Assembly (NCBI RefSeq): GCF_003324185.1
Contig: NZ_PXUP01000005.1
Coordinates: 1 to 64,000 of the forward strand
DNA from: Faecalibacterium prausnitzii
GTDB lineage: Bacteria > Bacillota > Clostridia > Oscillospirales > Ruminococcaceae
DNA: 64,000 nucleotides
Direction: 5' to 3'
This document shows positions 1 to 64,000 of the stretch, one piece after another. The notes beneath the pieces were generated by a model. The model saw nothing but the letters and a program-made list of their open reading frames with translations. It was not told the origin of the DNA and searched no databases. A program made the translations under genes and the position numbers. Numbering within the stretch: the first letter of the stretch is position 1; each line of letters begins with the position of its first letter.

Positions 1-98
1 TCAACTTCACGGACGATTCCAAAACCATCTCCCGTGAAGAGGTGTTGGGTTCGAGTGCTGTGGACAATGCTCCACCAAACGTAAGGCCGTTTACCTGA
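1..98 (+). other. Window edge, possible 3' end of an upstream gene
   Basis: Two forward frames run in from the left edge. One stops at 82-84, just before the hairpin terminator at 86; the other stops at 96-98, inside it. The first is therefore the more plausible gene end, but neither short peptide is recognisable. The sequence could equally be non-coding chromosome or an element end. A GGGTTCG stretch at 48-54 resembles a similar stretch at about 57022-57028 near the other end of the accessory region. Confidence 0.2.
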
Positions 99-117
99 AA
101 AGGTAAGCGGCTTTTTC
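86..117 (+). terminator. Rho-independent terminator
   Basis: A 10-bp stem (86-95 with 102-111, one G-T pair) and a 6-nt loop are followed by five T. It would end transcription entering from the left edge. Confidence 0.7.
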
Positions 118-142
118 TTGTACCTACGTGCTTTTTGATATA

Positions 143-167
143 CAAAAGTGAAACGGATTCACTTTTG
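143..167. repeat. Perfect 10-bp inverted repeat
   Basis: CAAAAGTGAA (143-152) and TTCACTTTTG (158-167) are perfect inverted arms around a 5-nt centre. It lies between the left terminator and the TGTAGCA repeats. It could be a recombinase or operator site. Nothing else was seen in the 118-406 gap apart from the repeats listed next. Confidence 0.5.
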
Positions 168-211
168 CATGTTGATAATGAAACGTGTAGGAGGCCCCCT
201 TTTCAGTCGTT

Positions 212-242
212 TGTAGCAAGTTTGTAGCAGATCTGTAGCAAA
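212..242. repeat. Left cluster of TGTAGCA repeats, possible integrase arm sites
   Basis: TGTAGCA occurs at 212-218, 223-229 and 234-240, exactly 11 bp apart, so all copies face the same side of the helix. The 23 bases at 220-242 recur without mismatch at 56931-56953 in the same orientation, at the other end of the accessory DNA. Phased short direct repeats near element ends are typical of arm-type binding sites of tyrosine recombinases. That role is inferred. Confidence 0.55.
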
Positions 243-406
243 ATTCGGAGAGGAACGGCAAAATGACCTCAGAAACCCGATTTTTGCAGATTTTTGGGTA
301 TAAAATTTTATCCTTGAATTTTGTGCAGAATGACGACGGTGCTTTTCATTCGGATTCTGATGCCGTACAATAAAGGAAAAGATCATGGATGAAAGGAGAA
401 ATCGCT

Positions 407-1546
407 GTGCGCTACACCATCCGGCATTTTGATTTGCCGCTGTTTACCTTTGAAGCAAACATGGACAGTGCAGATACTGGCCTCCATATTATAAAAGTCT
501 ACGAAGAAAACCGTTCTTTTCTACCTTTGAATCTGACTGTATCAGAAGATGGTGTAGAACGCTGGCTGCGGCATCGCGCAATTCCGAAGAACCGAGCGTA
601 TGTAGACGCTCTGCTCTCTAAGGTGGGGCTTTCTTTGAATCGACCGCTTGGAATTATTGCAGCCAATAAAGGTCTTTCACTCAATGATTGCTTTTGGGTA
701 GATGCAGAGGGCTCCGGTGACACCTTTGAAAAAGTAAATCTTTACGATAACCGATTCAGTCAGGTGCTGGCAGCAATCGCCTTTACAGGATATGGCAGCA
801 GCATACGAACTTCGCTTGCGTCCTGCCCGGAGTTCTCGACCAACGGGATGCTGCCCAAATGCTGGCGCAGGCAAAACGGAAAAATCTATCTTTATAAAGG
901 TGGCACGTCAGGGTTCAGCAATCTGGGGTTTGAACCGTACTCGGAAATGTATGCTTATCAAGTTGCACAGGTGATGGGCGTGAATGCGATTCGCTACACC
1001 CTGACAAAAGATCTGAAAAAGACGCTTTGTTCCAAGTGTGAGCTGTTCACCAGCAAAGAGCATTCTTATATTCCCATCGGACAGCTTGTGTCCAAAGGTG
1101 GAATAAAAGCAATTTTTGCGTATTATCAGACGTTAGGTCAGAACTTTGTGGATGCGCTGGAAGATATGCTGGTCTTTGATGCGATCATCTGCAATACAGA
1201 CCGCCACTATGGAAATTTTGGTGTGCTGGTAGACAATAAAACCAACACGATTGCGGCCCCCGCACCGCTGTTTGACCACGGAAACTCGCTGTTCAGTCTG
1301 GGCGGAACGGATCTTTGGGACGATCAGAAAGCATTTGATGAGTATGCCCGTACACTGCTTCCGCTTGCATACGATGATTTCTTTGCAGCAGCAAAGAACG
1401 TAATGAAGCCTCGTCACCGTGCAATGCTCCATAAGCTGCTGGATTTCCATTTTGACCGCAGAGCGACACGTTATAATCTGCCGCCAAATCGCTTGAAGAT
1501 GATCGAAAAAGAGGTACAGCGCAGAGCAAGAGTGCTTTTAGGGTAA
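407..1546 (+). CDS. HipA-like serine/threonine kinase
   Basis: This 379-aa protein belongs to the HipA-like kinase group. The C-terminal half carries a NTDRHYGNFG segment (catalytic Asp and Asn) followed by FDHGNS (the metal-binding Asp-His-Gly), both typical of HipA-type kinases. The GTG at 407 is preferred over the ATG at 389 because AAAGGAG (393-399) lies ahead of GTG at normal spacing and would sit inside the longer frame. Classical HipA toxins phosphorylate glutamyl-tRNA synthetase and are held by an HTH antitoxin HipB; no HipB-like gene lies next to this one. It could be a stand-alone kinase rather than half of a toxin-antitoxin pair. A strong terminator follows. Confidence 0.75.
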   Translation: MRYTIRHFDLPLFTFEANMDSADTGLHIIKVYEENRSFLPLNLTVSEDGVERWLRHRAIPKNRAYVDALLSKVGLSLNRPLGIIAANKGLSLNDCFWVDAEGSGDTFEKVNLYDNRFSQVLAAIAFTGYGSSIRTSLASCPEFSTNGMLPKCWRRQNGKIYLYKGGTSGFSNLGFEPYSEMYAYQVAQVMGVNAIRYTLTKDLKKTLCSKCELFTSKEHSYIPIGQLVSKGGIKAIFAYYQTLGQNFVDALEDMLVFDAIICNTDRHYGNFGVLVDNKTNTIAAPAPLFDHGNSLFSLGGTDLWDDQKAFDEYARTLLPLAYDDFFAAAKNVMKPRHRAMLHKLLDFHFDRRATRYNLPPNRLKMIEKEVQRRARVLLG

Positions 1547-1550
1547 AAAA

Positions 1551-1600
1551 GAAAACCGTCAAACGTGAGAGATTTCTCTCATGCGTTGACGGTTTTTCTT
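1551..1600 (+). terminator. Rho-independent terminator of the HipA-like gene
   Basis: A long stem from AAAACCGTCAA pairs with TTGACGGTTTT around an inner GAGAGA/TCTCTC hairpin, then T residues. It begins five bases after the stop codon of the kinase gene. Confidence 0.9.
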
Positions 1601-1689
1601 GTCAGTGGAGGGGATGGCTTTCCTTGAAAGTGGCGAAAAATTTTATTGAAAGACTCCAAAGAGAAACAACGAGTTAGATGTGGAAACGG

Positions 1690-3282
1690 CTACTTTTGAA
1701 TTTTCTCGATGAGACACTCGTGTTTTTTGGTGGCTTTATCATAGTTGATGCCCACTAGCAGAAGGTTCCCTTGATAATCTTTCAAGGCGTTTCCATAGTG
1801 TTTCTCCTTGATTTGAGCAAGTGCACCAGATGCACTCTTGTTCCATTTCAGTTCGATTACTACTGCGGGCTTGTCTAGATGCATCCTGTGAGGAATCATA
1901 CACACATCGGCAAAGCCTTTACCTGCAGGCAACTCCCGCACTATCGTGTAATACTCTCGTGCAAAATAGAAAGCCAGATTGATGATACAACTCAACGAAT
2001 TTTCATCGTTATATTGAAGAACTGACACTTCTTCATGTGCTTTGTCAACTCCGGCGGCTACAGCATCCGCATCCATCGCCCATAGTGCTTCCAGCAGCCT
2101 GCGAGACGCTTCTATGGAATCCATTACACCGTGCCAGTTCATCGTGCTGAGGGCATTGACATATTCCTGCGAGACTTCCTTGTTGGGAATAGTCACGGAT
2201 TCATCTATGCTATTGTAGGTCAGATAACCCAAATGCACCAGCAGGGTCAGAACATCGTCTTTGCTGGCAAAGGTGGTCATGTCATTGCTGAAAGTGCCCG
2301 TGTTGATTTTTATGGCTTCGCCTGCCAGCATTCGGACAACCGCATTCTGCAAGCCATCCATATCCATCTGGATATAAATTTTCAAGGCTTCATAGGTTTC
2401 GGTTTGGTTCCAATAAGTGCCGAATTTGTGCCGCAGCATCGCATCCACAACAGATTTAGGGCTGTACATGGAATAATGCTCATCTCCGGACCGCCGATGC
2501 GCAATCAGGTCATAGCCATCATACCATGCTTTGGCCTCCTCAAAGCTCATCTGATACTTTTCGCAAAGAGCAGACACTTCTGATTCGGTAAAGCCAAAAT
2601 ACTCTGCCAGTTCACCGGGATCGGTCATGGAATACTCAGTAAACATATTTAGTGCAGAGTGGGAGCCGTACTTTTTAATGGGTAAGATGCCTGTCATGTA
2701 GGCCAATGCAACGTAATCCTTGTCTTTGAGCCAAGCTCGCAGAAAGTCAAGATATTTCTTCTGCGCATCCTGATTTTGCTGGTATTCCCGAAACAGGCAA
2801 TCCCATTCGTCAATCAAAATCACGAAAGAACGATTTGTTTTTGCATAAATGTCTTTCATGACCTGAATGAGGTTGTTTTTATCCCGAAAACGGACATTTT
2901 GAAAATGGTCCGTTAAATCAAATACAAGATATTTTTGCAGCATTGTTAGCATTTCATCCATGCTATGCGTCATGCTGAGAAATTCCTGCATGTTGACTTT
3001 GATTACGTCATACTGGTTGAGGTGCTGCTGATAAGATGACACATAGTGGATTTTCAAGGAACTGAACAACGATGCGGAATTCTCACCACGGTCATAGTAA
3101 GCGGCTAGCATATCGGCAGCCATCGACTTGCCGAAACGGCGAGGACGACTGACACAGATGAACTTCTGTCTGGTGTTCAAAACGGCATTGGTCTTTTCGA
3201 TCAATCCGGTCTTATCTACATAGATTTCGGAGTTTAGGCTTTCCTGAAAGCCCTTGCTGCCCGGATTCAGATAGCTTCCCAT
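1690..3282 (-). CDS. AAA-ATPase-like protein with C-terminal PD-(D/E)XK nuclease domain
   Basis: This 530-aa protein has the usual N-terminus of the AAA-ATPase-like family (PF09820 type): YVDKTGLI, then the P-loop-like SRPRRFGKSM near residues 45-54, and VILIDEWD as the Walker B region near 155-162. The last ~100 residues contain VVIELKWNKSA, a good match to the E-x-K core of the PDDEXK_9 nuclease domain that usually ends these proteins. The function is unknown; such genes are abundant in gut Clostridia and Bacteroidetes and are often found on mobile DNA. A paralogue lies at 21044-22717. The gene has its own promoter and converges on the HipA-like gene. Confidence 0.85.
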   Translation of the reverse strand: MGSYLNPGSKGFQESLNSEIYVDKTGLIEKTNAVLNTRQKFICVSRPRRFGKSMAADMLAAYYDRGENSASLFSSLKIHYVSSYQQHLNQYDVIKVNMQEFLSMTHSMDEMLTMLQKYLVFDLTDHFQNVRFRDKNNLIQVMKDIYAKTNRSFVILIDEWDCLFREYQQNQDAQKKYLDFLRAWLKDKDYVALAYMTGILPIKKYGSHSALNMFTEYSMTDPGELAEYFGFTESEVSALCEKYQMSFEEAKAWYDGYDLIAHRRSGDEHYSMYSPKSVVDAMLRHKFGTYWNQTETYEALKIYIQMDMDGLQNAVVRMLAGEAIKINTGTFSNDMTTFASKDDVLTLLVHLGYLTYNSIDESVTIPNKEVSQEYVNALSTMNWHGVMDSIEASRRLLEALWAMDADAVAAGVDKAHEEVSVLQYNDENSLSCIINLAFYFAREYYTIVRELPAGKGFADVCMIPHRMHLDKPAVVIELKWNKSASGALAQIKEKHYGNALKDYQGNLLLVGINYDKATKKHECLIEKIQK

Positions 3283-3317
3283 ATGATGCCTCCTATCCTG
3301 AAAATATCATTGTATTC

Positions 3318-3346
3318 ATTATACTCTAATCCATCAGGAAGCACAA
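3318..3346 (-). promoter_or_regulatory. Promoter of the AAA/PD-(D/E)XK gene
   Basis: On the minus strand, TTGTGC (3341-3346) and TATAAT (3318-3323) are separated by 17 bp, 36 bases ahead of the start codon, and an AGGAGG site precedes the ATG. Confidence 0.7.
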
Positions 3347-3414
3347 GAACGGGTTGATCAAAGCGAAAAGAAAACATCTTGTGTTGTGCATAGCGTAATT
3401 CTCATATAAAGCTC

Positions 3415-3443
3415 TTGCGTGCATACTCCTGCGGGAGTATAAT
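3415..3443 (+). promoter_or_regulatory. Promoter with built-in palindromic operator for the toxin-antitoxin pair
   Basis: TTGCGT (3415-3420), a 17-bp spacer and a consensus TATAAT (3438-3443) form a strong promoter. The spacer contains a perfect inverted repeat, ATACTCC (3423-3429) and GGAGTAT (3434-3440), that runs into the -10 box. This is where an autorepressing antitoxin would bind; the HTH protein at 4122-4781 is the obvious candidate. The repeat is seen directly; the repressor assignment is inferred. Confidence 0.75.
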
Positions 3444-3463
3444 TAGAGCGAGGAGGTGGTTCT

Positions 3464-4141
3464 GTGGAAAAAACAATTTATCACGGTTCGGATCATATTA
3501 TTGAAAAGCCAAAGTTCGGCTATGGTAAGACCTATAATGATTACGGTGTTGGTTTTTACTGCACCGAGAATCCTAACATGGCAAAAGAGTGGGGCGTTGG
3601 CATCGATCACAATGGCTACGCTAACCGGTATAAAATCGAATGCGACGGTTTGACCATTCTGGATTTGAACGCTCCCGGTTACACGATGCTGCATTGGCTG
3701 ACGATTCTTTTGGAGAACCGCGAATTCGATACTTCTGCCCCGCTGGCCGCAGAAGCCAAAGAATACCTGATGAACACTTTTCACCTCGACTATAAGTCTG
3801 CAGATATCATCATTGGCTACAGGGCAGATGACAGCTATTTTTCCTTTGCATCTGATTTTATCAACGGCGCAATCTCTTACCGCCAGTTGTGCAATGCCAT
3901 GCGCTTGGGCAAGCTGGGGCAGCAGTTCGTGCTGAAAAGCAAAGCGGCCTTTGAACAGCTGGAATTTCTCGGCTATGAGACCGCAGACTCTAAAGAATGG
4001 TATAAGAAAAAGGCCTTCCGTGACCAGACAGCCCGCCGCCAATATTTTGACGTGGAGCGCAACCGCCGTCAGAGGGGAGACCTTTATATTACCACGATTC
4101 TCGACGAGGAGATGAAGCCCAATGATCCACGCTTACGATAA
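3464..4141 (+). CDS. DUF3990 family protein, putative ADP-ribosyltransferase toxin
   Basis: This 225-aa protein starts at a GTG behind AGGAGG (3451-3456). The N-terminal IYHGSDHII followed by DYGVGFYCTENPNMAKEW matches the DUF3990 pattern, in which an HGS-type motif and a G-x-GFY-x-T strand resemble the NAD-binding core of ADP-ribosyltransferases. It overlaps the next gene by 20 bases, which carries an HTH domain, a toxin-antitoxin layout. The likely role is a toxin modifying a host target by ADP-ribosylation, inferred from family and context. The catalytic glutamate could not be fixed by eye. Confidence is good for the family and moderate for the activity. Confidence 0.75.
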   Translation: MEKTIYHGSDHIIEKPKFGYGKTYNDYGVGFYCTENPNMAKEWGVGIDHNGYANRYKIECDGLTILDLNAPGYTMLHWLTILLENREFDTSAPLAAEAKEYLMNTFHLDYKSADIIIGYRADDSYFSFASDFINGAISYRQLCNAMRLGKLGQQFVLKSKAAFEQLEFLGYETADSKEWYKKKAFRDQTARRQYFDVERNRRQRGDLYITTILDEEMKPNDPRLR

Positions 4142-4781
4142 AAGCTATCTTTCTGCTGCACAGAAAAATCTTGCCCGGATGTTGGATTATCTTGTCAACG
4201 ATCTGAATTATCCGTTGGAGACGGCATGGCAGTGGTTTCTTATCAGTAAGATGGCTTTTCGGTTTGAACAGGGGGATTGTTCTGTGTTGGTGGGCTTGTC
4301 CGGTGTAGAACTTGCCCGCGCTGTACTGGAGCAGGCGGGCGAAGTCGTGCCCATGCAGAAACCCTCGTATGCCTACGACCGCAGCCCGGAATACTGGACA
4401 GGTTGGGCTCTTGCCTATTACCAGTGGCTGACCAGTTTGTGCTTTGCGGAGATTGAACAGGCAGTGTCTATCACGGAGGTGCGGCTGCTGTATACGCCTT
4501 ACCACGAGATGGATGTACGGCAGTTTGCAGACAAGATGAACGAGTTGTACCGTGTGGCAAAGCCGGAAACAAACCTGAAAGCCATGCGCACATTGGCCGG
4601 ATTGAGCCAATCGGAACTGGCAGGACAGGCTGATGTGTCTGTGCGTACCATCCAGCAGTACGAACAGCGACAGAAGGACATCAACAAAGCACAAGCAGAA
4701 ACGCTGCTTCGCCTTGCGCGTGCGCTGAATTGCAATGTGGAGGATCTGATGGAGAAAGTTTCACCGCTGAATTTTAAATAA
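4122..4781 (+). CDS. HTH (XRE) protein, likely antitoxin of the DUF3990 pair
   Basis: This 219-aa protein has two parts. Residues 1-135 form a mostly helical domain often found in proteins next to DUF3990 toxins; residues 145-215 form a Cro/C1-type HTH (NLKAMRTLAGLSQSELAGQA, then VSVRTIQQYEQRQ). The start lies 20 bases inside the toxin gene, so the two are co-translated. As antitoxin it would bind the toxin with the N-terminal part and the palindrome at 3423-3440 with the HTH. This division of labour is inferred from the arrangement. Confidence 0.7.
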   Translation: MIHAYDKSYLSAAQKNLARMLDYLVNDLNYPLETAWQWFLISKMAFRFEQGDCSVLVGLSGVELARAVLEQAGEVVPMQKPSYAYDRSPEYWTGWALAYYQWLTSLCFAEIEQAVSITEVRLLYTPYHEMDVRQFADKMNELYRVAKPETNLKAMRTLAGLSQSELAGQADVSVRTIQQYEQRQKDINKAQAETLLRLARALNCNVEDLMEKVSPLNFK

Positions 4782-4825
4782 GAATGAAGCGATGAGACCT
4801 GACACAGATTGTGCAAACAAAAAAG

Positions 4826-4875
4826 AAAGCTGCCATCCATGAGAGAAAGATTCTCACGGATCGGCAGCTTTTCTC
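4826..4875. terminator. Bidirectional terminator between antitoxin and integrase genes
   Basis: AAAGCTGCC (4826-4834) pairs with GGCAGCTTT (4863-4871), with an inner ATCC/GGAT and TGAGA/TCTCA helix. T runs lie on both sides, so it can serve the converging genes. Confidence 0.8.
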
Positions 4876-4885
4876 TTTGAAGTTG

Positions 4886-6166
4886 TTATGCCTTCGTTGT
4901 GGTCAGAACTTCATCATTGACCAGCTGATTGGCCTTATCAAATGCTTCGATCATCTGGGTCGCTTTCGGATGGAGATAGACTTCATCCAGCGTTTTGGAT
5001 TTGGGCGTGTGCCCGACAGCGCGTTTCAGGATATCCTTGTTGACGCCTGCGCGGTCACAAAGGCTGGCGTAGGTATGGCGGGTGGTGTAGGGCGTATAGG
5101 TGGCGAGCTTCCCGGCAAACTCCGGTTTGCGCTTACCATTTTCGTCGTAAGGATTCGGCTGGATGCCGATTTCCTCCAGAAAAGGATAGAACTTGCGGTT
5201 GCGCCAGTTCTTTTCGTTCCAGAAACCGCCTTTTCCATTGGGAAAGAGCGGACCGTTTTCCACAGAGGTGGCATACGCATGTTCAAAAACCGGAATGCCA
5301 AAGTCGAGAATGGGAATGATGCGGTTGCGTCCGGCCTCGGTCTTGCAGCCGCCGATCAGATAAGCACCGGATTCCGTGCGGTGAAAATCTTCGTGTTTGA
5401 AGTGCAGCAGCTCATAGATACGCACTCCGCAGGCCAGAAGAGCAATTACCATCTGCCCGGTGGGCGTGTCCTTTTGGCTCAGGATCAGCGTCACCTGTTC
5501 GTCCGTGAAAATCTCGCGTTCCGGAGATTTGCGTCCTTCGACTTTCAGGACAGATGCAAGGTTGGCATCCACGACACGCCAACCAATGGCTGTGCGATAC
5601 AGCTTACTGATAAGAGTACGCTCTTTTTCCAACATACTTTGAGACAGGCCGTTATCGGCCATCTTGTCTAAGATGTTTTGAAAGTCCTGCGCATAGAGGG
5701 CGGCAATTTTGAAGTGCCACAGCGGACGGAGATATTTCCACGCAATGTCATAGAGCTCGCGAGCCTTATCGGACCGGCCCTTATATTCACGGGACTCTTT
5801 GAACATCCGGAAGCAGTCCTGCAGGGTAGAGTCCTGATAGGGTGTGGCCGGACGCTTCATCATCTCTGCGCGGACAGCTTCTGCTTCTTCACGGGTGACG
5901 TAGGTGCCAACAGCCTTCATGACTGTAATTCCGGTGTGAGGATCAGGGATCGGCATTCGGAGCAGCCATGGCTTCCGGCGTGTTCCGGACATTCGTGTGA
6001 TGCTGCCATTGCCAGACGAGGCTTTCAGCCGGGGCGATTCTCGTTTGGCTGGAACGGCAGGTGGAGCTACTGCACCGGGGGATGGCGCTGTGCCAACGGG
6101 ATGACCGCAGGCAGAGCAGAATTTAGCGGTATCTGAGATTTGATGACCGCAATTTTCACAGAACAT
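4886..6166 (-). CDS. Tyrosine-family site-specific integrase with N-terminal zinc ribbon
   Basis: This 426-aa recombinase opens with a zinc ribbon (CENCG near residue 3 and CSACGHP near 18). A SAM-like core-binding region follows at about 115-215, then the catalytic domain. Catalytic features are the first Arg in ACGVRIYEL, the second Arg box TTRHTYASL, the His in VGHTPKS and the Tyr near DEVYLHP. The first His of the usual H-x-x-R box is Tyr here (YTTR). It probably drives integration and excision of the element. An excisionase-like HTH gene lies just upstream on the same strand, separated by a terminator hairpin. Confidence 0.9.
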   Translation of the reverse strand: MFCENCGHQISDTAKFCSACGHPVGTAPSPGAVAPPAVPAKRESPRLKASSGNGSITRMSGTRRKPWLLRMPIPDPHTGITVMKAVGTYVTREEAEAVRAEMMKRPATPYQDSTLQDCFRMFKESREYKGRSDKARELYDIAWKYLRPLWHFKIAALYAQDFQNILDKMADNGLSQSMLEKERTLISKLYRTAIGWRVVDANLASVLKVEGRKSPEREIFTDEQVTLILSQKDTPTGQMVIALLACGVRIYELLHFKHEDFHRTESGAYLIGGCKTEAGRNRIIPILDFGIPVFEHAYATSVENGPLFPNGKGGFWNEKNWRNRKFYPFLEEIGIQPNPYDENGKRKPEFAGKLATYTPYTTRHTYASLCDRAGVNKDILKRAVGHTPKSKTLDEVYLHPKATQMIEAFDKANQLVNDEVLTTTKA

Positions 6167-6185
6167 AGATTTGAACCTCCTGCTT

Positions 6186-6222
6186 CAAAAAAATGCCCTC
6201 AGCATCGGAGGATACTGAGGGC
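6186..6222 (-). terminator. Terminator between the excisionase-like gene and the integrase
   Basis: GCCCTCAG (6195-6202) pairs with CTGAGGGC (6215-6222), followed on the minus strand by a run of seven T. It would limit read-through from the HTH gene into the integrase gene. Confidence 0.75.
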
Positions 6223-6233
6223 GAACGGTTAGA

Positions 6234-6470
6234 TCAGTTACGGGCGCGGGAGAGCTGGTAGTCCAGGCTCTGCTCAGCCGTGAGCCCCTTCTGGAGAAAG
6301 CGGATCACATTGGGGTAAAACACGTAGATACGTGATCCGTTCGGTACGTGACTTATGTAACCGGCGGCTACGAGATTGCGGAGACCGTGGTATGTTATAT
6401 CATAACCTTCGCTCCGTGCACGGCGTGCGGCACCTGTTAGTGTAAGAAAATCCTGCGGCTTATTAACCAT
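6234..6470 (-). CDS. Small HTH protein, excisionase-like
   Basis: This 78-aa protein starts at the ATG at 6470, which follows GAAAGGAGA; a longer frame upstream has no comparable ribosome site. The segment FLTLTGAARRARSEGYDITYH resembles the winged-helix DNA-binding domains of excisionases and MerR-type proteins, and its place just upstream of the integrase supports an Xis or regulatory role. The exact family is not certain. Confidence 0.6.
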   Translation of the reverse strand: MVNKPQDFLTLTGAARRARSEGYDITYHGLRNLVAAGYISHVPNGSRIYVFYPNVIRFLQKGLTAEQSLDYQLSRARN

Positions 6471-6521
6471 AATGTTTCTCTCCTTTCGCAAAATGATGGA
6501 AAGCACAGGTGGCTTTTCATA

Positions 6522-6532
6522 ATAAGCATATC
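6522..6532 (-). promoter_or_regulatory. GATATGCTTAT motif, copy 1
   Basis: On the minus strand GATATGCTTAT lies 52 bases before the start of the excisionase-like gene. The same 11-mer precedes the next two leftward transcription units (6835-6845 and 10073-10083). It may be a shared operator or part of a promoter. Confidence 0.45.
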
Positions 6533-6562
6533 TTTTTGAGATATAGGACTCTTAAAGGGCGA

Positions 6563-6784
6563 TTAAGGGTACCAGGGAAGATCTGGCATTTTTGAGAAGT
6601 CATAACGCTCCAAAGAATGCAAATCGGGTTGTACTTCCTCATATTGGGCGTTTAAAGGGGGAACGACATAGCCGCAGTTAAAAAATTGACTCTGGTCACG
6701 CAGCGTGATAGCACTACAATCGATGTATTCACAATCGCCGGAGTGGCAACATGGAGGCGTTGTAAAGTAAATTGGAGCGCCCAT
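6563..6784 (-). CDS. Hypothetical 73-aa cysteine-containing protein
   Basis: The start codon follows a clear AGGAGGA ribosome site, so this small gene is likely real. The protein has an N-terminal CCHSGDCEYIDC cluster that could bind a metal, and a proline-rich tail ending DLPWYP. No family is recognised. It sits between the ATPase module and the excisionase-like gene, all on the minus strand, with a GATATGCTTAT motif upstream. Confidence 0.5.
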   Translation of the reverse strand: MGAPIYFTTPPCCHSGDCEYIDCSAITLRDQSQFFNCGYVVPPLNAQYEEVQPDLHSLERYDFSKMPDLPWYP

Positions 6785-6834
6785 AGTGTTTTCCTCCTGA
6801 AATTAAAATTGAATGCGAAGCGGATTGCTTCATG

Positions 6835-6845
6835 ATAAGCATATC
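6835..6845 (-). promoter_or_regulatory. GATATGCTTAT motif, copy 2
   Basis: The second copy lies 51 bases before the start of the 73-aa gene, almost the same distance as copy 1 from its gene. Confidence 0.45.
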
Positions 6846-6870
6846 TGCTTGAATTAGCGTACATTTTGCC

Positions 6871-8325
6871 TTATGGCGTGATAAGCGCTTGAAAGGAAAT
6901 CTGCGCATCATCCTGTTGAATCAGTGAACTGAAATCCATGTTCGGGTAAGAAAAGGTTTCCGGTTGCACTTGTGCTGGTGGCCAAGAACAGTTATAATTA
7001 CCGTAATACGAGTTCATAGGAACGGATGTAAAAACTGCAGATCGAAGCAGCTGCAGTTGCTGGGATTGACTTTGCTCTTGTGGAGCAGAAGATTTATCAC
7101 GAAGATGCAGCGGTTCAATGGAAGGCTCCGAAGGCGAATCCGGCAGCAGAGGACAGGCGTTCTCCGTTACGGTTTCCGGTTTGCTGGGAGCGGCTTCTTC
7201 ATCGTCACAGTCATCAAGAGCGTCCAACGGCAGAAGAAGGTCAATCTGCGCTGGGGGCAGGATCGGTTCTGTATCGGAAGGTACCGGAATCGCCAGCGGG
7301 CCATTGGCAGGAACGACATCCTCTGGTGACTTACTATGGACGACCAGTGGCTTGGTAGTCGGCGTATCAGAATCACCTACATAAACTGGGCCGGAGACCA
7401 TGAACTCACCAACCTGAAGACTCTTTAGCATGGAAGTCAACTTGGTTCCACCTGACGAACTAATTAAACGGGCACACATACGAACCTCTTCATCCGCTGG
7501 CTGGAAACACATCATATATTTGCATTGCTGAAGCAAAATCCGTTGCTCAGACTTGAACACACGAATGCTCTGGGCAACCAGCAGTGCGTACAGACCTTGT
7601 TTGCGGCCCTCACAGAGGATTCGCCCCAGTGCGTTGGAAGAGCGCAGTGGATAGTTGCTTAACTCGTCCAGATACAAAAAGGTAGGCGAAAAATCCTCGC
7701 GGGTGGCTTCTCGTAACAGTGCTGCAAAAAGCACCTCTTCAACGATGTGTTGCGTGGATAACGAAAACGAGCTCAAATCCAGCAAGGTGATGCCGGGAGA
7801 AAACTCTATGTCACCATCCTCAAAAAGCTTTTGTGCAAATAGGGGTGCCAAGGCGTTTTCCAAACCGGGCGCAGAGCGTGAATGAGAACTCTTGATCTCC
7901 TGATGCAGGTATTCCAGCACTTCATTCGGAGCCGGTGAAGCGCGAAGCACCTCTTTTAAAAGAGACCGCAATAGCTGTTTTTGTGTATTCGACAGAGCGA
8001 TAACGGATGTGATAGTATCAGCGAAAGATGCAGCCGCATCCGCTGGATTATCTGATGCCCCGAACAAATGCAGCTTGAGTGGCTTTTGAGATACGTCCTG
8101 ACGATGTACATACGGTTCTAGTTCTACTGGAAAAGACACAGCGTGCCGGTGATCTATGACTACGATCCGAACACCTGACTCCAGCAGCCCCCTTATAATA
8201 TTGTAGGAAAGAGTAGACTTTCCTACGCCGCTTTTTCCACAGATAAAAATGGAAGCGTTCCCCTCCTTGAGTTTTTCAACGATTGTAACGGCTTTTTGAT
8301 AGGTAGAGCCTATTTTCAACTTCAT
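6871..8325 (-). CDS. HerA/VirD4-like P-loop ATPase
   Basis: This 484-aa protein has a Walker A motif, CGKSGVGKST, near residues 29-38 and a Walker B-like LYLDELSNYP near 215-225, arranged as in the HerA/FtsK/VirD4 superfamily of DNA-pumping ATPases. The last third (after about residue 320) is rich in Pro, Ser, Glu and Gln and looks disordered. It follows the 566-aa gene with an 18-bp gap, so the two form one operon. It could be a conjugation coupling protein, a phage-type motor or a defence ATPase; the sequence does not decide this. Confidence 0.65.
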   Translation of the reverse strand: MKLKIGSTYQKAVTIVEKLKEGNASIFICGKSGVGKSTLSYNIIRGLLESGVRIVVIDHRHAVSFPVELEPYVHRQDVSQKPLKLHLFGASDNPADAAASFADTITSVIALSNTQKQLLRSLLKEVLRASPAPNEVLEYLHQEIKSSHSRSAPGLENALAPLFAQKLFEDGDIEFSPGITLLDLSSFSLSTQHIVEEVLFAALLREATREDFSPTFLYLDELSNYPLRSSNALGRILCEGRKQGLYALLVAQSIRVFKSEQRILLQQCKYMMCFQPADEEVRMCARLISSSGGTKLTSMLKSLQVGEFMVSGPVYVGDSDTPTTKPLVVHSKSPEDVVPANGPLAIPVPSDTEPILPPAQIDLLLPLDALDDCDDEEAAPSKPETVTENACPLLPDSPSEPSIEPLHLRDKSSAPQEQSQSQQLQLLRSAVFTSVPMNSYYGNYNCSWPPAQVQPETFSYPNMDFSSLIQQDDAQISFQALITP

Positions 8326-8343
8326 GGTTCTGTCCCTCCTGTT

Positions 8344-10044
8344 TTAATCAGAATCTTCATATTCGGTTAAGCAACTGCACTTCAAAGTCAAGAGTCGAGC
8401 ATCTACATAGGTTCCGCTGTTAATGCGAATCTTTTTGGCAGTGCTGAACTCAGAGAGCAGATGCTCACTTTGCAAACGCGAAATAACATCGGATGCACTA
8501 TATCCCGGTGCATACTCATGGAGCAGAGACTTCAGCAAAGACCCTTTCAGAAGGAAAGCATCCTTTTTTTGGACGATGTCCCGTTCAGGGTCATAGCTGG
8601 AATCGACCTCTTCATAGCGTATAAAACGAATATCACCGGCTTCGCTTGCCGAAAAGAGTGCCTTGTGTAAAATTTCCTTTGCGTTGCAATCCAGCGAGCT
8701 GTCCCACTCGGATAAGCAATTATTGATGTATGCCTGACAGACCTCGTGTGTTGTTTGCGCTGAATCCGGCTGCTTAAGGAGTTTTAATGCCCAGCAAAGA
8801 ACAGCGGATGAAACGCTTAGAAGCGCGATTTCATTCCGAAAGGCGCATTCTTCATCCAAGGAACCTAAAGCAGTTGTGTAGGATCGCTCAACGATGCGCT
8901 CAAAGGCATCTGGGTTGTGCTCAACAAGGGCACACAGCTTGCTAACAATTTCTGTCAGAGGCAGCGCGGCTGTATGGCTTTCCTCGTGAGGCAAGAACAG
9001 ACAGTGCTTCTGCTGCAACTCAGTAATGCCGTTCGTAGATACGATAAGGCACAGCGGAAAACGAGGATCTGTTTTAGTCCGCGTAATCAGTGTTGCAAAA
9101 TTCGTTTTTGAACGATAGTCGCCAACGGTAGCTGTGAGCATCGGATCGTCACCGTAGACTGGTAACAAAGCTGCGATACGGTACTGACCAAGCATCTGAT
9201 CAAATTGCTTCGGCTTGTTGTCAACCGTTAACCTTATATGAAGAGGGAAATAGTTGCTAGATATTGCAAAAAGGTATTTACCACCATTGAACTTGTCCGA
9301 CATTCGTGTCTTGAGAGTCGCCAAAATCTTTATTAGGACTAAGGGGATGGAGGTGCTTAGCAACGGGTCAGAGCAACAATCCTCTTTATAAGAAGTATAA
9401 ATCCAGCGGTCGTCCAGATGAAACCAACCAATAGGCGGTATCAAGGCGGTTTGTTCAGTATCCAAGATGAAGCCTAAAAAACCAAAAAGTAAATCTAACT
9501 GCATCTTACTGTTCTCACTATAACAACAGCTTCCGCCAGCGGCGATAAACGCTTTATAGAATGCTTTAGCGGTGAATTTGTCTTTCTCAAATAACAGCCG
9601 GATTACAATACCGCGAGATCTTTTGAAAGATATCCCGATGAGATGTACTATTTTGCCATCAACGGTATACTCCTTGATTAAGATAGCGTGAAAGTCGTAA
9701 CAGGTGGTGAGGCGTTTTTGGACACTATATTTATCGCCGAGATACCGAGTTTTACAGATTGCCGGACAACCACACTGGTCAACAAAGTATGAAACTGTGT
9801 CAAAGCGGTTAAAGGCTTTTTTGTACGCCTTTAGTTCCTCTTTTTCAGAAGAATTTACCCTTTGCAGGAGCAGCTTATCTTTCTGCTGGAACTGTATATC
9901 CTTTGCTTTCAAAAGAGATTGAACGGTTGCTTTGTCAAAAAACTGGTTGCCGCAGTCATCAAGAAAGCTGATGGCGGGAATCGGTTCCTCTTGAACCAGA
10001 GGATAAGGATTTTCAGAAAATACGCGATAATTCGACATGCTCAT
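8344..10044 (-). CDS. Unknown 566-aa protein, operon partner of the HerA-like ATPase
   Basis: No family is recognised with confidence. A central segment (GWFHLDDRWIYTS near residue 205) faintly recalls the DUF927 group found on plasmids and phages, but no P-loop is seen. Paired cysteines occur early (CGCPAIC near 92-98). It begins behind GAAAGGGG and is preceded by the third GATATGCTTAT motif. Because it is transcribed with the ATPase gene, it probably acts in the same process, perhaps as a DNA-binding or loading subunit. Confidence 0.55.
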   Translation of the reverse strand: MSMSNYRVFSENPYPLVQEEPIPAISFLDDCGNQFFDKATVQSLLKAKDIQFQQKDKLLLQRVNSSEKEELKAYKKAFNRFDTVSYFVDQCGCPAICKTRYLGDKYSVQKRLTTCYDFHAILIKEYTVDGKIVHLIGISFKRSRGIVIRLLFEKDKFTAKAFYKAFIAAGGSCCYSENSKMQLDLLFGFLGFILDTEQTALIPPIGWFHLDDRWIYTSYKEDCCSDPLLSTSIPLVLIKILATLKTRMSDKFNGGKYLFAISSNYFPLHIRLTVDNKPKQFDQMLGQYRIAALLPVYGDDPMLTATVGDYRSKTNFATLITRTKTDPRFPLCLIVSTNGITELQQKHCLFLPHEESHTAALPLTEIVSKLCALVEHNPDAFERIVERSYTTALGSLDEECAFRNEIALLSVSSAVLCWALKLLKQPDSAQTTHEVCQAYINNCLSEWDSSLDCNAKEILHKALFSASEAGDIRFIRYEEVDSSYDPERDIVQKKDAFLLKGSLLKSLLHEYAPGYSASDVISRLQSEHLLSEFSTAKKIRINSGTYVDARLLTLKCSCLTEYEDSD

Positions 10045-10072
10045 GATTCTGAGCCCCTTTCATTTTGATGAC

Positions 10073-10083
10073 ATAAGCATATC
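10073..10083 (-). promoter_or_regulatory. GATATGCTTAT motif, copy 3
   Basis: The third copy lies 29 bases before the start of the 566-aa gene, closer than the other two. A perfect match at three leftward transcription starts within 4 kb argues against chance. Confidence 0.4.
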
Positions 10084-10191
10084 GAAACTGTGCCTTGAAA
10101 TCACTAGGAGAACTATCGAAAAAAATAAAAATATTTTGGATATAGTTTTACTTGAAAACGGATGAACATTGTGCAAGGGAGGAAATGCAAG

Positions 10192-11940
10192 ATGCCTGAC
10201 CGGATGAGCAATATTGTTTTGTTTGAAACGGAAGAAGAAGTAAAGGCGTATAAATCAGTACTTGAAAAGTGCTATGGAATGAATGTGGAAGTCTATGTAA
10301 GGTGCCTTCAAGAAAAATTTCCAAAACTGGAAGAATGTAGCATTGAAAGCCAATCAAGAGTCATTGTGATAAAAGCATTGACAACAGCATGGCTTGTTAC
10401 AGGTATGCAGCGGACAATTGATCAAAAAAACTTAAGTCAGTGTGATGCGGAAAGAATGATTATGAGCAACACATTGGCGTGTGTTGCATTGTCAATAAAA
10501 TATTTGTGCGCTCCCCAAATTGAGTTTGCTCAAGTTATCCAGGAAATACTAAAAAAAGATTTCGGTGGAGTATCAAAAAATGAATCTGTAGAAGAATACA
10601 TAAAAAATTATAACGAGAATAGAGAGCAGCTTATAGGGTCTATGGATAAAGATGCTTCGTTCTGTCCGCCGATTTTATATGCGCCAAGCACAGATGAAAT
10701 CAATGGTTTTGCATTATCAACTACAAAAAAGCTAGTTGAAAGAATAGGAATATATTTTCCAGAAAAAGTTGAAAAACAAAAAAGCAAAAAAACAGAAAGA
10801 ACAAAAGATAAAAGTGGTGTTGTTGAGTTTGCGGCAAAAATGGAAAGATGGAGATCGACAGGGGAATCATATAAAAGTAAACTAAGTACACGGTTGAATG
10901 AACTTTACAGAAAAATTATTGAGAATGCTTATAATGCTAAGAAACAAAGAGTTGAAGGAAGTTCTGTAAGTGAGAAGGTCGTAGCTTACTATGCGGAAGA
11001 GTCTATATTTCGCTATGATACAATTTTGAATGTTGCAGAAAATCTAAATAACGCTCTTTTGAATAAAGACTTTAGTTATCAAAAGCTGGAAGAACAAATC
11101 CAAAAGACGATTCGGAGGCCGATAGCATTTTATATCCGAGAATTTGACCAGGTGGAGTTACTCGATTCAGAAGATACAGTATTGCAGTTTTGTGATTATA
11201 TGCGGACTGTGATGTTCTTGATTATTGAGGGAATAAGCTGGTTGGAGACATATGATTCCAGAATAGAGTGTGCTACTAAGTTGATTTGTGATTATATTGA
11301 TAGAAATTTTGAAAGACTTTTTGGAAAAGCATATGATAGTTTGGAAGGGAAAGGCGCACAAGACAATAAGGCTCATAAAATAAAAAAATGCCCAACGAAT
11401 CGGGTGTACATATTGAATTTTATAATTGAATTGTATTCAGTGAATAATCGATACTACAAGAATGGCTGGGCGAACAGTTACGGGTGGTTTATCAAGCAAA
11501 TTGGATTGGATCTTGGGTATAAAAATTCAGAGTTGGAGATTGAGGATGAGTCGATGATGTTTTCGGAAAGAATGTATGGGATGAGATATGATCCAGAGAA
11601 AAGAAAAATAAAAAGATGGAATCCGAAAAGTGAAGAGGGAGAATGGCAAGATATCTCGGCAGAGGTGATAAATCAACTTGCAACCGAAATATATAAAGAG
11701 TGTTATTATGGCATGTATGGATCAGATAATGACAAGGAATTCATGTGTCGTAAAATATGGCGAAAAAACGTGAAGAACAATATATGCGGGGACTTAAAGT
11801 TTCTTGGAATTGACCTCACACCGGAAGAACTAGAAAAATTAAATGATGAGAGCGATTATCCAGAAGGATATATTGAAGGTGTACTGTGGGCACAAAAGCA
11901 AATTGATGAGGGCGGTGTCTTTTATAGTGTCTTCGGATGA
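10192..11940 (+). CDS. Unknown 582-aa protein in an AT-rich island
   Basis: The ATG at 10192 follows GGGAGG (10178-10183); an earlier in-frame ATG at 10162 has no ribosome site. The protein is rich in Lys, Glu, Asn and Tyr and seems largely helical; no motif or family is recognised, and no signal peptide or membrane segment is visible. The gene is visibly more AT-rich than its neighbours, a sign of separate acquisition. It is a lone forward gene followed by the large hairpin at 12014-12109. Defence or other cargo is possible, but nothing in the sequence proves it. Confidence 0.55.
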   Translation: MPDRMSNIVLFETEEEVKAYKSVLEKCYGMNVEVYVRCLQEKFPKLEECSIESQSRVIVIKALTTAWLVTGMQRTIDQKNLSQCDAERMIMSNTLACVALSIKYLCAPQIEFAQVIQEILKKDFGGVSKNESVEEYIKNYNENREQLIGSMDKDASFCPPILYAPSTDEINGFALSTTKKLVERIGIYFPEKVEKQKSKKTERTKDKSGVVEFAAKMERWRSTGESYKSKLSTRLNELYRKIIENAYNAKKQRVEGSSVSEKVVAYYAEESIFRYDTILNVAENLNNALLNKDFSYQKLEEQIQKTIRRPIAFYIREFDQVELLDSEDTVLQFCDYMRTVMFLIIEGISWLETYDSRIECATKLICDYIDRNFERLFGKAYDSLEGKGAQDNKAHKIKKCPTNRVYILNFIIELYSVNNRYYKNGWANSYGWFIKQIGLDLGYKNSELEIEDESMMFSERMYGMRYDPEKRKIKRWNPKSEEGEWQDISAEVINQLATEIYKECYYGMYGSDNDKEFMCRKIWRKNVKNNICGDLKFLGIDLTPEELEKLNDESDYPEGYIEGVLWAQKQIDEGGVFYSVFG

Positions 11941-12013
11941 AGATTCACTGAAGGAGGAAAGTTGATTTTGACTCAATTGATATAGTGCGATTAAGAGCAT
12001 GTAATCAAAGGGG

Positions 12014-12109
12014 ATTTTCGACATATTCAGAAAAAAATTAATTCAAAGTGCTCTAAAATTCCGGGCAGAGGCAAAATTTCAGAGCAAAATTTTTCTAATT
12101 GTCGAAAAT
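12014..12109 (+). other. 96-nt imperfect hairpin, possible structured RNA or DNA element
   Basis: ATTTTCGACA (12014-12023) pairs perfectly with TGTCGAAAAT (12100-12109). Inside, 12025-12035 pairs with 12090-12099 with one bulge, and TGCTCT (12049-12054) pairs with AGAGCA (12081-12086), extended by AAATT/AATTT. The apical loop is about 14 nt. It lies between the 582-aa gene and the next terminator. It could be the 3' structure of that mRNA, a small RNA or a recombination site. Confidence 0.5.
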
Positions 12110-12139
12110 GCTTCTGTTGAAAGTAAATAGGAGATAACG

Positions 12140-12175
12140 AAAGGGGCGATCACGCAAGTGGTCGCCCTTTCTCTG
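12140..12175 (+). terminator. Rho-independent terminator
   Basis: AAAGGGGCGATCAC pairs with GTGGTCGCCCTTT around a GCAA tetraloop, followed by TCTCT. It ends the unit containing the 582-aa gene and the hairpin. Confidence 0.8.
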
Positions 12176-12237
12176 TATCTGGTGTGATTTGACCTTCGGC
12201 AACATTATAGTAACCCACCAAAGGAGGATTTGCCGTT

Positions 12238-12435
12238 ATGTTTGATTGCTATGACACTTTGATCACCCCAGAAGAAGTCGCTGATATGCTGGGATGCGGT
12301 ATGAACACCACCTATAAGCTTTTGAAGTCGGGAAAGATAAAAGCTATGAGGATCGGCCGATCTTGGAGGATTCCTAAGAGAGCGGTACAGGAATATATTG
12401 TACAGGAATCTCACATGAAATCAGTTGGGTGGTAA
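12238..12435 (+). CDS. Excisionase-family DNA-binding protein
   Basis: This 65-aa protein has the HTH_17 pattern of excisionase-type proteins: LITPEEVADMLGCGMNTTYK, LLKSGKIKAMRIGRSWRIPK. The ATG follows CAAAGGAGG. It is flanked by terminators on both sides, so it is a separate unit. It may act as excisionase for one of the recombinases here or as a regulator of the mobilisation genes that follow. Confidence 0.8.
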   Translation: MFDCYDTLITPEEVADMLGCGMNTTYKLLKSGKIKAMRIGRSWRIPKRAVQEYIVQESHMKSVGW

Positions 12436-12440
12436 CATGA

Positions 12441-12477
12441 AAAAACCCACATGGATGATGTTCCATGTGGGTTTTCT
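12441..12477 (+). terminator. Terminator of the excisionase-family gene
   Basis: AAAACCCACATGGA pairs with TCCATGTGGGTTTT around a short loop. Confidence 0.85.
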
Positions 12478-12648
12478 ATTGCCTGAAAGTAGTGCTTGAT
12501 GGAGTGATGTACATACGGGTAATCCAATGTTAATGCTAAATAATGTATAGAGCAGAAGGAAGGTGAAAGTTAATCTTTATTAATGACACTAACATTAGGA
12601 TAAAGCGGCTGAATGGAATAGTTGTAGTACAAACAGTCGCACAAGAGC

Positions 12649-12679
12649 AGCCGAATGTGTAGTGTATATACATTTGGCT
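12649..12679. other. Hairpin upstream of relaxosome genes, oriT candidate
   Basis: AGCCGAATGT (12649-12658) pairs with ACATTTGGCT (12670-12679), with one G-T pair. It is followed by a G-rich stretch (12691-12704) and an AT-rich stretch. It lies 127 bases before the relaxosome-protein gene, where a transfer origin is often found. The rest of the 12478-12805 gap shows no gene. Confidence 0.3.
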
Positions 12680-12805
12680 ATTCTTGCTAGGAGGGGGAGG
12701 CGGATGCCGTCATAAATAATATTTTATTCTATAAATTCTCATCTATATTTTCAATGATATTAATTTATCTTTATGAAATATATGAATAGAAAGAAGGTGA
12801 TTATA

Positions 12806-13045
12806 ATGGGAAATATCTTTAGTATACGATTGACAGATGAAGATAAAATTCATCTACAACAGAGAATGGATGAAACTGGTAAAAATGCAACAGAAGTATT
12901 TAAGAGCGCAATCTACTTTACTGAAATAGATGCAGACCTTGTTGATGAAATTATATCTAATATTGGATATTATGCGAGTGAAAAAGATCTGGAAGGGATA
13001 AAAGAGGAGGTTCATAGATATGTGTTATATCGAACTCAAAAATGA
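12806..13045 (+). CDS. Small relaxosome-type (MobC/RHH-like) protein
   Basis: The ATG at 12806 follows GAAGGTG and gives 79 aa. The N-terminus IFSIRLTDEDKIHLQQRMDE followed by KNATEVFKSAIYF fits a ribbon-helix-helix fold as in MobC-type accessory proteins. It overlaps the relaxase gene by 26 bases. Such proteins bind the transfer origin and help the relaxase nick it. Assigned from fold pattern and position. Confidence 0.6.
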   Translation: MGNIFSIRLTDEDKIHLQQRMDETGKNATEVFKSAIYFTEIDADLVDEIISNIGYYASEKDLEGIKEEVHRYVLYRTQK

Positions 13046-13664
13046 TAAGTATGAAACTTCGGAGGACTTAAAACATTTATTGCAATATATTCTTAGATTA
13101 GATAAGACAGCAGAAGATAGTCAAAGAGCGAATACTATAACAAATACCTTGGCAGGTTGTCAGCCAGCGATGATTCCCAATGAATATTTGTGTGATCCAA
13201 GTGCCGTTTATAACCTGATGCTTTTTGAAGTCAGGAGAAGACATAAAGGTATTCCGCAGTTTGCAAAACACCGCATTGTTTCCTTCGCAGCAACAGATTG
13301 TATTTTGCCACAGGATGTAGTATCTCTAGCAGAAAGAATAGCAAGTATCTATGCGAAGAAAGGTTATATTACAGCCTATGGAATTCATGCGGATAGATTT
13401 AATGTACATATTCATTTTGCAGTTTGTGCAGTATCATTTCAAACACAGAATATGTTTCATATTCAATGGAAAACTGAACGGAAAATGCTTGAGATGGTAA
13501 CAAATCAATGGAAATTTGAGTTTGACGAACTGCTTCAAAATAATATCCAAATGAGGCAGTCAAGAGAAGCTGCATTGTATGGTGACGATATCGTTCGATA
13601 CGGAAGCGTTCCGATAACTGCAAAAGGTCAAATGATTCAGAACATAAAATCAAAGCGCAAATAA
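13020..13664 (+). CDS. Short relaxase / mobilisation nuclease domain protein
   Basis: This 214-aa protein contains YGIHADRFNVHIHFAV near residues 120-135, the metal-binding three-histidine motif of MobA/VirD2-type relaxases. An expected early Tyr lies in the N-terminal helix region. It is much shorter than typical relaxases (400 aa or more) and has no helicase or primase tail, so it may be a minimal mobilisation enzyme or a truncated one. It overlaps the relaxosome gene and precedes the FtsH-like gene by 14 bp in the same operon. Confidence 0.65.
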   Translation: MCYIELKNDKYETSEDLKHLLQYILRLDKTAEDSQRANTITNTLAGCQPAMIPNEYLCDPSAVYNLMLFEVRRRHKGIPQFAKHRIVSFAATDCILPQDVVSLAERIASIYAKKGYITAYGIHADRFNVHIHFAVCAVSFQTQNMFHIQWKTERKMLEMVTNQWKFEFDELLQNNIQMRQSREAALYGDDIVRYGSVPITAKGQMIQNIKSKRK

Positions 13665-13678
13665 GAAGGGAGAATACA

Positions 13679-14935
13679 ATGGATAAGTTTGATGAAAAAG
13701 TTATCGGTTACGAATCTACGAAAGAGATTCTGCGTCAGATTCTGGATATTCTAAAAAGACCGGAGGTTTATAAAAGAAAGGGCATTTCTATTCCAAGAGG
13801 GCTGCTGATGGAATCTGATCCCGGTCTTGGAAAAAGTCTGCTGGCATCTATCCTGATGGAGGAATCTGAACGAAAGCCCTTTGTTTTTCGTAAAACCAGT
13901 CAGGAAAACAGTTTTCTGGATGAATTAAGGGCTGTATTTGCTATGGCAAAGGAGGAAGCACCTAGTATACTGCTCCTAGAAGATTTGAACCTCTATGTAG
14001 AATCCACCTCTCCCTATGCTCCGGAATGGGCTTGTCTGCAAGCCTGTATTGATGATACAAAGGACACAGATCTTTTTGTGATTGCTACTACTAACGATAC
14101 AAGGTATATGCCACCATCCCTGTTGAGACCGGGTAGATTTGATTATGTGATCTATCTGCAACCTCCGATTGGAGAGAATGCAGAGAACATTGTCAGCTAC
14201 TATCTCAGGGATAAAGATTTGGCAGAGGATGTGCTGATCTCAGATATCGTCAAGGCTATGCCCAAGGTAAGCTGTGCTACACTGGAAACGGTAATGAACC
14301 TTGCTGCGCTGAACAGTGTCTACCAAAGTCATGAGCACATCCAGAAGGAAGATATCATAGAAGCTCTTCTTCAGGTGGTATATAAACTCCAAAAGACGGA
14401 TAAGGAAACCGACTCCACAGAGTTGCAGAAGATTGCAGTACATGAAGCTGCCCATGCAGTGGTCGGAGAAGTTCTTCACCCCGGAAGCATTGGAATTGTC
14501 ACGGTTCGCGGAAGCCAAGGTGTGATCGGTGGTATGGCAAATGGCTGTGCTACTTATGCACAAAATGAGGAGGAATTTCTGGATGAAGTGACCAAAACAT
14601 TGGCAGGCAGAGCGGGTGTGTCTCTGATCTATGGTGTTATGGATATTCAGGCATCGGCCGATATAGAGCAAGCAGATAAGCTCATGGATATTTGGCAGTG
14701 TCACTTTGCAGGTGGTGGCTTCGTAGGAATTGAATCAGGGGACAACAGAATGTCCGAGCAGAGACTTTCTTATAATGAAGCCATCAAATCAGCAAAACTG
14801 GAAGAACTTTACCGCAGAGCATATAAGATTCTCCATGACAACAGGGATTTCCTCCTTGCTGTCCAGAAAGAGCTTCTGGAACATGAAACGCTGCTGATCA
14901 GTGATCTGGCAAAAATTCGGGAATCTTGTATCTAA
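13679..14935 (+). CDS. Soluble FtsH-like AAA+ ATPase with M41 metalloprotease domain
   Basis: This 418-aa protein fuses an AAA+ module (Walker A DPGLGKSLLAS near residue 49, Walker B-like SILLLEDLN, arginine finger region LLRPGRFD) to an M41 peptidase domain with zinc motif HEAAH at residues 255-259 and a downstream ADIEQADKLM that supplies the third ligand in FtsH. Unlike cellular FtsH (about 600 aa) it has no transmembrane segments, so it should act in the cytosol. Walker B has Glu-Asp where Asp-Glu is usual. It is co-transcribed with the relaxase. The substrate is unknown; it may control the element or remove relaxosome or host proteins. Confidence 0.8.
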   Translation: MDKFDEKVIGYESTKEILRQILDILKRPEVYKRKGISIPRGLLMESDPGLGKSLLASILMEESERKPFVFRKTSQENSFLDELRAVFAMAKEEAPSILLLEDLNLYVESTSPYAPEWACLQACIDDTKDTDLFVIATTNDTRYMPPSLLRPGRFDYVIYLQPPIGENAENIVSYYLRDKDLAEDVLISDIVKAMPKVSCATLETVMNLAALNSVYQSHEHIQKEDIIEALLQVVYKLQKTDKETDSTELQKIAVHEAAHAVVGEVLHPGSIGIVTVRGSQGVIGGMANGCATYAQNEEEFLDEVTKTLAGRAGVSLIYGVMDIQASADIEQADKLMDIWQCHFAGGGFVGIESGDNRMSEQRLSYNEAIKSAKLEELYRRAYKILHDNRDFLLAVQKELLEHETLLISDLAKIRESCI

Positions 14936-14956
14936 AACCTGTTATTCAAAATGATA

Positions 14957-14993
14957 AAACGGTCAAGTCCTTCATGGGCTTGACCGTATTTTG
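14957..14993 (+). terminator. Terminator of the mobilisation operon
   Basis: ACGGTCAAG (14959-14967) pairs with CTTGACCGT (14979-14987), followed by ATTTTGC. Confidence 0.7.
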
Positions 14994-15044
14994 CTGTGGA
15001 ATAGTTGAATTTTATCTTATATAAGAAGCTACAAAAACATAGTC

Positions 15045-15169
15045 CGTGAGTGAGACGCGCGTGTCGAAAGTGAATTTTTGCAAGCGCCCCTATAGCACAC
15101 CCATTCTGAAAATGGGTGTGCCGTGAGAGGGTGCTCGCGGAAATTCGCTTTTGACACAAGCGGCTCACG
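15045..15169. other. 125-nt multi-helix hairpin, possible oriT, single-strand origin or structured RNA
   Basis: Four nested helices are visible: CGTGAG/CTCACG (15045-15050 with 15164-15169), a 17-bp helix with two G-T pairs (15061-15077 with 15141-15157), a 7-bp helix (15083-15089 with 15129-15135), and a perfect 11-bp apical helix (15095-15105 with 15111-15121) with a 5-nt loop. It has no T tail and lies between the mobilisation operon and the XRE repressor gene. Single-strand origins and transfer origins have this look. A structured RNA is an alternative. Confidence 0.6.
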
Positions 15170-15181
15170 AGCGGAAAAATT

Positions 15182-15523
15182 TTATACCTCTTCCTTTATA
15201 TATAGGAAGGAACGCAGCATTTGAGAGACCGCAGTTCTTTGAGCAGGAGAGAGTTTAGCCCAGAGATCAAGAATTTCCTTTTGATCGGGGGTTAAGTAAA
15301 CAGAGTCTTCCTCCTGAAAGAACTGAGAAAGCGAGATACCAAGGCCGGAGCAGATTTTCTCAAGAGAAGCTACATTGGGTTGAAGATTCCGTCTGCGCCA
15401 TGTAGAAATGGTAGATTGTGTCAAGCCAGAATTTTCTGCGAGGGCATACTCAGACCAGCCACGGGCAAGGCGTTCCCGCTCAATACGGCCTAGGATATCA
15501 AATGTGGGCTTCTCTCGTTCCAT
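15182..15523 (-). CDS. XRE-family repressor
   Basis: This 113-aa protein has an N-terminal Cro/C1 HTH (YALAENSGLTQSTISTWRR, then ASLEKICSGLGISLSQFF) and a C-terminal helical pair, LTPDQKEILDLWAKLSPAQR. The start follows AAGGAGG. An 8-bp inverted repeat in its own leader (15542-15566) suggests autoregulation. Its C-terminal pair resembles the entire second half of the 44-aa product at 19273-19407. It may control the mobilisation or element genes. Confidence 0.85.
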   Translation of the reverse strand: MEREKPTFDILGRIERERLARGWSEYALAENSGLTQSTISTWRRRNLQPNVASLEKICSGLGISLSQFFQEEDSVYLTPDQKEILDLWAKLSPAQRTAVSQMLRSFLYIKEEV

Positions 15524-15541
15524 GGTTTAGCCTCCTTGGAT

Positions 15542-15566
15542 AAATCGTAGTGTGTACTTACGATTT
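15542..15566 (-). promoter_or_regulatory. Inverted-repeat operator before the XRE gene
   Basis: AAATCGTA (15542-15549) and TACGATTT (15559-15566) are perfect inverted arms, 9 bp apart, just ahead of the ribosome site of the XRE gene. Related half sites AAGTCGTA (about 15598) and AAATCGTT (about 15622) lie further upstream. A binding site cluster for the repressor is likely. Confidence 0.55.
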
Positions 15567-15689
15567 TATCTTTTGAAGTCTTGACTGGTAATTAGATAAG
15601 TCGTATACTAGCAATAGCATAAATCGTTATGTTCTACGAAAAAACGCTCGGCATCACCGGCCTTTCTGTTACTATTGTAAAGGACATAC

Positions 15690-15845
15690 AGGCTTTGAAG
15701 GAATAGCAATCAAAGATGTTGCATAGACTGCGGCACATGAAACAGTTTATACAGTTGTCGGCGGACAGCATTGGTGTGGCTGCGATTCGTGAAAGCCGGG
15801 GTACGATTGGTAGAATGGCAAACAACTATGTTGCTTATGCCTACT
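15690..15845 (+). pseudogene. Relic of a second FtsH-like M41 protease gene
   Basis: The stretch is homologous to the protease part of the FtsH-like gene at about 14440-14560. CATGAA, the AGCATTGG block, the TTCG-GAAAGCC-like block and ATGGCAAAC/T all align in order. In translation it gives a TAAHE-like zinc-motif remnant preceded by a stop codon, a small deletion with frameshift, then SIGVAAIRESRGTIGRMANN matching SIGIVTVRGSQGVIGGMANG of the intact gene. No complete frame remains. It directly precedes the 1047-aa gene, so that gene may have been inserted into or recombined with an older copy of the operon. Confidence 0.75.
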
Positions 15846-15896
15846 CTATATAAAGATAACCGGACGAAGAGCAAACGTCCGACAAGGAGGTATAAC

Positions 15897-18800
15897 ATGG
15901 TTAAGTCGGAATTATATTCAAATCTAAAACAGGCTATTGACATGCTGGACGGATTACTGATTCCGGAAGGTTCTAAGGAACTATCCTATTGGGGTTCAGA
16001 AGAGGATGAACTGAATCTGCTACAAGAGGAAATCAGTGCATTGGACTATTCCTGTTTGGATGAAGTCTATCATGGCGGCTTGAAAGAAGTGATAAATGAT
16101 AATCTCAGTCCGGCTGAAAACGCGTTGATTTCGGGTGTGGGCCTTCTGGATGAGTACGGTCTGTCCGAAGAAGAGTTCCGTGAATGGCTTGAAAAACAGC
16201 CTGAGGTCTATAGTTTGCTGCTTGGAATCCTGATAACAGGCAAATGGCCAGACTACAGCCAGTGGAAGAAGATGGAAGACTATTTTGAGGAAGAGTATCG
16301 GCAGGAACTTTTTGATCCGGCGAACATCAATATCTCCCCCAAAAGTGGAATAAGGTTTGCGGAGGAAAAGCCTGAGGATGGAAGTCAGAGCTTTTACTAC
16401 CTCCAAAAGGTGATCGTGTTCGATAAATCATTCGATGCGTATAATGGTGTCGCACGGGAATTGAAGCCGATTTTGCAGGAGGCACGTAAATTTTATCTGG
16501 ATAAACAAGCAGAAGCTTTAAACAACCCGGGTGCTTGTGGTGACCATTTTTATGAAACGATGCTGACCTTTGCACAAGCATTCAAGGAGGCGCAGGAAAG
16601 CATTCTGCGTGCTACTACGAGCGGCCTGCGCCGCCGCAGCGTGAAAGCGGATGTGATCCAGAATTTCCGTTTGAAGTATAGGGAAATTGCGCAGGAATCT
16701 TGCCGGGATTTCCTGCATGTGTTTGAGCATATGATTGAACTGTACGAGCAGTTCTATCCTGAAAAAGAACAGGGACGTCATGAATATATCGACTATATTT
16801 CGGCACTCCGCAGTGGGCAGCGGAATCTGGAAATTGCGGTATCAGATCTTTCACAGTTCCAAAAAAATGCACTGTACACAGCAAACAAAGCAGCGACTTC
16901 TGCGGTGAACCGATTTGCCAACTCTTTTATGGATTCTGCACATGCAAGTAAAGAACAAAGGGCCTTTGCGGAAAAATTAAAAGCTGTGTTTGATACAGAG
17001 CAATACGAACGGGCCATTGATATGATCTTCCGGGCGTTTGGGGATAATGTTGACATTGAGTATACCGATTCGCTTGGAATAGAAACGGATATTCTGGTCA
17101 GTGCACAGCAGGAGAAAAATATATGCGAAGAATTGGTAGATATTTTTGACCAAGGTAGCATTGATAAGAACACGATAGCGGAGTTCTTGAAAACCTATAC
17201 CATGCAGTATCCATATGATGCAAATCTCTATGCAATCGCATATCTGTATTTTGGCAGTGGGGCGGGAGATTTGGAGGATATTACAAAATACCTTGGTATT
17301 TACGATTCGTTTGTGGACTGCGCAAAAGAAATCTGTATTTTCAAACTGAAATATCAGATGAATCTGGATATGGAAGGGAACAACCTAGAACAGTTGGAAG
17401 CAGATGTGCAGTTTGCAAAACGGCTTGTCAAAAAGTATGCACTGTTGCAAACCGAACTGGAACCGTATGCGATTCGGATGCAGTCAGAACTTGGCGGCAA
17501 AAAGTATACGGCGACTCACCCCAAAGAGGAAACTCAGTGCTTCTACAAGATAATGGCTGATAAGCAACTGACCAAGGGAGATGCGCTGTACTTAAAAGGC
17601 TCAGAAGAATTTGAAAAATACTATGCAAAGTATGCAGGTGATGTTGACCAGGAAGCTAACGGCCCAATTGCTGCTTTTTACAGCGACTTTCTTGCTTTTA
17701 CGCCGGAAAAACTTTATTGCATTATTCGCGGAAAAGATATGGATGACGACACGGTTGCAGTAGATTATGATGAACTAAAACTATCCGGCTATACAGTGAT
17801 GACTCTTCCGGATGAAGATCGAATGAGTGGCAATGTTTGCGAGCTTGGAACATATCGATTCGGTTACAGCGGCGATTGCGATTTCTTGAGACATTTGAAG
17901 TTCTGGTCAGCAACCAAGAAGGTAAAAAAACTACTGGCAGAACTCCCGGAAAATGAGACATGGGATATCCCGGCAATGGAGAACAATGAAACCATCATTA
18001 AATTGCTGAGAGTGCTTGTAGATAATTTTAATATTGAACTGTATAAAAACCTTTATACGAGAGAAATCGAAAATAACACGGAAAACGGTAGATGCATGTT
18101 TATGAGCCATGACATTAAATGCAGTCAGGCAGACTACTTTACGGAGCCGGAAATCAGCAGGTTGCTTAAAATATTATCTCCATTAGACAAGAGCACGCTG
18201 GAAGAACTGCTGATAGATCCAAAAGAACGTGCCGCAAAAAGGGCGAAAACTGCGGCTGAACGCAAAGAATTTATGGATTTCTGGTCGGCAGAGTCGTTGG
18301 AAAAGCATTTGCAGAATCCGGACGTGAATATTTCTGCACTGGCTAAAATTGAGTGTTATCTTTATAAGGCGCTGGACGACAGAATGGGGGACATCTCCGA
18401 GTGCCAAAACTATTATTCTTTGTATACAGAAGCAGAGAGGGATGTAGCACAGAAAAAAGTCAATTTTATATGTACATGGATCAAAGAGCATCCGCTGGAT
18501 TTTGACTGGACGGATGAGATGGAAGAGGCAAACCAGCAGGTACAGTATCAAATCTATGCCAACAAGATGCTTTCGTATCTGAAGAAGAACGCTTCAGCGA
18601 AAGAGCAGTTTGATACAGCTGTAAGATTTGCCATTCAGTATGATGTGGTTGATGAAAATAATAATGTCGTAACATCGTATGAGCCTAAAATTAAATTTAC
18701 CATGTCGCTGCTTGCAAATCTTGAACTGAAAATCATTTTCGGAACTGTTCCGGACGCGTTGGAATGTCACTCCTATGAAGAAGCCGTGGAACATCGTAAT

Positions 18801-19040
18801 CAATTTTATGAAATCGTGAAAAAGTATTCACTGGGTGAAGTAACAGGCAATCAGTGTGTGTTGAACAAAATGTATGATGATATGTTTGCACAGAAGGGGT
18901 CGTATGCTTTTTACATCCAATGGTTGAACAATGAATTCCCCAGTGAAGTGGAGTACCAGAAAAAACTACAGGAGACAAAGGGGCTTAAAAAGATTCTTGT
19001 GATGGCAACTAAGCCGAATCACTTGGCGACAATTGAATAA
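15897..19040 (+). CDS. Unknown 1047-aa protein
   Basis: The ATG at 15897 follows AGGAGG (15885-15890); the frame is open further upstream only across the FtsH-like relic. The protein is acidic, largely helical, and shows no P-loop, nuclease or membrane signature by eye. Regions of about 270-330 and 880-960 look repetitive-helical, as in scaffold proteins, but no repeat family can be named. A 53-aa zinc-ribbon gene follows after 19 bp, and a terminator closes the pair. Role unknown; cargo of the element. Confidence 0.6.
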   Translation: MVKSELYSNLKQAIDMLDGLLIPEGSKELSYWGSEEDELNLLQEEISALDYSCLDEVYHGGLKEVINDNLSPAENALISGVGLLDEYGLSEEEFREWLEKQPEVYSLLLGILITGKWPDYSQWKKMEDYFEEEYRQELFDPANINISPKSGIRFAEEKPEDGSQSFYYLQKVIVFDKSFDAYNGVARELKPILQEARKFYLDKQAEALNNPGACGDHFYETMLTFAQAFKEAQESILRATTSGLRRRSVKADVIQNFRLKYREIAQESCRDFLHVFEHMIELYEQFYPEKEQGRHEYIDYISALRSGQRNLEIAVSDLSQFQKNALYTANKAATSAVNRFANSFMDSAHASKEQRAFAEKLKAVFDTEQYERAIDMIFRAFGDNVDIEYTDSLGIETDILVSAQQEKNICEELVDIFDQGSIDKNTIAEFLKTYTMQYPYDANLYAIAYLYFGSGAGDLEDITKYLGIYDSFVDCAKEICIFKLKYQMNLDMEGNNLEQLEADVQFAKRLVKKYALLQTELEPYAIRMQSELGGKKYTATHPKEETQCFYKIMADKQLTKGDALYLKGSEEFEKYYAKYAGDVDQEANGPIAAFYSDFLAFTPEKLYCIIRGKDMDDDTVAVDYDELKLSGYTVMTLPDEDRMSGNVCELGTYRFGYSGDCDFLRHLKFWSATKKVKKLLAELPENETWDIPAMENNETIIKLLRVLVDNFNIELYKNLYTREIENNTENGRCMFMSHDIKCSQADYFTEPEISRLLKILSPLDKSTLEELLIDPKERAAKRAKTAAERKEFMDFWSAESLEKHLQNPDVNISALAKIECYLYKALDDRMGDISECQNYYSLYTEAERDVAQKKVNFICTWIKEHPLDFDWTDEMEEANQQVQYQIYANKMLSYLKKNASAKEQFDTAVRFAIQYDVVDENNNVVTSYEPKIKFTMSLLANLELKIIFGTVPDALECHSYEEAVEHRNQFYEIVKKYSLGEVTGNQCVLNKMYDDMFAQKGSYAFYIQWLNNEFPSEVEYQKKLQETKGLKKILVMATKPNHLATIE

Positions 19041-19059
19041 TTTTGGGAGGTAGTTTCTC

Positions 19060-19221
19060 ATGGCAATGATTTCTGTAGAATGTCCGGATTGTGGTCGTGT
19101 GTTGATGCGTCTGCCCGCGACAGGTGGAACGAACCAAACCAAAATGTGCACAGGGTGCAAAAATCGCTTTCGTGTGATTAAAGATGCGCGTACTGGCAGC
19201 ATTAGAGTAGAACGTGCATAA
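19060..19221 (+). CDS. 53-aa zinc-ribbon protein
   Basis: This short frame begins behind GGGAGG and encodes MAMISVECPDCGRVLMRLPA and then MCTGCKNRFRV, a two-knuckle C-x2-C zinc ribbon. It lies 19 bp after the 1047-aa gene and before a strong terminator, so the two are co-transcribed. It may be a nucleic-acid-binding partner of the large protein. The clear ribosome site and the paired CxxC motifs support it as a real gene. Confidence 0.75.
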   Translation: MAMISVECPDCGRVLMRLPATGGTNQTKMCTGCKNRFRVIKDARTGSIRVERA

Positions 19222-19229
19222 CAAAAAAT

Positions 19230-19273
19230 AAAAATGTGCAGGGTAGCAGCAATGCCGCCCTGCACATTTTTGT
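19230..19273 (+). terminator. Terminator after the 1047-aa / zinc-ribbon pair
   Basis: AAAAATGTGCAGGG pairs with CCCTGCACATTTTT, ending in a T run. The converging minus-strand gene ends at the same place, so it may serve both. Confidence 0.85.
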
Positions 19274-19407
19274 TAAGTAAAGGACTTGAGCACTTTTTTC
19301 AGTGCTTCACGCTGCTCCGGGGAAAGCTGAGCCAGAAGTTCTAAAAACTCCTGCTGCTCCTCCGGGGTAAGCCTGCTCTCCGGCTCAGAATGATTTTGGC
19401 GGTTCAT
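19273..19407 (-). CDS. 44-aa protein resembling the tail of an XRE repressor
   Basis: The ATG follows AAAGGAGC and the product ends LLAQLSPEQREALKKVLKSF. The stretch LTPEEQQEFLELLAQLSPEQ resembles LTPDQKEILDLWAKLSPAQR in the XRE repressor at 15182-15523, keeping LTP, the spaced Leu/Ala residues and LSP-x-QR. It overlaps the end of the serine recombinase gene by 23 bases, so it is co-translated. It may be a stand-alone oligomerisation domain that modulates the repressor. The function is inferred from this likeness only. Confidence 0.6.
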   Translation of the reverse strand: MNRQNHSEPESRLTPEEQQEFLELLAQLSPEQREALKKVLKSFT

Positions 19408-20125
19408 AAAAGATACTTGCTCCTTTCGGCAAATCCTGTTCAGCTATCAGTTCGGCACGAATCTGACGCTTATATTTATAATAGGTATTCCGGGCAAGAC
19501 CTGTGAGCTTCATGCACTCGGCATCGTCAAGTGTGCCGCCAAAGGTCTTGCAGTGGGTGCGGATGATCTGCTTAGCTTCTCTGGATTTTTTCGTTTCAAA
19601 GCCAACACCCTTTTTGCGGCCAACCTGCTTGCCGTTCAATCGGGCGGTCAAAAGACCCTCACGGGTGCGCTGGTGCAGATCGGCAACTTCTTTTTCGGAC
19701 TGCTCAAAGGCCAGCTTGATCTGCTCCTTTGCCAAGGCCATCAGATATTCGTTGATGCCCTTTAAGATGAAGTCTACATTTGTCCCTGTCATGGCAATGC
19801 TGCCGGACAGAGCTTTTTTGTAAGTTTCAGTGTCGATGTGGTGTTCTTTCAAAAACACCAGTTGGATGCCCTTGTGGTAAAGGCCTTCGTACAGAGCAAA
19901 ACCCTCTTCTGCATTTCTGGACATCCGGGACACCGAATCGAACACCACCGTATCTCCTGCTTTTAGAACCCGGTAAAGCTTCAGCCACTCCGGGCGAAAG
20001 ATAGATGTACCGGTGTAGGCTTCCTGCACGATATGGGCAGTCGGGTACTCGGCCTTGATGTTGCGGATCTGACGGTCAATGCTCTGCTTTGCCGTGGAGA
20101 TGCGGCAATAGCCATAGATGTTCAT
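19385..20125 (-). CDS. Serine recombinase (resolvase family)
   Basis: The ATG at 20125 follows AAAGGAG and gives 246 aa. The resolvase catalytic domain is clear: IYGYCRISTAKQSIDRQIRN with the nucleophilic Ser, then GDTVVFDSVSRMSRNAEEG. A C-terminal HTH follows (LTGLARNTYYKYKRQI). The length fits a resolvase/invertase rather than a large integrase. It may resolve cointegrates or invert DNA on the element. It is the last but one gene of a leftward block with recombination and plasmid-type functions. Confidence 0.9.
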   Translation of the reverse strand: MNIYGYCRISTAKQSIDRQIRNIKAEYPTAHIVQEAYTGTSIFRPEWLKLYRVLKAGDTVVFDSVSRMSRNAEEGFALYEGLYHKGIQLVFLKEHHIDTETYKKALSGSIAMTGTNVDFILKGINEYLMALAKEQIKLAFEQSEKEVADLHQRTREGLLTARLNGKQVGRKKGVGFETKKSREAKQIIRTHCKTFGGTLDDAECMKLTGLARNTYYKYKRQIRAELIAEQDLPKGASIFYEPPKSF

Positions 20126-20248
20126 GCGTCTCCTTTCTGGCTCAAAGATAACGAGCGACATTTTTAAGACTGTGTTTTGTACCTTGAAATGGTCTGAAAA
20201 CGGCTGATTTTAATACAAAACAGAATATACGGTATTTTTAATACAGTT

Positions 20249-20599
20249 TTAGTGGGCATAGGCAGTCATAAAATCAGAAATGGTAGTGCACGGTTTGTGA
20301 TTGGCGGTGTCCTCGCCATCCAAAGGAGCGTAGTTCCAGTCGGTGTCCTCGTCAATATATCGCCGCCCATCATCCGGCAGTTCCAGCGGTTCCGCAAGAA
20401 TAATGGTGCCCCAGTGGTTGACCATCACAAAGGGCGCGATCTCACAAGGGATGCCCCGGCACTCGTCATCATGCCGAACATCGTAGGCGTACAGACCATC
20501 CGGAATGGTATCTCTCTTGATGCGGATGCTGGTGAACAGCGCAGGCTTTCCGCAAACTGTAATCTCCTCGTAGTGTTCGGTCATTGCATGAAAGGTCAT
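20249..20599 (-). CDS. LPD28-like domain protein
   Basis: The ATG at 20599 follows TTAAGGAGG and gives 116 aa. The core (ALFTSIRIKRDTIPDGLYAY, then DVRHDDECRGIPCEI and VNHWGTII) matches my memory of LPD28, a domain of large polyvalent proteins carried by conjugative elements and phages. The function is unknown. It follows the DUF3846 gene with a gap of 13 bp in the same direction. Confidence 0.7.
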   Translation of the reverse strand: MTFHAMTEHYEEITVCGKPALFTSIRIKRDTIPDGLYAYDVRHDDECRGIPCEIAPFVMVNHWGTIILAEPLELPDDGRRYIDEDTDWNYAPLDGEDTANHKPCTTISDFMTAYAH

Positions 20600-20612
20600 A
20601 AGATGTTCCTCC

Positions 20613-20951
20613 TTAAATTTCAATGATAAAAGCTCTAAACTTCTCTTTGTAGAAATCCATTGCACTCTGCGGCAGGGAAGTCAGATTCCCTTCGTTGTCA
20701 CATCCGGCCAGAAATCCCGGCCCGGCAAGAACATCGGCTCCATCCCACAGCGGACGATTGAGCGGCAGGCCAAGCAGCTTGCCTTCATCATTGCAGACCA
20801 GTGTGACCGCTGAACCGGTGTCACTCAATGTGATGCATTCAATCAGCCCGCCTACAAAGTTCTGCATGGCTTCAAGGGTGTTGTCCAGTTCGATCTCCTT
20901 TGGCAACTCCATTGGCAGGAGCGCAAGGACTTTGATTTTTTGTTCTTCCAT
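20613..20951 (-). CDS. DUF3846 family protein
   Basis: The ATG at 20951 is preceded by TTGGAGA and gives 112 aa. The pattern VTLVCNDEGKLLGLPLNRPL, followed by DVLAGPGFLAGCDNEG, is characteristic of DUF3846 proteins of mobile elements. No activity is known. It lies downstream of a hairpin terminator, so it probably starts its own transcript. Confidence 0.75.
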   Translation of the reverse strand: MEEQKIKVLALLPMELPKEIELDNTLEAMQNFVGGLIECITLSDTGSAVTLVCNDEGKLLGLPLNRPLWDGADVLAGPGFLAGCDNEGNLTSLPQSAMDFYKEKFRAFIIEI

Positions 20952-20963
20952 TGTGTATCTCCA

Positions 20964-21033
20964 AATAAAAACAGGACAATCCAAATGGATTGTCCTGTAA
21001 AAAGTGAAGGGGAGCATCCGAAGATACTCCCCT
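20964..21033 (-). terminator. Tandem hairpins ending the second AAA/PD-(D/E)XK gene
   Basis: Reading leftward, the first hairpin pairs AGGGGAG-ATC with GAT-CTCCCCT (21008-21033). The second is a perfect 13-bp stem (20971-20983 with 20986-20998) followed on the minus strand by TTTTTATTT, a strong terminator. Confidence 0.8.
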
Positions 21034-21043
21034 AAGTGAATAA

Positions 21044-22717
21044 TTATTTTTTCCTTACCATACAGCGTTTCTTGAAGAATGCGATGCCATAACAGAGAAT
21101 GTCATCATAGTCATCCCGGAAGTCCGCTGCGTACATTCGGTCATTGATCTGCTGAATGGCAGTATCACAGGCATCCGGCAGAGCATCCAGAGTTTTGGCA
21201 TACTTGGCTTCAAAAATTGCCACGCGGCCATTGCGGATATCCTTTACGATAACATCGCTGCGACCCTCGCCATGCTCTTTGTTGGATTCTACCACATAGC
21301 CAGCACCAGTAAAGATGCCTGCAAGGAAAGCGTGGTAAAAATCCTCCCGATAGTCATGGTAGCTGATGGTCATGCGAAGCAGCTTGGTCATTTCTTTTGT
21401 CAGAGCTTCGCTGTTTCCGCTCCAGACTGCATCAAACAACGGGCTGCGGTTCCATGCCTTTGCACTGTCGTCAAACCATTTGCTTACAGTGGTTTCAAAA
21501 ATTTCCCGAATCTCTGCATTGGGAATCATCAGCGCAGAGCAGCCATCCGGCAGCGAATCCGTCAGATCCTTATCCCGCACCTTGGTCAGATAGCCTGTCA
21601 GATACAGCACACTCCAAAGATTTTCCTCAGAGGAGTGTAGATAATCGTAGGTCAGGTTTTCTTCAATATGCTGAACAATAGAGCCGCCAGCCATCAGAGT
21701 TTCGAGCTTCGTGGTGATACTGTCACCTGCATAGTCGATAAAAGAACGGATAATAGCATTATCGCTGGTGTTTTTCCAATAGCTTTTCGGCTTCTGTGCT
21801 ACACCATACTGGAAATCTCGCAGATAACTGATCACATCCCACGGACAATAAATGTCTGCATCGCCAAAATGATAACCGTCGTACCATGCCTTGATTTCAG
21901 CAGACTGCGATTCAAGACCAGCATCTTTCAGCATTTGATCTACATCTGCCTGTGTGAAACCAAAGGATTCGCTCAACCGGGGAGAAAGAATCGTATCCGA
22001 AACAAAATTGTTCGTCCCGGTAAAAATGCTTTCTTTGGCAATTTTCAGACAGCCGGTAACAACAGCAAAGTCGAGCGAAGTATTGTCTTTGAGCGTGGTG
22101 CTCATCATAGCCCGCATCACGTCCAGCATCTGCGAATAATATCCGTTGCTGCTGGCTTTTGCAATGGGAACATCATACTCATCCAGAATGACGACCGCCG
22201 ATTTTTTGAAGTGGATTTCCAGCATCCGGGTCAATAGCAAAAAGCAGCTTTTGGTTTCATCTATGGATGCAGTGCGTCCCAGAATTCGCTTAAAGATGCC
22301 TTTGTCATCGTCAGAAATAGCATCGTCATCCAAAAGAAACTGATAATCCTGAAACGCAAATGCCAGTTTCATGCACAGCATTCCATAGGCACTTTCAAAG
22401 GTCAGACCGTCCGTGTCCTTGAAAGAGAAAAATACCACAGGACACTGGTTCATCCATTTTTTGCAAAGCTCTGTATTTTTGGAGATTGCCAATCCCTCAA
22501 ACAGTTGCTTGCTGTCTTTGCGGATATCCAGAAAATTTGCGAGAGTGCTCATACCAAGGGATTTTCCGAAGCGACGAGGGCGAGTAATCAATGTTACTTC
22601 AGCGATACCTCCGCTAAGAAGTTCAGAAATCAGATTGGTCTTGTCGATATAATAATACCCGCCTTCTCGAATCTTCTCAAAATTCGAGATTCCGACAGGA
22701 AACTGCAAATCTTTCAT
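21044..22717 (-). CDS. AAA-ATPase-like protein with PD-(D/E)XK nuclease domain, second copy
   Basis: The ATG at 22717 follows GAAAGGAG and gives 557 aa. Features match the gene at 1690-3282: YYIDKTNLI, P-loop-like TRPRRFGKSLGMS near residue 50, Walker B region VVILDEYDVPI near 180, a WYDGYHFG box near 285, and C-terminal IFEAKYAKT with the nuclease E-x-K. The two proteins are clearly of one family but differ along their length, so this is not a recent duplication. Function unknown. Confidence 0.85.
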   Translation of the reverse strand: MKDLQFPVGISNFEKIREGGYYYIDKTNLISELLSGGIAEVTLITRPRRFGKSLGMSTLANFLDIRKDSKQLFEGLAISKNTELCKKWMNQCPVVFFSFKDTDGLTFESAYGMLCMKLAFAFQDYQFLLDDDAISDDDKGIFKRILGRTASIDETKSCFLLLTRMLEIHFKKSAVVILDEYDVPIAKASSNGYYSQMLDVMRAMMSTTLKDNTSLDFAVVTGCLKIAKESIFTGTNNFVSDTILSPRLSESFGFTQADVDQMLKDAGLESQSAEIKAWYDGYHFGDADIYCPWDVISYLRDFQYGVAQKPKSYWKNTSDNAIIRSFIDYAGDSITTKLETLMAGGSIVQHIEENLTYDYLHSSEENLWSVLYLTGYLTKVRDKDLTDSLPDGCSALMIPNAEIREIFETTVSKWFDDSAKAWNRSPLFDAVWSGNSEALTKEMTKLLRMTISYHDYREDFYHAFLAGIFTGAGYVVESNKEHGEGRSDVIVKDIRNGRVAIFEAKYAKTLDALPDACDTAIQQINDRMYAADFRDDYDDILCYGIAFFKKRCMVRKK

Positions 22718-22829
22718 GCAATGCTCCTTTCCGCTCACAGAGGAGAGCTTTCAGAACTCACTACTGTAAGTGTACCATGAAATATAGAATCATACAAGAA
22801 TCAAGTGACATCGAAATAGAGCAGTTTTA

Positions 22830-23540
22830 TTATGCTACGTTCAATCTGGTGGCTTTGTAGCAGTCGGCGCACATTCCCTCATGGGTAGCGGCAAACTCTG
22901 CGGCCTGCATGATGGAGCCATCCTTCAGCTTGACCCTCTTGATGGGCTGGTTGCACCGGGCGCAGATGCAGGGCACAGGCGGCTGTTCCTGCTTCTGGCT
23001 GGTGGATTTCGGTTTCGGCTGCTTTTGCGGCTCTGATTCCGGCTGCGGTGCAGCATCTTCCGGCAAATCCTCTCCGGCATAAACGTACAGGCCAAGACCA
23101 AACATAGCAAGGTTCTTCACCAAGCACCGCATGATAGCCTTATTCACATCGAACATGGAGGCTGCTTCTACGGTGCGTTCTTCCATGCCGACTTTCTCAC
23201 GGCGGCGGGTCTGCGGATTGTAGTCCCATTTCGGGGTGGAGTAGGTGTAAGGCACAGCCTTCATGGCTTTGTTTGCGCCATCCAGTACAGGCAGCCACAT
23301 TTCATGCGAAACTCCCTTAATCGTGACCGAGGTATACACCATGAAGCCGGTTATGGGGTCATAAACATAGGGCAGGCCGTTGAATTTCTTGACCTCATAG
23401 CTGGCAGCGGGATACAGCTTCTTCACCTCTGCCCAAGCGTACGCCCAACTTACATATTTCAGTTCCGTGTTGCCGGACTTTTTGACTTCCAGATGATCTT
23501 TGAAGTCGATAGCAAATAATTTTACGAATGGATTTTCCAT
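22830..23540 (-). CDS. Sak-type single-strand annealing protein (DUF1071)
   Basis: The ATG at 23540 follows TTGGAGG and gives 236 aa. The N-terminal 150 residues (LKYVSWAYAWAEVKKLYP, then VYTSVTIKGVSHEMWLPV and ASMFDVNKAIMRCLVKNLA) fit DUF1071, a Sak/Rad52-like phage annealing protein. A linker rich in Pro, Lys and Gln and a C-terminal zinc ribbon (CARCNQPI and CADCYK) follow. Such proteins pair complementary single strands during phage-type recombination. The YqaJ-like nuclease at 24934-25866 is the expected exonuclease partner. Confidence 0.8.
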   Translation of the reverse strand: MENPFVKLFAIDFKDHLEVKKSGNTELKYVSWAYAWAEVKKLYPAASYEVKKFNGLPYVYDPITGFMVYTSVTIKGVSHEMWLPVLDGANKAMKAVPYTYSTPKWDYNPQTRRREKVGMEERTVEAASMFDVNKAIMRCLVKNLAMFGLGLYVYAGEDLPEDAAPQPESEPQKQPKPKSTSQKQEQPPVPCICARCNQPIKRVKLKDGSIMQAAEFAATHEGMCADCYKATRLNVA

Positions 23541-23561
23541 AAGAATGCCTCCAATTTTGAT

Positions 23562-23600
23562 AAAGAAAAAAGGGCACAACAGCGTCAACTGTTGTGCCCC
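23562..23600 (-). terminator. Terminator of the AAA/DUF4143 gene
   Basis: GGGCACAACAG (23572-23582) pairs with CTGTTGTGCCC (23589-23599), followed on the minus strand by a run of six T. It separates the DUF4143 gene from the annealing-protein gene. Confidence 0.85.
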
Positions 23601-23612
23601 ATGATGTGAAAA

Positions 23613-24812
23613 TTACGGATTGAGCAGAAAATCAATGATGTTTCGATGAATGATTCCGTTTCGGCTTAAATTCGCCAAATCACCACTGATAACATACTTA
23701 GGATAGTTGTCGTGCAGCCGCTCAAGATTACCGAACTCCCGTTCTTCATCGGCGGGAGTGATCAGGTAAGCAACCTGAATATAGAGCTTTTCATCTCCAC
23801 GGTAGCAGATAAAATCAATTTCGGTGTCGTCCAGCTTGCCGACCTGAACTTCATAGCCACGGCTCCGCATTTCCAGATATACGGTGTTCTCATACAGCTT
23901 GTTGCTGTCAAGTTTTTCGCTTTTCTTGATAACGTTCCGCAGGCCAAGATCGACTGCATAGTACTTTTCTGTGCTGGACAGGAGCGCTTTTCCTTTGATA
24001 TCATAGCGGCTTGCATTCAGAAGGATAAAGGCTTCCTTGAAATAATCAACGTAGTTCAGCACGGTAGCAGTGGTTGTCTTGATTCCTTCCGAAACCATGC
24101 GTCCACTGATATTACGGGCAGAAAACGGATTGCCGATATTGTCCAGCAGGAATGCAAGGACATTACGTAATGCGGTCTGTTCGCGAATATTGTGGCGCAG
24201 CATGATGTCACGGACAATGATAGCCTCGTAAAGATCGTCCAGATAGGTGGTGATTGAATGATCGTCAGGGAGGAAGAAACGCTGCGGAAAACCGCCGTAC
24301 TTCAAATAGTCTGCGAAGAGCTTTTCGTCCGAAGTATAGGTTCCGTTTTCAATGCATTGCTGTTTTGCTTCGGCCAGCGAAAAGGGGAAAACCTGAATCT
24401 GGATGTATCGTCCGGAAAGATAGGTTGCCAATTCGCCGGAAAGCAGCTTGGAATTGGAGCCGGTCAGGTAAATATCACAATCGAAATCGACACGAAGAGA
24501 ATTGATTGCAATCTGCCAGCGCTCCACCTCCTGAATCTCATCCAGAAGAATATAGATTTTGCCGGTACAGCCTTCCGCTTTTTCTGCGATGTAGTCGTAA
24601 AGCGTTTCTGCAGTACGGGCGTTGCGGAAGCGCATGGACTCAAAATTGGCCTGAATAATGTTCTGTGCGGGAATGTTGCGCTGGAGGAGCACGTCCTTGA
24701 TCTGACCGAGAAGGACTGTTTTTCCACAGCGCCGGATTCCAACCAGAACTTTGATCAGATCCTGATCGATAAAAGGAATGATCTTGTCCAAATAACTTTT
24801 GCGCAGAACCAT
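23613..24812 (-). CDS. ATPase with AAA_14 and DUF4143 domains
   Basis: This 399-aa protein starts KSYLDKIIPFIDQDLIKVLV and has the P-loop GIRRCGKTVLL near residue 25 and Walker B IYILLDEIQEVERW near 90. The C-terminal DUF4143 part (LYENTVYLEMRSRGYEV, then GKLDDTEIDFICYRG) contains the E...D...D nuclease-like core. These ATPases are common in gut anaerobes and archaea; no role is established. It has its own promoter and terminator, so it is an independent insert in the leftward block. Confidence 0.85.
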   Translation of the reverse strand: MVLRKSYLDKIIPFIDQDLIKVLVGIRRCGKTVLLGQIKDVLLQRNIPAQNIIQANFESMRFRNARTAETLYDYIAEKAEGCTGKIYILLDEIQEVERWQIAINSLRVDFDCDIYLTGSNSKLLSGELATYLSGRYIQIQVFPFSLAEAKQQCIENGTYTSDEKLFADYLKYGGFPQRFFLPDDHSITTYLDDLYEAIIVRDIMLRHNIREQTALRNVLAFLLDNIGNPFSARNISGRMVSEGIKTTTATVLNYVDYFKEAFILLNASRYDIKGKALLSSTEKYYAVDLGLRNVIKKSEKLDSNKLYENTVYLEMRSRGYEVQVGKLDDTEIDFICYRGDEKLYIQVAYLITPADEEREFGNLERLHDNYPKYVISGDLANLSRNGIIHRNIIDFLLNP

Positions 24813-24833
24813 CGTGCATCACCTCATATTCTT

Positions 24834-24862
24834 ATCTTAGCATACAATTATTGTTGTGTAAA
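24834..24862 (-). promoter_or_regulatory. Promoter of the AAA/DUF4143 gene
   Basis: On the minus strand TTTACA (24857-24862) and TAAGAT (24834-24839) are 17 bp apart, 22 bases before the start codon. Confidence 0.55.
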
Positions 24863-24933
24863 CAGTATTGTGCTTTTCTATTAAATAAAAATAGCTGAAG
24901 CACGAATTTTGTGTGCCTATAGGCGTACAAAAA

Positions 24934-25866
24934 TTATGCTGCATGGATAATGGTAAACCTGCGGCTGCTTACATTCTTGCTGTACCGATTGAAAATATCG
25001 GGCTGTTCTTTCTTCAAACGCTGGGAGTCTACCCGTTTACTTTCGGAGGATACCCACGATACCTTATAGCCCGGTGCTGTGCCATAAGCGGCATCCTGCA
25101 TTTGTAGCTTGACCTGCTGCTCAATAGCTGTTTTCTCCTGTTCCATCTGCTCGATTTGATCAGAAAGCTCCTGCCGCTTGTCCAACAGATTACGGATGGG
25201 ATTCAGATCGGCAGTTTTGTTTCTATCATCTGCAGAGTACAGCTGATTGATCTGCTGTGTATCCCCCTCGCTTCCGGTAGGTACAGGCGGAATTTCGGGC
25301 ATCACGTTGTATTTCCAGAAGTGCTCTTCCTTGGCAATGAGGTTGTTCAGAACTTCTTTGTCGGTTGTGATCTTGTGAATCACCAGCTCCTTCCCGAAAA
25401 TCAGAGCAGCAATGTACCAGCAGTCAAAACCGCTGACAGCCAGATAGTGATTGACCTGAGCCATGTAATGTGTAGGGATTTTGCCATCTGCCCACTTATC
25501 CGCAGAGAACGGTGAAACCGTTTTGCATTCCAGTCCTGCTTTCTGCCCGACAATCAAACGGTCAAAGTCCGCCAGAAGCAGTGGATGTTCCTCACTTTGG
25601 TAGATGGCATTTGCACGGCGTACCTTCAGACCGGTGGCCTCGGTGAAGCGCTGCGCCACATAATCCTCCAAATCACGGCCCTGCCGCATGGCTTCGTTGT
25701 CGATATTTTCAATGGTATCGCTGATTTTATCGTGGTACACCTGAAATGCCGAGCGGTAGGGATTCAGGCCAAGGATGGCACCGGCATCCGTGCCGGTAAT
25801 GCCGCACTTACGGTAACGGAGCCAATCTTCTTTGGACAGGTTCAAAGTTGAAATCAATCTTTTCAT
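24934..25866 (-). CDS. YqaJ-type viral recombinase nuclease
   Basis: The ATG at 25866 follows GAAAGGATG and gives 310 aa. The N-terminal WLRYRKCGITGTDAGAILGL, then GRDLEDYVAQRF, LLADFDRLI and GLECKTVS contain the exonuclease core residues (Glu, Asp, Glu-x-Lys) of the YqaJ / lambda-exonuclease family. A coiled coil follows at about 215-255. It would resect double-stranded DNA to make strands for the DUF1071 annealing protein. It overlaps the upstream 112-aa gene by 4 bases. Confidence 0.85.
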   Translation of the reverse strand: MKRLISTLNLSKEDWLRYRKCGITGTDAGAILGLNPYRSAFQVYHDKISDTIENIDNEAMRQGRDLEDYVAQRFTEATGLKVRRANAIYQSEEHPLLLADFDRLIVGQKAGLECKTVSPFSADKWADGKIPTHYMAQVNHYLAVSGFDCWYIAALIFGKELVIHKITTDKEVLNNLIAKEEHFWKYNVMPEIPPVPTGSEGDTQQINQLYSADDRNKTADLNPIRNLLDKRQELSDQIEQMEQEKTAIEQQVKLQMQDAAYGTAPGYKVSWVSSESKRVDSQRLKKEQPDIFNRYSKNVSSRRFTIIHAA

Positions 25867-26201
25867 GCACTTTGCATCCTTTCTCTCATAATTGATTCGG
25901 TAATGATGAAGTCGTATTCCACCAAGTCTTTCATGATCGTGGAAAAGTCGCTGGCCAATGAATGGCAAGAGCCAACCCACAGGTCATAAAGAAAATCCAG
26001 AATATTATTTTGCACCCTGAGATGGTTCCAGTAGCGCTCCTCCAGTCTGCCCTCGGATTCCAAAACAATAATGGCGGTGCTGATGGTACTTTTCATCGTG
26101 ATCTCATAAGCCATGGTAACGCTGATTTCAGAAGCACTCTTCTCAACGTTGTCAAAGAATTCCGTGAATTCCCTGAAAATGCGGTTATTTACATCATTCA
26201 T
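25863..26201 (-). CDS. Unknown 112-aa protein
   Basis: The start follows AAAGGAGC and the stop overlaps the start of the YqaJ-type gene, so translation is coupled. The protein is largely helical (IFREFTEFFDNVEKSASEIS, then LDFLYDLWVGSCHSLASDF). No family is recognised. Its position between DUF932 and the nuclease suggests a role in the same recombination or element-maintenance function. Confidence 0.6.
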   Translation of the reverse strand: MNDVNNRIFREFTEFFDNVEKSASEISVTMAYEITMKSTISTAIIVLESEGRLEERYWNHLRVQNNILDFLYDLWVGSCHSLASDFSTIMKDLVEYDFIITESIMRERMQSA

Positions 26202-26212
26202 GGCTTGCTCCT

Positions 26213-27148
26213 TTATGCTGCGGCCAGCACCATCTTGTAGGCTTTGTCGATCATGGGGTTGCCCTCTGCGGTGCGCAGGAACAGGTTCTCGTTGTAGTTT
26301 TTGGTCTTGCGGAGAGGGTCTGCGTGGGTAGCAAAATCAGAGACTGCGTTGATAAAGCGCCAACCGTTCTTGCCGACCCATTCCAGATCCGGTGCGTTGT
26401 AGTAGCGAGCCTTCAGCTCTTCCTGCAGGCGCAGATTATTCTTCCGCTGGCAATCGGACAGGTCCTCAGAAATCGGGAAAAATTCATTGATGAACTCCTG
26501 CACCTTGTGATCGGATAAATCGATGCGGGCCAGCTCTTCGCCACGGTTGCCGAGTTCAACCATATAGTTGCTGGCCAGCTGCAGGGTTTCACGGGCATCC
26601 TGCACGCGGAGCAGAACATTTTCGGTGTGGCGTGCAGTCCAGCTGCGCTTTGCGGTATTCAGCGCAAGGTTCAGAGTATTCTGGCAGACTACACGGATCG
26701 GAGTCATGGCTACTTTCACACCAGAACTTCCGTCATGACTGTTGAAGATCACAAGATATGGTACTACCTGATCTCCAGCGATAAGATATTTCCTCGGAAG
26801 CCTTGCCAGCATCCAGACCTTCTTGCCGCCCTGCAAAGAACCGGCAGTTTCGTAAGTAACACCTTCACCCAGCAAGTCATCGGTGAACTGAAATGCTTCT
26901 TCGTTCTGCACAATGCGGTAGCGGTCGGATACCACACCCAGAACAGCATCATCGGTGCTGCGGACATTTGCGCGATAGCCGGGGATCATAGCACCCGTGC
27001 CGGAATAGATATTACGGCTTTCCACCTGCCAATCCAGACCGGCCAGTTCCAAGGCTTCACGGCTTGCAGGGGCATCCATAATGATACGGCCAAGGCCGTG
27101 CCAAGGGGTCTCACGGACAGAGAACATCGTTTCAACATTTGCGGGCAT
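26213..27148 (-). CDS. DUF932 plasmid/phage-type protein
   Basis: This 311-aa protein matches DUF932: ETPWHGLGRIIMDAPASREA near residue 12, then DRYRIVQNEEAFQFTDDLLG near 95, and TPIRVVCQNTLNLALNTAKR near 165. Such proteins are widespread on plasmids, conjugative elements and large phages. Function is not established. It starts the run DUF932 - 112-aa gene - YqaJ. Confidence 0.85.
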   Translation of the reverse strand: MPANVETMFSVRETPWHGLGRIIMDAPASREALELAGLDWQVESRNIYSGTGAMIPGYRANVRSTDDAVLGVVSDRYRIVQNEEAFQFTDDLLGEGVTYETAGSLQGGKKVWMLARLPRKYLIAGDQVVPYLVIFNSHDGSSGVKVAMTPIRVVCQNTLNLALNTAKRSWTARHTENVLLRVQDARETLQLASNYMVELGNRGEELARIDLSDHKVQEFINEFFPISEDLSDCQRKNNLRLQEELKARYYNAPDLEWVGKNGWRFINAVSDFATHADPLRKTKNYNENLFLRTAEGNPMIDKAYKMVLAAA

Positions 27149-27177
27149 AGTAAAATCTCCTTTTCAATGTATTTTGT

Positions 27178-27270
27178 TCAATCGTTGTTTTCCATTTCTT
27201 CAGCGATGCGGACGAGGACTTCCACCAGGACGGTGCCAACCTCTTTGACGATTTCGGACCAAAAGTTCAT
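27178..27270 (-). CDS. 30-aa micro-protein
   Basis: GAAAGGAGA precedes the ATG at 27270 at ideal spacing. The product starts MNFWSEIVKEVGTVLVEVLV and ends in an acidic tail, an amphipathic helix. It lies just upstream of DUF932 in the same direction. Short but well supported by its ribosome site; no family is recognised. Confidence 0.5.
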   Translation of the reverse strand: MNFWSEIVKEVGTVLVEVLVRIAEEMENND

Positions 27271-27300
27271 AATGCTTTCTCCTTTCTGCGCAGCTGCGCT

Positions 27301-27345
27301 TTAAAATACGATGGTAATAATGATAGTGATGGTACGGAATAACAA
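27301..27345 (-). CDS. Possible 14-aa hydrophobic leader peptide
   Basis: GGAGGTGA precedes a TTG start and a 14-codon frame, MLFRTITIIITIVF. The strong ribosome site has no other start to serve. It may be a leader peptide for the DUF932 unit. Low confidence because of the length and the TTG start. Confidence 0.3.
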   Translation of the reverse strand: MLFRTITIIITIVF

Positions 27346-27363
27346 AATGCTCACCTCCAGACA

Positions 27364-27398
27364 TAAAAAAGCCCCTGAGTCTTTCGACTCAGAGGCTT
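27364..27398 (-). terminator. Terminator of the Nudix/helicase unit
   Basis: GACTCAG and CTGAGTC arms with a TTTC loop are flanked by GCC/GGC pairs, followed on the minus strand by TTTTTT. It separates the defence unit from the leftward recombination block. Confidence 0.85.
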
Positions 27399-27472
27399 TG
27401 AATCATGATTATTATATCTGGGTGAAAAATGGAAATTTGAGAAAGCTAAAGAGAGGGATTTATCATAAAAAA

Positions 27473-27871
27473 TTATAATGCCGGACGAATTTGCGCTAAA
27501 AGGAGTTGGTCCGCCGGAAGCCACGGAACAGAATCAAGCTCCTTTTTAGTCAGCCAGCGTGCAGCCTCGGCTTCTTTCAGCACCAGTTTGCCGGAGACTA
27601 CCTCACACCAGAAACAGTCCATGGAAAGATGAAAGGTCGGATAATCGTATTCAATGGTGTCGATGAGGTTGCCTACCGCGATCTCGGTATCCAGTTCTTC
27701 CCGGATCTCTCGTTTCAGTGCCTGCTGCGGGGTTTCACCCGGCTCGATTTTGCCGCCCGGAAATTCCCATCCGCCCTTATACTCACCGTAGCCGCGGGCG
27801 GTGGCATAAATTTTATGTTTCGTCTGAATATCGTCGCAGATCACAGCTGCAACAACGCGAACAACCTTCAT
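27473..27871 (-). CDS. Nudix hydrolase (MutT-like)
   Basis: This 132-aa protein has a complete Nudix box, GGKIEPGETPQQALKREI followed by REEL, near residues 39-60, and EFPGG just before. MutT-type enzymes cleave nucleoside triphosphates such as 8-oxo-dGTP to monophosphates. It follows the large helicase-nuclease gene by 12 bp in one operon. That pairing is one I recall in many bacteria, so the enzyme may act on a nucleotide tied to the helicase's role rather than in general housekeeping. The substrate cannot be read from sequence. Confidence 0.85.
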   Translation of the reverse strand: MKVVRVVAAVICDDIQTKHKIYATARGYGEYKGGWEFPGGKIEPGETPQQALKREIREELDTEIAVGNLIDTIEYDYPTFHLSMDCFWCEVVSGKLVLKEAEAARWLTKKELDSVPWLPADQLLLAQIRPAL

Positions 27872-27883
27872 GATATTCTCCTT

Positions 27884-30800
27884 TTAACCGACCACCAGCT
27901 TGTTGGTCTTTTTGAGGAACTTTGCAGGGATCGGGCGGTCCAGCTTCCATGTGATGTTCATGGGGCGGGAGCCCTCGTGCTTCACATAGTTCACCGTGCC
28001 CAGATAGGTATACGCTCCTGCCCCGCCAAAACGGGCATCTGCCTTGAACTCACGCACGAATAACAGCACGCGGCTTCCTTTTTCCCGGTGATGGATGTAG
28101 CGCTGCCCGGTGGCAGAGTTTTCGGCGGTGGTGCTCTGACTCTGCCAGTGGAACAGGCTTTCGTTAATGGAATAATCCTTGTACATGGTGCTGGGAGAGT
28201 AATCTTTGTCCGCTTTGTTCAGGGTCACAAAGAATACGTCCAGCTGCTTTTCCGGCAGCCACTTCACGCCTTCACGGACAGTAGCAGGCTTCAAAAAGTC
28301 CAGCGCTACTAGCAGCTGGTCGCGGGTATAGGTGCAGTGCAGGTCCAGCGGACAATCAAAGCCCACACCCACCGGCTCGTCGATAAAATCAATGCGGTCA
28401 TATTGATACTGCAAAAGTGCCTGCAGTTCCCCCAGCAAAACGGGACTATCCGAGAGAGCATACAGGTTATCGAGAACTTCTTCATCCTCCCAGCTTTCTG
28501 CAGTTTTGCCCCAGAGAGTCACATAGAACATTTGCAGCATCCGCTTCTCTACTGGCGATAGAGCCGCAAAGCCGGTGTTATCCAATTTTGGCAGAAGCCC
28601 CAGCAAAAAACGAATCCACCTGCGGGAATCCGCGACTGCAAAGCGTGCAAGGGCTTTGGTCATAGTTTCTTCCAAAGATTCTGCAAAATCGGATGCCGCC
28701 CCTGCACGGACGCACAGCCTGCTGAAGCAGATCTTTTTGCTGTAAATCGCACGCGGGTCAAGATGATAGTAGTCGAGGAAGTTCCCCAGTGTCAGGGGCA
28801 AACCGGTATCCTCGGTGAAGGCAGCCGCCCGCGCCACAAGCCCGGAGGTGCGGTCATAGGAGGCACTGATATTATCTAGAACATACTTTGCGGCAATTTT
28901 CTCCAGCTGAATGTAGCAGCCCTTAGGCGCAGAGACAAAGCCCTCTTTGAGCTCCCGACTGACGCTGCGGGTGGTATTTGAGAGCAGTGCTGCGAATTTC
29001 TCCTCAAAATTATACTTTTTATTGGCCTGCCCGATGAAATCCAGAACGGTCAGGCAATCTTTGTTTTCTGCCAGACGTAAGCCGCGCCCCAGCTGCTGCA
29101 AAAACACAGTCAGCGACTCGGTAGGACGCAGCAACAGCACTGTGTTCACCTCGGGGATATCCACGCCCTCGTTGTAAATGTCCACAACAAAGAGGAATCG
29201 GAGCTCCCCGGAAACCAGCCGCTGCTTGGCGGCGTTGCGCTCCTCGTCGGGAGAATCGCCGGTCAGCGCCATAGATGAAATGCCGTGGGTATTAAAGTAG
29301 CGCGCCATAAATTGGGCATGAGCGATGGAAACGCAGAAGCCCAGACCCTTCACCTCGTCGATATCGGTGACATATTTCAGGATGGAGTTCACCACAAGGT
29401 CAGCGCGGCGCTCCGCCACCATGCCGCTGAGGGTGTACAGGTTGGACAACTCGTTTTTGTCGTAGCCGCCGGTACGCCATTTCAGGCTGCTCAGATCTGC
29501 GGTGTCGGTGACGCCGAAATATTGGAAGGGACAAAGTAGTTTCCGGTCAATGGCCTCCGGCAGACGGATCTCGGCGGCAATGCGCCCGCCGAAATAGTCC
29601 AGAACGCTTTTGCCGTCCATACGTTCCGGGGTGGCGGTCAGTCCAAGCAGGATCTTCGGCTGGTAATATTCCAACAGCTTCTGATAAGTGGGTGCAGCTG
29701 CATGATGGAACTCGTCCACAACGATGTAATCGTAAAAATCTGCTGCCGTTTTGGCGGCAAGCTCCTGAGAATTGAAGGTCTGGATGGAAACAAACAGATG
29801 GTCGATGCTGTCGGCTCTGTGACTGCCCACATATAGTTCACCGAAATTGGCATCCTTCAGCACCGCCCGGAAGGTGTACAGGCTCTGCTTCAGGATCTCC
29901 TCCCGGTGGGCCACAAACAGCAGACGGCAGGGCTGCCCCGGATGCTGTTTGCAGAAGCGCTTGTAATCCAGTGCAGAGATCACAGTTTTGCCGGTGCCGG
30001 TGGCGGCCACCACCAAGTTGCGGTTGTACCCCCGAACGGTGCGCTCGGCATCCAGCCGGTCCAGAATTTCCTGCTGGTAGGAATAGGGCAGAATATCCAG
30101 TGTATAGATCCCGCTGTGGTCGGTTTCGCTGTATTTTTCGGCTTTCAGGGCGCGGGTCAGCCGTTCCCGCTGTCCTTCATCGTAATATTCAAACTCGCTG
30201 GAATTCCAGTAGCTTTCAAAAGTGGCTGCGATCTTTTCAATGGTCTCCGGCAGGTCCTTTCGGGTCACCTTGACATTCCATTCCAGGCCGCTGGAAATTG
30301 CCGCATTAGACAGGTTGGAGGAACCAACATACGCTGTGGTAAAGCCGGTGTCCCGGTAAAATACATAGGTCTTTGCGTGGAGCCGGGTACGCTTGGTGTC
30401 GTAGCTGACCTTGATCTTTGTGTTGGGCAGCGCGCGCAGCTCCTCGATGGCTTTCACGTCTGTAGCGCCCATATAAGAGGTGGTGATGATGCGCAACTCA
30501 CCGCCGCTTTGCGCAAACTGCCGCAGCTCGTCCATGATGAGGCGTAAGCCGCTCCACTTGATAAAGGAGACCAGCATATCAATACGGTCGGCGGAAACGA
30601 TCTCCTTTTTCAGCTCCGTGTACATCTGCGGCTCATGGATAGCACCGGTGAACAGGGAGCTTTGTGCAATGGAGGTCTCCGGGCGGTCAAGGTCTTTTGC
30701 GCTTTTTCCTGTAGCAAGGCGCGGGTCATTCTGCTGCAAAAGCGCAAGAAGCTGCTCTGCCCGCTGGTCAACACCGAGCGCGGCAAAGTCAGCTTCCTCT

Positions 30801-31042
30801 GTAGTAGTCTGGATGGTATTTATGATCTGGTTTGCCAGCTGGATCTGCGCCTCGATGCCGCCGCCGTTATCCTGCACATTCTCAAGACCCTTCTGTACCA
30901 CGTCGGTCAGATACTGCGCCAGTACCTTGGCAGCCTCTGCTGTGTCGATGGGCGCAGTGGACTTGCGGGCTTCCGGGATCTCTGCAAGCTCGCGGTTCAG
31001 TGCGTTATTGATGACCTGTTCGTACAGACCGGGGTAGAGCAT
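27884..31042 (-). CDS. PLD-nuclease / superfamily 2 helicase / DUF3427 protein
   Basis: This 1052-aa protein has three parts. A phospholipase-D-like nuclease domain lies at about 150-310 with RLHAKTYVF and YVGSSNLS (the H-x-K and downstream Asn). An SF2 helicase follows, with VVAATGTGKT, VVDEFHHAA (DEFH box), LGLTATPER and QQLGRGLR. The C-terminal ~350 residues match DUF3427. Such proteins are linked to restriction-like defence against foreign DNA. It forms a two-gene operon with the Nudix gene and is divergent from the BREX operon. Confidence 0.85.
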   Translation of the reverse strand: MLYPGLYEQVINNALNRELAEIPEARKSTAPIDTAEAAKVLAQYLTDVVQKGLENVQDNGGGIEAQIQLANQIINTIQTTTEEADFAALGVDQRAEQLLALLQQNDPRLATGKSAKDLDRPETSIAQSSLFTGAIHEPQMYTELKKEIVSADRIDMLVSFIKWSGLRLIMDELRQFAQSGGELRIITTSYMGATDVKAIEELRALPNTKIKVSYDTKRTRLHAKTYVFYRDTGFTTAYVGSSNLSNAAISSGLEWNVKVTRKDLPETIEKIAATFESYWNSSEFEYYDEGQRERLTRALKAEKYSETDHSGIYTLDILPYSYQQEILDRLDAERTVRGYNRNLVVAATGTGKTVISALDYKRFCKQHPGQPCRLLFVAHREEILKQSLYTFRAVLKDANFGELYVGSHRADSIDHLFVSIQTFNSQELAAKTAADFYDYIVVDEFHHAAAPTYQKLLEYYQPKILLGLTATPERMDGKSVLDYFGGRIAAEIRLPEAIDRKLLCPFQYFGVTDTADLSSLKWRTGGYDKNELSNLYTLSGMVAERRADLVVNSILKYVTDIDEVKGLGFCVSIAHAQFMARYFNTHGISSMALTGDSPDEERNAAKQRLVSGELRFLFVVDIYNEGVDIPEVNTVLLLRPTESLTVFLQQLGRGLRLAENKDCLTVLDFIGQANKKYNFEEKFAALLSNTTRSVSRELKEGFVSAPKGCYIQLEKIAAKYVLDNISASYDRTSGLVARAAAFTEDTGLPLTLGNFLDYYHLDPRAIYSKKICFSRLCVRAGAASDFAESLEETMTKALARFAVADSRRWIRFLLGLLPKLDNTGFAALSPVEKRMLQMFYVTLWGKTAESWEDEEVLDNLYALSDSPVLLGELQALLQYQYDRIDFIDEPVGVGFDCPLDLHCTYTRDQLLVALDFLKPATVREGVKWLPEKQLDVFFVTLNKADKDYSPSTMYKDYSINESLFHWQSQSTTAENSATGQRYIHHREKGSRVLLFVREFKADARFGGAGAYTYLGTVNYVKHEGSRPMNITWKLDRPIPAKFLKKTNKLVVG

Positions 31043-31069
31043 AGATGCACTTCCTTACCGTTTTCTTTT

Positions 31070-31098
31070 ATTATAGCGCCCGTTAGAAGAATATTCAA
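31070..31098 (-). promoter_or_regulatory. Promoter of the helicase/Nudix unit
   Basis: On the minus strand TTGAAT (31093-31098), a 17-bp spacer and TATAAT (31070-31075) lie 28 bases before the start codon. Confidence 0.75.
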
Positions 31099-31148
31099 TG
31101 ATCGAGGGTATGAGATATGCTTTGCGATTCTCTACCACTTAGATCAGG

Positions 31149-31355
31149 GTGACGACTCGCATGATGTCAGCCTTGCGCAGTTTGCCACAACAATGCATCC
31201 TTTCAGTCGGTATTCAGCCAATTTTAGCTCTAGTTAAACATGAACGTTATCGGGAAGAAAACAACAGCATTTATATTTCGAACAATAGGAGCGGAACCTT
31301 GAAAAGAGACTCCACGCTTATTGTTGAACGAGTGGGAAAGGTGTATTTGACATAA
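31149..31355 (+). other. Short open frame, possible gene remnant
   Basis: A 68-codon frame from GTG to TAA ends NRSGTLKRDSTLIVERVGKV. The start has no ribosome site and the first half looks random, while the second half reads like a real protein end. It may be the tail of a lost gene between the two divergent defence operons. No other feature was seen between the divergent promoters. Confidence 0.2.
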
Positions 31356-31387
31356 AAAACCATTCCGAGATTTGTAAGACCTTTGCA

Positions 31388-31416
31388 TTGATTTCGTTCG
31401 TTTGTTGGAGTAAAAT
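31388..31416 (+). promoter_or_regulatory. Probable promoter of the BREX operon
   Basis: TTGATT (31388-31393), a 17-bp spacer and TAAAAT (31411-31416) lie 58 bases before the first gene of the operon. This is the best match in the gap. A regulator site could not be identified. Confidence 0.5.
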
Positions 31417-31473
31417 AAAAATGGTTTGTTATAGACCGCCACCATCCGTGAATGAACGATGTTGAGGGTTACT

Positions 31474-31701
31474 ATGGAATACGTATCAATTAAACAAATC
31501 TCTGAAAAATGGGGCATTTGTGCAAGACGAGTGCAGACCTTGTGTACAGAAGGCCGCATCGAAGGAGCACAGCGTGTTGGGCACCAGTGGATCATTCCTG
31601 CAGATGCTCCAAAACCAAAAGATGCTAGAGTAAAGAGCGGAAAATACATTAAATCGAAGAATGAAAATGGAGAAGATATAGATGAACAGAAAACCATATA
31701 G
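31474..31701 (+). CDS. BREX-associated HTH protein
   Basis: The ATG at 31474 follows GAGGG and gives 75 aa; an earlier in-frame start lacks a ribosome site. The protein is a MerR/excisionase-type HTH (YVSIKQISEKWGICARRVQT, then RIEGAQRVGHQWIIP) with a Lys-rich acidic tail. It overlaps brxA by 20 bases and opens the operon. Small HTH genes of this kind often head Clostridia BREX loci; it probably regulates the operon, though it differs from the larger BrxR. Confidence 0.75.
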   Translation: MEYVSIKQISEKWGICARRVQTLCTEGRIEGAQRVGHQWIIPADAPKPKDARVKSGKYIKSKNENGEDIDEQKTI

Positions 31702-32287
31702 TGCAGGAGCCGTGAAATTTTCATTCTGGTTTATTGAGTTTCGGAAAACGGTCCAGTTGCTGGCAGAGGGCAAGAGCTTTTCGGAAATAAAACTGCTAAA
31801 CGAGCAAGAGAATATTTACAGCGCATCCACAAAGGCACGGGCACAGATGATCTACTCTACCGTTACGGCGCGCATAAAGATGCTGCACCCCAGCTTTTAC
31901 CCGGTTTTCCTGAGCAGCGATATTGCAACGCAGAAGATGTTTGCGCTGGTAGCAGCACTTGCACACGATACGCTTTTCTTTGACTTTGTGTACGAAGTTG
32001 TGCGGGAAAAGATGATCCTTGGAGTGGACGAACTGACTGATGCGGACATTCGGGTGTTCTTCAAGGACAAGCAGGCGCAAAGCGAGAAAGTAGCAGCCTT
32101 TCAGGACTACACGCTGCATCGGCTGGGAGCGGCATACAAAACGCAGCTCTACGAGGCAGGAATGCTGGACGGAAACAAGGGCAGCTCACGCAAGATCCTG
32201 CGCCCGATTTTGGACATTGCGCTGGAACGCTGGCTGCAAGACAATGGATATGCCATTATGGTCAATGCGCTTACGGGGGTAAGATAA
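31682..32287 (+). CDS. brxA: BrxA, BREX system inner membrane-independent DUF1819 protein
   Basis: This 201-aa protein fits the BrxA (DUF1819) family in length and in features such as YSAGAVKFSFWFIEFRKTVQ at the start and SSRKILRPILDIALERWL at the end. BrxA is a small all-helical DNA-binding protein of type 1 BREX; its exact step is unsettled. It starts behind GGAGAAG inside the HTH gene and is followed by brxB after one base. The gene order that follows confirms the assignment. Confidence 0.9.
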   Translation: MNRKPYSAGAVKFSFWFIEFRKTVQLLAEGKSFSEIKLLNEQENIYSASTKARAQMIYSTVTARIKMLHPSFYPVFLSSDIATQKMFALVAALAHDTLFFDFVYEVVREKMILGVDELTDADIRVFFKDKQAQSEKVAAFQDYTLHRLGAAYKTQLYEAGMLDGNKGSSRKILRPILDIALERWLQDNGYAIMVNALTGVR

Positions 32288-32288
32288 G

Positions 32289-32879
32289 ATGGAAACTGTG
32301 AATGGATGCCTGAGCGACCGGCTGGATGAGATGGAAGCGGCAATCCGGAAAACGTCCTTCCGCAAGGGAACCGGCAGAGCCAACGAGGTGAACTACTGGG
32401 TTTTCGACTATCCACCAGAAAAAGAGCTGGAAGTTCGTGCTCGAATCGAGTATATGAAAGGCAAAAATGCCCGTGGCGATGATGACTTTGATCTGGTGGT
32501 ATTTGATCTCTACGATGTCATCATTGATTTTCTGGAGAAGAAGCGCTTTTTGGAAAAGTGTTATGACTTTGAAAAGAAAAACGGGATGGAGCGGATCACC
32601 AAAGCGGTTACCAACGCCATGAAGATCAATGACAACGACAGCCTCATCGTGCAGTATATCAAGGAACATACGCCGGAGAACGCCATCGTGTTTTTGACGG
32701 GTATCGGAAAGTGCTATCCGATTTTGCGGTCCCATAAGGTTCTGAACAACCTGCATCAGGCATTTGTCCGCTGCCCGGTCGTAATGTTCTTTCCGGGCAC
32801 CTACAACGAACAGGAACTGATTTTGTTCAACGAGATCAAGGACGATAACTATTACCGGGCATTCCGGCTGGTGAAATAA
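32289..32879 (+). CDS. brxB: BrxB, DUF1788 protein
   Basis: This 196-aa protein matches the DUF1788 family: LDEMEAAIRKTSFRKGTGRA near the start, NYWVFDYPPEKE near 35, and VVMFFPGTYNEQELILFNEI near the end. BrxB is an essential core BREX protein of unknown biochemical role, thought to help assemble the complex. It sits between brxA and brxC with a gap of 18 bp to brxC. Confidence 0.9.
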   Translation: METVNGCLSDRLDEMEAAIRKTSFRKGTGRANEVNYWVFDYPPEKELEVRARIEYMKGKNARGDDDFDLVVFDLYDVIIDFLEKKRFLEKCYDFEKKNGMERITKAVTNAMKINDNDSLIVQYIKEHTPENAIVFLTGIGKCYPILRSHKVLNNLHQAFVRCPVVMFFPGTYNEQELILFNEIKDDNYYRAFRLVK

Positions 32880-32897
32880 AGGGAGGATACAGTAGCT

Positions 32898-35800
32898 ATG
32901 CAGATCAAGGAGATGTTCCGTAAGGAGATCGACCGTGAACTTCAGGGTGTTATCGTAGTCGGTCAGGGCGCAGAGACCAATGTTGCACAGGAACTGGAAG
33001 AGTATGTGGTGACCCGTGAATTGCAGCGGCACTTTGCGGATTTTTTTGCGGCTTATAAAAAAGGTATTCTGGGCACCACGCCGAAAATGGGCGTATGGAT
33101 CTCCGGCTTCTTTGGAAGCGGTAAATCTCACTTTTTGAAGATCCTGTCCTACCTGCTGGAAAACAAGCAGGTGGGCGACAAGCACGCACTGGATTTCTTC
33201 ATCGACGATAAAAAGATCACGAACCAGATGGTTCTGGCAGATATGAAGTTGGCAGCAGACACGCCAACGGATGTGATCCTGTTCAATATCGACTCCAAAA
33301 GCGAATCCAACAGCAAGGAGAACAAGGATGCCATCGTGAACGTGTTCCTGAAGGTGTTCAACGAAATGCAGGGGTTCTGCGGCTCCATGCCCTACCTTGC
33401 GGATTTGGAACGCCACCTTGCTGAGGCAGACCAGCTTGCTACGTTCAAGGAAAAATTTGAGGATGCCTATGGCGATGCGTGGGAGGATTCCCGGCAGGAC
33501 TTTGATTTTATTCAGGACACTGTTGTGGAGGTTCTGGTGGGAATGGGCTTTATGAGTGAGCCCGCAGCCCGCAACTGGTGCGAAAAGGCAACGGAGCCCT
33601 ACCAGATCAGCATCGAGGACTTTGCCAAGCGTGTGAAGGCTTATCTGGATAAGAAGGGCAGCAACCACCATGTTGTCTTTTTGGTGGATGAGATCGGTCA
33701 GTATATCGGCGATGACTCCAAGCTGATGCTGAACCTCCAGACTGTGACCGAGGAACTGGGCAAGGAATGTCAGGGCAAGGCGTGGGTCATTGTGACCTCT
33801 CAGCAGGATATCGACTCCATCACTAAGGTGAAGGGCAACGATTTCTCTAAGATCCAGGGTCGCTTTGACACCCGTTTGTCCCTGTCTTCTGCAAACGTGG
33901 ATGCCGTTATCAAAAAGCGTATTCTGGAAAAGACCGACACCGCAGCCCAGAGCCTGCGGCTGATCTACGACCAGAAGGGCACCATCATCAAGAACCTCAT
34001 TGTTTTCAACGACGGTGTGGAGAAAAAGCTGTATGCCAATGCGGAGGATTTTGCAGAGGTGTACCCCTTTGTGCCCTATCAGTTCAACCTTCTGGCAAGT
34101 GTGCTGACCAGCATCCGTACCCACGGTGCATCCGGTAAGCATCTGTCCGAGGGTGAGCGCTCTATGCTGGCACTGTTCAAAGAGTCTGCCATGCAGCTGA
34201 TGAACGAAGAAACCGGTGCCATCGTACCGTTCCATAAGTTCTACGATGCGCTGGAAAACTTCCTTGACCACAGCCACAGCAGCGTGATCATTCGTGCCTA
34301 TGATAACAGCTACATCAACCCGGAAAAGAAGGAAAAGGACGTCTTTGCCATCAACGTGCTGAAGACCCTGTTCCTGATCAAATATGTGGTGGAGATCGAG
34401 GCAAATGTGGACAACATCACCAGCTTGATGATCTCCAACATCGACGATGACCGCCTTGCCCTGAAAGCAGAGGTGGAGGAAGCCCTGAAGGTGCTGATGC
34501 GCCAGATGCTGATCCAGAAAAACGGCAGCGTCTATGTGTTCCTGACCGATGAGGAGCAGGAGATCAACAACGAGATCGAAAAAGAAAACGTGGAGATGCT
34601 GGAAGTCCTTACCAAGATCGCAGAGATGATCTTTGAGGACATCTTCCCCAGCAAAAAGTACCAGTATCCGGCATTCGGCGGACGGTACACCTTCCCGTTC
34701 AACCAGATGGTGGATGACCGCCCCTACAAGGCAAATCAAAGCTACGATATCGGGCTGCGTGTGCTGACCCCGTGGTATGAGGGTGGTGTGGAGGACTCTA
34801 CCCTGCGGATGATCTCCGGGCAGGGCAAGGAAGTGCTGGTGGCACTGCCCAACGATGACTCCTTCCTGACCGAAATGCGCGCCTACCTGAAGGTCGAGCG
34901 ATTCCTGCGCAAAAACACCTCGGTGCAGCTTGCAAAGTACGAGGCCATCAAGGAAGCCAAGCGTGTGGAGATGCGGGAGCGCAACAGCAACGCCAAGCTC
35001 TACCTGACCGAGGCTCTGAAGGATGCCACCATCTATGTGAACGGCGATGTGCTGCGTACCTCCGGCAAGGAAGTGAACAGCCGCATCAATGAGGCAATTG
35101 GTCGTCTGGTGCAGACGGTCTACCATAAGCTGTCCTACATTACCGCTCCCATGGGCGAGACCGACATCCGCAAGCTGTTCCGAAGCAGCAACCAGCTCTC
35201 CCTCACTTTGGAGGATAGCTCTGAGGCAAATGTCCATGCGCTGGATGACGTTCTGCAATTTATCGGCGGCAACTCCCGGATGCACATGAAGACCTCCATG
35301 AAAACCATCAAGGATCGGTTCATGAAAGCTCCCTACGGCTTTGTGGAGGACGATGTGCAGTGGCTGGTGGCACGGCTGTTCAAACGGGGCGACCTTGCCT
35401 TTACGGTGAACGGCGAAAGTGTGAACGCCAACAATCGCACCGAGGAAGAGCTTGTGGGCTACATCACCAAAAAGCAGTTTGTGGACAAGCTGCTGATGGA
35501 GGTCCGTGTCCGGGTGCCGGAAAAGCAGAAAAAGGCTGTCCGCACCATTATGAAGGAGCTGTTCAACGTGCTGCCCACGGCAGAGGACGAGGACACCATG
35601 ATGAGCGAGTTCCGGCGCTACTGCGAGCGCACCATCACCTCCATCGACCGTCTGGAGCCCCGGTATCAGCTTTACGCCTACCCCGGCAGACAGGTCCTTG
35701 CCGAGGGCAAAAAGCTGATGAGCAGCCTGCTGCAGATCAACGCTCCGCTGGAATTTTTCAAGGAAGTCAGCGACGGGCAGGATGAGCTGCTGGATTTTGG

Positions 35801-36554
35801 TGAGGATTTTGAGCCGGTGCAGAAATTCTTCAGCCCCAACAGCGAGCAGGAGCAGATCTTCCGCCGTGCACTGGATATGCTGGACATTTACGATGACAGC
35901 AAGACCTATATCGTGAACACCGCACTGGAGGATGTTGTCCGGCAGATGCGCAGCATCGTGGGCATGAAAACACCCTACCGTGAGATCCCCAAGCTGCCGG
36001 AGCTGCGGGAAAAGTTCATGTCCCTGTACAACGAGATTCTGGAGGAGCAGTCGGCACCGGTGGTAAAAGCCATCAAGGACGACCGCAACCGTGTGCTGGA
36101 GGTGCTGAACGATAAGCCCTACAAGGACGCAAAGCACAGTGGCTACATGGAGCGGTTCGAGGAGCTGCTGGACGGTGCTGTGCACTGCAACAATGTGTCG
36201 GTGCTGCGCAGCTATCAGGATAAGTCCGATGCGCTGAAGATCCGTCTGCTGAACGAGATGGTAGACGAGGACAACCGCTTGGCACAGCAGGCACTTGCAC
36301 AGGCAGAAGCGGAACAGAAGCGTTTGGAAGAGGAAGCCCGCAAGCGTGGCGAGACGGTGGCTGTGCCGCGGCCGAAGACGGAACAACCTGCCGTCAAGAT
36401 GCGCAATACCAAAAATCTCTCCATCAAAACGGTGGCACGGGCAGCGTCCTGGCGGCTGGAAAGTGCAGAGGATGTGGATAAATATCTGGATGCCCTGCGG
36501 CAGAGCCTGCTGAAGGAACTTGCCGATGATTCGATCGTGAATGTGGAACTGTGA
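32898..36554 (+). CDS. brxC: BrxC, BREX P-loop ATPase
   Basis: This 1218-aa protein has the BrxC N-terminus (MFRKEIDRELQGVIVVGQGA) and Walker A GFFGSGKSHFLK near residues 70-80, with HHVVFLVDEIGQYIGDD as a Walker B region near 257. The length is typical of BrxC. It is thought to be the AAA+ motor of the BREX complex that senses or remodels target DNA together with PglX and PglZ. The GC-rich gene ends 7 bases before the AT-rich zinc-ribbon gene, marking a sharp compositional border. Confidence 0.95.
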   Translation: MQIKEMFRKEIDRELQGVIVVGQGAETNVAQELEEYVVTRELQRHFADFFAAYKKGILGTTPKMGVWISGFFGSGKSHFLKILSYLLENKQVGDKHALDFFIDDKKITNQMVLADMKLAADTPTDVILFNIDSKSESNSKENKDAIVNVFLKVFNEMQGFCGSMPYLADLERHLAEADQLATFKEKFEDAYGDAWEDSRQDFDFIQDTVVEVLVGMGFMSEPAARNWCEKATEPYQISIEDFAKRVKAYLDKKGSNHHVVFLVDEIGQYIGDDSKLMLNLQTVTEELGKECQGKAWVIVTSQQDIDSITKVKGNDFSKIQGRFDTRLSLSSANVDAVIKKRILEKTDTAAQSLRLIYDQKGTIIKNLIVFNDGVEKKLYANAEDFAEVYPFVPYQFNLLASVLTSIRTHGASGKHLSEGERSMLALFKESAMQLMNEETGAIVPFHKFYDALENFLDHSHSSVIIRAYDNSYINPEKKEKDVFAINVLKTLFLIKYVVEIEANVDNITSLMISNIDDDRLALKAEVEEALKVLMRQMLIQKNGSVYVFLTDEEQEINNEIEKENVEMLEVLTKIAEMIFEDIFPSKKYQYPAFGGRYTFPFNQMVDDRPYKANQSYDIGLRVLTPWYEGGVEDSTLRMISGQGKEVLVALPNDDSFLTEMRAYLKVERFLRKNTSVQLAKYEAIKEAKRVEMRERNSNAKLYLTEALKDATIYVNGDVLRTSGKEVNSRINEAIGRLVQTVYHKLSYITAPMGETDIRKLFRSSNQLSLTLEDSSEANVHALDDVLQFIGGNSRMHMKTSMKTIKDRFMKAPYGFVEDDVQWLVARLFKRGDLAFTVNGESVNANNRTEEELVGYITKKQFVDKLLMEVRVRVPEKQKKAVRTIMKELFNVLPTAEDEDTMMSEFRRYCERTITSIDRLEPRYQLYAYPGRQVLAEGKKLMSSLLQINAPLEFFKEVSDGQDELLDFGEDFEPVQKFFSPNSEQEQIFRRALDMLDIYDDSKTYIVNTALEDVVRQMRSIVGMKTPYREIPKLPELREKFMSLYNEILEEQSAPVVKAIKDDRNRVLEVLNDKPYKDAKHSGYMERFEELLDGAVHCNNVSVLRSYQDKSDALKIRLLNEMVDEDNRLAQQALAQAEAEQKRLEEEARKRGETVAVPRPKTEQPAVKMRNTKNLSIKTVARAASWRLESAEDVDKYLDALRQSLLKELADDSIVNVEL

Positions 36555-36561
36555 GGTGTGT

Positions 36562-37023
36562 ATGTCGGATACATCATTTAAAATCTGTATGGAGTGCGAT
36601 AGCGATGGCTATGTCACATTCGAGTGTCCGTTTTGTGCATCGTCTTTTGGCCTACGTGCCGATGAAGTCAAAACTGAAGAAGGAATGGTCAATGAACTAT
36701 TCTGTCCTTATTGCGGTTTAACAAAGGATTCTGGTGCGTTCTGGCCAAAGGAAGTAGTACAGCAGGTATGTGATATTGCAAGAAACTACGTTGCAGACCA
36801 ACTAAATGAGATGTTTGGAAAACTAGCAAAATCAACAAATAGACATCGCGGAATTGTAAAAATGACTTATAAACCCTTAAAGAAGGTTGGAATTTCAAAA
36901 TTGCGTAGCCAAGATGGAACAGAAGTTCCATTTAAGTGCGATTGCTGCAATCGACATGTAAAAGTGATTTATGGTGTAGGAGAATCTATGACGTACTGTC
37001 CGTACTGCGGGGTTAATATATGA
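36562..37023 (+). CDS. Zinc-ribbon protein inserted in the BREX operon
   Basis: The ATG at 36562 follows GAGGTG and lies just after the brxC stop; the frame is open earlier but overlaps brxC. The 153-aa product has three CxxC pairs or more: ICMECDSDG, FECPFCASS, LFCPYCGL, then a helical middle and C-terminal FKCDCCNRHV plus MTYCPYCGVNI. Two zinc ribbons thus flank a helix-rich core. It is not a known core BREX component. Its stop overlaps the next start (ATGA), so it is coupled to the 279-aa protein. The pair is AT-richer than the core genes and is likely an accessory defence module. Confidence 0.75.
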   Translation: MSDTSFKICMECDSDGYVTFECPFCASSFGLRADEVKTEEGMVNELFCPYCGLTKDSGAFWPKEVVQQVCDIARNYVADQLNEMFGKLAKSTNRHRGIVKMTYKPLKKVGISKLRSQDGTEVPFKCDCCNRHVKVIYGVGESMTYCPYCGVNI

Positions 37024-37859
37024 ACGGATTAAAAGATTTGAAATTTCTGAGTTTGGATTTTCGTAGAAAATCTAGCCAGTTACTGAATAGCGATGAGCAT
37101 AATGCTGATGTAAATCTTTGCCGGTTTGTGGATTTCATTGAAAGCACGCCTACTTTGCGTGGCATTGTACATGACGTGGCAGATAGAACAGAGTATGATT
37201 TTAGAGAATGTTTTCTGTTTGAGGATGGAAGCTGGATTGAAATACAGATCCCCGTTGACGAAAAGGAACATATCAAAGCAATATATGACTATGCAACATA
37301 TATTGCAAATTCTGAAACGGAGAGTATTGTGTATCATTCACGCAGGTATCCATGTAGAAGCAGCAAAACGGAAGAAGTTATACAGAATTACCTGAATGAT
37401 TCCATAAAACCGCTGATTGATTTTATCAATGATAGCATTTCAAAGGAAATTATTCTTATGCAAGAGGAAAATCCAGGAGTCATGACCCAGAACATTGGAA
37501 CTGTGAATGGGAATGTTGTGCAGCAGCAAAGCGGAAATATTGCCATCAATACAAACACTGGCGTCTCCGGTGAAGATTTGAACGGTTTGATTGAAAAAAT
37601 TATCTCCTCTCTGTCTGAAATCAAGGATGTTGACACTGAAGAAGTGGACAGTGTAAAGGATGATCTCGAATCATTGCAGGAGCAGATTCAGTCTCCCACA
37701 CCTAAAAAGAACCGGATGCAGAAAGCCTTAAATGGAGTTCAGAAATTCTTTAGCGATTTTGGCATGAAAGTGGCAGTTACAGTAGCAGCAAAAGTGGTTA
37801 CCAGCCAAGATTGGACTGCACTGATCCAACAAGCACAACTGTTTATCGGAAACTTATAA
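37020..37859 (+). CDS. Unknown 279-aa protein, partner of the zinc-ribbon protein in BREX
   Basis: The N-terminal ~145 residues (RFVDFIESTPTLRGIVHDVA, then YDFRECFLFEDGSWIEIQIP) form an unrecognised domain. A segment MTQNIGTVNGNVVQQQSGNI near 160 has the N-x-G-x-x-x-G-x-V pattern seen in several bacterial defence proteins, among them some AbiTii-like ones. The C-terminus has amphipathic helices ending in AALIQQAQLFIGNL-like sequence (residues about 262-279), possibly membrane-associating. It begins with a 4-base overlap. I infer a sensor or effector role; no enzyme motif is visible. Confidence 0.65.
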   Translation: MNGLKDLKFLSLDFRRKSSQLLNSDEHNADVNLCRFVDFIESTPTLRGIVHDVADRTEYDFRECFLFEDGSWIEIQIPVDEKEHIKAIYDYATYIANSETESIVYHSRRYPCRSSKTEEVIQNYLNDSIKPLIDFINDSISKEIILMQEENPGVMTQNIGTVNGNVVQQQSGNIAINTNTGVSGEDLNGLIEKIISSLSEIKDVDTEEVDSVKDDLESLQEQIQSPTPKKNRMQKALNGVQKFFSDFGMKVAVTVAAKVVTSQDWTALIQQAQLFIGNL

Positions 37860-37871
37860 TTTGAGGATGGA

Positions 37872-40800
37872 ATGATGAACAAAACAGCCATTAAAAACTT
37901 TGCCATCTGGGCACGGAACAAGCTGATCGCAGATATCTGCTACCGTGCCGGACTGATGGGCATTACCGAAAAGGGCATTGCAGACCCTCTGCCCCAGAGC
38001 ACGATGGATGCCCAGTTCTACGATATTGGCGCAGCGGAGCCGTATCTGGTGGCAGGCGAAGCCATCAAGCAGCGGCGGCAGCTTGTGAGCGCCATCCGGG
38101 AGAAGGAGGCAGATACCGATTACGCCACCGCCTACCAGTACATCATGGAGGAGGTTGCCTACACATGGTTCAACCGCCTGATCGCTGTGCGGTTCATGGA
38201 GGTCAACGACTATCTGCCCTCCCACCTGCGGGTGCTTAGCTCCGAGAGCGGCAAGGTGGAGCCGGATCTGGTCACCACCCCCTTTGATGCCGAGCTTTCC
38301 TTTACCGCCGAGGAAGAAGCCCAGATCATCCAATGGAAGCAGGATAACAAGCTGGACGAGCTGTTCCGCTTTTTGTTCATCAAGCAGTGCAATGCGCTGA
38401 ATGAGATCCTGCCCGGTCTGTTTGAAAAAACCACCGACTACACCGAAGTCCTGCTGAACCTTTCGGTGGTGGATCAGGAGGGAGTGGTGTACAAGCTGAC
38501 CCACGATATCCCGGAAAAGGACTTCAACATCAAGCAGGGCGGTCAGGTGGAGATCATCGGCTGGCTGTACCAGTACTACAACACCGAGCCCAAGGCCGCC
38601 GCCTTTGCCAAAAACGGCAAGATCACCAAGGAGGAGATCCCGGCGGTGACCCAGTTGTTCACCCCGGATTGGATCGTCCGCTACATGGTAGAGAACAGCC
38701 TTGGCCGCCTGTGGGTGGAGGGTCACCCGGACAGCGACCTGCGGAAAAACTGGAAGTATTATCTGGACGAAGCCCCGCAGGAGCCGGAGGTGCAGGCAAA
38801 GCTGGCGACGATCCGCAAGGAGTACGCCGCCCTGAGCCCGGAAGACCTGACCCTTATCGACCCCTGCATGGGTTCCGGGCATATTCTGGTCTATGCCTTT
38901 GACGTGCTGATGCAGATCTACGAAAGCGTGGGTTACAGCCAGCGGGATGCCGCCAAGAGCATTCTGGAACACAACCTCTACGGTCTGGACATTGACGACC
39001 GTGCCTATCAGCTTGCCTACTTTGCCGTAATGATGAAGGCACGGCAGTACAACCGCCGCATCCTCAACGGCGAAAACACCTGCCACGTCTACGCCATTCA
39101 GGAGAGCAACCCCATCAACCGGGCTCACCTCAAGTTCTTTGGGGCGGGCCTTTCGGACTTGGAAAAGAACACCGCCAAAATGCAGTTGGATGGCTTGCTG
39201 GATATCCTGACCGATGCCAAGGAGTACGGCTCCATCCTCAATGTGCCGGAGTATAACTGGGCATTGCTGCGCCGGTTTGTGGGCGGCATTGACGATGAGG
39301 TGCAGATCTCGCTGGAAAGTGCCGGTGTGGAGCAGACCGCCGAGGAACTGCAAAAGCTCATCGACCTTGGCGAGACCATGGCACGGAAGTATTGGGTCAC
39401 CTGCACCAATCCCCCCTATGCCGGAACCAGCAATCTCAGCGCCAATGTCAACAACTTTGTCAAGAAGTATTACCCCGACAGCAAGGCAGACCTGTTTGCG
39501 GTGTTTATTGAGCGCTGCCGTGCCATGACTGCCGACAACGGCTATCAGGCAATGATCACCCAGCATAGTTGGATGTTCCTGTCCAGCTTTGAAAAGCTGC
39601 GTGAAAAGATGATGCTGACCGAAACTGTCAACATGGCGCATCTGGGCGCAAGAGCCTTTGAGGAAATTGGCGGCGAAGTGGTGCAGACCACCGCCTTTGT
39701 GCGCTGTGCAAACCATGTGGAGGGCTATAAAGGCACCTATTGCCGCCTGATCGAGCCGACCTCTCAGCAGGGCAAGGAGGAGATGTTCCTTGCAGGGCAA
39801 AACCGCTATACCGCAAATCAGGATGATTTTGCAAAGATTCCGGGTATGCCAGTAGCGTATTGGGTGAGTGAAAGGATTTTTGCACTATTCTCAGGCAAGT
39901 CGTTAGGAGAATACTATGATGTAAAAGCTGGAATGTGTACTGGAGAAAATGCGACCTTTATTTTGTGCTGGCCGGAGGTTGACTATACACTTACTAATAT
40001 TTGTTCTCCGACAAAATATATGTACACAGCGCATAACAAAGGTGGCGAATACCATAAATGGTATGGAAACCGCGAACTGGTTTTGAAATATAATGATAAT
40101 GCACTGAAACTGATGGAATCCAATGCGGGATTTAGACATGATGGCAAGGAATACTATTTTAAGGAGCATATTGGCTGGAGCAAAATCACATCGGGAAAAT
40201 CAAGTTTCAGATATTTCGAGAATGGATTTACTTTTGATTCTGCTGGATTGGGTTTGTTTCCAAAAAAGAAACAAGATATGTTTCTGACTTTGGCTTTCTT
40301 GAATAGTAAGGTTGCAGAAGAACTAATAGCATTACTGAATCCGACACTGAACGTTACTCCCATGGTTGTGAAAAAGCTGCCGTTCACTGATTTGATAGTG
40401 GCAGAAAAAGCAGCTCCATTGACAGAAGATAATATTGAATTGTGCAAGGAAGATTGGGATTCCTATGAAACCTCTTGGGACTTTACTACCCACCCCCTTG
40501 TGTACTGGAGCAAGGGACTGTGGGAGCAAACCAATGTAGCTTGCATGATGGAGCATTACTATGGCTACCTGCCGGAGGCAAGCTGTCCGCTGGAAGTTTG
40601 CTATTTGATGTGGCAAGGCCAGTGCAAGGAGCGCTTTGAAAAGCTGAAAGCCAACGAGGAAGAGCTGAACCGCATTTTTATTGATATTTACGGCTTGCAG
40701 GATGAACTGACCCCGGAAGTGGAAGAGAAGGATGTGACCGTGCGCAAGGCAGATTTGCAGCGGGACATCAAGAGCCTGCTCAGCTATGCCGTGGGTTGTA

Positions 40801-41618
40801 TGTTTGGCCGATACTCTATTTATAAGGACGGTTTGCTTTTTGCAGGAGAGCCGTATTCTTTGCAGGCATTTGTGGACAAGCTGAACGACCGCCCCGGAAC
40901 AGTTTCAGCAGAGGAACTGGAGCGTGCATACCGCAATGAAGGGGTTGTGGTAGACGAGATGTTCTTCCCGGACGAAGATAATGTTATTCCCATTACCGAT
41001 GAGGAATATCTGGACGATGATATCGTTGCCCGCCTGTGCGACTGGCTGAAAGCCGTATATGGTGCAGCTACGCTGGAAGAAAACCTTAACTTTATTGCAA
41101 AAGCACTGGGCAATAAGGGCAGCACCAGCCGGGAGGTCATCCGCAATTACTTTGTGAACGACTTTTTCAAGGATCACTGCCAGACCTACTCGGTCACCGG
41201 CTCCGGCAAGCGCCCTATCTACTGGCTGTTCGACAGCGGCAAGCAGAACGGCTTTAAGGCGCTGGTCTACCTCCACCGCTACACCCCGGATACCATCGGC
41301 GCCCTGCGTGTGGACTACCTGCACAAGATGCAGCGTGTGTACGAATCCGAGATCAACCGGATGCAAGATATGATGGACCACACCACCAACGCCCGTGAAG
41401 CCGCTGCCGCCTCCAAGCGCAAGGACAAGCTGACCAAGCAATTGAAGGAGTGCCGGGACTACGACGAAAAGATCAGCCATCTGGCGCTTTCCCGCATTGC
41501 GCTGGACCTCGACGACGGCGTAAAGGTGAACTACCGCAAACTCCAGACCGCCGCCGATGGCAAGTTCTACGAGGTGCTGGCGGATAGCAAGAACATCATG
41601 GTGAAAGAGAAGAAATAA
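37872..41618 (+). CDS. pglX: PglX (BrxX), BREX adenine-specific DNA methyltransferase
   Basis: This 1248-aa protein carries the SAM-binding motif DPCMGSGHILVYAFDV near residue 330 and the catalytic NPPYAGTSNLS near 513, typical of N6-adenine methyltransferases. PglX methylates the BREX site on host DNA and is needed to tell self from phage DNA. From about 39,840 to 40,480 (residues 655-870) codon use turns abruptly AT-rich and then returns; this is where target recognition is expected, so the specificity part was probably exchanged by recombination. Start may be either of the two adjacent ATG codons (37872 or 37875) behind GAGGA. Confidence 0.95.
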   Translation: MMNKTAIKNFAIWARNKLIADICYRAGLMGITEKGIADPLPQSTMDAQFYDIGAAEPYLVAGEAIKQRRQLVSAIREKEADTDYATAYQYIMEEVAYTWFNRLIAVRFMEVNDYLPSHLRVLSSESGKVEPDLVTTPFDAELSFTAEEEAQIIQWKQDNKLDELFRFLFIKQCNALNEILPGLFEKTTDYTEVLLNLSVVDQEGVVYKLTHDIPEKDFNIKQGGQVEIIGWLYQYYNTEPKAAAFAKNGKITKEEIPAVTQLFTPDWIVRYMVENSLGRLWVEGHPDSDLRKNWKYYLDEAPQEPEVQAKLATIRKEYAALSPEDLTLIDPCMGSGHILVYAFDVLMQIYESVGYSQRDAAKSILEHNLYGLDIDDRAYQLAYFAVMMKARQYNRRILNGENTCHVYAIQESNPINRAHLKFFGAGLSDLEKNTAKMQLDGLLDILTDAKEYGSILNVPEYNWALLRRFVGGIDDEVQISLESAGVEQTAEELQKLIDLGETMARKYWVTCTNPPYAGTSNLSANVNNFVKKYYPDSKADLFAVFIERCRAMTADNGYQAMITQHSWMFLSSFEKLREKMMLTETVNMAHLGARAFEEIGGEVVQTTAFVRCANHVEGYKGTYCRLIEPTSQQGKEEMFLAGQNRYTANQDDFAKIPGMPVAYWVSERIFALFSGKSLGEYYDVKAGMCTGENATFILCWPEVDYTLTNICSPTKYMYTAHNKGGEYHKWYGNRELVLKYNDNALKLMESNAGFRHDGKEYYFKEHIGWSKITSGKSSFRYFENGFTFDSAGLGLFPKKKQDMFLTLAFLNSKVAEELIALLNPTLNVTPMVVKKLPFTDLIVAEKAAPLTEDNIELCKEDWDSYETSWDFTTHPLVYWSKGLWEQTNVACMMEHYYGYLPEASCPLEVCYLMWQGQCKERFEKLKANEEELNRIFIDIYGLQDELTPEVEEKDVTVRKADLQRDIKSLLSYAVGCMFGRYSIYKDGLLFAGEPYSLQAFVDKLNDRPGTVSAEELERAYRNEGVVVDEMFFPDEDNVIPITDEEYLDDDIVARLCDWLKAVYGAATLEENLNFIAKALGNKGSTSREVIRNYFVNDFFKDHCQTYSVTGSGKRPIYWLFDSGKQNGFKALVYLHRYTPDTIGALRVDYLHKMQRVYESEINRMQDMMDHTTNAREAAAASKRKDKLTKQLKECRDYDEKISHLALSRIALDLDDGVKVNYRKLQTAADGKFYEVLADSKNIMVKEKK

Positions 41619-41660
41619 AATACCGACTTTTGATATTAGTGCAATGGAGGAAGCTAAGAT

Positions 41661-43148
41661 ATGAGTTTAGACCAAGTAACATTAAAGACTTTGGATTCGG
41701 TAATTGGATTGTGGTGGCTTCCTGAAAATGAGAATAACAAAATTCATGGGGTGCTAGAATTAAAAGAATCTCGTTTGCGGTTGCGAGCAACACAGATGTT
41801 TGAAGGGCTACAAACCATCGAAAGAGAAATGATTCCTGCCGTTCAAGGCTTTATAGCAACAGGACTAAAGATCACACTGCTTGATTGCAAAAAGCCGAAG
41901 CAAATAATTAATATGCCTGGGATGATAGAAGTGATATTTGAGTTTTCAACTATCATTGTGGGTAAAAATTACAGCAGTGATAGAATTCAAGTAAAGTCTT
42001 TAAGATGTCGCTTCAATGGACTTGAAAAATGGCTTGGCGATATGCCAGTAGATGCCTATAAATACAAGTGCAAAGATGATCAAGAGTATGAATTCTATGC
42101 CCATGCTCGCGAACCTGAAAAATATAGTTGTTCGATCGATGATTTTACAGCTGTCATAGAGAGTAAAATCATTCTAAGTGTAAATGAACATGTTGAGGCT
42201 GGCTTTAAGAGAACAGCTAGTGTTAGTTTTTGCTTTCCAGATAGCGTAAATGTCTTTGACGCAATTAAACAAGCTTGTAAATATCGTGATTTTTTGACAC
42301 TGTGTATGGGAAATCATAATCATATATTGAGTATACAAGCAGTTGATGAAGAGGAAGATAACATAGCGGTATTGTATAATGATGAAATTAAATCGTTAGA
42401 TTTGCCGACTAATCCTGCGTATAATTGTTTGATTTCTTTTTCAGATATCAAGGATAGCTATCAGGACTGTGTCCAAACATGGTATCAAAAATATGAAGAA
42501 ATTCGTCCAATCATAGCTTATTTTGTGGATGCTTGTCAAAAGAAAAACAATATTGATTTGCCCATGGAATTCTTGAAGATGGTGCAAGCTCTGGAATCGT
42601 ATTCGCGAAGGATGAGGAAAACAACACTCATCCCACCAGAAGAACATCAAGAAAGAATAAGTCGCATAGTTAACCATTTTGATGAGAAAGATGATGACAG
42701 AGAATGGATTGCGGATGTTCTGAAAACACCAATTCTTAATGAGCCAAGCTGTTCAAAAAGAATAACCGCCTTGTTCAAGGAAACAGCGGAGGAACTTGGA
42801 ATCTCAAAGAGCAAGGCGGCGTCTTTGGCCTATAAGATCGTTGCAACACGAAATTATTATACGCATTTTAATGAAAGTTTATTGCCGGGAATCCTTTCGG
42901 AGCACGATATATTTTATTCGATTGCGCTGATGAAAAATGTTTTGAAAGTGGTTTTGTGTCGAGAATTGTCAGTGGAACTTCCAGATATGAAAGAAAAGCT
43001 AGGTAATAACTCGGAATTAGCGTTGGCTTTGGGAGAACTTGGCCTGACACCTCCATTAAAACCGTGTTCGGTAACGATTGCCGATAAAGCTAAGCCTGAT
43101 GAAATGGAGAACTCGAACGGTGGAACTGAACCTGAAACAAATCATTGA
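41661..43148 (+). CDS. ApeA-like HEPN RNase inserted in the BREX operon
   Basis: This 495-aa protein resembles ApeA: an N-terminal beta-rich domain (GLWWLPENENNKIHGVLELK near residue 15) and a C-terminal HEPN domain with RNYYTH at residues 397-402, the R-x4-H catalytic motif of HEPN ribonucleases. ApeA proteins act alone in phage defence, probably by cutting RNA and stopping growth after infection. Here the gene lies between pglX and pglZ and overlaps pglZ by 29 bases, so it is co-expressed with BREX. It is AT-richer than both neighbours, which points to later insertion. Confidence 0.8.
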   Translation: MSLDQVTLKTLDSVIGLWWLPENENNKIHGVLELKESRLRLRATQMFEGLQTIEREMIPAVQGFIATGLKITLLDCKKPKQIINMPGMIEVIFEFSTIIVGKNYSSDRIQVKSLRCRFNGLEKWLGDMPVDAYKYKCKDDQEYEFYAHAREPEKYSCSIDDFTAVIESKIILSVNEHVEAGFKRTASVSFCFPDSVNVFDAIKQACKYRDFLTLCMGNHNHILSIQAVDEEEDNIAVLYNDEIKSLDLPTNPAYNCLISFSDIKDSYQDCVQTWYQKYEEIRPIIAYFVDACQKKNNIDLPMEFLKMVQALESYSRRMRKTTLIPPEEHQERISRIVNHFDEKDDDREWIADVLKTPILNEPSCSKRITALFKETAEELGISKSKAASLAYKIVATRNYYTHFNESLLPGILSEHDIFYSIALMKNVLKVVLCRELSVELPDMKEKLGNNSELALALGELGLTPPLKPCSVTIADKAKPDEMENSNGGTEPETNH

Positions 43149-45639
43149 CCGCCTGAATGCGGAATTTGTGGGGGACACCCGCAAGCTGGTGTTCTGGTAC
43201 GATGACAAGGCAGACTTTGCCGAGGATCTGGAAAACGTGGAACTGGAAAATGCAAAGATCTACCGCCTCCAGCCCGATAACCAGTTCTATACCAAATACT
43301 TTCTGGAACGGGTGGACACCACCACCAATTACCTTGTCTACGCCCCGTTCCCCAAGCCCGATGTGCGGGAAAACCACTTGGAGGACACCCTGCTGTACTC
43401 CCGGCGGTTCTTTGCCGACCGTGCCTCACTGCTGTCGGTAGACCTTGGCATTGAGGAAAAGTATAAGCCTATCCTCGAAAAGCACATCAAGTTCTTTGCC
43501 GATAAAAAGCGCACCCAGCGGTTCTACGATCTGGAGATCGAGAACTTCAACGAGGAAAACATCCTCACCGGGCTGCTCAGCGCCATCTGCAAAGCACGCA
43601 CCTGCTCCTTTGAGGAGGTGGTGCGGATCGTGCTCACTGAGAGCAGCCTGTCGGAAAATGCCTACTTGCAGCAGTTTGAACAGTACGATCTGCTGCCGTC
43701 CTTCTGGCGGCTGTGCGAGCAGCATTTTGGCTATACGGACGTAAAACCCACGCTGGAACGGCTGCTGGTGACCCTTTTCGTCACCTATACCGCCCGCTAT
43801 GTGCAGACGGAGCTACCCGCGGCGTGGAAGTCCTTTGTCTCCTACAAGGCAGGCAACATCATTGCCTTCCTCGACAGCCTGATGAACAGCGTCCTCTACC
43901 GGGATAAGTACGATGAACTTTCGGATCATGTGGCAAAGGGGCTGAACGTCTATCAGGCGTTCTCCGGCTGCCGTGCCGATGATCTGGTGGAGTGCGATAC
44001 CTTCCTTGCGGTGGATCAGGTGCTGGTCAAGTGGCTGATGGGGCGGCTCCTTGCCGAGGATACCGGGGCGAAGCTCAACGAGCTGACCATCCCGGAGGTG
44101 TGCGAAAAGCGTGCCAAGATGCACTTTGGCAGAAAGACCGACAAGACCTACCAGTTGCTGCAAAGTGCCTACTGCATGGTGCAGGCGGCAAACTACCGCA
44201 GCGCCGAGGGCTTCAAAGCCATTGTGGACCGGTATCTGTCCGCAGATCATCAGATAGACCAGCAGTACCGGAAGTTCTACTTCTATTACGACAAGCTGGA
44301 AAACACCGAAGCCTTTGAACCGCTGCGGGAACTGGTGGAGAACATCTACACCAACGAATATCTTGCCACCCTTCTCCCGGCATGGAACGAGGGGCTCCGG
44401 CAGGAGGAAGCTTTGGCAGTGCTGCCCTTGCAGCGGGATTTCTACAACGCCAACCTGCGCTACGCCAAGGAGCGTACTGTGGTCATCATCTCCGATGCTA
44501 TGCGGTATGAGGTAGGGCAGGAGCTTTTTGCCCGGATGCAGGATGACCCCAAGTGCTCGGCGCAGTTGAGCGTGCAGTTGGGCGTGCTGCCCTCCTACAC
44601 CCGGCTGGGCATGGCTGCGCTTCTCCCGCACCGCACGCTGGAAATGACCGATGACTTTCAGGTTCTGGTGGATAGCACCCTCTGCGATACGCTGGCAGGG
44701 CGTCAGCAGGTGCTGCAAAGCTATGTGCCGGACAGTGTCTGTATCCAGTTTGACGTGATTAAGAGCATGAAGGTGGCAGACCTGCGGGATGTCCTTACCA
44801 AGCGGCAGGTCATCTACGTGTACCACAACCAGATCGATGCCCGTGGCGACAAGCCCAACACCGAGGATGAGGTGTTCAACGCCTGTGAGGAAGCCGTGCA
44901 GGAGATCATGGATCTGATCCGCCGCATCAATGGCAGCGGAAACACCCATCACTTTATCGTAACGGCAGACCACGGCTTTATCTATAAGCGAGATAAGCTG
45001 TCCGAGAGCGAGAAAATCGCAGGCAAGAGCATGGAAAATGCTTTTGTCAACCGTCGCTTTGTGGTGTCCGCTGCTCCGCTTCAGGATGACGGCATCGGGC
45101 ACATGAGCATGGGCGCAGTACTGGGCAACCAGGATGCCAAGGTGGTTTCCTACCCGGTCAGCAGCAACGTGTTCAAGGTTGCTGGCGGCGGTGCCAACTA
45201 CGTCCACGGCGGCTCCTCGCCGCAGGAGATGCTGGTGCCAGTGCTGGATATCAAAATGGAGCGTGGACATCAGGAGACCAAGAATGCAGAGATCGCACTG
45301 GTCAGCATTCTCCACAAGATCACGAATCTGATCACCTCCATGGATTTTGTCCAGTCGGAAGCCGTCAGCGATACTGTGAAACCGGCAAAGTACCGGGTGT
45401 TCTTTATCTCGGAGGACAACGAGAAGATCTCCAACGAAAACACCTATGTGGCAGACAACCGGGAGCTCAGCGCACAAAAGCGTATTTTCCGGCTGCGTTT
45501 TACCTTTAAGAACAAGAAGTACGACAAGGATAAGCAGTATTATCTTGTGGTCTATGATGAGGATACAGGTCTGGAACAGTGGCGCCATCCGGTGATGATG
45601 GATATTGCTTTTGCAGACGATTTTGGCTTTGGATTCTAA
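43120..45639 (+). CDS. pglZ: PglZ, BREX alkaline-phosphatase-superfamily protein
   Basis: The GTG at 43120 is preferred: GGAGA lies 9-10 bases ahead and the product (839 aa) then begins with the usual PglZ start, ELNLKQIIDRLNAEF. The PglZ domain shows VVIISDAMRYEVGQELF near 450 and FIVTADHGFIYKRDKL near 620, the metal-binding Asp and Asp-His of the alkaline phosphatase fold. PglZ is essential for BREX and may be a nuclease or phosphatase within the complex. Its start codon lies inside the ApeA-like gene, so the insert is tightly fitted to it. Confidence 0.9.
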   Translation: MELNLKQIIDRLNAEFVGDTRKLVFWYDDKADFAEDLENVELENAKIYRLQPDNQFYTKYFLERVDTTTNYLVYAPFPKPDVRENHLEDTLLYSRRFFADRASLLSVDLGIEEKYKPILEKHIKFFADKKRTQRFYDLEIENFNEENILTGLLSAICKARTCSFEEVVRIVLTESSLSENAYLQQFEQYDLLPSFWRLCEQHFGYTDVKPTLERLLVTLFVTYTARYVQTELPAAWKSFVSYKAGNIIAFLDSLMNSVLYRDKYDELSDHVAKGLNVYQAFSGCRADDLVECDTFLAVDQVLVKWLMGRLLAEDTGAKLNELTIPEVCEKRAKMHFGRKTDKTYQLLQSAYCMVQAANYRSAEGFKAIVDRYLSADHQIDQQYRKFYFYYDKLENTEAFEPLRELVENIYTNEYLATLLPAWNEGLRQEEALAVLPLQRDFYNANLRYAKERTVVIISDAMRYEVGQELFARMQDDPKCSAQLSVQLGVLPSYTRLGMAALLPHRTLEMTDDFQVLVDSTLCDTLAGRQQVLQSYVPDSVCIQFDVIKSMKVADLRDVLTKRQVIYVYHNQIDARGDKPNTEDEVFNACEEAVQEIMDLIRRINGSGNTHHFIVTADHGFIYKRDKLSESEKIAGKSMENAFVNRRFVVSAAPLQDDGIGHMSMGAVLGNQDAKVVSYPVSSNVFKVAGGGANYVHGGSSPQEMLVPVLDIKMERGHQETKNAEIALVSILHKITNLITSMDFVQSEAVSDTVKPAKYRVFFISEDNEKISNENTYVADNRELSAQKRIFRLRFTFKNKKYDKDKQYYLVVYDEDTGLEQWRHPVMMDIAFADDFGFGF

Positions 45640-45663
45640 CAAAAAGGAAGGCAGGTACACCGT

Positions 45664-47775
45664 ATGCTAATGATGGATCAGGCAGCAGAGGGAAACCGGG
45701 AAGAACTGCGCCGGAAACTGCGGGAAAACTTTGATGGTCGCATCGTCCGCAAGGATCTGACCAAAAAGATCAAGGAAGGTGCCAACGTACCGGTCTATGT
45801 GCTGGAGTTTCTGCTGGGGCAGTATTGCAGCTCGGACGATGAGGAGATCATCGAGCAGGGTGTGCAGAACGTAAAGCATATTCTGGCGGACAACTTTGTG
45901 CGCCCGGATGAGGCGCAGAAGGTGCTTTCTCAGTTGCGTCGGAACGGCAGCCACACCATTATCGATATGGTGACCGTGCATCTGGACATCAAGAAAGATT
46001 GCTTCTTTGCAGAGTTTTCCAACCTGGGGCTCTCCAATGTGCCCATTACGGACGACTACCCGGAAAAATTTGACCGTTTGCTCTGCGGCGGCATCTGGTG
46101 CATCGTTCAACTGGAATATGAATCCGAAGGTGACAGCAGCTTTGGTATGGAGGACTTTGATAGCGAACCCCGGCAGAAAAAGCAGAAAGATGTTTCGCCT
46201 ATCAGCATCCGCAAACTGACCCCCATCCAGATGCCTCATATCGATATTGAGGAAGTACGCACCGGGCGTAAAGCCTTCACGCAGGACGAGTGGATGGATG
46301 TTATGCTGCGCTCTTGCGGTTATGAGCCGGAGCAGTTGAACCAGCGGGAGAAATGGCTCCTTTTGGCTCGTATGTTACCGCTGGTGGAGAACAACTTCAA
46401 CCTCTGCGAGCTTGGACCTCGCAGCACCGGTAAATCCCACATCTATAAGGAAATCAGCCCTAACAGCATTCTGGTGTCCGGTGGACAAACGACTGTGGCA
46501 AACCTGTTCTACAACATGGGACGAAAGACAGTTGGCCTGGTGGGTCTGTGGGACTGTGTGGCTTTTGATGAGGTTGCTGGTATCAAGTTCAAGGACAAAG
46601 ACGGCATCCAAATCATGAAGGACTATATGGCTTCCGGCTCCTTTGCCCGTGGCAAAGAGGAAAAGGCAGCCTCGGCCTCGATGGTCTTTGTGGGAAATAT
46701 TAACCAGAGCGTGGATGTGCTGCTAAAAACCTCCAGCCTATTTGACCCGTTCCCGCCTGAAATGGGAACAGACACTGCATTTTTGGATCGCTTGCATTGT
46801 TACATTCCCGGCTGGGAAATCCCTAAATTCCGCCCGGAGCATTTCACCAACGACTACGGCTTCATCACGGATTATCTTGCTGAGTTTATCCGGGAACTGC
46901 GTAAGGAACAGTACGGCGATGCACTAGATAAGTATTTCCGCCTTGGTAAAAATCTGAATCAGCGTGATACGATTGCAGTGCGTAAGATCGTAGGCGGCTA
47001 TGTAAAGCTGCTGTATCCGGACGGTGAGTTTACCAAAGAGCAACTGGAGGAGATCCTTGTCTTTGCACTGGAAATGCGCCGTCGTGTGAAAGAGCAACTG
47101 AAAAAGCTGGGTGGCATGGAGTTCTATGATGTGAATTTCAGCTACATTGATCTGGATACCTTTGAAGAAAAGTTTGTGTCAGTTCCCGAACAGGGTGGCG
47201 GTAAGCTTATCCCAGATGGAATGTGCAATCCGGGACAGATCTACACTGTTTCGCGTGGAAAAAGCGGCATGATCGGTGTGTTCCGGTTGGAAAGCCAGAT
47301 GTTGCCGGGCAGCGGAAAGTTTGAACGCACCGGTCTTGGCAGCGACCGTGACTGCAGAGAATCCACCAACACAGCCTTCAACTTCCTGAAAGCAAATGGA
47401 AACCGCATCAGCGGTGGCATCAGCACGGCATCTAAGGACTACATCATCAACTATCAGGATCTTCAGGGCATCGGTATGACAGGAAAGCTGGCACTGCCCA
47501 CCTTGATTGCATTGTGCAGCATTGCCCTTGGTCGTCCCACGGTCAGTACCCTTGCAGTTCTGGGCGAGATCAGCATCAGTGGAACAATCTTGAAGGTAGA
47601 TGAGCTTGCAAACAGCCTGCAGGTCTGCCTCGATAGCGGTGCAAAGAAGGTTCTGCTGCCGATTTCAAGTGCCGTTGATCTGGGGACTGTTCCACCGGAA
47701 TTGGTGGGTAGCTTCAATCTGATCTTCTACAGCAGCGCAGAGGATGCGGTGTTTAAAGCACTTGGTGTGGAGTGA
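45664..47775 (+). CDS. brxL: BrxL, AAA+ Lon-like protein of BREX
   Basis: This 703-aa protein matches BrxL: N-terminal DUF4357-like region, AAA+ core with LGPRSTGKSHIYKE near residue 250 and CVAFDEVAGI near 298, and a Lon-like C-terminal domain from about 560. BrxL is a ring-forming DNA-bound ATPase that acts as an effector in phage exclusion. At the position where Lon proteases have the catalytic Ser (GPSAG), my hand alignment finds no Ser (GMTGKLALP), so proteolysis is doubtful here. It closes the canonical type 1 gene set. Confidence 0.95.
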   Translation: MLMMDQAAEGNREELRRKLRENFDGRIVRKDLTKKIKEGANVPVYVLEFLLGQYCSSDDEEIIEQGVQNVKHILADNFVRPDEAQKVLSQLRRNGSHTIIDMVTVHLDIKKDCFFAEFSNLGLSNVPITDDYPEKFDRLLCGGIWCIVQLEYESEGDSSFGMEDFDSEPRQKKQKDVSPISIRKLTPIQMPHIDIEEVRTGRKAFTQDEWMDVMLRSCGYEPEQLNQREKWLLLARMLPLVENNFNLCELGPRSTGKSHIYKEISPNSILVSGGQTTVANLFYNMGRKTVGLVGLWDCVAFDEVAGIKFKDKDGIQIMKDYMASGSFARGKEEKAASASMVFVGNINQSVDVLLKTSSLFDPFPPEMGTDTAFLDRLHCYIPGWEIPKFRPEHFTNDYGFITDYLAEFIRELRKEQYGDALDKYFRLGKNLNQRDTIAVRKIVGGYVKLLYPDGEFTKEQLEEILVFALEMRRRVKEQLKKLGGMEFYDVNFSYIDLDTFEEKFVSVPEQGGGKLIPDGMCNPGQIYTVSRGKSGMIGVFRLESQMLPGSGKFERTGLGSDRDCRESTNTAFNFLKANGNRISGGISTASKDYIINYQDLQGIGMTGKLALPTLIALCSIALGRPTVSTLAVLGEISISGTILKVDELANSLQVCLDSGAKKVLLPISSAVDLGTVPPELVGSFNLIFYSSAEDAVFKALGVE

Positions 47776-47790
47776 AGAAAGGCGTGCTCT

Positions 47791-49569
47791 ATGAAAACGA
47801 ATGATAGAAAAATCACAGACCTGATGGCCACAATCCATACAGGAAAAACGCAACTTCCTGATTTTCAAAGAGGCTGGGTATGGGACGATAGTAGGATAAA
47901 AGCTCTGATTGCAAGTATCACAAATGGATATCCTGTCGGTGCAGCAATGTTTCTGGAATACGGTAATGAGAGTATTCACTTCAAATCACGAGTTGTTGAA
48001 GGGGTGCCTTCTGCAGACAAGGTGATACCGGATGAACTTATTCTGGATGGACAACAAAGACTGACATCTGTCTATTCTTCACTTTTTAGTGAGAAGGCAG
48101 TTAGAACAAGAACAGACAAAGGGCAAGAAATAGAACGCTTTTACTATATTGATATGGCCAAAGCTGTTAACAGCACGATTGACCGGGTGGATTCGATTAT
48201 TTCGGTTCCTAAGGATCGGAAAATAACTTCAGATTTTGGTCGAAAGGTTGAGCTGGATCTTTCGTCGGCATCTCAGGAATACGCTCAGAACGTGTTCCCG
48301 CTAAACATTATTCTTGATCCGAGCAAATACAGCAAGTGGCAAATGGACTATATGCAATATCATCAGTACGATTCAAATGCTGCAAAATTGTATATGGACT
48401 TTCTCTCCAAAGTAATTGTTCCGTTGGGGCAGTATACGATTCCAGTGATTACATTGGACAAGGATACCCCCAAGGAGGCGGTTTGTCAGGTCTTCGAAAA
48501 TGTCAATACAGGTGGGGTGTCGCTTACTGTATTTGAGCTGGTTACTGCCATTTTTGCAATGGATAATTTTGAACTACGCAAGGATTGGGAAGAAAGACAG
48601 AAAAAATATTTCAGTGACGACATTCTTTCGGTGACCTCTGCAACGGATTTCCTGACGGCTTGTACTCTATTATCTTCGTATAAAAAAGGCGGGACCGTGA
48701 GTTGCAAAAAGAAAGATGTGCTGAATCTGACGCTGGCGGAATACCAGCGGTATGCAGATGATTTGACGGAAGGATTTGTGGAAGCGGAAAAAATATTACA
48801 GGAAGAACGGATCTTTTCTAGTAAAGACCTGCCATATACGACGCAGTTAATTCCACTTGCAGTTCTTTGCACGTTGCTGGCAGACCATAACCGCATCAAA
48901 ACAACGAGCGTAAAAGATAAAATAAAGCAATGGTATTGGTGCGGTGTCTTTGGCGAAATGTATGGAAGCGCAAATGAAACACGCTATGTGTACGATGTGG
49001 TGGGGGTAATGGCGTGGTTGGATGACGCCAGCAAAACGCCTAAAACGGTTCAGGAGTTTTATTTTAACCCGGTGCGCTTGCTATCCTTGCAATCAAGATT
49101 GAGTGCCGCCTATAAAGGTATTATGGCACGGATCTTGAAGAATCAGTGCAAAGATTTTATCAGCGGTCGTGAAATGGACTTTACGGTTTATAAAGCAGAG
49201 AGCATAGATATTCACCATATATTTCCACGAGATTATTGTGAGAAAAAAGGTCTGCCGCGTGCAAAATGGAATTCTGTTGTGAATAAGACACCTATTACAT
49301 ATTCTACAAACCGTGAAATTGGCGGAGTAGCACCAAGCCAATATCTGACCAAGATTGAAAAGAAAGGCCAAGTCGAACCAGATATACTGGATGGCTATCT
49401 TAAGACACATTTGATCGATACGAGTGATATCCGCGCAGACCGGTTTGATGATTTCTTCATCAAGCGCGCAACTGCTATTTTGAATGAGATTGAAAAAGCG
49501 ACTGGAAAGTCGATTTCCGGTCGTGACAGTGATCTCGTAATTCAGGACTTTGGCGGAGCGCTATTATGA
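47791..49569 (+). CDS. DUF262/DUF1524 protein, GmrSD-like restriction factor
   Basis: This 592-aa protein has N-terminal DUF262 signatures (QLPDFQRGWVWDDSRI and ELILDGQQRLTS, a ParB-like fold) and a C-terminal HNH nuclease of DUF1524 type, SIDIHHIFPRDYC near residue 470. This domain pair occurs in GmrSD-type type IV restriction enzymes that cut modified phage DNA. It starts 15 bp after brxL and is probably in the same transcript. It would add a barrier against phages whose DNA modification defeats BREX. The target modification is unknown. Confidence 0.85.
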   Translation: MKTNDRKITDLMATIHTGKTQLPDFQRGWVWDDSRIKALIASITNGYPVGAAMFLEYGNESIHFKSRVVEGVPSADKVIPDELILDGQQRLTSVYSSLFSEKAVRTRTDKGQEIERFYYIDMAKAVNSTIDRVDSIISVPKDRKITSDFGRKVELDLSSASQEYAQNVFPLNIILDPSKYSKWQMDYMQYHQYDSNAAKLYMDFLSKVIVPLGQYTIPVITLDKDTPKEAVCQVFENVNTGGVSLTVFELVTAIFAMDNFELRKDWEERQKKYFSDDILSVTSATDFLTACTLLSSYKKGGTVSCKKKDVLNLTLAEYQRYADDLTEGFVEAEKILQEERIFSSKDLPYTTQLIPLAVLCTLLADHNRIKTTSVKDKIKQWYWCGVFGEMYGSANETRYVYDVVGVMAWLDDASKTPKTVQEFYFNPVRLLSLQSRLSAAYKGIMARILKNQCKDFISGREMDFTVYKAESIDIHHIFPRDYCEKKGLPRAKWNSVVNKTPITYSTNREIGGVAPSQYLTKIEKKGQVEPDILDGYLKTHLIDTSDIRADRFDDFFIKRATAILNEIEKATGKSISGRDSDLVIQDFGGALL

Positions 49570-49608
49570 TCTGTGAGAATAGAGCATGTCTGAATTTAGG
49601 AGGCCACC

Positions 49609-51864
49609 ATGGAGCCAATGAAAGCAATCAGTGTCAACAGCCGTGCGGAGGAGCTGTTTGTGCAGCTTTTCTGTGAGGCTTTTGGCCCGGAAAAGACCGA
49701 AAATCTGCAGGTCCAGTACCCCTGCGTGGACATCTATGGTCGGCACCGCTATATCGACTTTGCGCTGGAATCGCCTGAATCTAAGATTGCAATCGAAATT
49801 GACGGTGAGACCTACCACAACCCGAGCAAGGTGTCCGAAAACAAGTATGCCGATGACCTCTTGAAGCAGAACAGCCTGATCTATGACAACTGGAAAGTAT
49901 ACCGTTGGATTTACAGCCAGTTGGAAAAGCAACCGGAAAAGGTCAAGGATGAGCTGATTACTTTCTTAGGCACCAGCCCTATATTCAAGGCTTTTGAAGC
50001 GGACCTGCCGGTTCAGATGGGGCAGACCATCGAGCTTCGGGATTACCAGCAGGAGGCTACCGAGAATCTGCAGAAAATGCGAGAGGACGGCAAGACCATT
50101 GCGCTACTGTACCATGCGACCGGCGTTGGAAAAACCATCACGGCTGCAACGGATGCCAAGGCAGTGGGCGGACGCACGCTATTTCTGGTCAACGCCCTGA
50201 AGCTGGCATCTCAGGCAAAAGAGACTTTCGCCAAGGTCTGGTCGGAAGTGACTTTGGGAGAGTACACCGGAAGCCAGAAGGATATGACCCAGACGGTCAT
50301 TTTTGCAACGGTGCAGAGGATCTCCAAGGATCTGGAAAAGTTCTCGCCTACAGATTTTGACTACCTGATTGTGGACGAATGTCACCATGCGGCAGCCAAC
50401 ACCTACCAGAAGATTTTCACCTACTTCCACCCGAAGTTCATTCTGGGCCTGACCGCCACTCCGGAACGCAGCGATGGTGAAGATATGCTGGAGCTGTTCC
50501 AGAACGTTGCCCATAAAATGGATCTCAAAACTGCTGTAGAGCGTGGCGTTCTGGTGCCGATTCGCTGCATCCGGGTCAAGACCAACATCGACCTGACCGA
50601 TGTGCGGATCAACGGCATCAAATACAATTCGCAGGATCTGGAAAGCAAGCTGTTCATCCCGGAACGCAATCAGTTGATCGTTGACACTTATCTAAAGTAC
50701 GTCAACGGCAAAAAGACAGTAATTTTCTGTGCCAGCGTAGACCATGCAGCCGAAATTGCAAAGTTGCTGCGAGATAGCGGCGTGAAGGCAGAAGCAGTTT
50801 CCGGGCGGGATCGTGTGGAGGTTCGGGAAAAGATTCTGAAGGACTATGAAACCGGCTCGACCAATGTTCTTTGCGCCTGCGACCTTCTGAACGAAGGCTG
50901 GGACAGCCCGCATACCACGGTGCTGTTCATGGCGCGCCCGACCATGTCCAAAACGATTTATTTGCAGCAGCTTGGTCGTGGCACACGCCGCTGCCCGGGC
51001 AAAGAGGATCTGCTGGTGGTTGACTTTGTGGACAACGCTAATATGTTCAATATGCCCTACAGCCTGCACCGGGTGCTGGACATTGCAAAATATCAGCCCA
51101 TGGCGTATGTGCTGGCGCCGGAGAACAAGCGCAAGCTGGATCAGGATATGTTGTTCCAGGGTGAAAAGCCCGAAGCATGGTTGGATGTGCCGATCGATGT
51201 GTCTGACTATGAGATCATCGACCTTTTCAACTGGCAGAACAGCGTCAAGGATATGATCTCGCAGATTGAGTTCGTCCGGATGGTGGATGTACAGTCCGAG
51301 ACGGTGGAACGCTACATTAAGGACGGAAAAGTCAAACCGGACCTTTCGATTCCCTTTGGTGATAAGCGAATGTTCCACTATTTCCGGGAGGAAAGCATCC
51401 GCAACATTGCGAAACAGTATGGCTGGGATCTCATTACGCCGCAGAATATGGCGGACAAGTTCATGAAATTTATCGAAACGATGGACATGAGCTATTCCTA
51501 CAAGCCGGTGCTGCTCAAAGCAATCTATGAGTACATGGACAGCAGCGGCAGAGTTGCCCTGCCGGATGTGGTGGACTACTTCATCGACTTCTACGAGGAC
51601 CGCAAGGCGCACGGGATGATCGCAGAGAAATCCACCAGCATTTATCAGAAGGGTGGCTATACCCGGAAAGATGTGGAGAAGAACATCCTCTCCAATCCCT
51701 TCAAGCGCTTTGAGGATATGCGATTCTTGATGCGCTGCAAGGACGTGGAGACTATCGAGGTAAACCCGATCATTTTCCGCAAGCTCACACGGGAAGATTG
51801 GCTGCATATTGTGGATGTCTGCGATAAGCGCCTTGAAAAATACTATTTGCGGCTCAAAAAATGA
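49609..51864 (+). CDS. Superfamily 2 helicase with N-terminal nuclease-like domain
   Basis: This 751-aa protein begins with a PD-(D/E)XK-like (DUF559/Vsr-like) segment, YIDFALESPESKIAIEIDGE followed by TYHN near residue 60. The helicase part has YHATGVGKTITA near 168, IVDECHHAA (DECH) near 252, LGLTATPERSDG and QQLGRGTRR. Such nuclease-helicase fusions are frequent next to BREX and restriction systems. It lies 39 bp after the DUF262 gene in the same direction. The role is probably degradation or unwinding of foreign DNA. Confidence 0.85.
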   Translation: MEPMKAISVNSRAEELFVQLFCEAFGPEKTENLQVQYPCVDIYGRHRYIDFALESPESKIAIEIDGETYHNPSKVSENKYADDLLKQNSLIYDNWKVYRWIYSQLEKQPEKVKDELITFLGTSPIFKAFEADLPVQMGQTIELRDYQQEATENLQKMREDGKTIALLYHATGVGKTITAATDAKAVGGRTLFLVNALKLASQAKETFAKVWSEVTLGEYTGSQKDMTQTVIFATVQRISKDLEKFSPTDFDYLIVDECHHAAANTYQKIFTYFHPKFILGLTATPERSDGEDMLELFQNVAHKMDLKTAVERGVLVPIRCIRVKTNIDLTDVRINGIKYNSQDLESKLFIPERNQLIVDTYLKYVNGKKTVIFCASVDHAAEIAKLLRDSGVKAEAVSGRDRVEVREKILKDYETGSTNVLCACDLLNEGWDSPHTTVLFMARPTMSKTIYLQQLGRGTRRCPGKEDLLVVDFVDNANMFNMPYSLHRVLDIAKYQPMAYVLAPENKRKLDQDMLFQGEKPEAWLDVPIDVSDYEIIDLFNWQNSVKDMISQIEFVRMVDVQSETVERYIKDGKVKPDLSIPFGDKRMFHYFREESIRNIAKQYGWDLITPQNMADKFMKFIETMDMSYSYKPVLLKAIYEYMDSSGRVALPDVVDYFIDFYEDRKAHGMIAEKSTSIYQKGGYTRKDVEKNILSNPFKRFEDMRFLMRCKDVETIEVNPIIFRKLTREDWLHIVDVCDKRLEKYYLRLKK

Positions 51865-51898
51865 TATGAACTTCGATAATTGACTGCGGGTGACGTGC

Positions 51899-52090
51899 AT
51901 GATGAAAATAGTGAGAAATATGATCCGGTGTAAAAAGTGCAGGGATGTTATTGAAAGCTGCACTGTACATGATTTCAAATTTTGTTCTTGTGGATCGTGT
52001 GCAGTCGATGGCGGGCATGAGTATCTCCGTAGGTGTGGAAACCCGGAAGACTGGGAAGAATTATCTGAAACGCAAAGTGTAGATGATTGA
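51899..52090 (+). CDS. Small DUF7695-like protein
   Basis: The start is the ATG at 51899 or 51902; the ribosome site is weak. The 60-odd aa product has IRCKKCRDVIESCTVHDFKF then CSCGSCAVDGGHEYLRR, a pattern I associate with DUF7695-type proteins, with paired cysteines that may bind zinc. It follows the helicase gene after a 34-bp gap and precedes a terminator, so it ends this transcript. Function unknown; small defence-island companion. Confidence 0.65.
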   Translation: MMKIVRNMIRCKKCRDVIESCTVHDFKFCSCGSCAVDGGHEYLRRCGNPEDWEELSETQSVDD

Positions 52091-52135
52091 AAATTAAGCT
52101 GAACTCGATCTTTGAAGCAGAAGTTCAGTGGCAAG

Positions 52136-52178
52136 TAAAAAGCTCTTGGCCTTTAATAAAGAGGCCAAGAGCTTTTTT
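52136..52178 (+). terminator. Terminator ending the BREX-led transcript
   Basis: AAAAGCTCTTGGCCT pairs with AGGCCAAGAGCTTTT, followed by T residues. Confidence 0.9.
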
Positions 52179-52183
52179 ACATC

Positions 52184-52212
52184 TTGTCTTGGAACATAAA
52201 AGAAGGTACAAT
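52184..52212 (+). promoter_or_regulatory. Promoter of the STAND NTPase gene
   Basis: TTGTCT (52184-52189), a 17-bp spacer and TACAAT (52207-52212) directly follow the terminator. The leader would be about 135 nt and contains the short frame at 52258. Confidence 0.65.
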
Positions 52213-52257
52213 GGTAGAAAAGAAAACGTGCATCAGTCAAATAAGGCGGTGGAGACG

Positions 52258-52464
52258 ATGGACGAAGCGTGTGCTGATAAATACACGGAGTATCTTTCTA
52301 TCATCAAAAGCGAGATCAAGGAGATAACACAGGACTTAAGGAGAAAAATCTTATGGCGGTCGAAGTCAATTGGGAAAATTTCGCATCAAATAACAATGAT
52401 CCTGATGGTGTCCAACATAAATTCGAAAATTTGTGTCGGCAACTTTTTACCAATGATTATCTAA
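52258..52464 (+). CDS. Possible leader ORF ahead of the STAND gene
   Basis: An ATG behind GGTGGAGA opens a 68-codon frame that overlaps the STAND gene by 112 bases in another frame. The first 30 residues (MDEACADKYTEYLSIIKSEI) look like a natural helix; the overlapping part reads like a shadow of the big gene. It may be an upstream frame that sets STAND translation, or a decayed gene. Uncertain. Confidence 0.25.
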   Translation: MDEACADKYTEYLSIIKSEIKEITQDLRRKILWRSKSIGKISHQITMILMVSNINSKICVGNFLPMII

Positions 52465-55400
52465 AAGAGAATAAAAAATCAAGGAATTTGCATTCCAATC
52501 CTAATAATCCTGGCATTGAAGCAGAACCCATACTTGATGAACGCACAAACCAGTACATTGGCTTTCAGGTAAAATTCTTTGACACTAGTGTGGATTATGG
52601 CCAAATATTGCATTCTATGGAAAAAGCGTTGCAATATTATACAGGAAAGCTAAGCCACATTGTATTGTACTGCAATAAGGCCATAACAAGCACCAGCAAA
52701 AGTTATATTAATATTGTAGAACTTCTTAAGAAAAACAATATCACGATAGAACTTGTAACGGATTCGGCTATTTTAGATGCTGTAAGAAAATATCCATATC
52801 TTGCAAATTACTATTTTGGTGTCAACACCATTTCTTTTGAGTGGGTTGTCGCACATAATGAAAAATCTTTTTGTGATTTAGGAGAGCGCTTCAATCGTGA
52901 CTTTAATGTTGAAACTGAAACTTCTAAAAGACTATCTCTTTTTGCAAGAGATCAAAGTGCGGTTCAATATATTAATGATAAGAAAGAAAATTTGATTCGA
53001 AAAATCAATCGTATAAAAGATGATACGGAACAACACTCTGATTATCTTGAAAAAGTCAGGTCTATTGTTTCGGCATTTGAAGATGTCGAGAGCGAAACTA
53101 TTGGAAGTGCATTCGAATGGCATCAATATTTGCAATCTTTTATAGTTGACGATTTAGCCAAAATAAACTCTGAGATAAGTCAAAAGAAGAATTTGCTTGA
53201 AAAAATACGGCCAACAATCGAAAAAGGACGAAGCCGAGTTGAGCATAAAGATCTAGAAAAATACAATTCTATTCGAAGCGAAATTGAGATACTTTATGAA
53301 TTACTTGACTTGCCGGAAATATTATCTTTGACTGCCGATGAGAATCGCCTTATTACAGCTAAAGAACTTTTTGTTACAGGCAATGCAGGCATTGGAAAAT
53401 CACATTTGCTAGCGGCAGAGTGCCAATCATTAATGAATAATCAGCAATTTGCTGTTTTGCTACTAGCGGGGAATTGTTATTCTGATCTGCCTATCCTCGA
53501 CCAATTATCACAAGACTGTGAGTTAAAGTATTCTTTCGATGAGTTTATTAGCATATTAGAAATGATAGGCGTAGAGCATCATACCTGTGTTTTGTTATGT
53601 ATAGATGCATTAAACGAAACAGCAAATTATCGACTTTGGAAAACGGGATTAATTTCACTTTCTCAGAAGATAAAAAAATGCACGCACGTAAAGTTGGCTG
53701 TTACTTATCGAATGGAGTATGAAAAATCTGTAGTCCAAGATGCGCTTTTATCGGAAGATGAAGACGTTTACAGGATTGTACATACAGGTTTTGCATCTAA
53801 TGGTTTAAAAGCATCAAAACAATTTTTTGACTATTATAGAATTCCATTTACCTTGTATGAGTATTTTGAATCTGAAATGGAAAATCCGCTGTTTTTAACA
53901 TTGTATTGTAAAACCTATAGAAACGATGAAGCAAGTCTCCCTACTTTGTATGATAGACTAGTAGAAAGTGCAAACAAGAACATTTTCCCGATACTAGAAA
54001 AGAGGTATAAACTCATTGGATTTACGGAAGATGACAATATTGTTCAGTCGCTAGTTGATGAAATTTCAACTTTGGCTTTTGATAGAAAGGAAAAAAATAT
54101 TTTGGAATCTGATCTCGCAAGCATACCGTTCTGGACTGCGAATGATCTTCCATTAAGGCCGTTTATGTCATTATTAGCAAAAGAAAATCTCGTGCATACA
54201 AATTTGATTGCGGGCAATGAACGCTACTTTTTTGCGTATGATCAAATGAACGACTATTTCTTTGCAAGGAGCTTATTTTCTCATGACATGTCCGACATGT
54301 CCATCCGCAAGACTTTATACGAAGATATCTTACAAGTAAATGATAATAATATTGTGAATTTGAGCAATAGCGATGTCTTTGTTATATGCTGTGCTATCTA
54401 CGCTCAGAAATTCGGCAAAGAGTGCATTGATTTAATTGATGAGCTACCTGAAGGTTTTGAAAAAGGTTATATTGTAAAATCGTACATACGGTCGTTTATT
54501 TGGAGGAATAAAGAATATATCTCCAGCAATGTGTTTTTAGCTGTTGCACAGAAGTATAAAGTATCTCGTGAGGACTTTTGGAATGTTCTTGTTGGTAATA
54601 GTATAAAACATAATCATCCCCTGAACTCGGATTTTTTACATACACTTCTAATGAGCTTTCGGCTTAGTGAGCGTGATTATTATTGGACAAAATACATTAA
54701 TGAGATTTTTTATGACGAGTCTAATCGGCTCATGCAGCTTGTAAAAATGTACAGTTCAGGACAAAGCATTCAAATGAGTAAAGAGCAGGCTCGTCAGTTG
54801 CTTATTCTTTGTGGATGGCTGTTGAGTTCATCAAATCGCATGCTTCGTGACTATACTTCAGAGGCTATGATTGAAATTCTGCGGAATGAATTTGATCTGT
54901 GCATTGTGATTCTGAAAGCTTTCGAAAAAGTAAATGATCCGTATATTATAGAGCGTTTATATGGTGTTGTATTTGGAGCCTGCTGTAAACGTCGAAGAAA
55001 GGGGAATACCGTATACATAGCCTTAGCAGAATATGTTTACTCAACAATTTTTGATCAAGAATTCATTTATCCTGATATTTTGCTTCGTGATTATGCAAGA
55101 CTGATAATCGAACGCTTTTTATGGGAGAATCCAGACTACAACGGTTGCATTGTCCATGAAAAAATTATTCCACCATATAAATCATTTCCTATTGAACAAA
55201 TCGATGAAGATTACATTAATAAGAAATACGATGGTGGACTGTGGCAAATCAAAAGTTCCATGTCGTTTGAAGGACATGGTATGTATGGTGATTTTGGACG
55301 CTATGTTTTTCAAAGTGCATTAAAATACTTTGATGTCGATGAAGACGAAATGTACAAGCAGGCAATGTCCTTTATTATTAATGATTTGGGCTATACTAAT

Positions 55401-56639
55401 GAACTTGATAAGGGCAACAACCATTGGGGATATGATAGAAGCGAAACAAAAAAGGTTGAACGTATAGGAAAAAAATATCAATGGATTGCAATGCACAATA
55501 TTCTGGCAAGAGTTTCTGACCAGTGTGACATTGATACAGATTATTCTGAAACACCAAAATTTGAAGGTCCCTGGGAACCGTTCGTTCGGGATTTTGATCC
55601 GACCTTAAATTTCAAACTAACGAAATCCGATGAAATTCCTATATTTGATGAGATAAGCGAGTTGAAAAAAGCTACTCGTGATGAGCATTTGAAGGTTGAC
55701 GTTTCAAATATAGATAGTGTATCTGAATGGTTGGATTCTGATGGCATTTTCTTTGCGGAAATGCCAAAGGCATTGATTCTTTCTGATTCTAACGGAACTC
55801 AATGGATTAGGTTGAGCAATTATATATGTTCAGGAAGAGAGCAGTTGAAAGCTGAAAGGCTCCTGACTTGGAGTTGGTTATACGCTTACTTCGTTACAGA
55901 AGAACAGTTTGAGCAGTTCCAAGTCGCAGCTACAGATAGAGTTGACTTTAGTAGTTCAAAGGGTATAGGGCTTGATCCGCAATCGTACTCTGTATTCAAT
56001 CGAGAATATCCATGGTCACCTAGTTGTGATTTGCTCAATAAGAGTAGTTCAGTAGAATCAGGTGTGGTTCTTAACATGCCAGAAGAAAAAGAGGTAGAAC
56101 AGGAGGTTTTAAACGTTGAATTTTTGGAACAATATCTGAAATCACTTGATGCGGATTCCAATCAAGTATTTTCAGATCAGGAATTGAATCAACATCTTTT
56201 TAAGAAGGAGATTGTTAGAAAACCAGTCTTGAAACAAATTGGTGAAATTATACATGCGAGTATGAATCTTGTTTGGGAAAGTGAATACGATGCCTCAAAG
56301 GATAATACACTTTCCATGAATGTGCCCTGCCCAATGCTTATTGAACAGCTTCATCTTCATCAGGCAGACATTGATGGTTTGTACTACGATTCAAATGAAA
56401 AAATTGCAGCGTTTGATCTGAACATCTCACAGAAAGAATCAGGAGTAGTCCTTCGAAAGGACCTATTAGATGCTTTTCTGAAAAAAAACAATTTGAATTT
56501 AATTTGGTTTGTACGAGCATCTAAAGAACTTCATAGCGGTGAAGATTTAGGGATACTTCGCTATGGTGATAGAAGTGGCGCATATTTTTACAATGGAACA
56601 GAAATAACATCAAATATTTATATTGTGGAACAACGGTAA
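52353..56639 (+). CDS. STAND NTPase with N-terminal nuclease domain, Avs-like phage sensor
   Basis: This 1428-aa protein begins behind AAGGAG. The N-terminal ~150 residues look like a PD-(D/E)XK nuclease (IEAEPILDERTNQYIGFQVK, Glu then Gln-x-Lys). A coiled-coil region follows at about 200-310, then a STAND-type NTPase with TGNAGIGKSHLLA near 342 and CVLLCIDALNET near 420. The remaining ~800 residues are helical and probably form a TPR-like sensor. This layout matches AVAST (Avs) proteins, which recognise a phage protein, oligomerise and cut DNA. The subtype cannot be fixed by eye. It is markedly AT-rich. Confidence 0.75.
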   Translation: MAVEVNWENFASNNNDPDGVQHKFENLCRQLFTNDYLKENKKSRNLHSNPNNPGIEAEPILDERTNQYIGFQVKFFDTSVDYGQILHSMEKALQYYTGKLSHIVLYCNKAITSTSKSYINIVELLKKNNITIELVTDSAILDAVRKYPYLANYYFGVNTISFEWVVAHNEKSFCDLGERFNRDFNVETETSKRLSLFARDQSAVQYINDKKENLIRKINRIKDDTEQHSDYLEKVRSIVSAFEDVESETIGSAFEWHQYLQSFIVDDLAKINSEISQKKNLLEKIRPTIEKGRSRVEHKDLEKYNSIRSEIEILYELLDLPEILSLTADENRLITAKELFVTGNAGIGKSHLLAAECQSLMNNQQFAVLLLAGNCYSDLPILDQLSQDCELKYSFDEFISILEMIGVEHHTCVLLCIDALNETANYRLWKTGLISLSQKIKKCTHVKLAVTYRMEYEKSVVQDALLSEDEDVYRIVHTGFASNGLKASKQFFDYYRIPFTLYEYFESEMENPLFLTLYCKTYRNDEASLPTLYDRLVESANKNIFPILEKRYKLIGFTEDDNIVQSLVDEISTLAFDRKEKNILESDLASIPFWTANDLPLRPFMSLLAKENLVHTNLIAGNERYFFAYDQMNDYFFARSLFSHDMSDMSIRKTLYEDILQVNDNNIVNLSNSDVFVICCAIYAQKFGKECIDLIDELPEGFEKGYIVKSYIRSFIWRNKEYISSNVFLAVAQKYKVSREDFWNVLVGNSIKHNHPLNSDFLHTLLMSFRLSERDYYWTKYINEIFYDESNRLMQLVKMYSSGQSIQMSKEQARQLLILCGWLLSSSNRMLRDYTSEAMIEILRNEFDLCIVILKAFEKVNDPYIIERLYGVVFGACCKRRRKGNTVYIALAEYVYSTIFDQEFIYPDILLRDYARLIIERFLWENPDYNGCIVHEKIIPPYKSFPIEQIDEDYINKKYDGGLWQIKSSMSFEGHGMYGDFGRYVFQSALKYFDVDEDEMYKQAMSFIINDLGYTNELDKGNNHWGYDRSETKKVERIGKKYQWIAMHNILARVSDQCDIDTDYSETPKFEGPWEPFVRDFDPTLNFKLTKSDEIPIFDEISELKKATRDEHLKVDVSNIDSVSEWLDSDGIFFAEMPKALILSDSNGTQWIRLSNYICSGREQLKAERLLTWSWLYAYFVTEEQFEQFQVAATDRVDFSSSKGIGLDPQSYSVFNREYPWSPSCDLLNKSSSVESGVVLNMPEEKEVEQEVLNVEFLEQYLKSLDADSNQVFSDQELNQHLFKKEIVRKPVLKQIGEIIHASMNLVWESEYDASKDNTLSMNVPCPMLIEQLHLHQADIDGLYYDSNEKIAAFDLNISQKESGVVLRKDLLDAFLKKNNLNLIWFVRASKELHSGEDLGILRYGDRSGAYFYNGTEITSNIYIVEQR

Positions 56640-56718
56640 ATCATTAATGATATAAGAGGAGCGTGATGCCTAGCACGACTTACAGGCCTTTAACTGGACG
56701 GTTTAGCAACATGACACA

Positions 56719-56922
56719 TTGGATGGTGCAAACTGCCTGACCGTTGGAAAACGGCATTTGAGCCAGAGAGAAGCAGCGATGGAGGCAGTACAAGCGATTG
56801 GCCTAAACCAGATTTGCGATGTAGAGAGTTCTGTATTTGTTGGATATGAGCAATATGGCGAAATGATTAGCAGCAGATTGGAAGAAATGACCTCTGAATT
56901 TGTGCGAGATTGCGGTAAATGA
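56719..56922 (+). pseudogene. Possible remnant of a small gene
   Basis: A frame of 67 codons beginning at TTG after an in-frame stop ends with VGYEQYGEMISSRLEEMTSE and FVRDCGK. The end reads like a real protein but there is no good start or ribosome site. It lies between the STAND gene and the right-hand 23-bp repeat. It may be the 3' part of a gene cut by integration or deletion. Confidence 0.3.
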
Positions 56923-56930
56923 AAACTGCT

Positions 56931-56953
56931 GTTTGTAGCAGATCTGTAGCAAA
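56931..56953. repeat. Right copy of the 23-bp TGTAGCA repeat
   Basis: Identical to 220-242 and in the same orientation, with TGTAGCA at 56934-56940 and 56945-56951, 11 bp apart. After it, accessory genes stop and chromosomal genes begin within about 250 bp. The 56954-57120 stretch holds a CCCGGG-armed hairpin (about 57050-57078) and no gene. Confidence 0.6.
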
Positions 56954-57124
56954 TCGAGAACATTTAACGAATCATCGTTCTAAAAAACGAAAAGTCATCA
57001 TGCATCACACAGAGAGGGTCTGGGGTTCGGGTGTTTTTGCTCCCGGGATGTTTGCGTTTGCGCAACAGCCCGGGAAACAGGCAAAGACAGGAAAACCGCG
57101 CAGATCACGTTCAATAAACAAAGA

Positions 57125-57170
57125 AATGGCTGCTGCACCGGGAAGAAACCCTGTGTAGCAGCCATTTTTA
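57125..57170. terminator. Bidirectional terminator after the BASS transporter gene
   Basis: AATGGCTGCT (57125-57134) pairs with AGCAGCCATT (57157-57166). The plus strand continues with TTTTATT, the minus strand with TTCTTTGTTT. Confidence 0.75.
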
Positions 57171-57183
57171 TTATGGTATAAGA

Positions 57184-58128
57184 TCAGTCCTTCTTCTCGG
57201 CGGTGCGGGCAAAGAAGTTGGCGAGGACGGCGCCGGAAATGTTATGCCACACCGAGAACACAGCGCCGGGGATGGTTGCCAGCGGATACTGTGCAAAGTG
57301 GGCAGCGGCCAGAGAGGTGGCCAGACCGGAGTTCTGCATACCGACCTCGATGGAGATCGCGCGGCACTTGGTGGAATCCAGCTTCAGCAGCTTGCCCACA
57401 CCGAAGCCGGTGAGGTAGCCCAGCAGGTTGTGCAGGATGACTACGGCAAGGATCAGCAGGCCGCTGGTCATGATCTTGGCGGAGTTTGCAGAAACAACGG
57501 CGCAGATGATGAGCACGATGGCGGTGGTGGAGACCAGCGGCAGCACGCGGACGGCGTTCTGAGTGAAGGCGTGGAAGAAGTGGTTGACCACAAAGCCCAG
57601 TGCGATGGGCACCAGCACTACTTTGACGATGGACAGGAACATATTTACAGGGTTCACATCCACGCGCTGGCCGGCATACAGCAGGGTGAGCAGGGGAGTC
57701 AGGATGGGTGCCAGCACGGTGGAAACGGCAGTCATACCAACGGACAGTGCAACGTCGCCCTTGGACAGATAGGTCATCACGTTAGAGGAGGTGCCGCCGG
57801 GGCAGGTACCCACAAGGATGACGCCGATAGCCAGCTCGGTGGGCAGGTGGAACAGCTGCGTCAGCGCCCATGCAAGGAAGGGCATCAGGGTGAACTGCGC
57901 AATGCAGCCAATGATCACGTCTTTCGGGCGGCTGAACACCACCTTGAAGTCCTCCGGCTTCAGGGTGAGACCCATGCCGAACATGACGATGCCCAGCAGG
58001 GTGTTGACCCATGCGGTCTTTACCACGCTGAAGGTGCCGGGGAACAGCAGAGACAGTGCCGCCACCACAATGACGATGGCGGCCATGTACTTGCCCACAA
58101 AGTCGCTTACTTTTTCCAATGTTTTCAT
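57184..58128 (-). CDS. BASS-family sodium-coupled transporter
   Basis: The ATG at 58128 follows AAAGGAGA and gives 314 aa with about nine to ten hydrophobic segments. Signature stretches are VMFGMGLTLKPEDF near 50, GTCPGGTSSNVMTYLSKGDV near 108, and EVGMQNSGLATSLAAAHF near 270, all typical of the bile acid:sodium symporter family. Members import organic anions such as bile acids, pantothenate or 2-oxo acids. A T-box leader shows that expression depends on charging of one tRNA, which favours an amino-acid-related substrate. Confidence 0.85.
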   Translation of the reverse strand: MKTLEKVSDFVGKYMAAIVIVVAALSLLFPGTFSVVKTAWVNTLLGIVMFGMGLTLKPEDFKVVFSRPKDVIIGCIAQFTLMPFLAWALTQLFHLPTELAIGVILVGTCPGGTSSNVMTYLSKGDVALSVGMTAVSTVLAPILTPLLTLLYAGQRVDVNPVNMFLSIVKVVLVPIALGFVVNHFFHAFTQNAVRVLPLVSTTAIVLIICAVVSANSAKIMTSGLLILAVVILHNLLGYLTGFGVGKLLKLDSTKCRAISIEVGMQNSGLATSLAAAHFAQYPLATIPGAVFSVWHNISGAVLANFFARTAEKKD

Positions 58129-58210
58129 GATAAACTCTCCTTTTTCCTGAACACTTATTTTTGCGGATGCAAAGGCAATGAAACATCCGGAAAATGGCTT
58201 TCCCGCAAAC

Positions 58211-58500
58211 AAAAACGCCTTTGCCCCTTACGGTTCGTAAGAGACAAAGGCGTATAAACTCCTCTGCGGTACCACTCTTATTGCCGGTGCAAAGCCCGGC
58301 CCCTCAGTGCGCATCCAACAATGCGCGGCCCGTGATAACGGGGGCCTGCCGTTCCTGCTTACTGGGGCGTAGACACCGCCCATTCAGCCGGAAAGCTCGG
58401 AGAGGATCTTCCCACGGACGCCCTGCACTGCCTTGCACCAGTCGGCAGCTCTCTGCAGCATTCTTTCCGGGTACTCTTTCTCGTCATAGCCGAATATTTC
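58211..58500 (-). promoter_or_regulatory. T-box riboswitch controlling the BASS transporter
   Basis: On the minus strand the leader holds AGAGTGGTACCGC (58266-58278), the conserved T-box that pairs with the tRNA CCA end, followed by a terminator stem ACGCCTTTG/CAAAGGCGT with T5 (58211-58253). Stem I is visible upstream, with CCGGAAAG/CTTTCCGG, the AGAGTA turn and an AGAGAG element. The specifier lies in GGGAAGATCCTCTCC; reading GAT, ATC or TCC depends on register, so the amino acid (Asp, Ile or Ser) is not settled. Uncharged tRNA would favour antitermination. Confidence 0.9.
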
Positions 58501-58510
58501 ACTGCCACGG

Positions 58511-58539
58511 AGTATACTCCCCCGGGGGGCTGAAGTCAA
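58511..58539 (-). promoter_or_regulatory. Promoter of the T-box / BASS transcript
   Basis: On the minus strand TTGACT (58534-58539), a 17-bp spacer and TATACT (58511-58516) precede the T-box leader. Confidence 0.8.
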
Positions 58540-58642
58540 GGGATATGACCCGTCTGTTTTTTCATCTGGTTCATATCATGAATGAAAGCAGCTCATGTGA
58601 TGACTGCCTCGGCCAGCTTTGCCGGGTGTGGATCCTTTATGA

Positions 58643-58678
58643 AAAATGTGAAGTGACCGCTGGCCACTTCACCTTTTT
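58643..58678. terminator. Terminator after serA
   Basis: GTGAAGTGACC pairs with GGCCACTTCAC (58648-58672 overall), with T runs on both strands. Confidence 0.75.
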
Positions 58679-58699
58679 GTGTCTCGTGTATTTTTGCTG

Positions 58700-59860
58700 T
58701 TACAGGATGCGCACCCGGATGACGGCGGGGATGCTGCTCAGCTTCTCGCTCAGGCGGGCATCCACGGCACCGGTGGCATCCAGCATGGTGTAGGCCATGT
58801 TCTTTTTGCTCTTGTTCACCATGTTTTCGATGTTCAGACCCGCTTCGGTGGTCAGGGCGGTGATCTGGCTGATCATGCCCGGCTCGTTCTTGTGGATGAT
58901 GCAGATGCGCTTGCCGCCGGCGCGGGGCTGGTGCACCTCCGGCAGGTTGACCGAGTGGGTAATGTTGCCGTTGCGCAGGTAATCGCTCAGCTCCTGTGCT
59001 GCCATGATGGCGCAGTTGTCCTCGGCTTCCGGGGTGGAAGCGCCAAGGTGCGGGGTGCACACGATGCCGGGACGACCCAGAATGGCTTCGGAGGGGAAGT
59101 CGGTCATGTAGCCGGACACCTTGCCGTTGTCCATGGCTTCCAGCAGGGCGGCGGTGTTCACCAGCTCGCCGCGGGCGTAGTTCAGGATCTTGACGCCGTC
59201 CTTGCACAAAGCAAGGGTCTGGGCGTTGATGGTGTCCTTGGTGGTGGGCAGGTAGGGCACATGGATGGTGATGTAGTCGCACAGGGGCAGCATATCGTTC
59301 AGGTTTACGCAGTGGTGCACCTGACTGCTCAGGTTCCATGCTGCTTCAATGGAGATGTAGGGGTCGTAGCCGTAGACTTCCATGCCCAGCTCGATGGCGC
59401 AGTTTGCCACCCGGGAGCCGATGGCACCCAGACCGATGACGCCAAGGGTCTTGCCCTTGATCTCGTTGCCCACGAACTGCTTTTTGCCCTTTTCCACGCT
59501 CTTGGCCATGGCGGGGTCACCGGCCAGACCCTGACACCACTGGGCGGCGGCGGCCACGTTGCGGCTGCCTGCGATGAGCATGCCGATGACCAGCTCCGCC
59601 ACGGCATTGGCGTTGGCACCCGGGGTGTTGAACACCACGATGCCCTGCTCGCTGCAGCGCTCCAGCGGGATGTTGTTCACGCCCGCACCGGCGCGGGCGA
59701 TAGCAAGCAGATTGTCGTTGAAGGTGGTGTTCAAAAGATCGGCGCTGCGCACCAGAATACCGTCCGGGGCGTCGGCATCCACCGTGACATCGAACTGGTT
59801 CTTGGGCAGCTTTGCCAGCCCCACCGGGCTGATGGCGTTGAGCGTTTTGATGGTGTACAT
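58700..59860 (-). CDS. serA: D-3-phosphoglycerate dehydrogenase
   Basis: This 386-aa enzyme catalyses the first step of serine synthesis, oxidising 3-phosphoglycerate to 3-phosphohydroxypyruvate with NAD. The Rossmann motif LGVIGLGAIGSRVANCAIEL lies near residue 140; ARAGAGVNNIPLE near 55 and TPHLGASTPEAE near 273 contain the substrate and catalytic His regions. A C-terminal ACT domain (ICIIHKNEPGMISQITALTT near 320) suggests feedback control by serine. It follows serC by 15 bp, so the two form an operon. Confidence 0.95.
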   Translation of the reverse strand: MYTIKTLNAISPVGLAKLPKNQFDVTVDADAPDGILVRSADLLNTTFNDNLLAIARAGAGVNNIPLERCSEQGIVVFNTPGANANAVAELVIGMLIAGSRNVAAAAQWCQGLAGDPAMAKSVEKGKKQFVGNEIKGKTLGVIGLGAIGSRVANCAIELGMEVYGYDPYISIEAAWNLSSQVHHCVNLNDMLPLCDYITIHVPYLPTTKDTINAQTLALCKDGVKILNYARGELVNTAALLEAMDNGKVSGYMTDFPSEAILGRPGIVCTPHLGASTPEAEDNCAIMAAQELSDYLRNGNITHSVNLPEVHQPRAGGKRICIIHKNEPGMISQITALTTEAGLNIENMVNKSKKNMAYTMLDATGAVDARLSEKLSSIPAVIRVRIL

Positions 59861-59875
59861 ATCTGAAACCCCTCT

Positions 59876-60958
59876 TTATGCATTCTCTTTGCGGAACTTC
59901 TCCATGAAGTCCACCAGCTTGTCCACGCCCTCGGCAGGCATGGCGTTGTAAATGGAAGCACGCATACCGCCTACCAGACGGTGACCCTTCAGGTTCACAA
60001 AGCCCGCCTCGGCGGCTTCGGCGCAGAACTTTTTGTCCATGTCCGGGTTGGGGCTGGTGAAGGTGACGTTCATGGTGCTGCGGTAGCGGTGCTCCACAGG
60101 GTTCGTGAAGAACTCCTGCCCGTCCAGATAATCGTACAGCACCTTGGCCTTGGCCTCATTGATCTTCTGCATATTGGCCAGACCGCCGATATCGTTTTCC
60201 AGATACTTGAGCACCAGACCGGTCATGTAGATGCACCAGCACGGCGGGGTGTTGTACATGCTGTCCTTCGCCAGCAGGGTGGTGTAGTTCATCATGGTGG
60301 GAACGTTATCGGCGGCGTGACCCAGCAGGTCGTCCCGGATGATGGCAATGGCCATACCGGCGGGGGCTACGTTCTTCTGCACGCCAAAGTAGATGCAGCC
60401 GTACTTGCTGACGTCCACCGGCTTGGAAAGGATCATGGAGCTCATATCTGCCACCAGCGGCACGCCCTCCACCTGCGGCAGCTCCACATACTGGGTGCCG
60501 AAGATGGTGTTGTTCTGGCAGATGTGGATGTAGCTGGCGTCCTTATCGTAGTTGATAGCGTTTACATCCGGGATATAAGTGAAATTTTTATCCTTACTGG
60601 ATGCTACGATCTTGGCCTCGCCGAACTTGGCGGCCTCCTTGGCAGCCAGACCCGAGAAGTTGCCGGACACGATGTAGTCTGCCTTGCCGGTGGTCATAAA
60701 GTTCAGCGGCACCATGGCGAACTGCTGGGTAGCACCGCCCTGAAAGAAGCCCACCTTGTAGTTATCGGGAATGTTCATCACCCGGCGCAGGGAAGCTTCG
60801 GTGTCCTTGATGATGGCATCGAACCACTTGCTGCGGTGGCTCATCTCCATGACGCTCTGACCGCTGTCGCCGTATTCCAGCAGCTCGGCCTGCGCCTGCC
60901 GCAGCACCTTTTCGGGCAGCATGCTGGGGCCTGCGCTGAAGTTATATACTCGTGCCAT
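59876..60958 (-). CDS. serC: Phosphoserine aminotransferase
   Basis: The ATG at 60958 follows AAAGGAGAGG and gives 360 aa. The start MARVYNFSAGPSMLPEKVL is diagnostic of SerC; MEMSHRSKWFDAI near 40, FFQGGATQQFAMVPLNF near 75 and YIHICQNNTIFGTQY near 140 follow, and the PLP-binding Lys lies in YFGVQKNVAPAG near 195. It makes O-phosphoserine from phosphohydroxypyruvate and glutamate. It is the first gene of the serC-serA operon. A short GC-rich hairpin lies in the leader at about 60998-61017. Confidence 0.95.
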   Translation of the reverse strand: MARVYNFSAGPSMLPEKVLRQAQAELLEYGDSGQSVMEMSHRSKWFDAIIKDTEASLRRVMNIPDNYKVGFFQGGATQQFAMVPLNFMTTGKADYIVSGNFSGLAAKEAAKFGEAKIVASSKDKNFTYIPDVNAINYDKDASYIHICQNNTIFGTQYVELPQVEGVPLVADMSSMILSKPVDVSKYGCIYFGVQKNVAPAGMAIAIIRDDLLGHAADNVPTMMNYTTLLAKDSMYNTPPCWCIYMTGLVLKYLENDIGGLANMQKINEAKAKVLYDYLDGQEFFTNPVEHRYRSTMNVTFTSPNPDMDKKFCAEAAEAGFVNLKGHRLVGGMRASIYNAMPAEGVDKLVDFMEKFRKENA

Positions 60959-61039
60959 AATGAACCTCTCCTTTTCCTGTGGTATACCTATCACGCAGCA
61001 CCGCCGTTTTGCGGTGCGTCTGTTACTTTCTGTAGCCGT

Positions 61040-61069
61040 AGTATACCGGTTTTCCCATGCCGAAAACAA
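61040..61069 (-). promoter_or_regulatory. Candidate serC promoter
   Basis: On the minus strand TTGTTT (61064-61069), an 18-bp spacer and TATACT (61040-61045) lie about 80 bases before serC. A weaker alternative further upstream is TTGTCT (61144-61149) with TATGCT (61120-61125), which overlaps the first ACA-NN-TGT site. Confidence 0.5.
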
Positions 61070-61123
61070 GAGCATCTTTGCACAAAGATATGGCCCCTGC
61101 ACCCCGCATGAGAGCACAAAGCA

Positions 61124-61258
61124 TACAAATGTACGCCGTGCGGAGACAAAATATAAGACAATTGTAAAAGAAGCGTACGATCCCCTGATTCCATGCGGAT
61201 TTTCCGCCCTTGCACCTTTGGCAGAAATGCGGTATACTGGGAAAAATAAGACAAATGT
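61124..61258. promoter_or_regulatory. Three ACA-NN-TGT operator-like sites between serC and the BlaI-family gene
   Basis: TACAAATGTA (61124-61133), ACAATTGT (61158-61165) and ACAAATGT (61251-61258) fit the core of BlaI/MecI operators. The first two are 33 bp apart, three helical turns. The third lies just downstream of the -10 box of the regulator gene. Repression of its own gene is the simplest reading; control of serC is possible. Nothing else was seen in the 60959-61440 gap beyond these sites and the promoters. Confidence 0.5.
61210..61238 (+). promoter_or_regulatory. Candidate promoter of the BlaI-family gene
   Basis: TTGCAC (61210-61215), 17-bp spacer, TATACT (61233-61238). The third operator-like site follows 12 bases downstream. 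The leader would be about 195 nt. Confidence 0.55.
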
Positions 61259-61440
61259 AAAAGAAAAACGAAGCCCAAACTGTGAAAGTGCGTTTGGAGC
61301 GGCCCGCAGGCCGCGACAAACGCGAAATAAAATAGTCATTCCGCTGAAAATGGTCAGAGCGAAGCGGAGACCATTCTAAATCGCCCCACCGCAAAAAACG
61401 GTGACTAAGGGGAATTGAATCATTCAAGGAGGTACAACAG

Positions 61441-61863
61441 ATGTACGGCTTACCAGATACCCTGCGGCCGCTTTCGGCGGCGGAAGAACAGGTGATGTTT
61501 GCGGTGTGGGCGTGCCCGGGCGCGGCGGCGCGGCGGGACATCAGCCAGAAGCTCAAGGCCACCGGCTGGGCAGCAGCCACGGTGCTGAATTTTCTCTACC
61601 GGTTGGAGGAAAAAGGCTGGGTCAGGTCGGCAAAACAGGGCAACTGCAACGTGTATGTGCCGCTGGTCACCCGGCGGGCTTACGACGTGTACTGTATGCG
61701 GCAGCGGCTGGATACCCTGTTTGACGGCGACCTTGCCGCCGCCGTCCATGCGCTGGTAAGCGAGAGCGGCTGCTCCCAGAGCGCCTTGGAGCAGGCCATC
61801 CGGGTGCTGGAGGAGAAGCATCAGGAGACGGAGGAGTACGATTTGTACGACCCCTATGGCTGA
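61441..61863 (+). CDS. BlaI/MecI/CopY-family transcriptional regulator
   Basis: This 140-aa protein starts behind AAGGAGG. The winged helix reads LSAAEEQVMFAVWACPGA, then ISQKLKATGWAAATVLNFLY and RLEEKGWVRSAKQGN, as in BlaI/MecI; the C-terminal part would dimerise. Classical members repress beta-lactamase genes and are cleaved through a BlaR1 sensor; no BlaR1 or beta-lactamase gene lies nearby, so this one probably responds otherwise. Divergent from serC-serA with operator-like sites between. Confidence 0.85.
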   Translation: MYGLPDTLRPLSAAEEQVMFAVWACPGAAARRDISQKLKATGWAAATVLNFLYRLEEKGWVRSAKQGNCNVYVPLVTRRAYDVYCMRQRLDTLFDGDLAAAVHALVSESGCSQSALEQAIRVLEEKHQETEEYDLYDPYG

Positions 61864-61893
61864 ATTGTTTCATATTTTTTTACAAAATGTTGG

Positions 61894-61922
61894 TTGACAG
61901 CGAAATATCCGTTCTGTAATAT
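61894..61922 (+). promoter_or_regulatory. Promoter of the citrate synthase operon
   Basis: A consensus TTGACA (61894-61899), a 17-bp spacer and TAATAT (61917-61922), 60 bases before the gltA start. Confidence 0.8.
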
Positions 61923-61981
61923 AAAAGCTATTAAAAAATGAGAAACTGATATGGACGAACAGGAAAGGAGCAGCCAGACAC

Positions 61982-63340
61982 ATGGATCATTTGCAGAATG
62001 TATTAAGTTACTTCGACCAGCAGCAGCCCCTTTGCGCAGAGCACGACCGCATCCCCAAGGACCTCTATCGGGAGTTCGGGGTCAAGGCCGGCTTGCGCGA
62101 TGAGACTGGCAAGGGCGTGCTGGCAGGTCTGACCAACATCTCGGACATCCGGGCGTTCCAGTATGTGGACGGGGTCAAGCACCCGGCAGACGGTCAGCTG
62201 CTGTACCGCGGCTATGACGTAAAAGACCTCATCAACGGCAGCCGCGGCAGCCGCTTTGCCTTTGAGGAGGCGGGATATCTGTTGCTGTTTGGTCAGCTGC
62301 CCACCCCGGAGCAGCTGGAACAGTTCTGCGCGGTGCTGGGCGAGTGCCGCACCATGCCCACCAACTTTACCCGCGATGTCATTATGAAGGCACCCAGCCA
62401 CGATATCATGAACAGCATGGCGCGCAGCGTGCTGACGCTGGCTTCCTACGACCCCAAGGCGGCAGATTTGGACACCGCCAACGTGCTGCGCCAGAGCATC
62501 CAGCTGGCGGGCATCTTCCCCATGCTGGCGGTATACAGCTACCACGCCTATAATCACTACGAAAAAGACGCCAGTATGTATATCCACCGCCCGGACCCCA
62601 GCCTTTCCACCGCAGAGAATTTTTTGCGGATGCTGCGCCCGGATATGCAGTACACCCCGCTGGAAGCCCGCGTACTGGACGTGGCGCTGCTGCTGCACGC
62701 CGAGCACGGCGGCGGCAACAACTCCACCTTTACCACCCGCGTGGTCACCTCCTCCGGCACCGACACCTACTCGGCCATGGCGGCGGCGCTGTGCTCCCTC
62801 AAGGGCCCGCGCCACGGCGGTGCAAACCTGATGGTCATGCACATGATGCAGAACATCCGGGACAACCTCCACGACCTTGAGGACGACGAGGAGCTGGAAG
62901 CCTACCTGAAAAAGCTGCTCCACGGTGAGGCCTTTGACCGCAAGGGTCTGATCTATGGTATGGGTCACGCCGTCTACTCCCTCAGCGACCCGCGCGAGGT
63001 GGTGTTCAAGGGCTATGTGGAGCAGCTTGCCCACGAAAAGGGACGGGATAAGGATCTTTCCCTCTATACCCGTATCGAGCGCATGGCACCGCAGCTGATC
63101 GCGCAGGAGCGCAAGATCTTCAAGGGCGTCAGCCCCAACGTGGACTTTTACAGCGGCTTTGTGTACGAGATGCTGGGCATCCCCATGGAGCTGTACACCC
63201 CGCTGTTTGCCGTGGCGCGCGTCATGGGCTGGAGCGCCCACCGCATCGAGGAGCTGCTCAGCGCCAACAAGATCATCCGCCCGGCCTACAAGAGCCTTGG
63301 CGGCACCCACGATTATATCCCGCGCAGCCAGCGGGCATAA
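61982..63340 (+). CDS. gltA: Citrate synthase
   Basis: This 452-aa enzyme condenses acetyl-CoA and oxaloacetate to citrate. Diagnostic stretches are GQLLYRGYDVKDLI near 75, LLLHAEHGGGNNSTFTTRVV near 235 (catalytic His), GPRHGGANLMVMHMM near 275 and GMGHAVYSLSDPRE near 320 with a further catalytic His, and VDFYSGFVYEMLGIP near 385 with the catalytic Asp. The start follows AAAGGAGC. In an anaerobe it likely feeds 2-oxoglutarate and glutamate synthesis. A 2-methylcitrate synthase role cannot be excluded by eye. The MarR-like gene follows after 15 bp. Confidence 0.9.
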   Translation: MDHLQNVLSYFDQQQPLCAEHDRIPKDLYREFGVKAGLRDETGKGVLAGLTNISDIRAFQYVDGVKHPADGQLLYRGYDVKDLINGSRGSRFAFEEAGYLLLFGQLPTPEQLEQFCAVLGECRTMPTNFTRDVIMKAPSHDIMNSMARSVLTLASYDPKAADLDTANVLRQSIQLAGIFPMLAVYSYHAYNHYEKDASMYIHRPDPSLSTAENFLRMLRPDMQYTPLEARVLDVALLLHAEHGGGNNSTFTTRVVTSSGTDTYSAMAAALCSLKGPRHGGANLMVMHMMQNIRDNLHDLEDDEELEAYLKKLLHGEAFDRKGLIYGMGHAVYSLSDPREVVFKGYVEQLAHEKGRDKDLSLYTRIERMAPQLIAQERKIFKGVSPNVDFYSGFVYEMLGIPMELYTPLFAVARVMGWSAHRIEELLSANKIIRPAYKSLGGTHDYIPRSQRA

Positions 63341-63355
63341 AGGGAGGGCATCAGC

Positions 63356-63808
63356 ATGGAAGAGTTACAGCAGCATCAGGGGGAATGGTTCTTCCTCCAC
63401 GAGCTCAACGTGGATAAGGTGTTCAGCACCATCCAGCGGGCAGATTATCTCATCCTGTATTATATCAAGGTAGAGCAGGAGGCACATCCCGGCGAAAAGC
63501 TCTATCTTGCCGACCTTGCCGCCGCCATGGGGCTGCGGGTGACCGAGCTTTCCAAGGGCATCGAGAAGCTGCAGGACAGCGGCTTTGTGACGTGGAAAAC
63601 CGACCGCGAGGCCGGGCGCACCTATGTGGAACTTTCCAGCAAGGCGGTGGAGCTGATGGCGGAGGAGCAGGCGCTTTTGCAGCGCTGCTACCGCCGGATG
63701 CGCACGGAGCTTGGAGACGAAGAGCTGCGCCGCGCCGCTGCCACCATGCAGCGTGCCACTGCCATCCTGAAAGAAGAGCGGGAGAAGGAGTTCCCGGCAG
63801 CGCAGTAA
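63356..63808 (+). CDS. MarR-like winged-helix regulator
   Basis: This 150-aa protein starts behind GGGAGGG. The central winged helix reads KLYLADLAAAMGLRVTELSK, then GIEKLQDSGFVTWKTDREAG and RTYVELSSKAVELM, the MarR pattern with wing; flanking helices would dimerise. It is co-transcribed with gltA and closed by a terminator, so it may regulate citrate synthase. The ligand is unknown. Confidence 0.75.
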   Translation: MEELQQHQGEWFFLHELNVDKVFSTIQRADYLILYYIKVEQEAHPGEKLYLADLAAAMGLRVTELSKGIEKLQDSGFVTWKTDREAGRTYVELSSKAVELMAEEQALLQRCYRRMRTELGDEELRRAAATMQRATAILKEEREKEFPAAQ

Positions 63809-63815
63809 CGATTAT

Positions 63816-63866
63816 GAAAGAAAGATACCGGACAGCTTTGTAGGCCGCCCGGTATCTTTCTTTTTA
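63816..63866. terminator. Bidirectional terminator
   Basis: GAAAGATACCGG (63819-63830 region) pairs with CCGGTATCTTTC (about 63849-63860), followed by TTTTT. It lies between the converging MarR-like gene and the partial gene at the window end. Confidence 0.85.
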
Positions 63867-63877
63867 TAAAAATATTT

Positions 63878-64000
63878 TTATTTGATGCAGCTTGCGCAGG
63901 GGGTATAGCCTGCGGCAATGGCTTCGTCGTAGCTGGAAAAGAGGACTTGGTTCTTTTCCGCAGGCAGGTTTGCGCAGGTGGGCAGATGGAACTTTTTGCT
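63878..64000 (-). CDS. C-terminal end of a protein with an Ada-like metal-binding domain
   Basis: The last 40 codons of a minus-strand gene that begins beyond the window. The end reads KKFHLPTCANLPAEKNQVLF then SYDEAIAAGYTPCASCIK, the pattern of the small cysteine domain related to the N-terminus of Ada. It often caps metallo-beta-lactamase-fold hydrolases or nucleases in Clostridia. The main domain is out of view. Confidence 0.7.
   Translation of the reverse strand, partial: SKKFHLPTCANLPAEKNQVLFSSYDEAIAAGYTPCASCIK

Follow-up and report, generated by a model that had tools for sequence, protein, structure and literature searches.

An ApeA-type HEPN gene as probable interchangeable cargo between pglX and pglZ of a type 1 BREX operon in Faecalibacterium prausnitzii

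The stretch of Faecalibacterium prausnitzii DNA that we analysed (the window; 64,000 nucleotides, contig NZ_PXUP01000005.1) carries a gene for an ApeA-type HEPN protein between pglX and pglZ of a type 1 BREX operon. The most probable reading, in our view, is that apeA is a self-sufficient single-gene defence RNase that is docked as interchangeable cargo at this junction and expressed together with BREX. The gene occupies a junction where related loci hold other defence genes or nothing, and it is because related operons hold other defence genes at the same spot that we interpret it as a guest in a swappable slot. The arrangement as such, a stand-alone defence gene serving as interchangeable BREX cargo, is already known, and ApeA is a new example of it.

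The apeA gene and its host operon

An earlier note, made from the nucleotide sequence, had recognised an ApeA-like HEPN protein with the motif RNYYTH between pglX and pglZ, and profile searches with models of the ApeA N-terminal and HEPN domains bear this out. The gene (41661..43148, plus strand) starts with ATG and encodes 495 amino acids. In its product, the Pfam family ApeA_NTD1 covers a beta-rich region at residues 14-274 (profile positions 2-271 of 271, E 3e-32, 112.6 bits); HEPN_Apea follows at residues 305-439 (profile positions 1-133 of 136, E 5.6e-26, 92 bits) and includes RNYYTH at residues 397-402 of the translation, after which comes a C-terminal tail. Both scores are far over the curated Pfam cut-offs, which are 25.5 bits for ApeA_NTD1 and 24.4 bits for HEPN_Apea. 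The PADLOC model PDC-S58 matched over nearly its whole length (5-446 of 452, E 7e-165, 547 bits) and the PADLOC Cas13-ApeA model matched at 134.8 bits (E 7e-40), while a search of NCBIfam gave no match. Judged by these profiles, the gene product is an ApeA/PDC-S58-type protein with both domains complete, and it accounts for the single HEPN_Apea match in the source genome.

The identification rests on the profile match and not on the motif, because shuffling the protein at constant composition yields a bare R-x4-6-H in 71% of cases; the RNxxTH-like form arises in 0.6%. R397 and H402 are identical in all 11 rows of alignment A1, which consists of the window protein and 10 homologues found without the use of the motif. 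The R-x4-H pair is likewise present in 59 of the 59 rows of alignment A2, but this count is no evidence for conservation since the other 58 rows came from scans that themselves required the motif. None of the 10 homologues in A1 has the C-terminal tail. An AF2 model of the protein (pLDDT 90.5, pTM 0.88) has a beta-rich N-terminal part and a helical C-terminal part, with low confidence limited to approximately the last 25 residues (471-495). A fold search with this model returned no PDB or BFVD match at E ≤ 0.001, and a sequence search of the PDB returned none at E ≤ 1; weak Hcp-like fold matches of the beta part were left unused.

By family models, the host operon is a complete type 1 BREX system. 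It comprises, all on the plus strand and in this order, brxA (31682..32287; Pfam BrxA, 3e-56), brxB (32289..32879; Pfam BrxB, 5e-44), brxC (32898..36554; NCBIfam BREX_BrxC, 1342 bits), PDC-M14A (36541..37023; PADLOC, 4e-44), the adjoining PDC-M14B (37020..37859; PADLOC, 2e-106), the BREX-1 adenine methyltransferase gene pglX (37872..41618; NCBIfam BREX_1_MTaseX, 1393 bits), apeA, pglZ type A (43120..45639; TIGR02687, 594 bits) and brxL (45664..47775; TIGR02653, 1032 bits). The PDC-M14A/B pair, the first member of which also has weak Pfam zinc-ribbon matches, is a second AT-rich guest of the operon, located in the brxC-pglX slot, and was overlooked by the earlier note. By family matches, the operon is set in a defence island. 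A gene for a type IV-like restriction helicase flanks it on the minus strand (27884-31042), a gene for a GmrSD_N (DUF262) protein comes directly after brxL (47791-49569), then a helicase gene with a weak MTES_1575 REase match below the cut-off (49609-51864), and a gene for an Avs2-matching protein of 1428 aa (52353-56639; 654 bits) starts ~4.6 kb after brxL.

The start of apeA lies 42 bp downstream of the pglX stop. A Shine-Dalgarno-like GGAGG (41646..41650, plus strand), read from the sequence, stands 10 nt ahead of the ATG, and apeA probably has its own ribosome site. As the earlier note had stated, pglZ begins inside apeA: its probable start is the GTG at 43120, preceded at a distance of 10 nt by a GGAG (43106-43109) within the 3′ end of apeA, and the two genes overlap by 29 bp (43120-43148). 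PglZ of the five nearest family relatives starts with M-A/P-E-L, encoded from ATG in loci L147, L160, L163 and L165 and from GTG in L167; the codons in the window at that place are ACG-GTG-GAA, and the pglZ start has therefore apparently shifted by a single codon. We rejected the overlap as a sign of special coupling between ApeA and BREX, because pglZ overlaps the preceding gene at cargo-free junctions too, by 28 bp in L163, by 4 bp in L144, L149 and L164 and by 1 bp in the BREX operon of pEFER.

The AT-richness of apeA relative to both neighbours was also correctly described before. Codons 1-455 have a GC content of 0.37 and a GC3 of 0.34, versus 0.52 and 0.68 for pglX and 0.55 and 0.74 for pglZ, and the PDC-M14A/B genes resemble apeA in this (GC 0.40/0.39, GC3 0.35/0.39). 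This composition was rejected as a mark of something special, because homologues elsewhere are often AT-richer than their surroundings too: 34 of the 60 usable ones (full-length, with at least 1.5 kb of flank on each side) exceed their own locus by at least 5 points. A further idea, that the apeA tail is a duplicated pglX 3′ end, was dropped after a blastn search of 42990-43130 against the BREX loci, which returned, besides the segment itself, three short matches (E 0.37). Between 41000 and 43400 a promoter scan gave seven sites on both strands, compared to 4.4 (sd 2.0) in shuffles, and a terminator scan found none.

Homologues of ApeA and the contents of related BREX operons

In genome samples searched with the PDC-S58 model (PDLC05046), each of which counts the window's own genome, matches were found in 2 of 396 genomes of the family (the window's and a weak partial one), 5 of 391 of the class and 4 of 398 of the phylum. 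Used alone, as six peptide patterns against a collection of 84,980 species, the window protein found no relative; a genome scan with the 11-row alignment gave 162 relatives, and 80 of these were retained. Another 17 homologues came from viral contigs and 13 plasmid records contained one, and a search of a phage record collection found none at E 1e-5. Near kin of the window protein may be missing from this set, because the alignment-scan pattern, [NDE][TA]RN..., misses ATRNYYTHF, the motif as it stands in the window protein itself, and because 80 of the 162 relatives were kept. The close fit to PDC-S58 suggests that closer relatives exist beyond those found, and some of these may reside in BREX operons.

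BREX was not found at the homologue loci thus collected. HMMs constructed from BREX proteins of the family detected BrxB, BrxC, PglZ or BrxL in 0 of 111 homologue loci (L003-L113, many with short flanks) and a PglX-like methylase in two of them (L070 and L096). In 24 control loci the same HMMs recovered PglZ 24 times, PglX 23, BrxL 22, BrxC 19 and BrxB 18 times, which is an easy control because most of the training sequences come from these loci. A tblastn search with the BREX proteins of the window over 113 loci likewise revealed BREX neighbours at none but the two loci belonging to the window itself; its remaining matches were a weak PglX-like one in L070 and, in L031, one to the GmrSD_N protein. 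In a broader check by tblastn, the window PglZ alone found 283 plasmid records, with Pseudomonadota, Bacillota and Actinomycetota among the matches listed. Flanks of at least 5 kb on both sides are available in 60 of the 97 loci that came from two scans, and of only 1.5 kb in L003-L010; one Listeria plasmid region is represented twice, as L011 and L018, while L009 and L037, equal in length, are apparently one contig, and L003, L006 and L007 are weak partial matches. Around the plasmid homologues BREX was found in 0 of 10 loci, representing 13 records of which the other three look like near-copies by organism and score; homologues on plasmids adjoin integrases, an aimR gene or a SIR2 gene. Most of the usable homologues (48 of 60) are solitary, with no same-strand ORF of at least 100 aa within 50 bp; close neighbours of the remainder lie upstream in six cases and downstream in seven, one homologue having both. 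In the loci sampled, ApeA is thus not found mainly with BREX, and since its homologues occur in loci with no BREX genes nearby, the family does not require BREX alongside it.

In a 59-row ApeA tree, all rows of which except the window's came from motif-based scans, the window protein grouped with those of Listeria grayi, Bacillus marasmi and Heyndrickxia camelliae (100/99). The homologues of these three Listeria and Bacillaceae species are not located in BREX: the one in L. grayi is upstream of a SIR2 gene and a gene for an ATP-binding protein, the one in B. marasmi lies ~200 bp downstream of two ORFs that look ATPase- and helicase-like by eye only, and the Heyndrickxia one has no close neighbour gene. 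The window branch is long (1.58), which makes its place within the four-row group less sure, and the best identity to any row of the tree is 31%; given this divergence, the window protein could have adapted to BREX. Separately, a scan of 5426 E. coli genomes with a Vibrio ApeA homologue as the query identified a relative in one genome, strain SC418 (68% DNA identity), where it lies alone between integrase remnants (L246).

We then consider the reverse question, namely what BREX loci contain. PglZ type A was detected at E 0.001 in 28 of 396 family, 17 of 201 class and 23 of 204 phylum genomes (22, 17 and 15 over the cut-off, respectively), in samples that overlap and each include the window's genome. 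The survey covered 51 regions from 49 other genomes, with 14 genomes with weak or partial matches left out, and several regions end at contig ends (for example L144, L166, L167, L218 and L239). Among the 52 BREX-1 loci made up of these regions and the window, some of them cut by contig ends, HMMs detected ApeA in one, that of the window, and so ApeA does not have the presence in most loci expected of a core or dedicated BREX component.

Gaps of at least 300 bp, counted in Bacillota loci including the window and excluding loci that lack a gene of the junction in question, are found in 0 of 41 brxB-brxC, 9 of 45 brxC-pglX, 23 of 49 pglX-pglZ and 4 of 44 pglZ-brxL junctions, making pglX-pglZ the most used of the four in this sample. 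Cargo at pglX-pglZ was looked at in nine loci of the family; in loci of the class and phylum the M14 pair alone was identified. The nine loci contain Schlafen-type AlbA_2 genes (L147, L154 and L158), a DUF1016/PDDEXK gene with a 149-aa ORF (L148), a HEC-02A ATPase gene with an adjacent 167-aa ORF (L150), a DUF4238 gene (L151), PDC-M14A/B (L157), a gene for a 220-aa protein that contains RNLVVH and was matched by neither Pfam nor PADLOC at E 0.001 (L160:7534-8196), and Septu PtuA/PtuB (L162). Some pglX-pglZ gaps have no clear gene: L234 has no ORF of 80 aa, the ORFs of L242 and L229 measure 83 and 104 aa, and the L146 locus is broken. The same is true of the brxC-pglX gap of L148, where brxC is broken.

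The nearest of the 51 loci, L147, encodes a BrxC that is 81% identical to that of the window and a PglZ that is 81% identical over the 421 aa present on its contig. It nevertheless differs from the window in having a Schlafen-type gene at pglX-pglZ and a 12-bp gap at brxC-pglX, so that cargo differs even between operons this similar. Cargo also changes slots, because the M14 pair is located at brxC-pglX in the window and in L231 (51/45% identity) and at pglX-pglZ in L157 (30/25%). Given this slot use and the differing cargo, BREX operons are a good hunting ground for new defence genes.

Proposed mode of action and competing explanations

We propose that apeA arrived as interchangeable cargo at the pglX-pglZ junction of the type 1 BREX operon. 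With a probable ribosome site of its own and a frame that extends into the ribosome site and start of pglZ, apeA would be carried along by BREX expression, and pglZ would still be translated. Judging by its family and by HEPN RNases such as Tha (PMC11087260), the HEPN pair is expected to act on RNA as a dimer and to abort infection, with the variable N-terminal domain as the probable sensor. In the proposed mechanism, the N-terminal domain of the window ApeA would sense an infection signal, its HEPN domains would pair, and R397 and H402 would cleave RNA and thereby halt the cell, for the most part without help from BREX; RNase activity, dimer formation, sensing, co-transcription with BREX and an abortive outcome are all predicted on this basis.

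That ApeA is wired to BREX, as the earlier note had proposed, was not supported; what was supported is an ApeA-type gene with both domains complete, on the same strand inside a type 1 BREX operon and overlapping pglZ. One version of such wiring is a toxin-antitoxin-like arrangement in which PglX or PglZ binds the RNase directly and keeps it inactive. The shared strand and operon, the 29-bp overlap and a C-terminal tail unique to the window protein among the 11 aligned rows would fit this arrangement. However, model confidence is low at the end of the tail, which runs into pglZ and hence looks like run-off, and similar overlaps occur without ApeA. With homologue loci lacking BREX genes in both the HMM survey and the plasmid set, and the other 51 BREX loci lacking ApeA, the sampled loci show what the earlier note had named as refuting its idea, an occurrence away from BREX at least as frequent as within it; we therefore rejected a dedicated ApeA-BREX unit as the main reading and regard direct inhibition by PglX or PglZ as very improbable. 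A looser tie, in which BREX is the first line and a phage block of BREX triggers ApeA as the suicide line, as PARIS answers Ocr, is unlikely but deserves more credit. A general model of this kind has been published for HEPN, PARIS and Schlafen genes of BREX loci (PMC12839542), PARIS is embedded in a Salmonella BREX operon (PMC11341690), and the HEPN protein BxaP of a type 3 BREX system is a likely abortive defence (PMC10799925). On the other hand, BxaP protects a strain that lacks BREX (PMC10799925), neither Ocr nor Gp5 triggered the Salmonella PARIS in a published test (PMC11341690), and the ApeA family is independent of BREX in the same locus. That apeA is a decaying passenger without function, as its AT-richness and long branch might suggest, is hardly credible given the full-length frame, the two complete domains, the retained invariant catalytic residues and the probable ribosome site of its own.

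A biochemical connection between the neighbours can also be imagined. According to its title, in the reference list of PMC13405049, a 2026 preprint reports that deoxydinucleotides activate ApeA, and PglZ from the type 1 BREX of E. fergusonii cuts DNA and cleaves pApA, pApG and pGpG, with changes of T538 and H741 altering that activity (PMC12205998). DNA cutting by PglZ might thus make ApeA-activating deoxydinucleotides, or its oligonucleotide cleavage might remove them. Both tested metal-site residues are kept in the window PglZ, where T494 and H696 align with T538 and H741, but they are no special feature of the window because all 23 aligned sequences share them. Moreover, the linear dinucleotides named in the available text of PMC12205998 are ribonucleotides and the word 'deoxy' does not occur in that text, the ApeA-PglZ pairing has been seen once, and the closeness of the activated ApeA to that of the window is an assumption, all of which leaves such a link improbable to a high degree. 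We consider it just as much of a long shot that the two form a two-stage circuit in which PglZ sets the level of the deoxydinucleotide that switches ApeA, clearing it at rest and, once blocked or overwhelmed during phage DNA breakdown, allowing it to rise, whereupon ApeA shuts the cell down. If such a circuit were real, the pglX-pglZ slot would place a sensor beside its signal-clearing enzyme; the nucleotide link, if real, would explain the timing of a restriction-like system and a suicide RNase.

Known systems and further guests of BREX operons

ApeA of E. coli was reportedly described by Gao et al. in 2020, and defences embedded in immune systems are said to have been covered by Payne et al. 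in 2024. The window gene shares with the ApeA/PDC-S58 type the ApeA_NTD1 and HEPN_Apea domains, the RN-x2-TH motif and the single-gene format; unlike the window, the other homologue loci examined show no BREX. HEPN and Schlafen effectors of BREX loci have been proposed to act as backup (Rakesh and Krishnan 2026, PMC12839542), the same role as in the BREX-failure explanation above, in an article whose main text names ApeA zero times. Pgl operons have been noted to contain HEPN genes of other families, and R-M operons to contain genes of the ApeA family (PMC3710099). A HEPN guest of BREX that acts on its own is also already published: BxaP resembles the window ApeA in being of HEPN type, embedded in a BREX operon beside a pglX gene and likely abortive, but has a DUF4145-type HEPN domain, belongs to type 3 BREX, occupies the PglXI-BrxHII slot and has had its defence shown experimentally (PMC10799925). 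PARIS in Salmonella BREX (PMC11341690) and BrxU in the BREX of pEFER are, like apeA, extra defence genes within the operon, although the enzymes differ from ApeA; in pEFER a DUF262 gene is directly ahead of pglX. Tha of Staphylococcus prophages is, similar to the predicted behaviour of the window ApeA, an HEPN RNase with R-x4-H and an abortive-like action, but it has 301 aa and no recognisable N-terminal domain, is triggered by phage tail proteins and is prophage-borne with an inhibitor gene (PMC11087260). A literature search for ApeA, HEPN and BREX together found, in the text available from the articles, no placement of ApeA inside BREX, and the window adds an ApeA-type gene to the defence genes lodged between the core genes of BREX operons.

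Several other features were observed in the surveyed loci. The M14 pair, unlike ApeA, recurs in 2 of the 51 other loci. The 220-aa guest of L160, with its RNLVVH, is a possible second HEPN-like protein in the pglX-pglZ slot, and a TIR/SEFIR-domain gene is a guest at brxC-pglX in L159 (10701-11810). In eight loci of the family or order (L149, L152, L153, L155, L158, L161, L164 and L228) pglX is in at least two pieces, split mostly near residues 877-911 of the window PglX, and in six of the eight (the exceptions being L155 and L164) the halves are separated by a small AT-richer ORF; the split could mark another place for cargo or serve to exchange specificity parts. Finally, in L163 a C-terminal pglX fragment of 101 aa, 70% identical to the end of the window PglX, is located upstream of an intact pglX.
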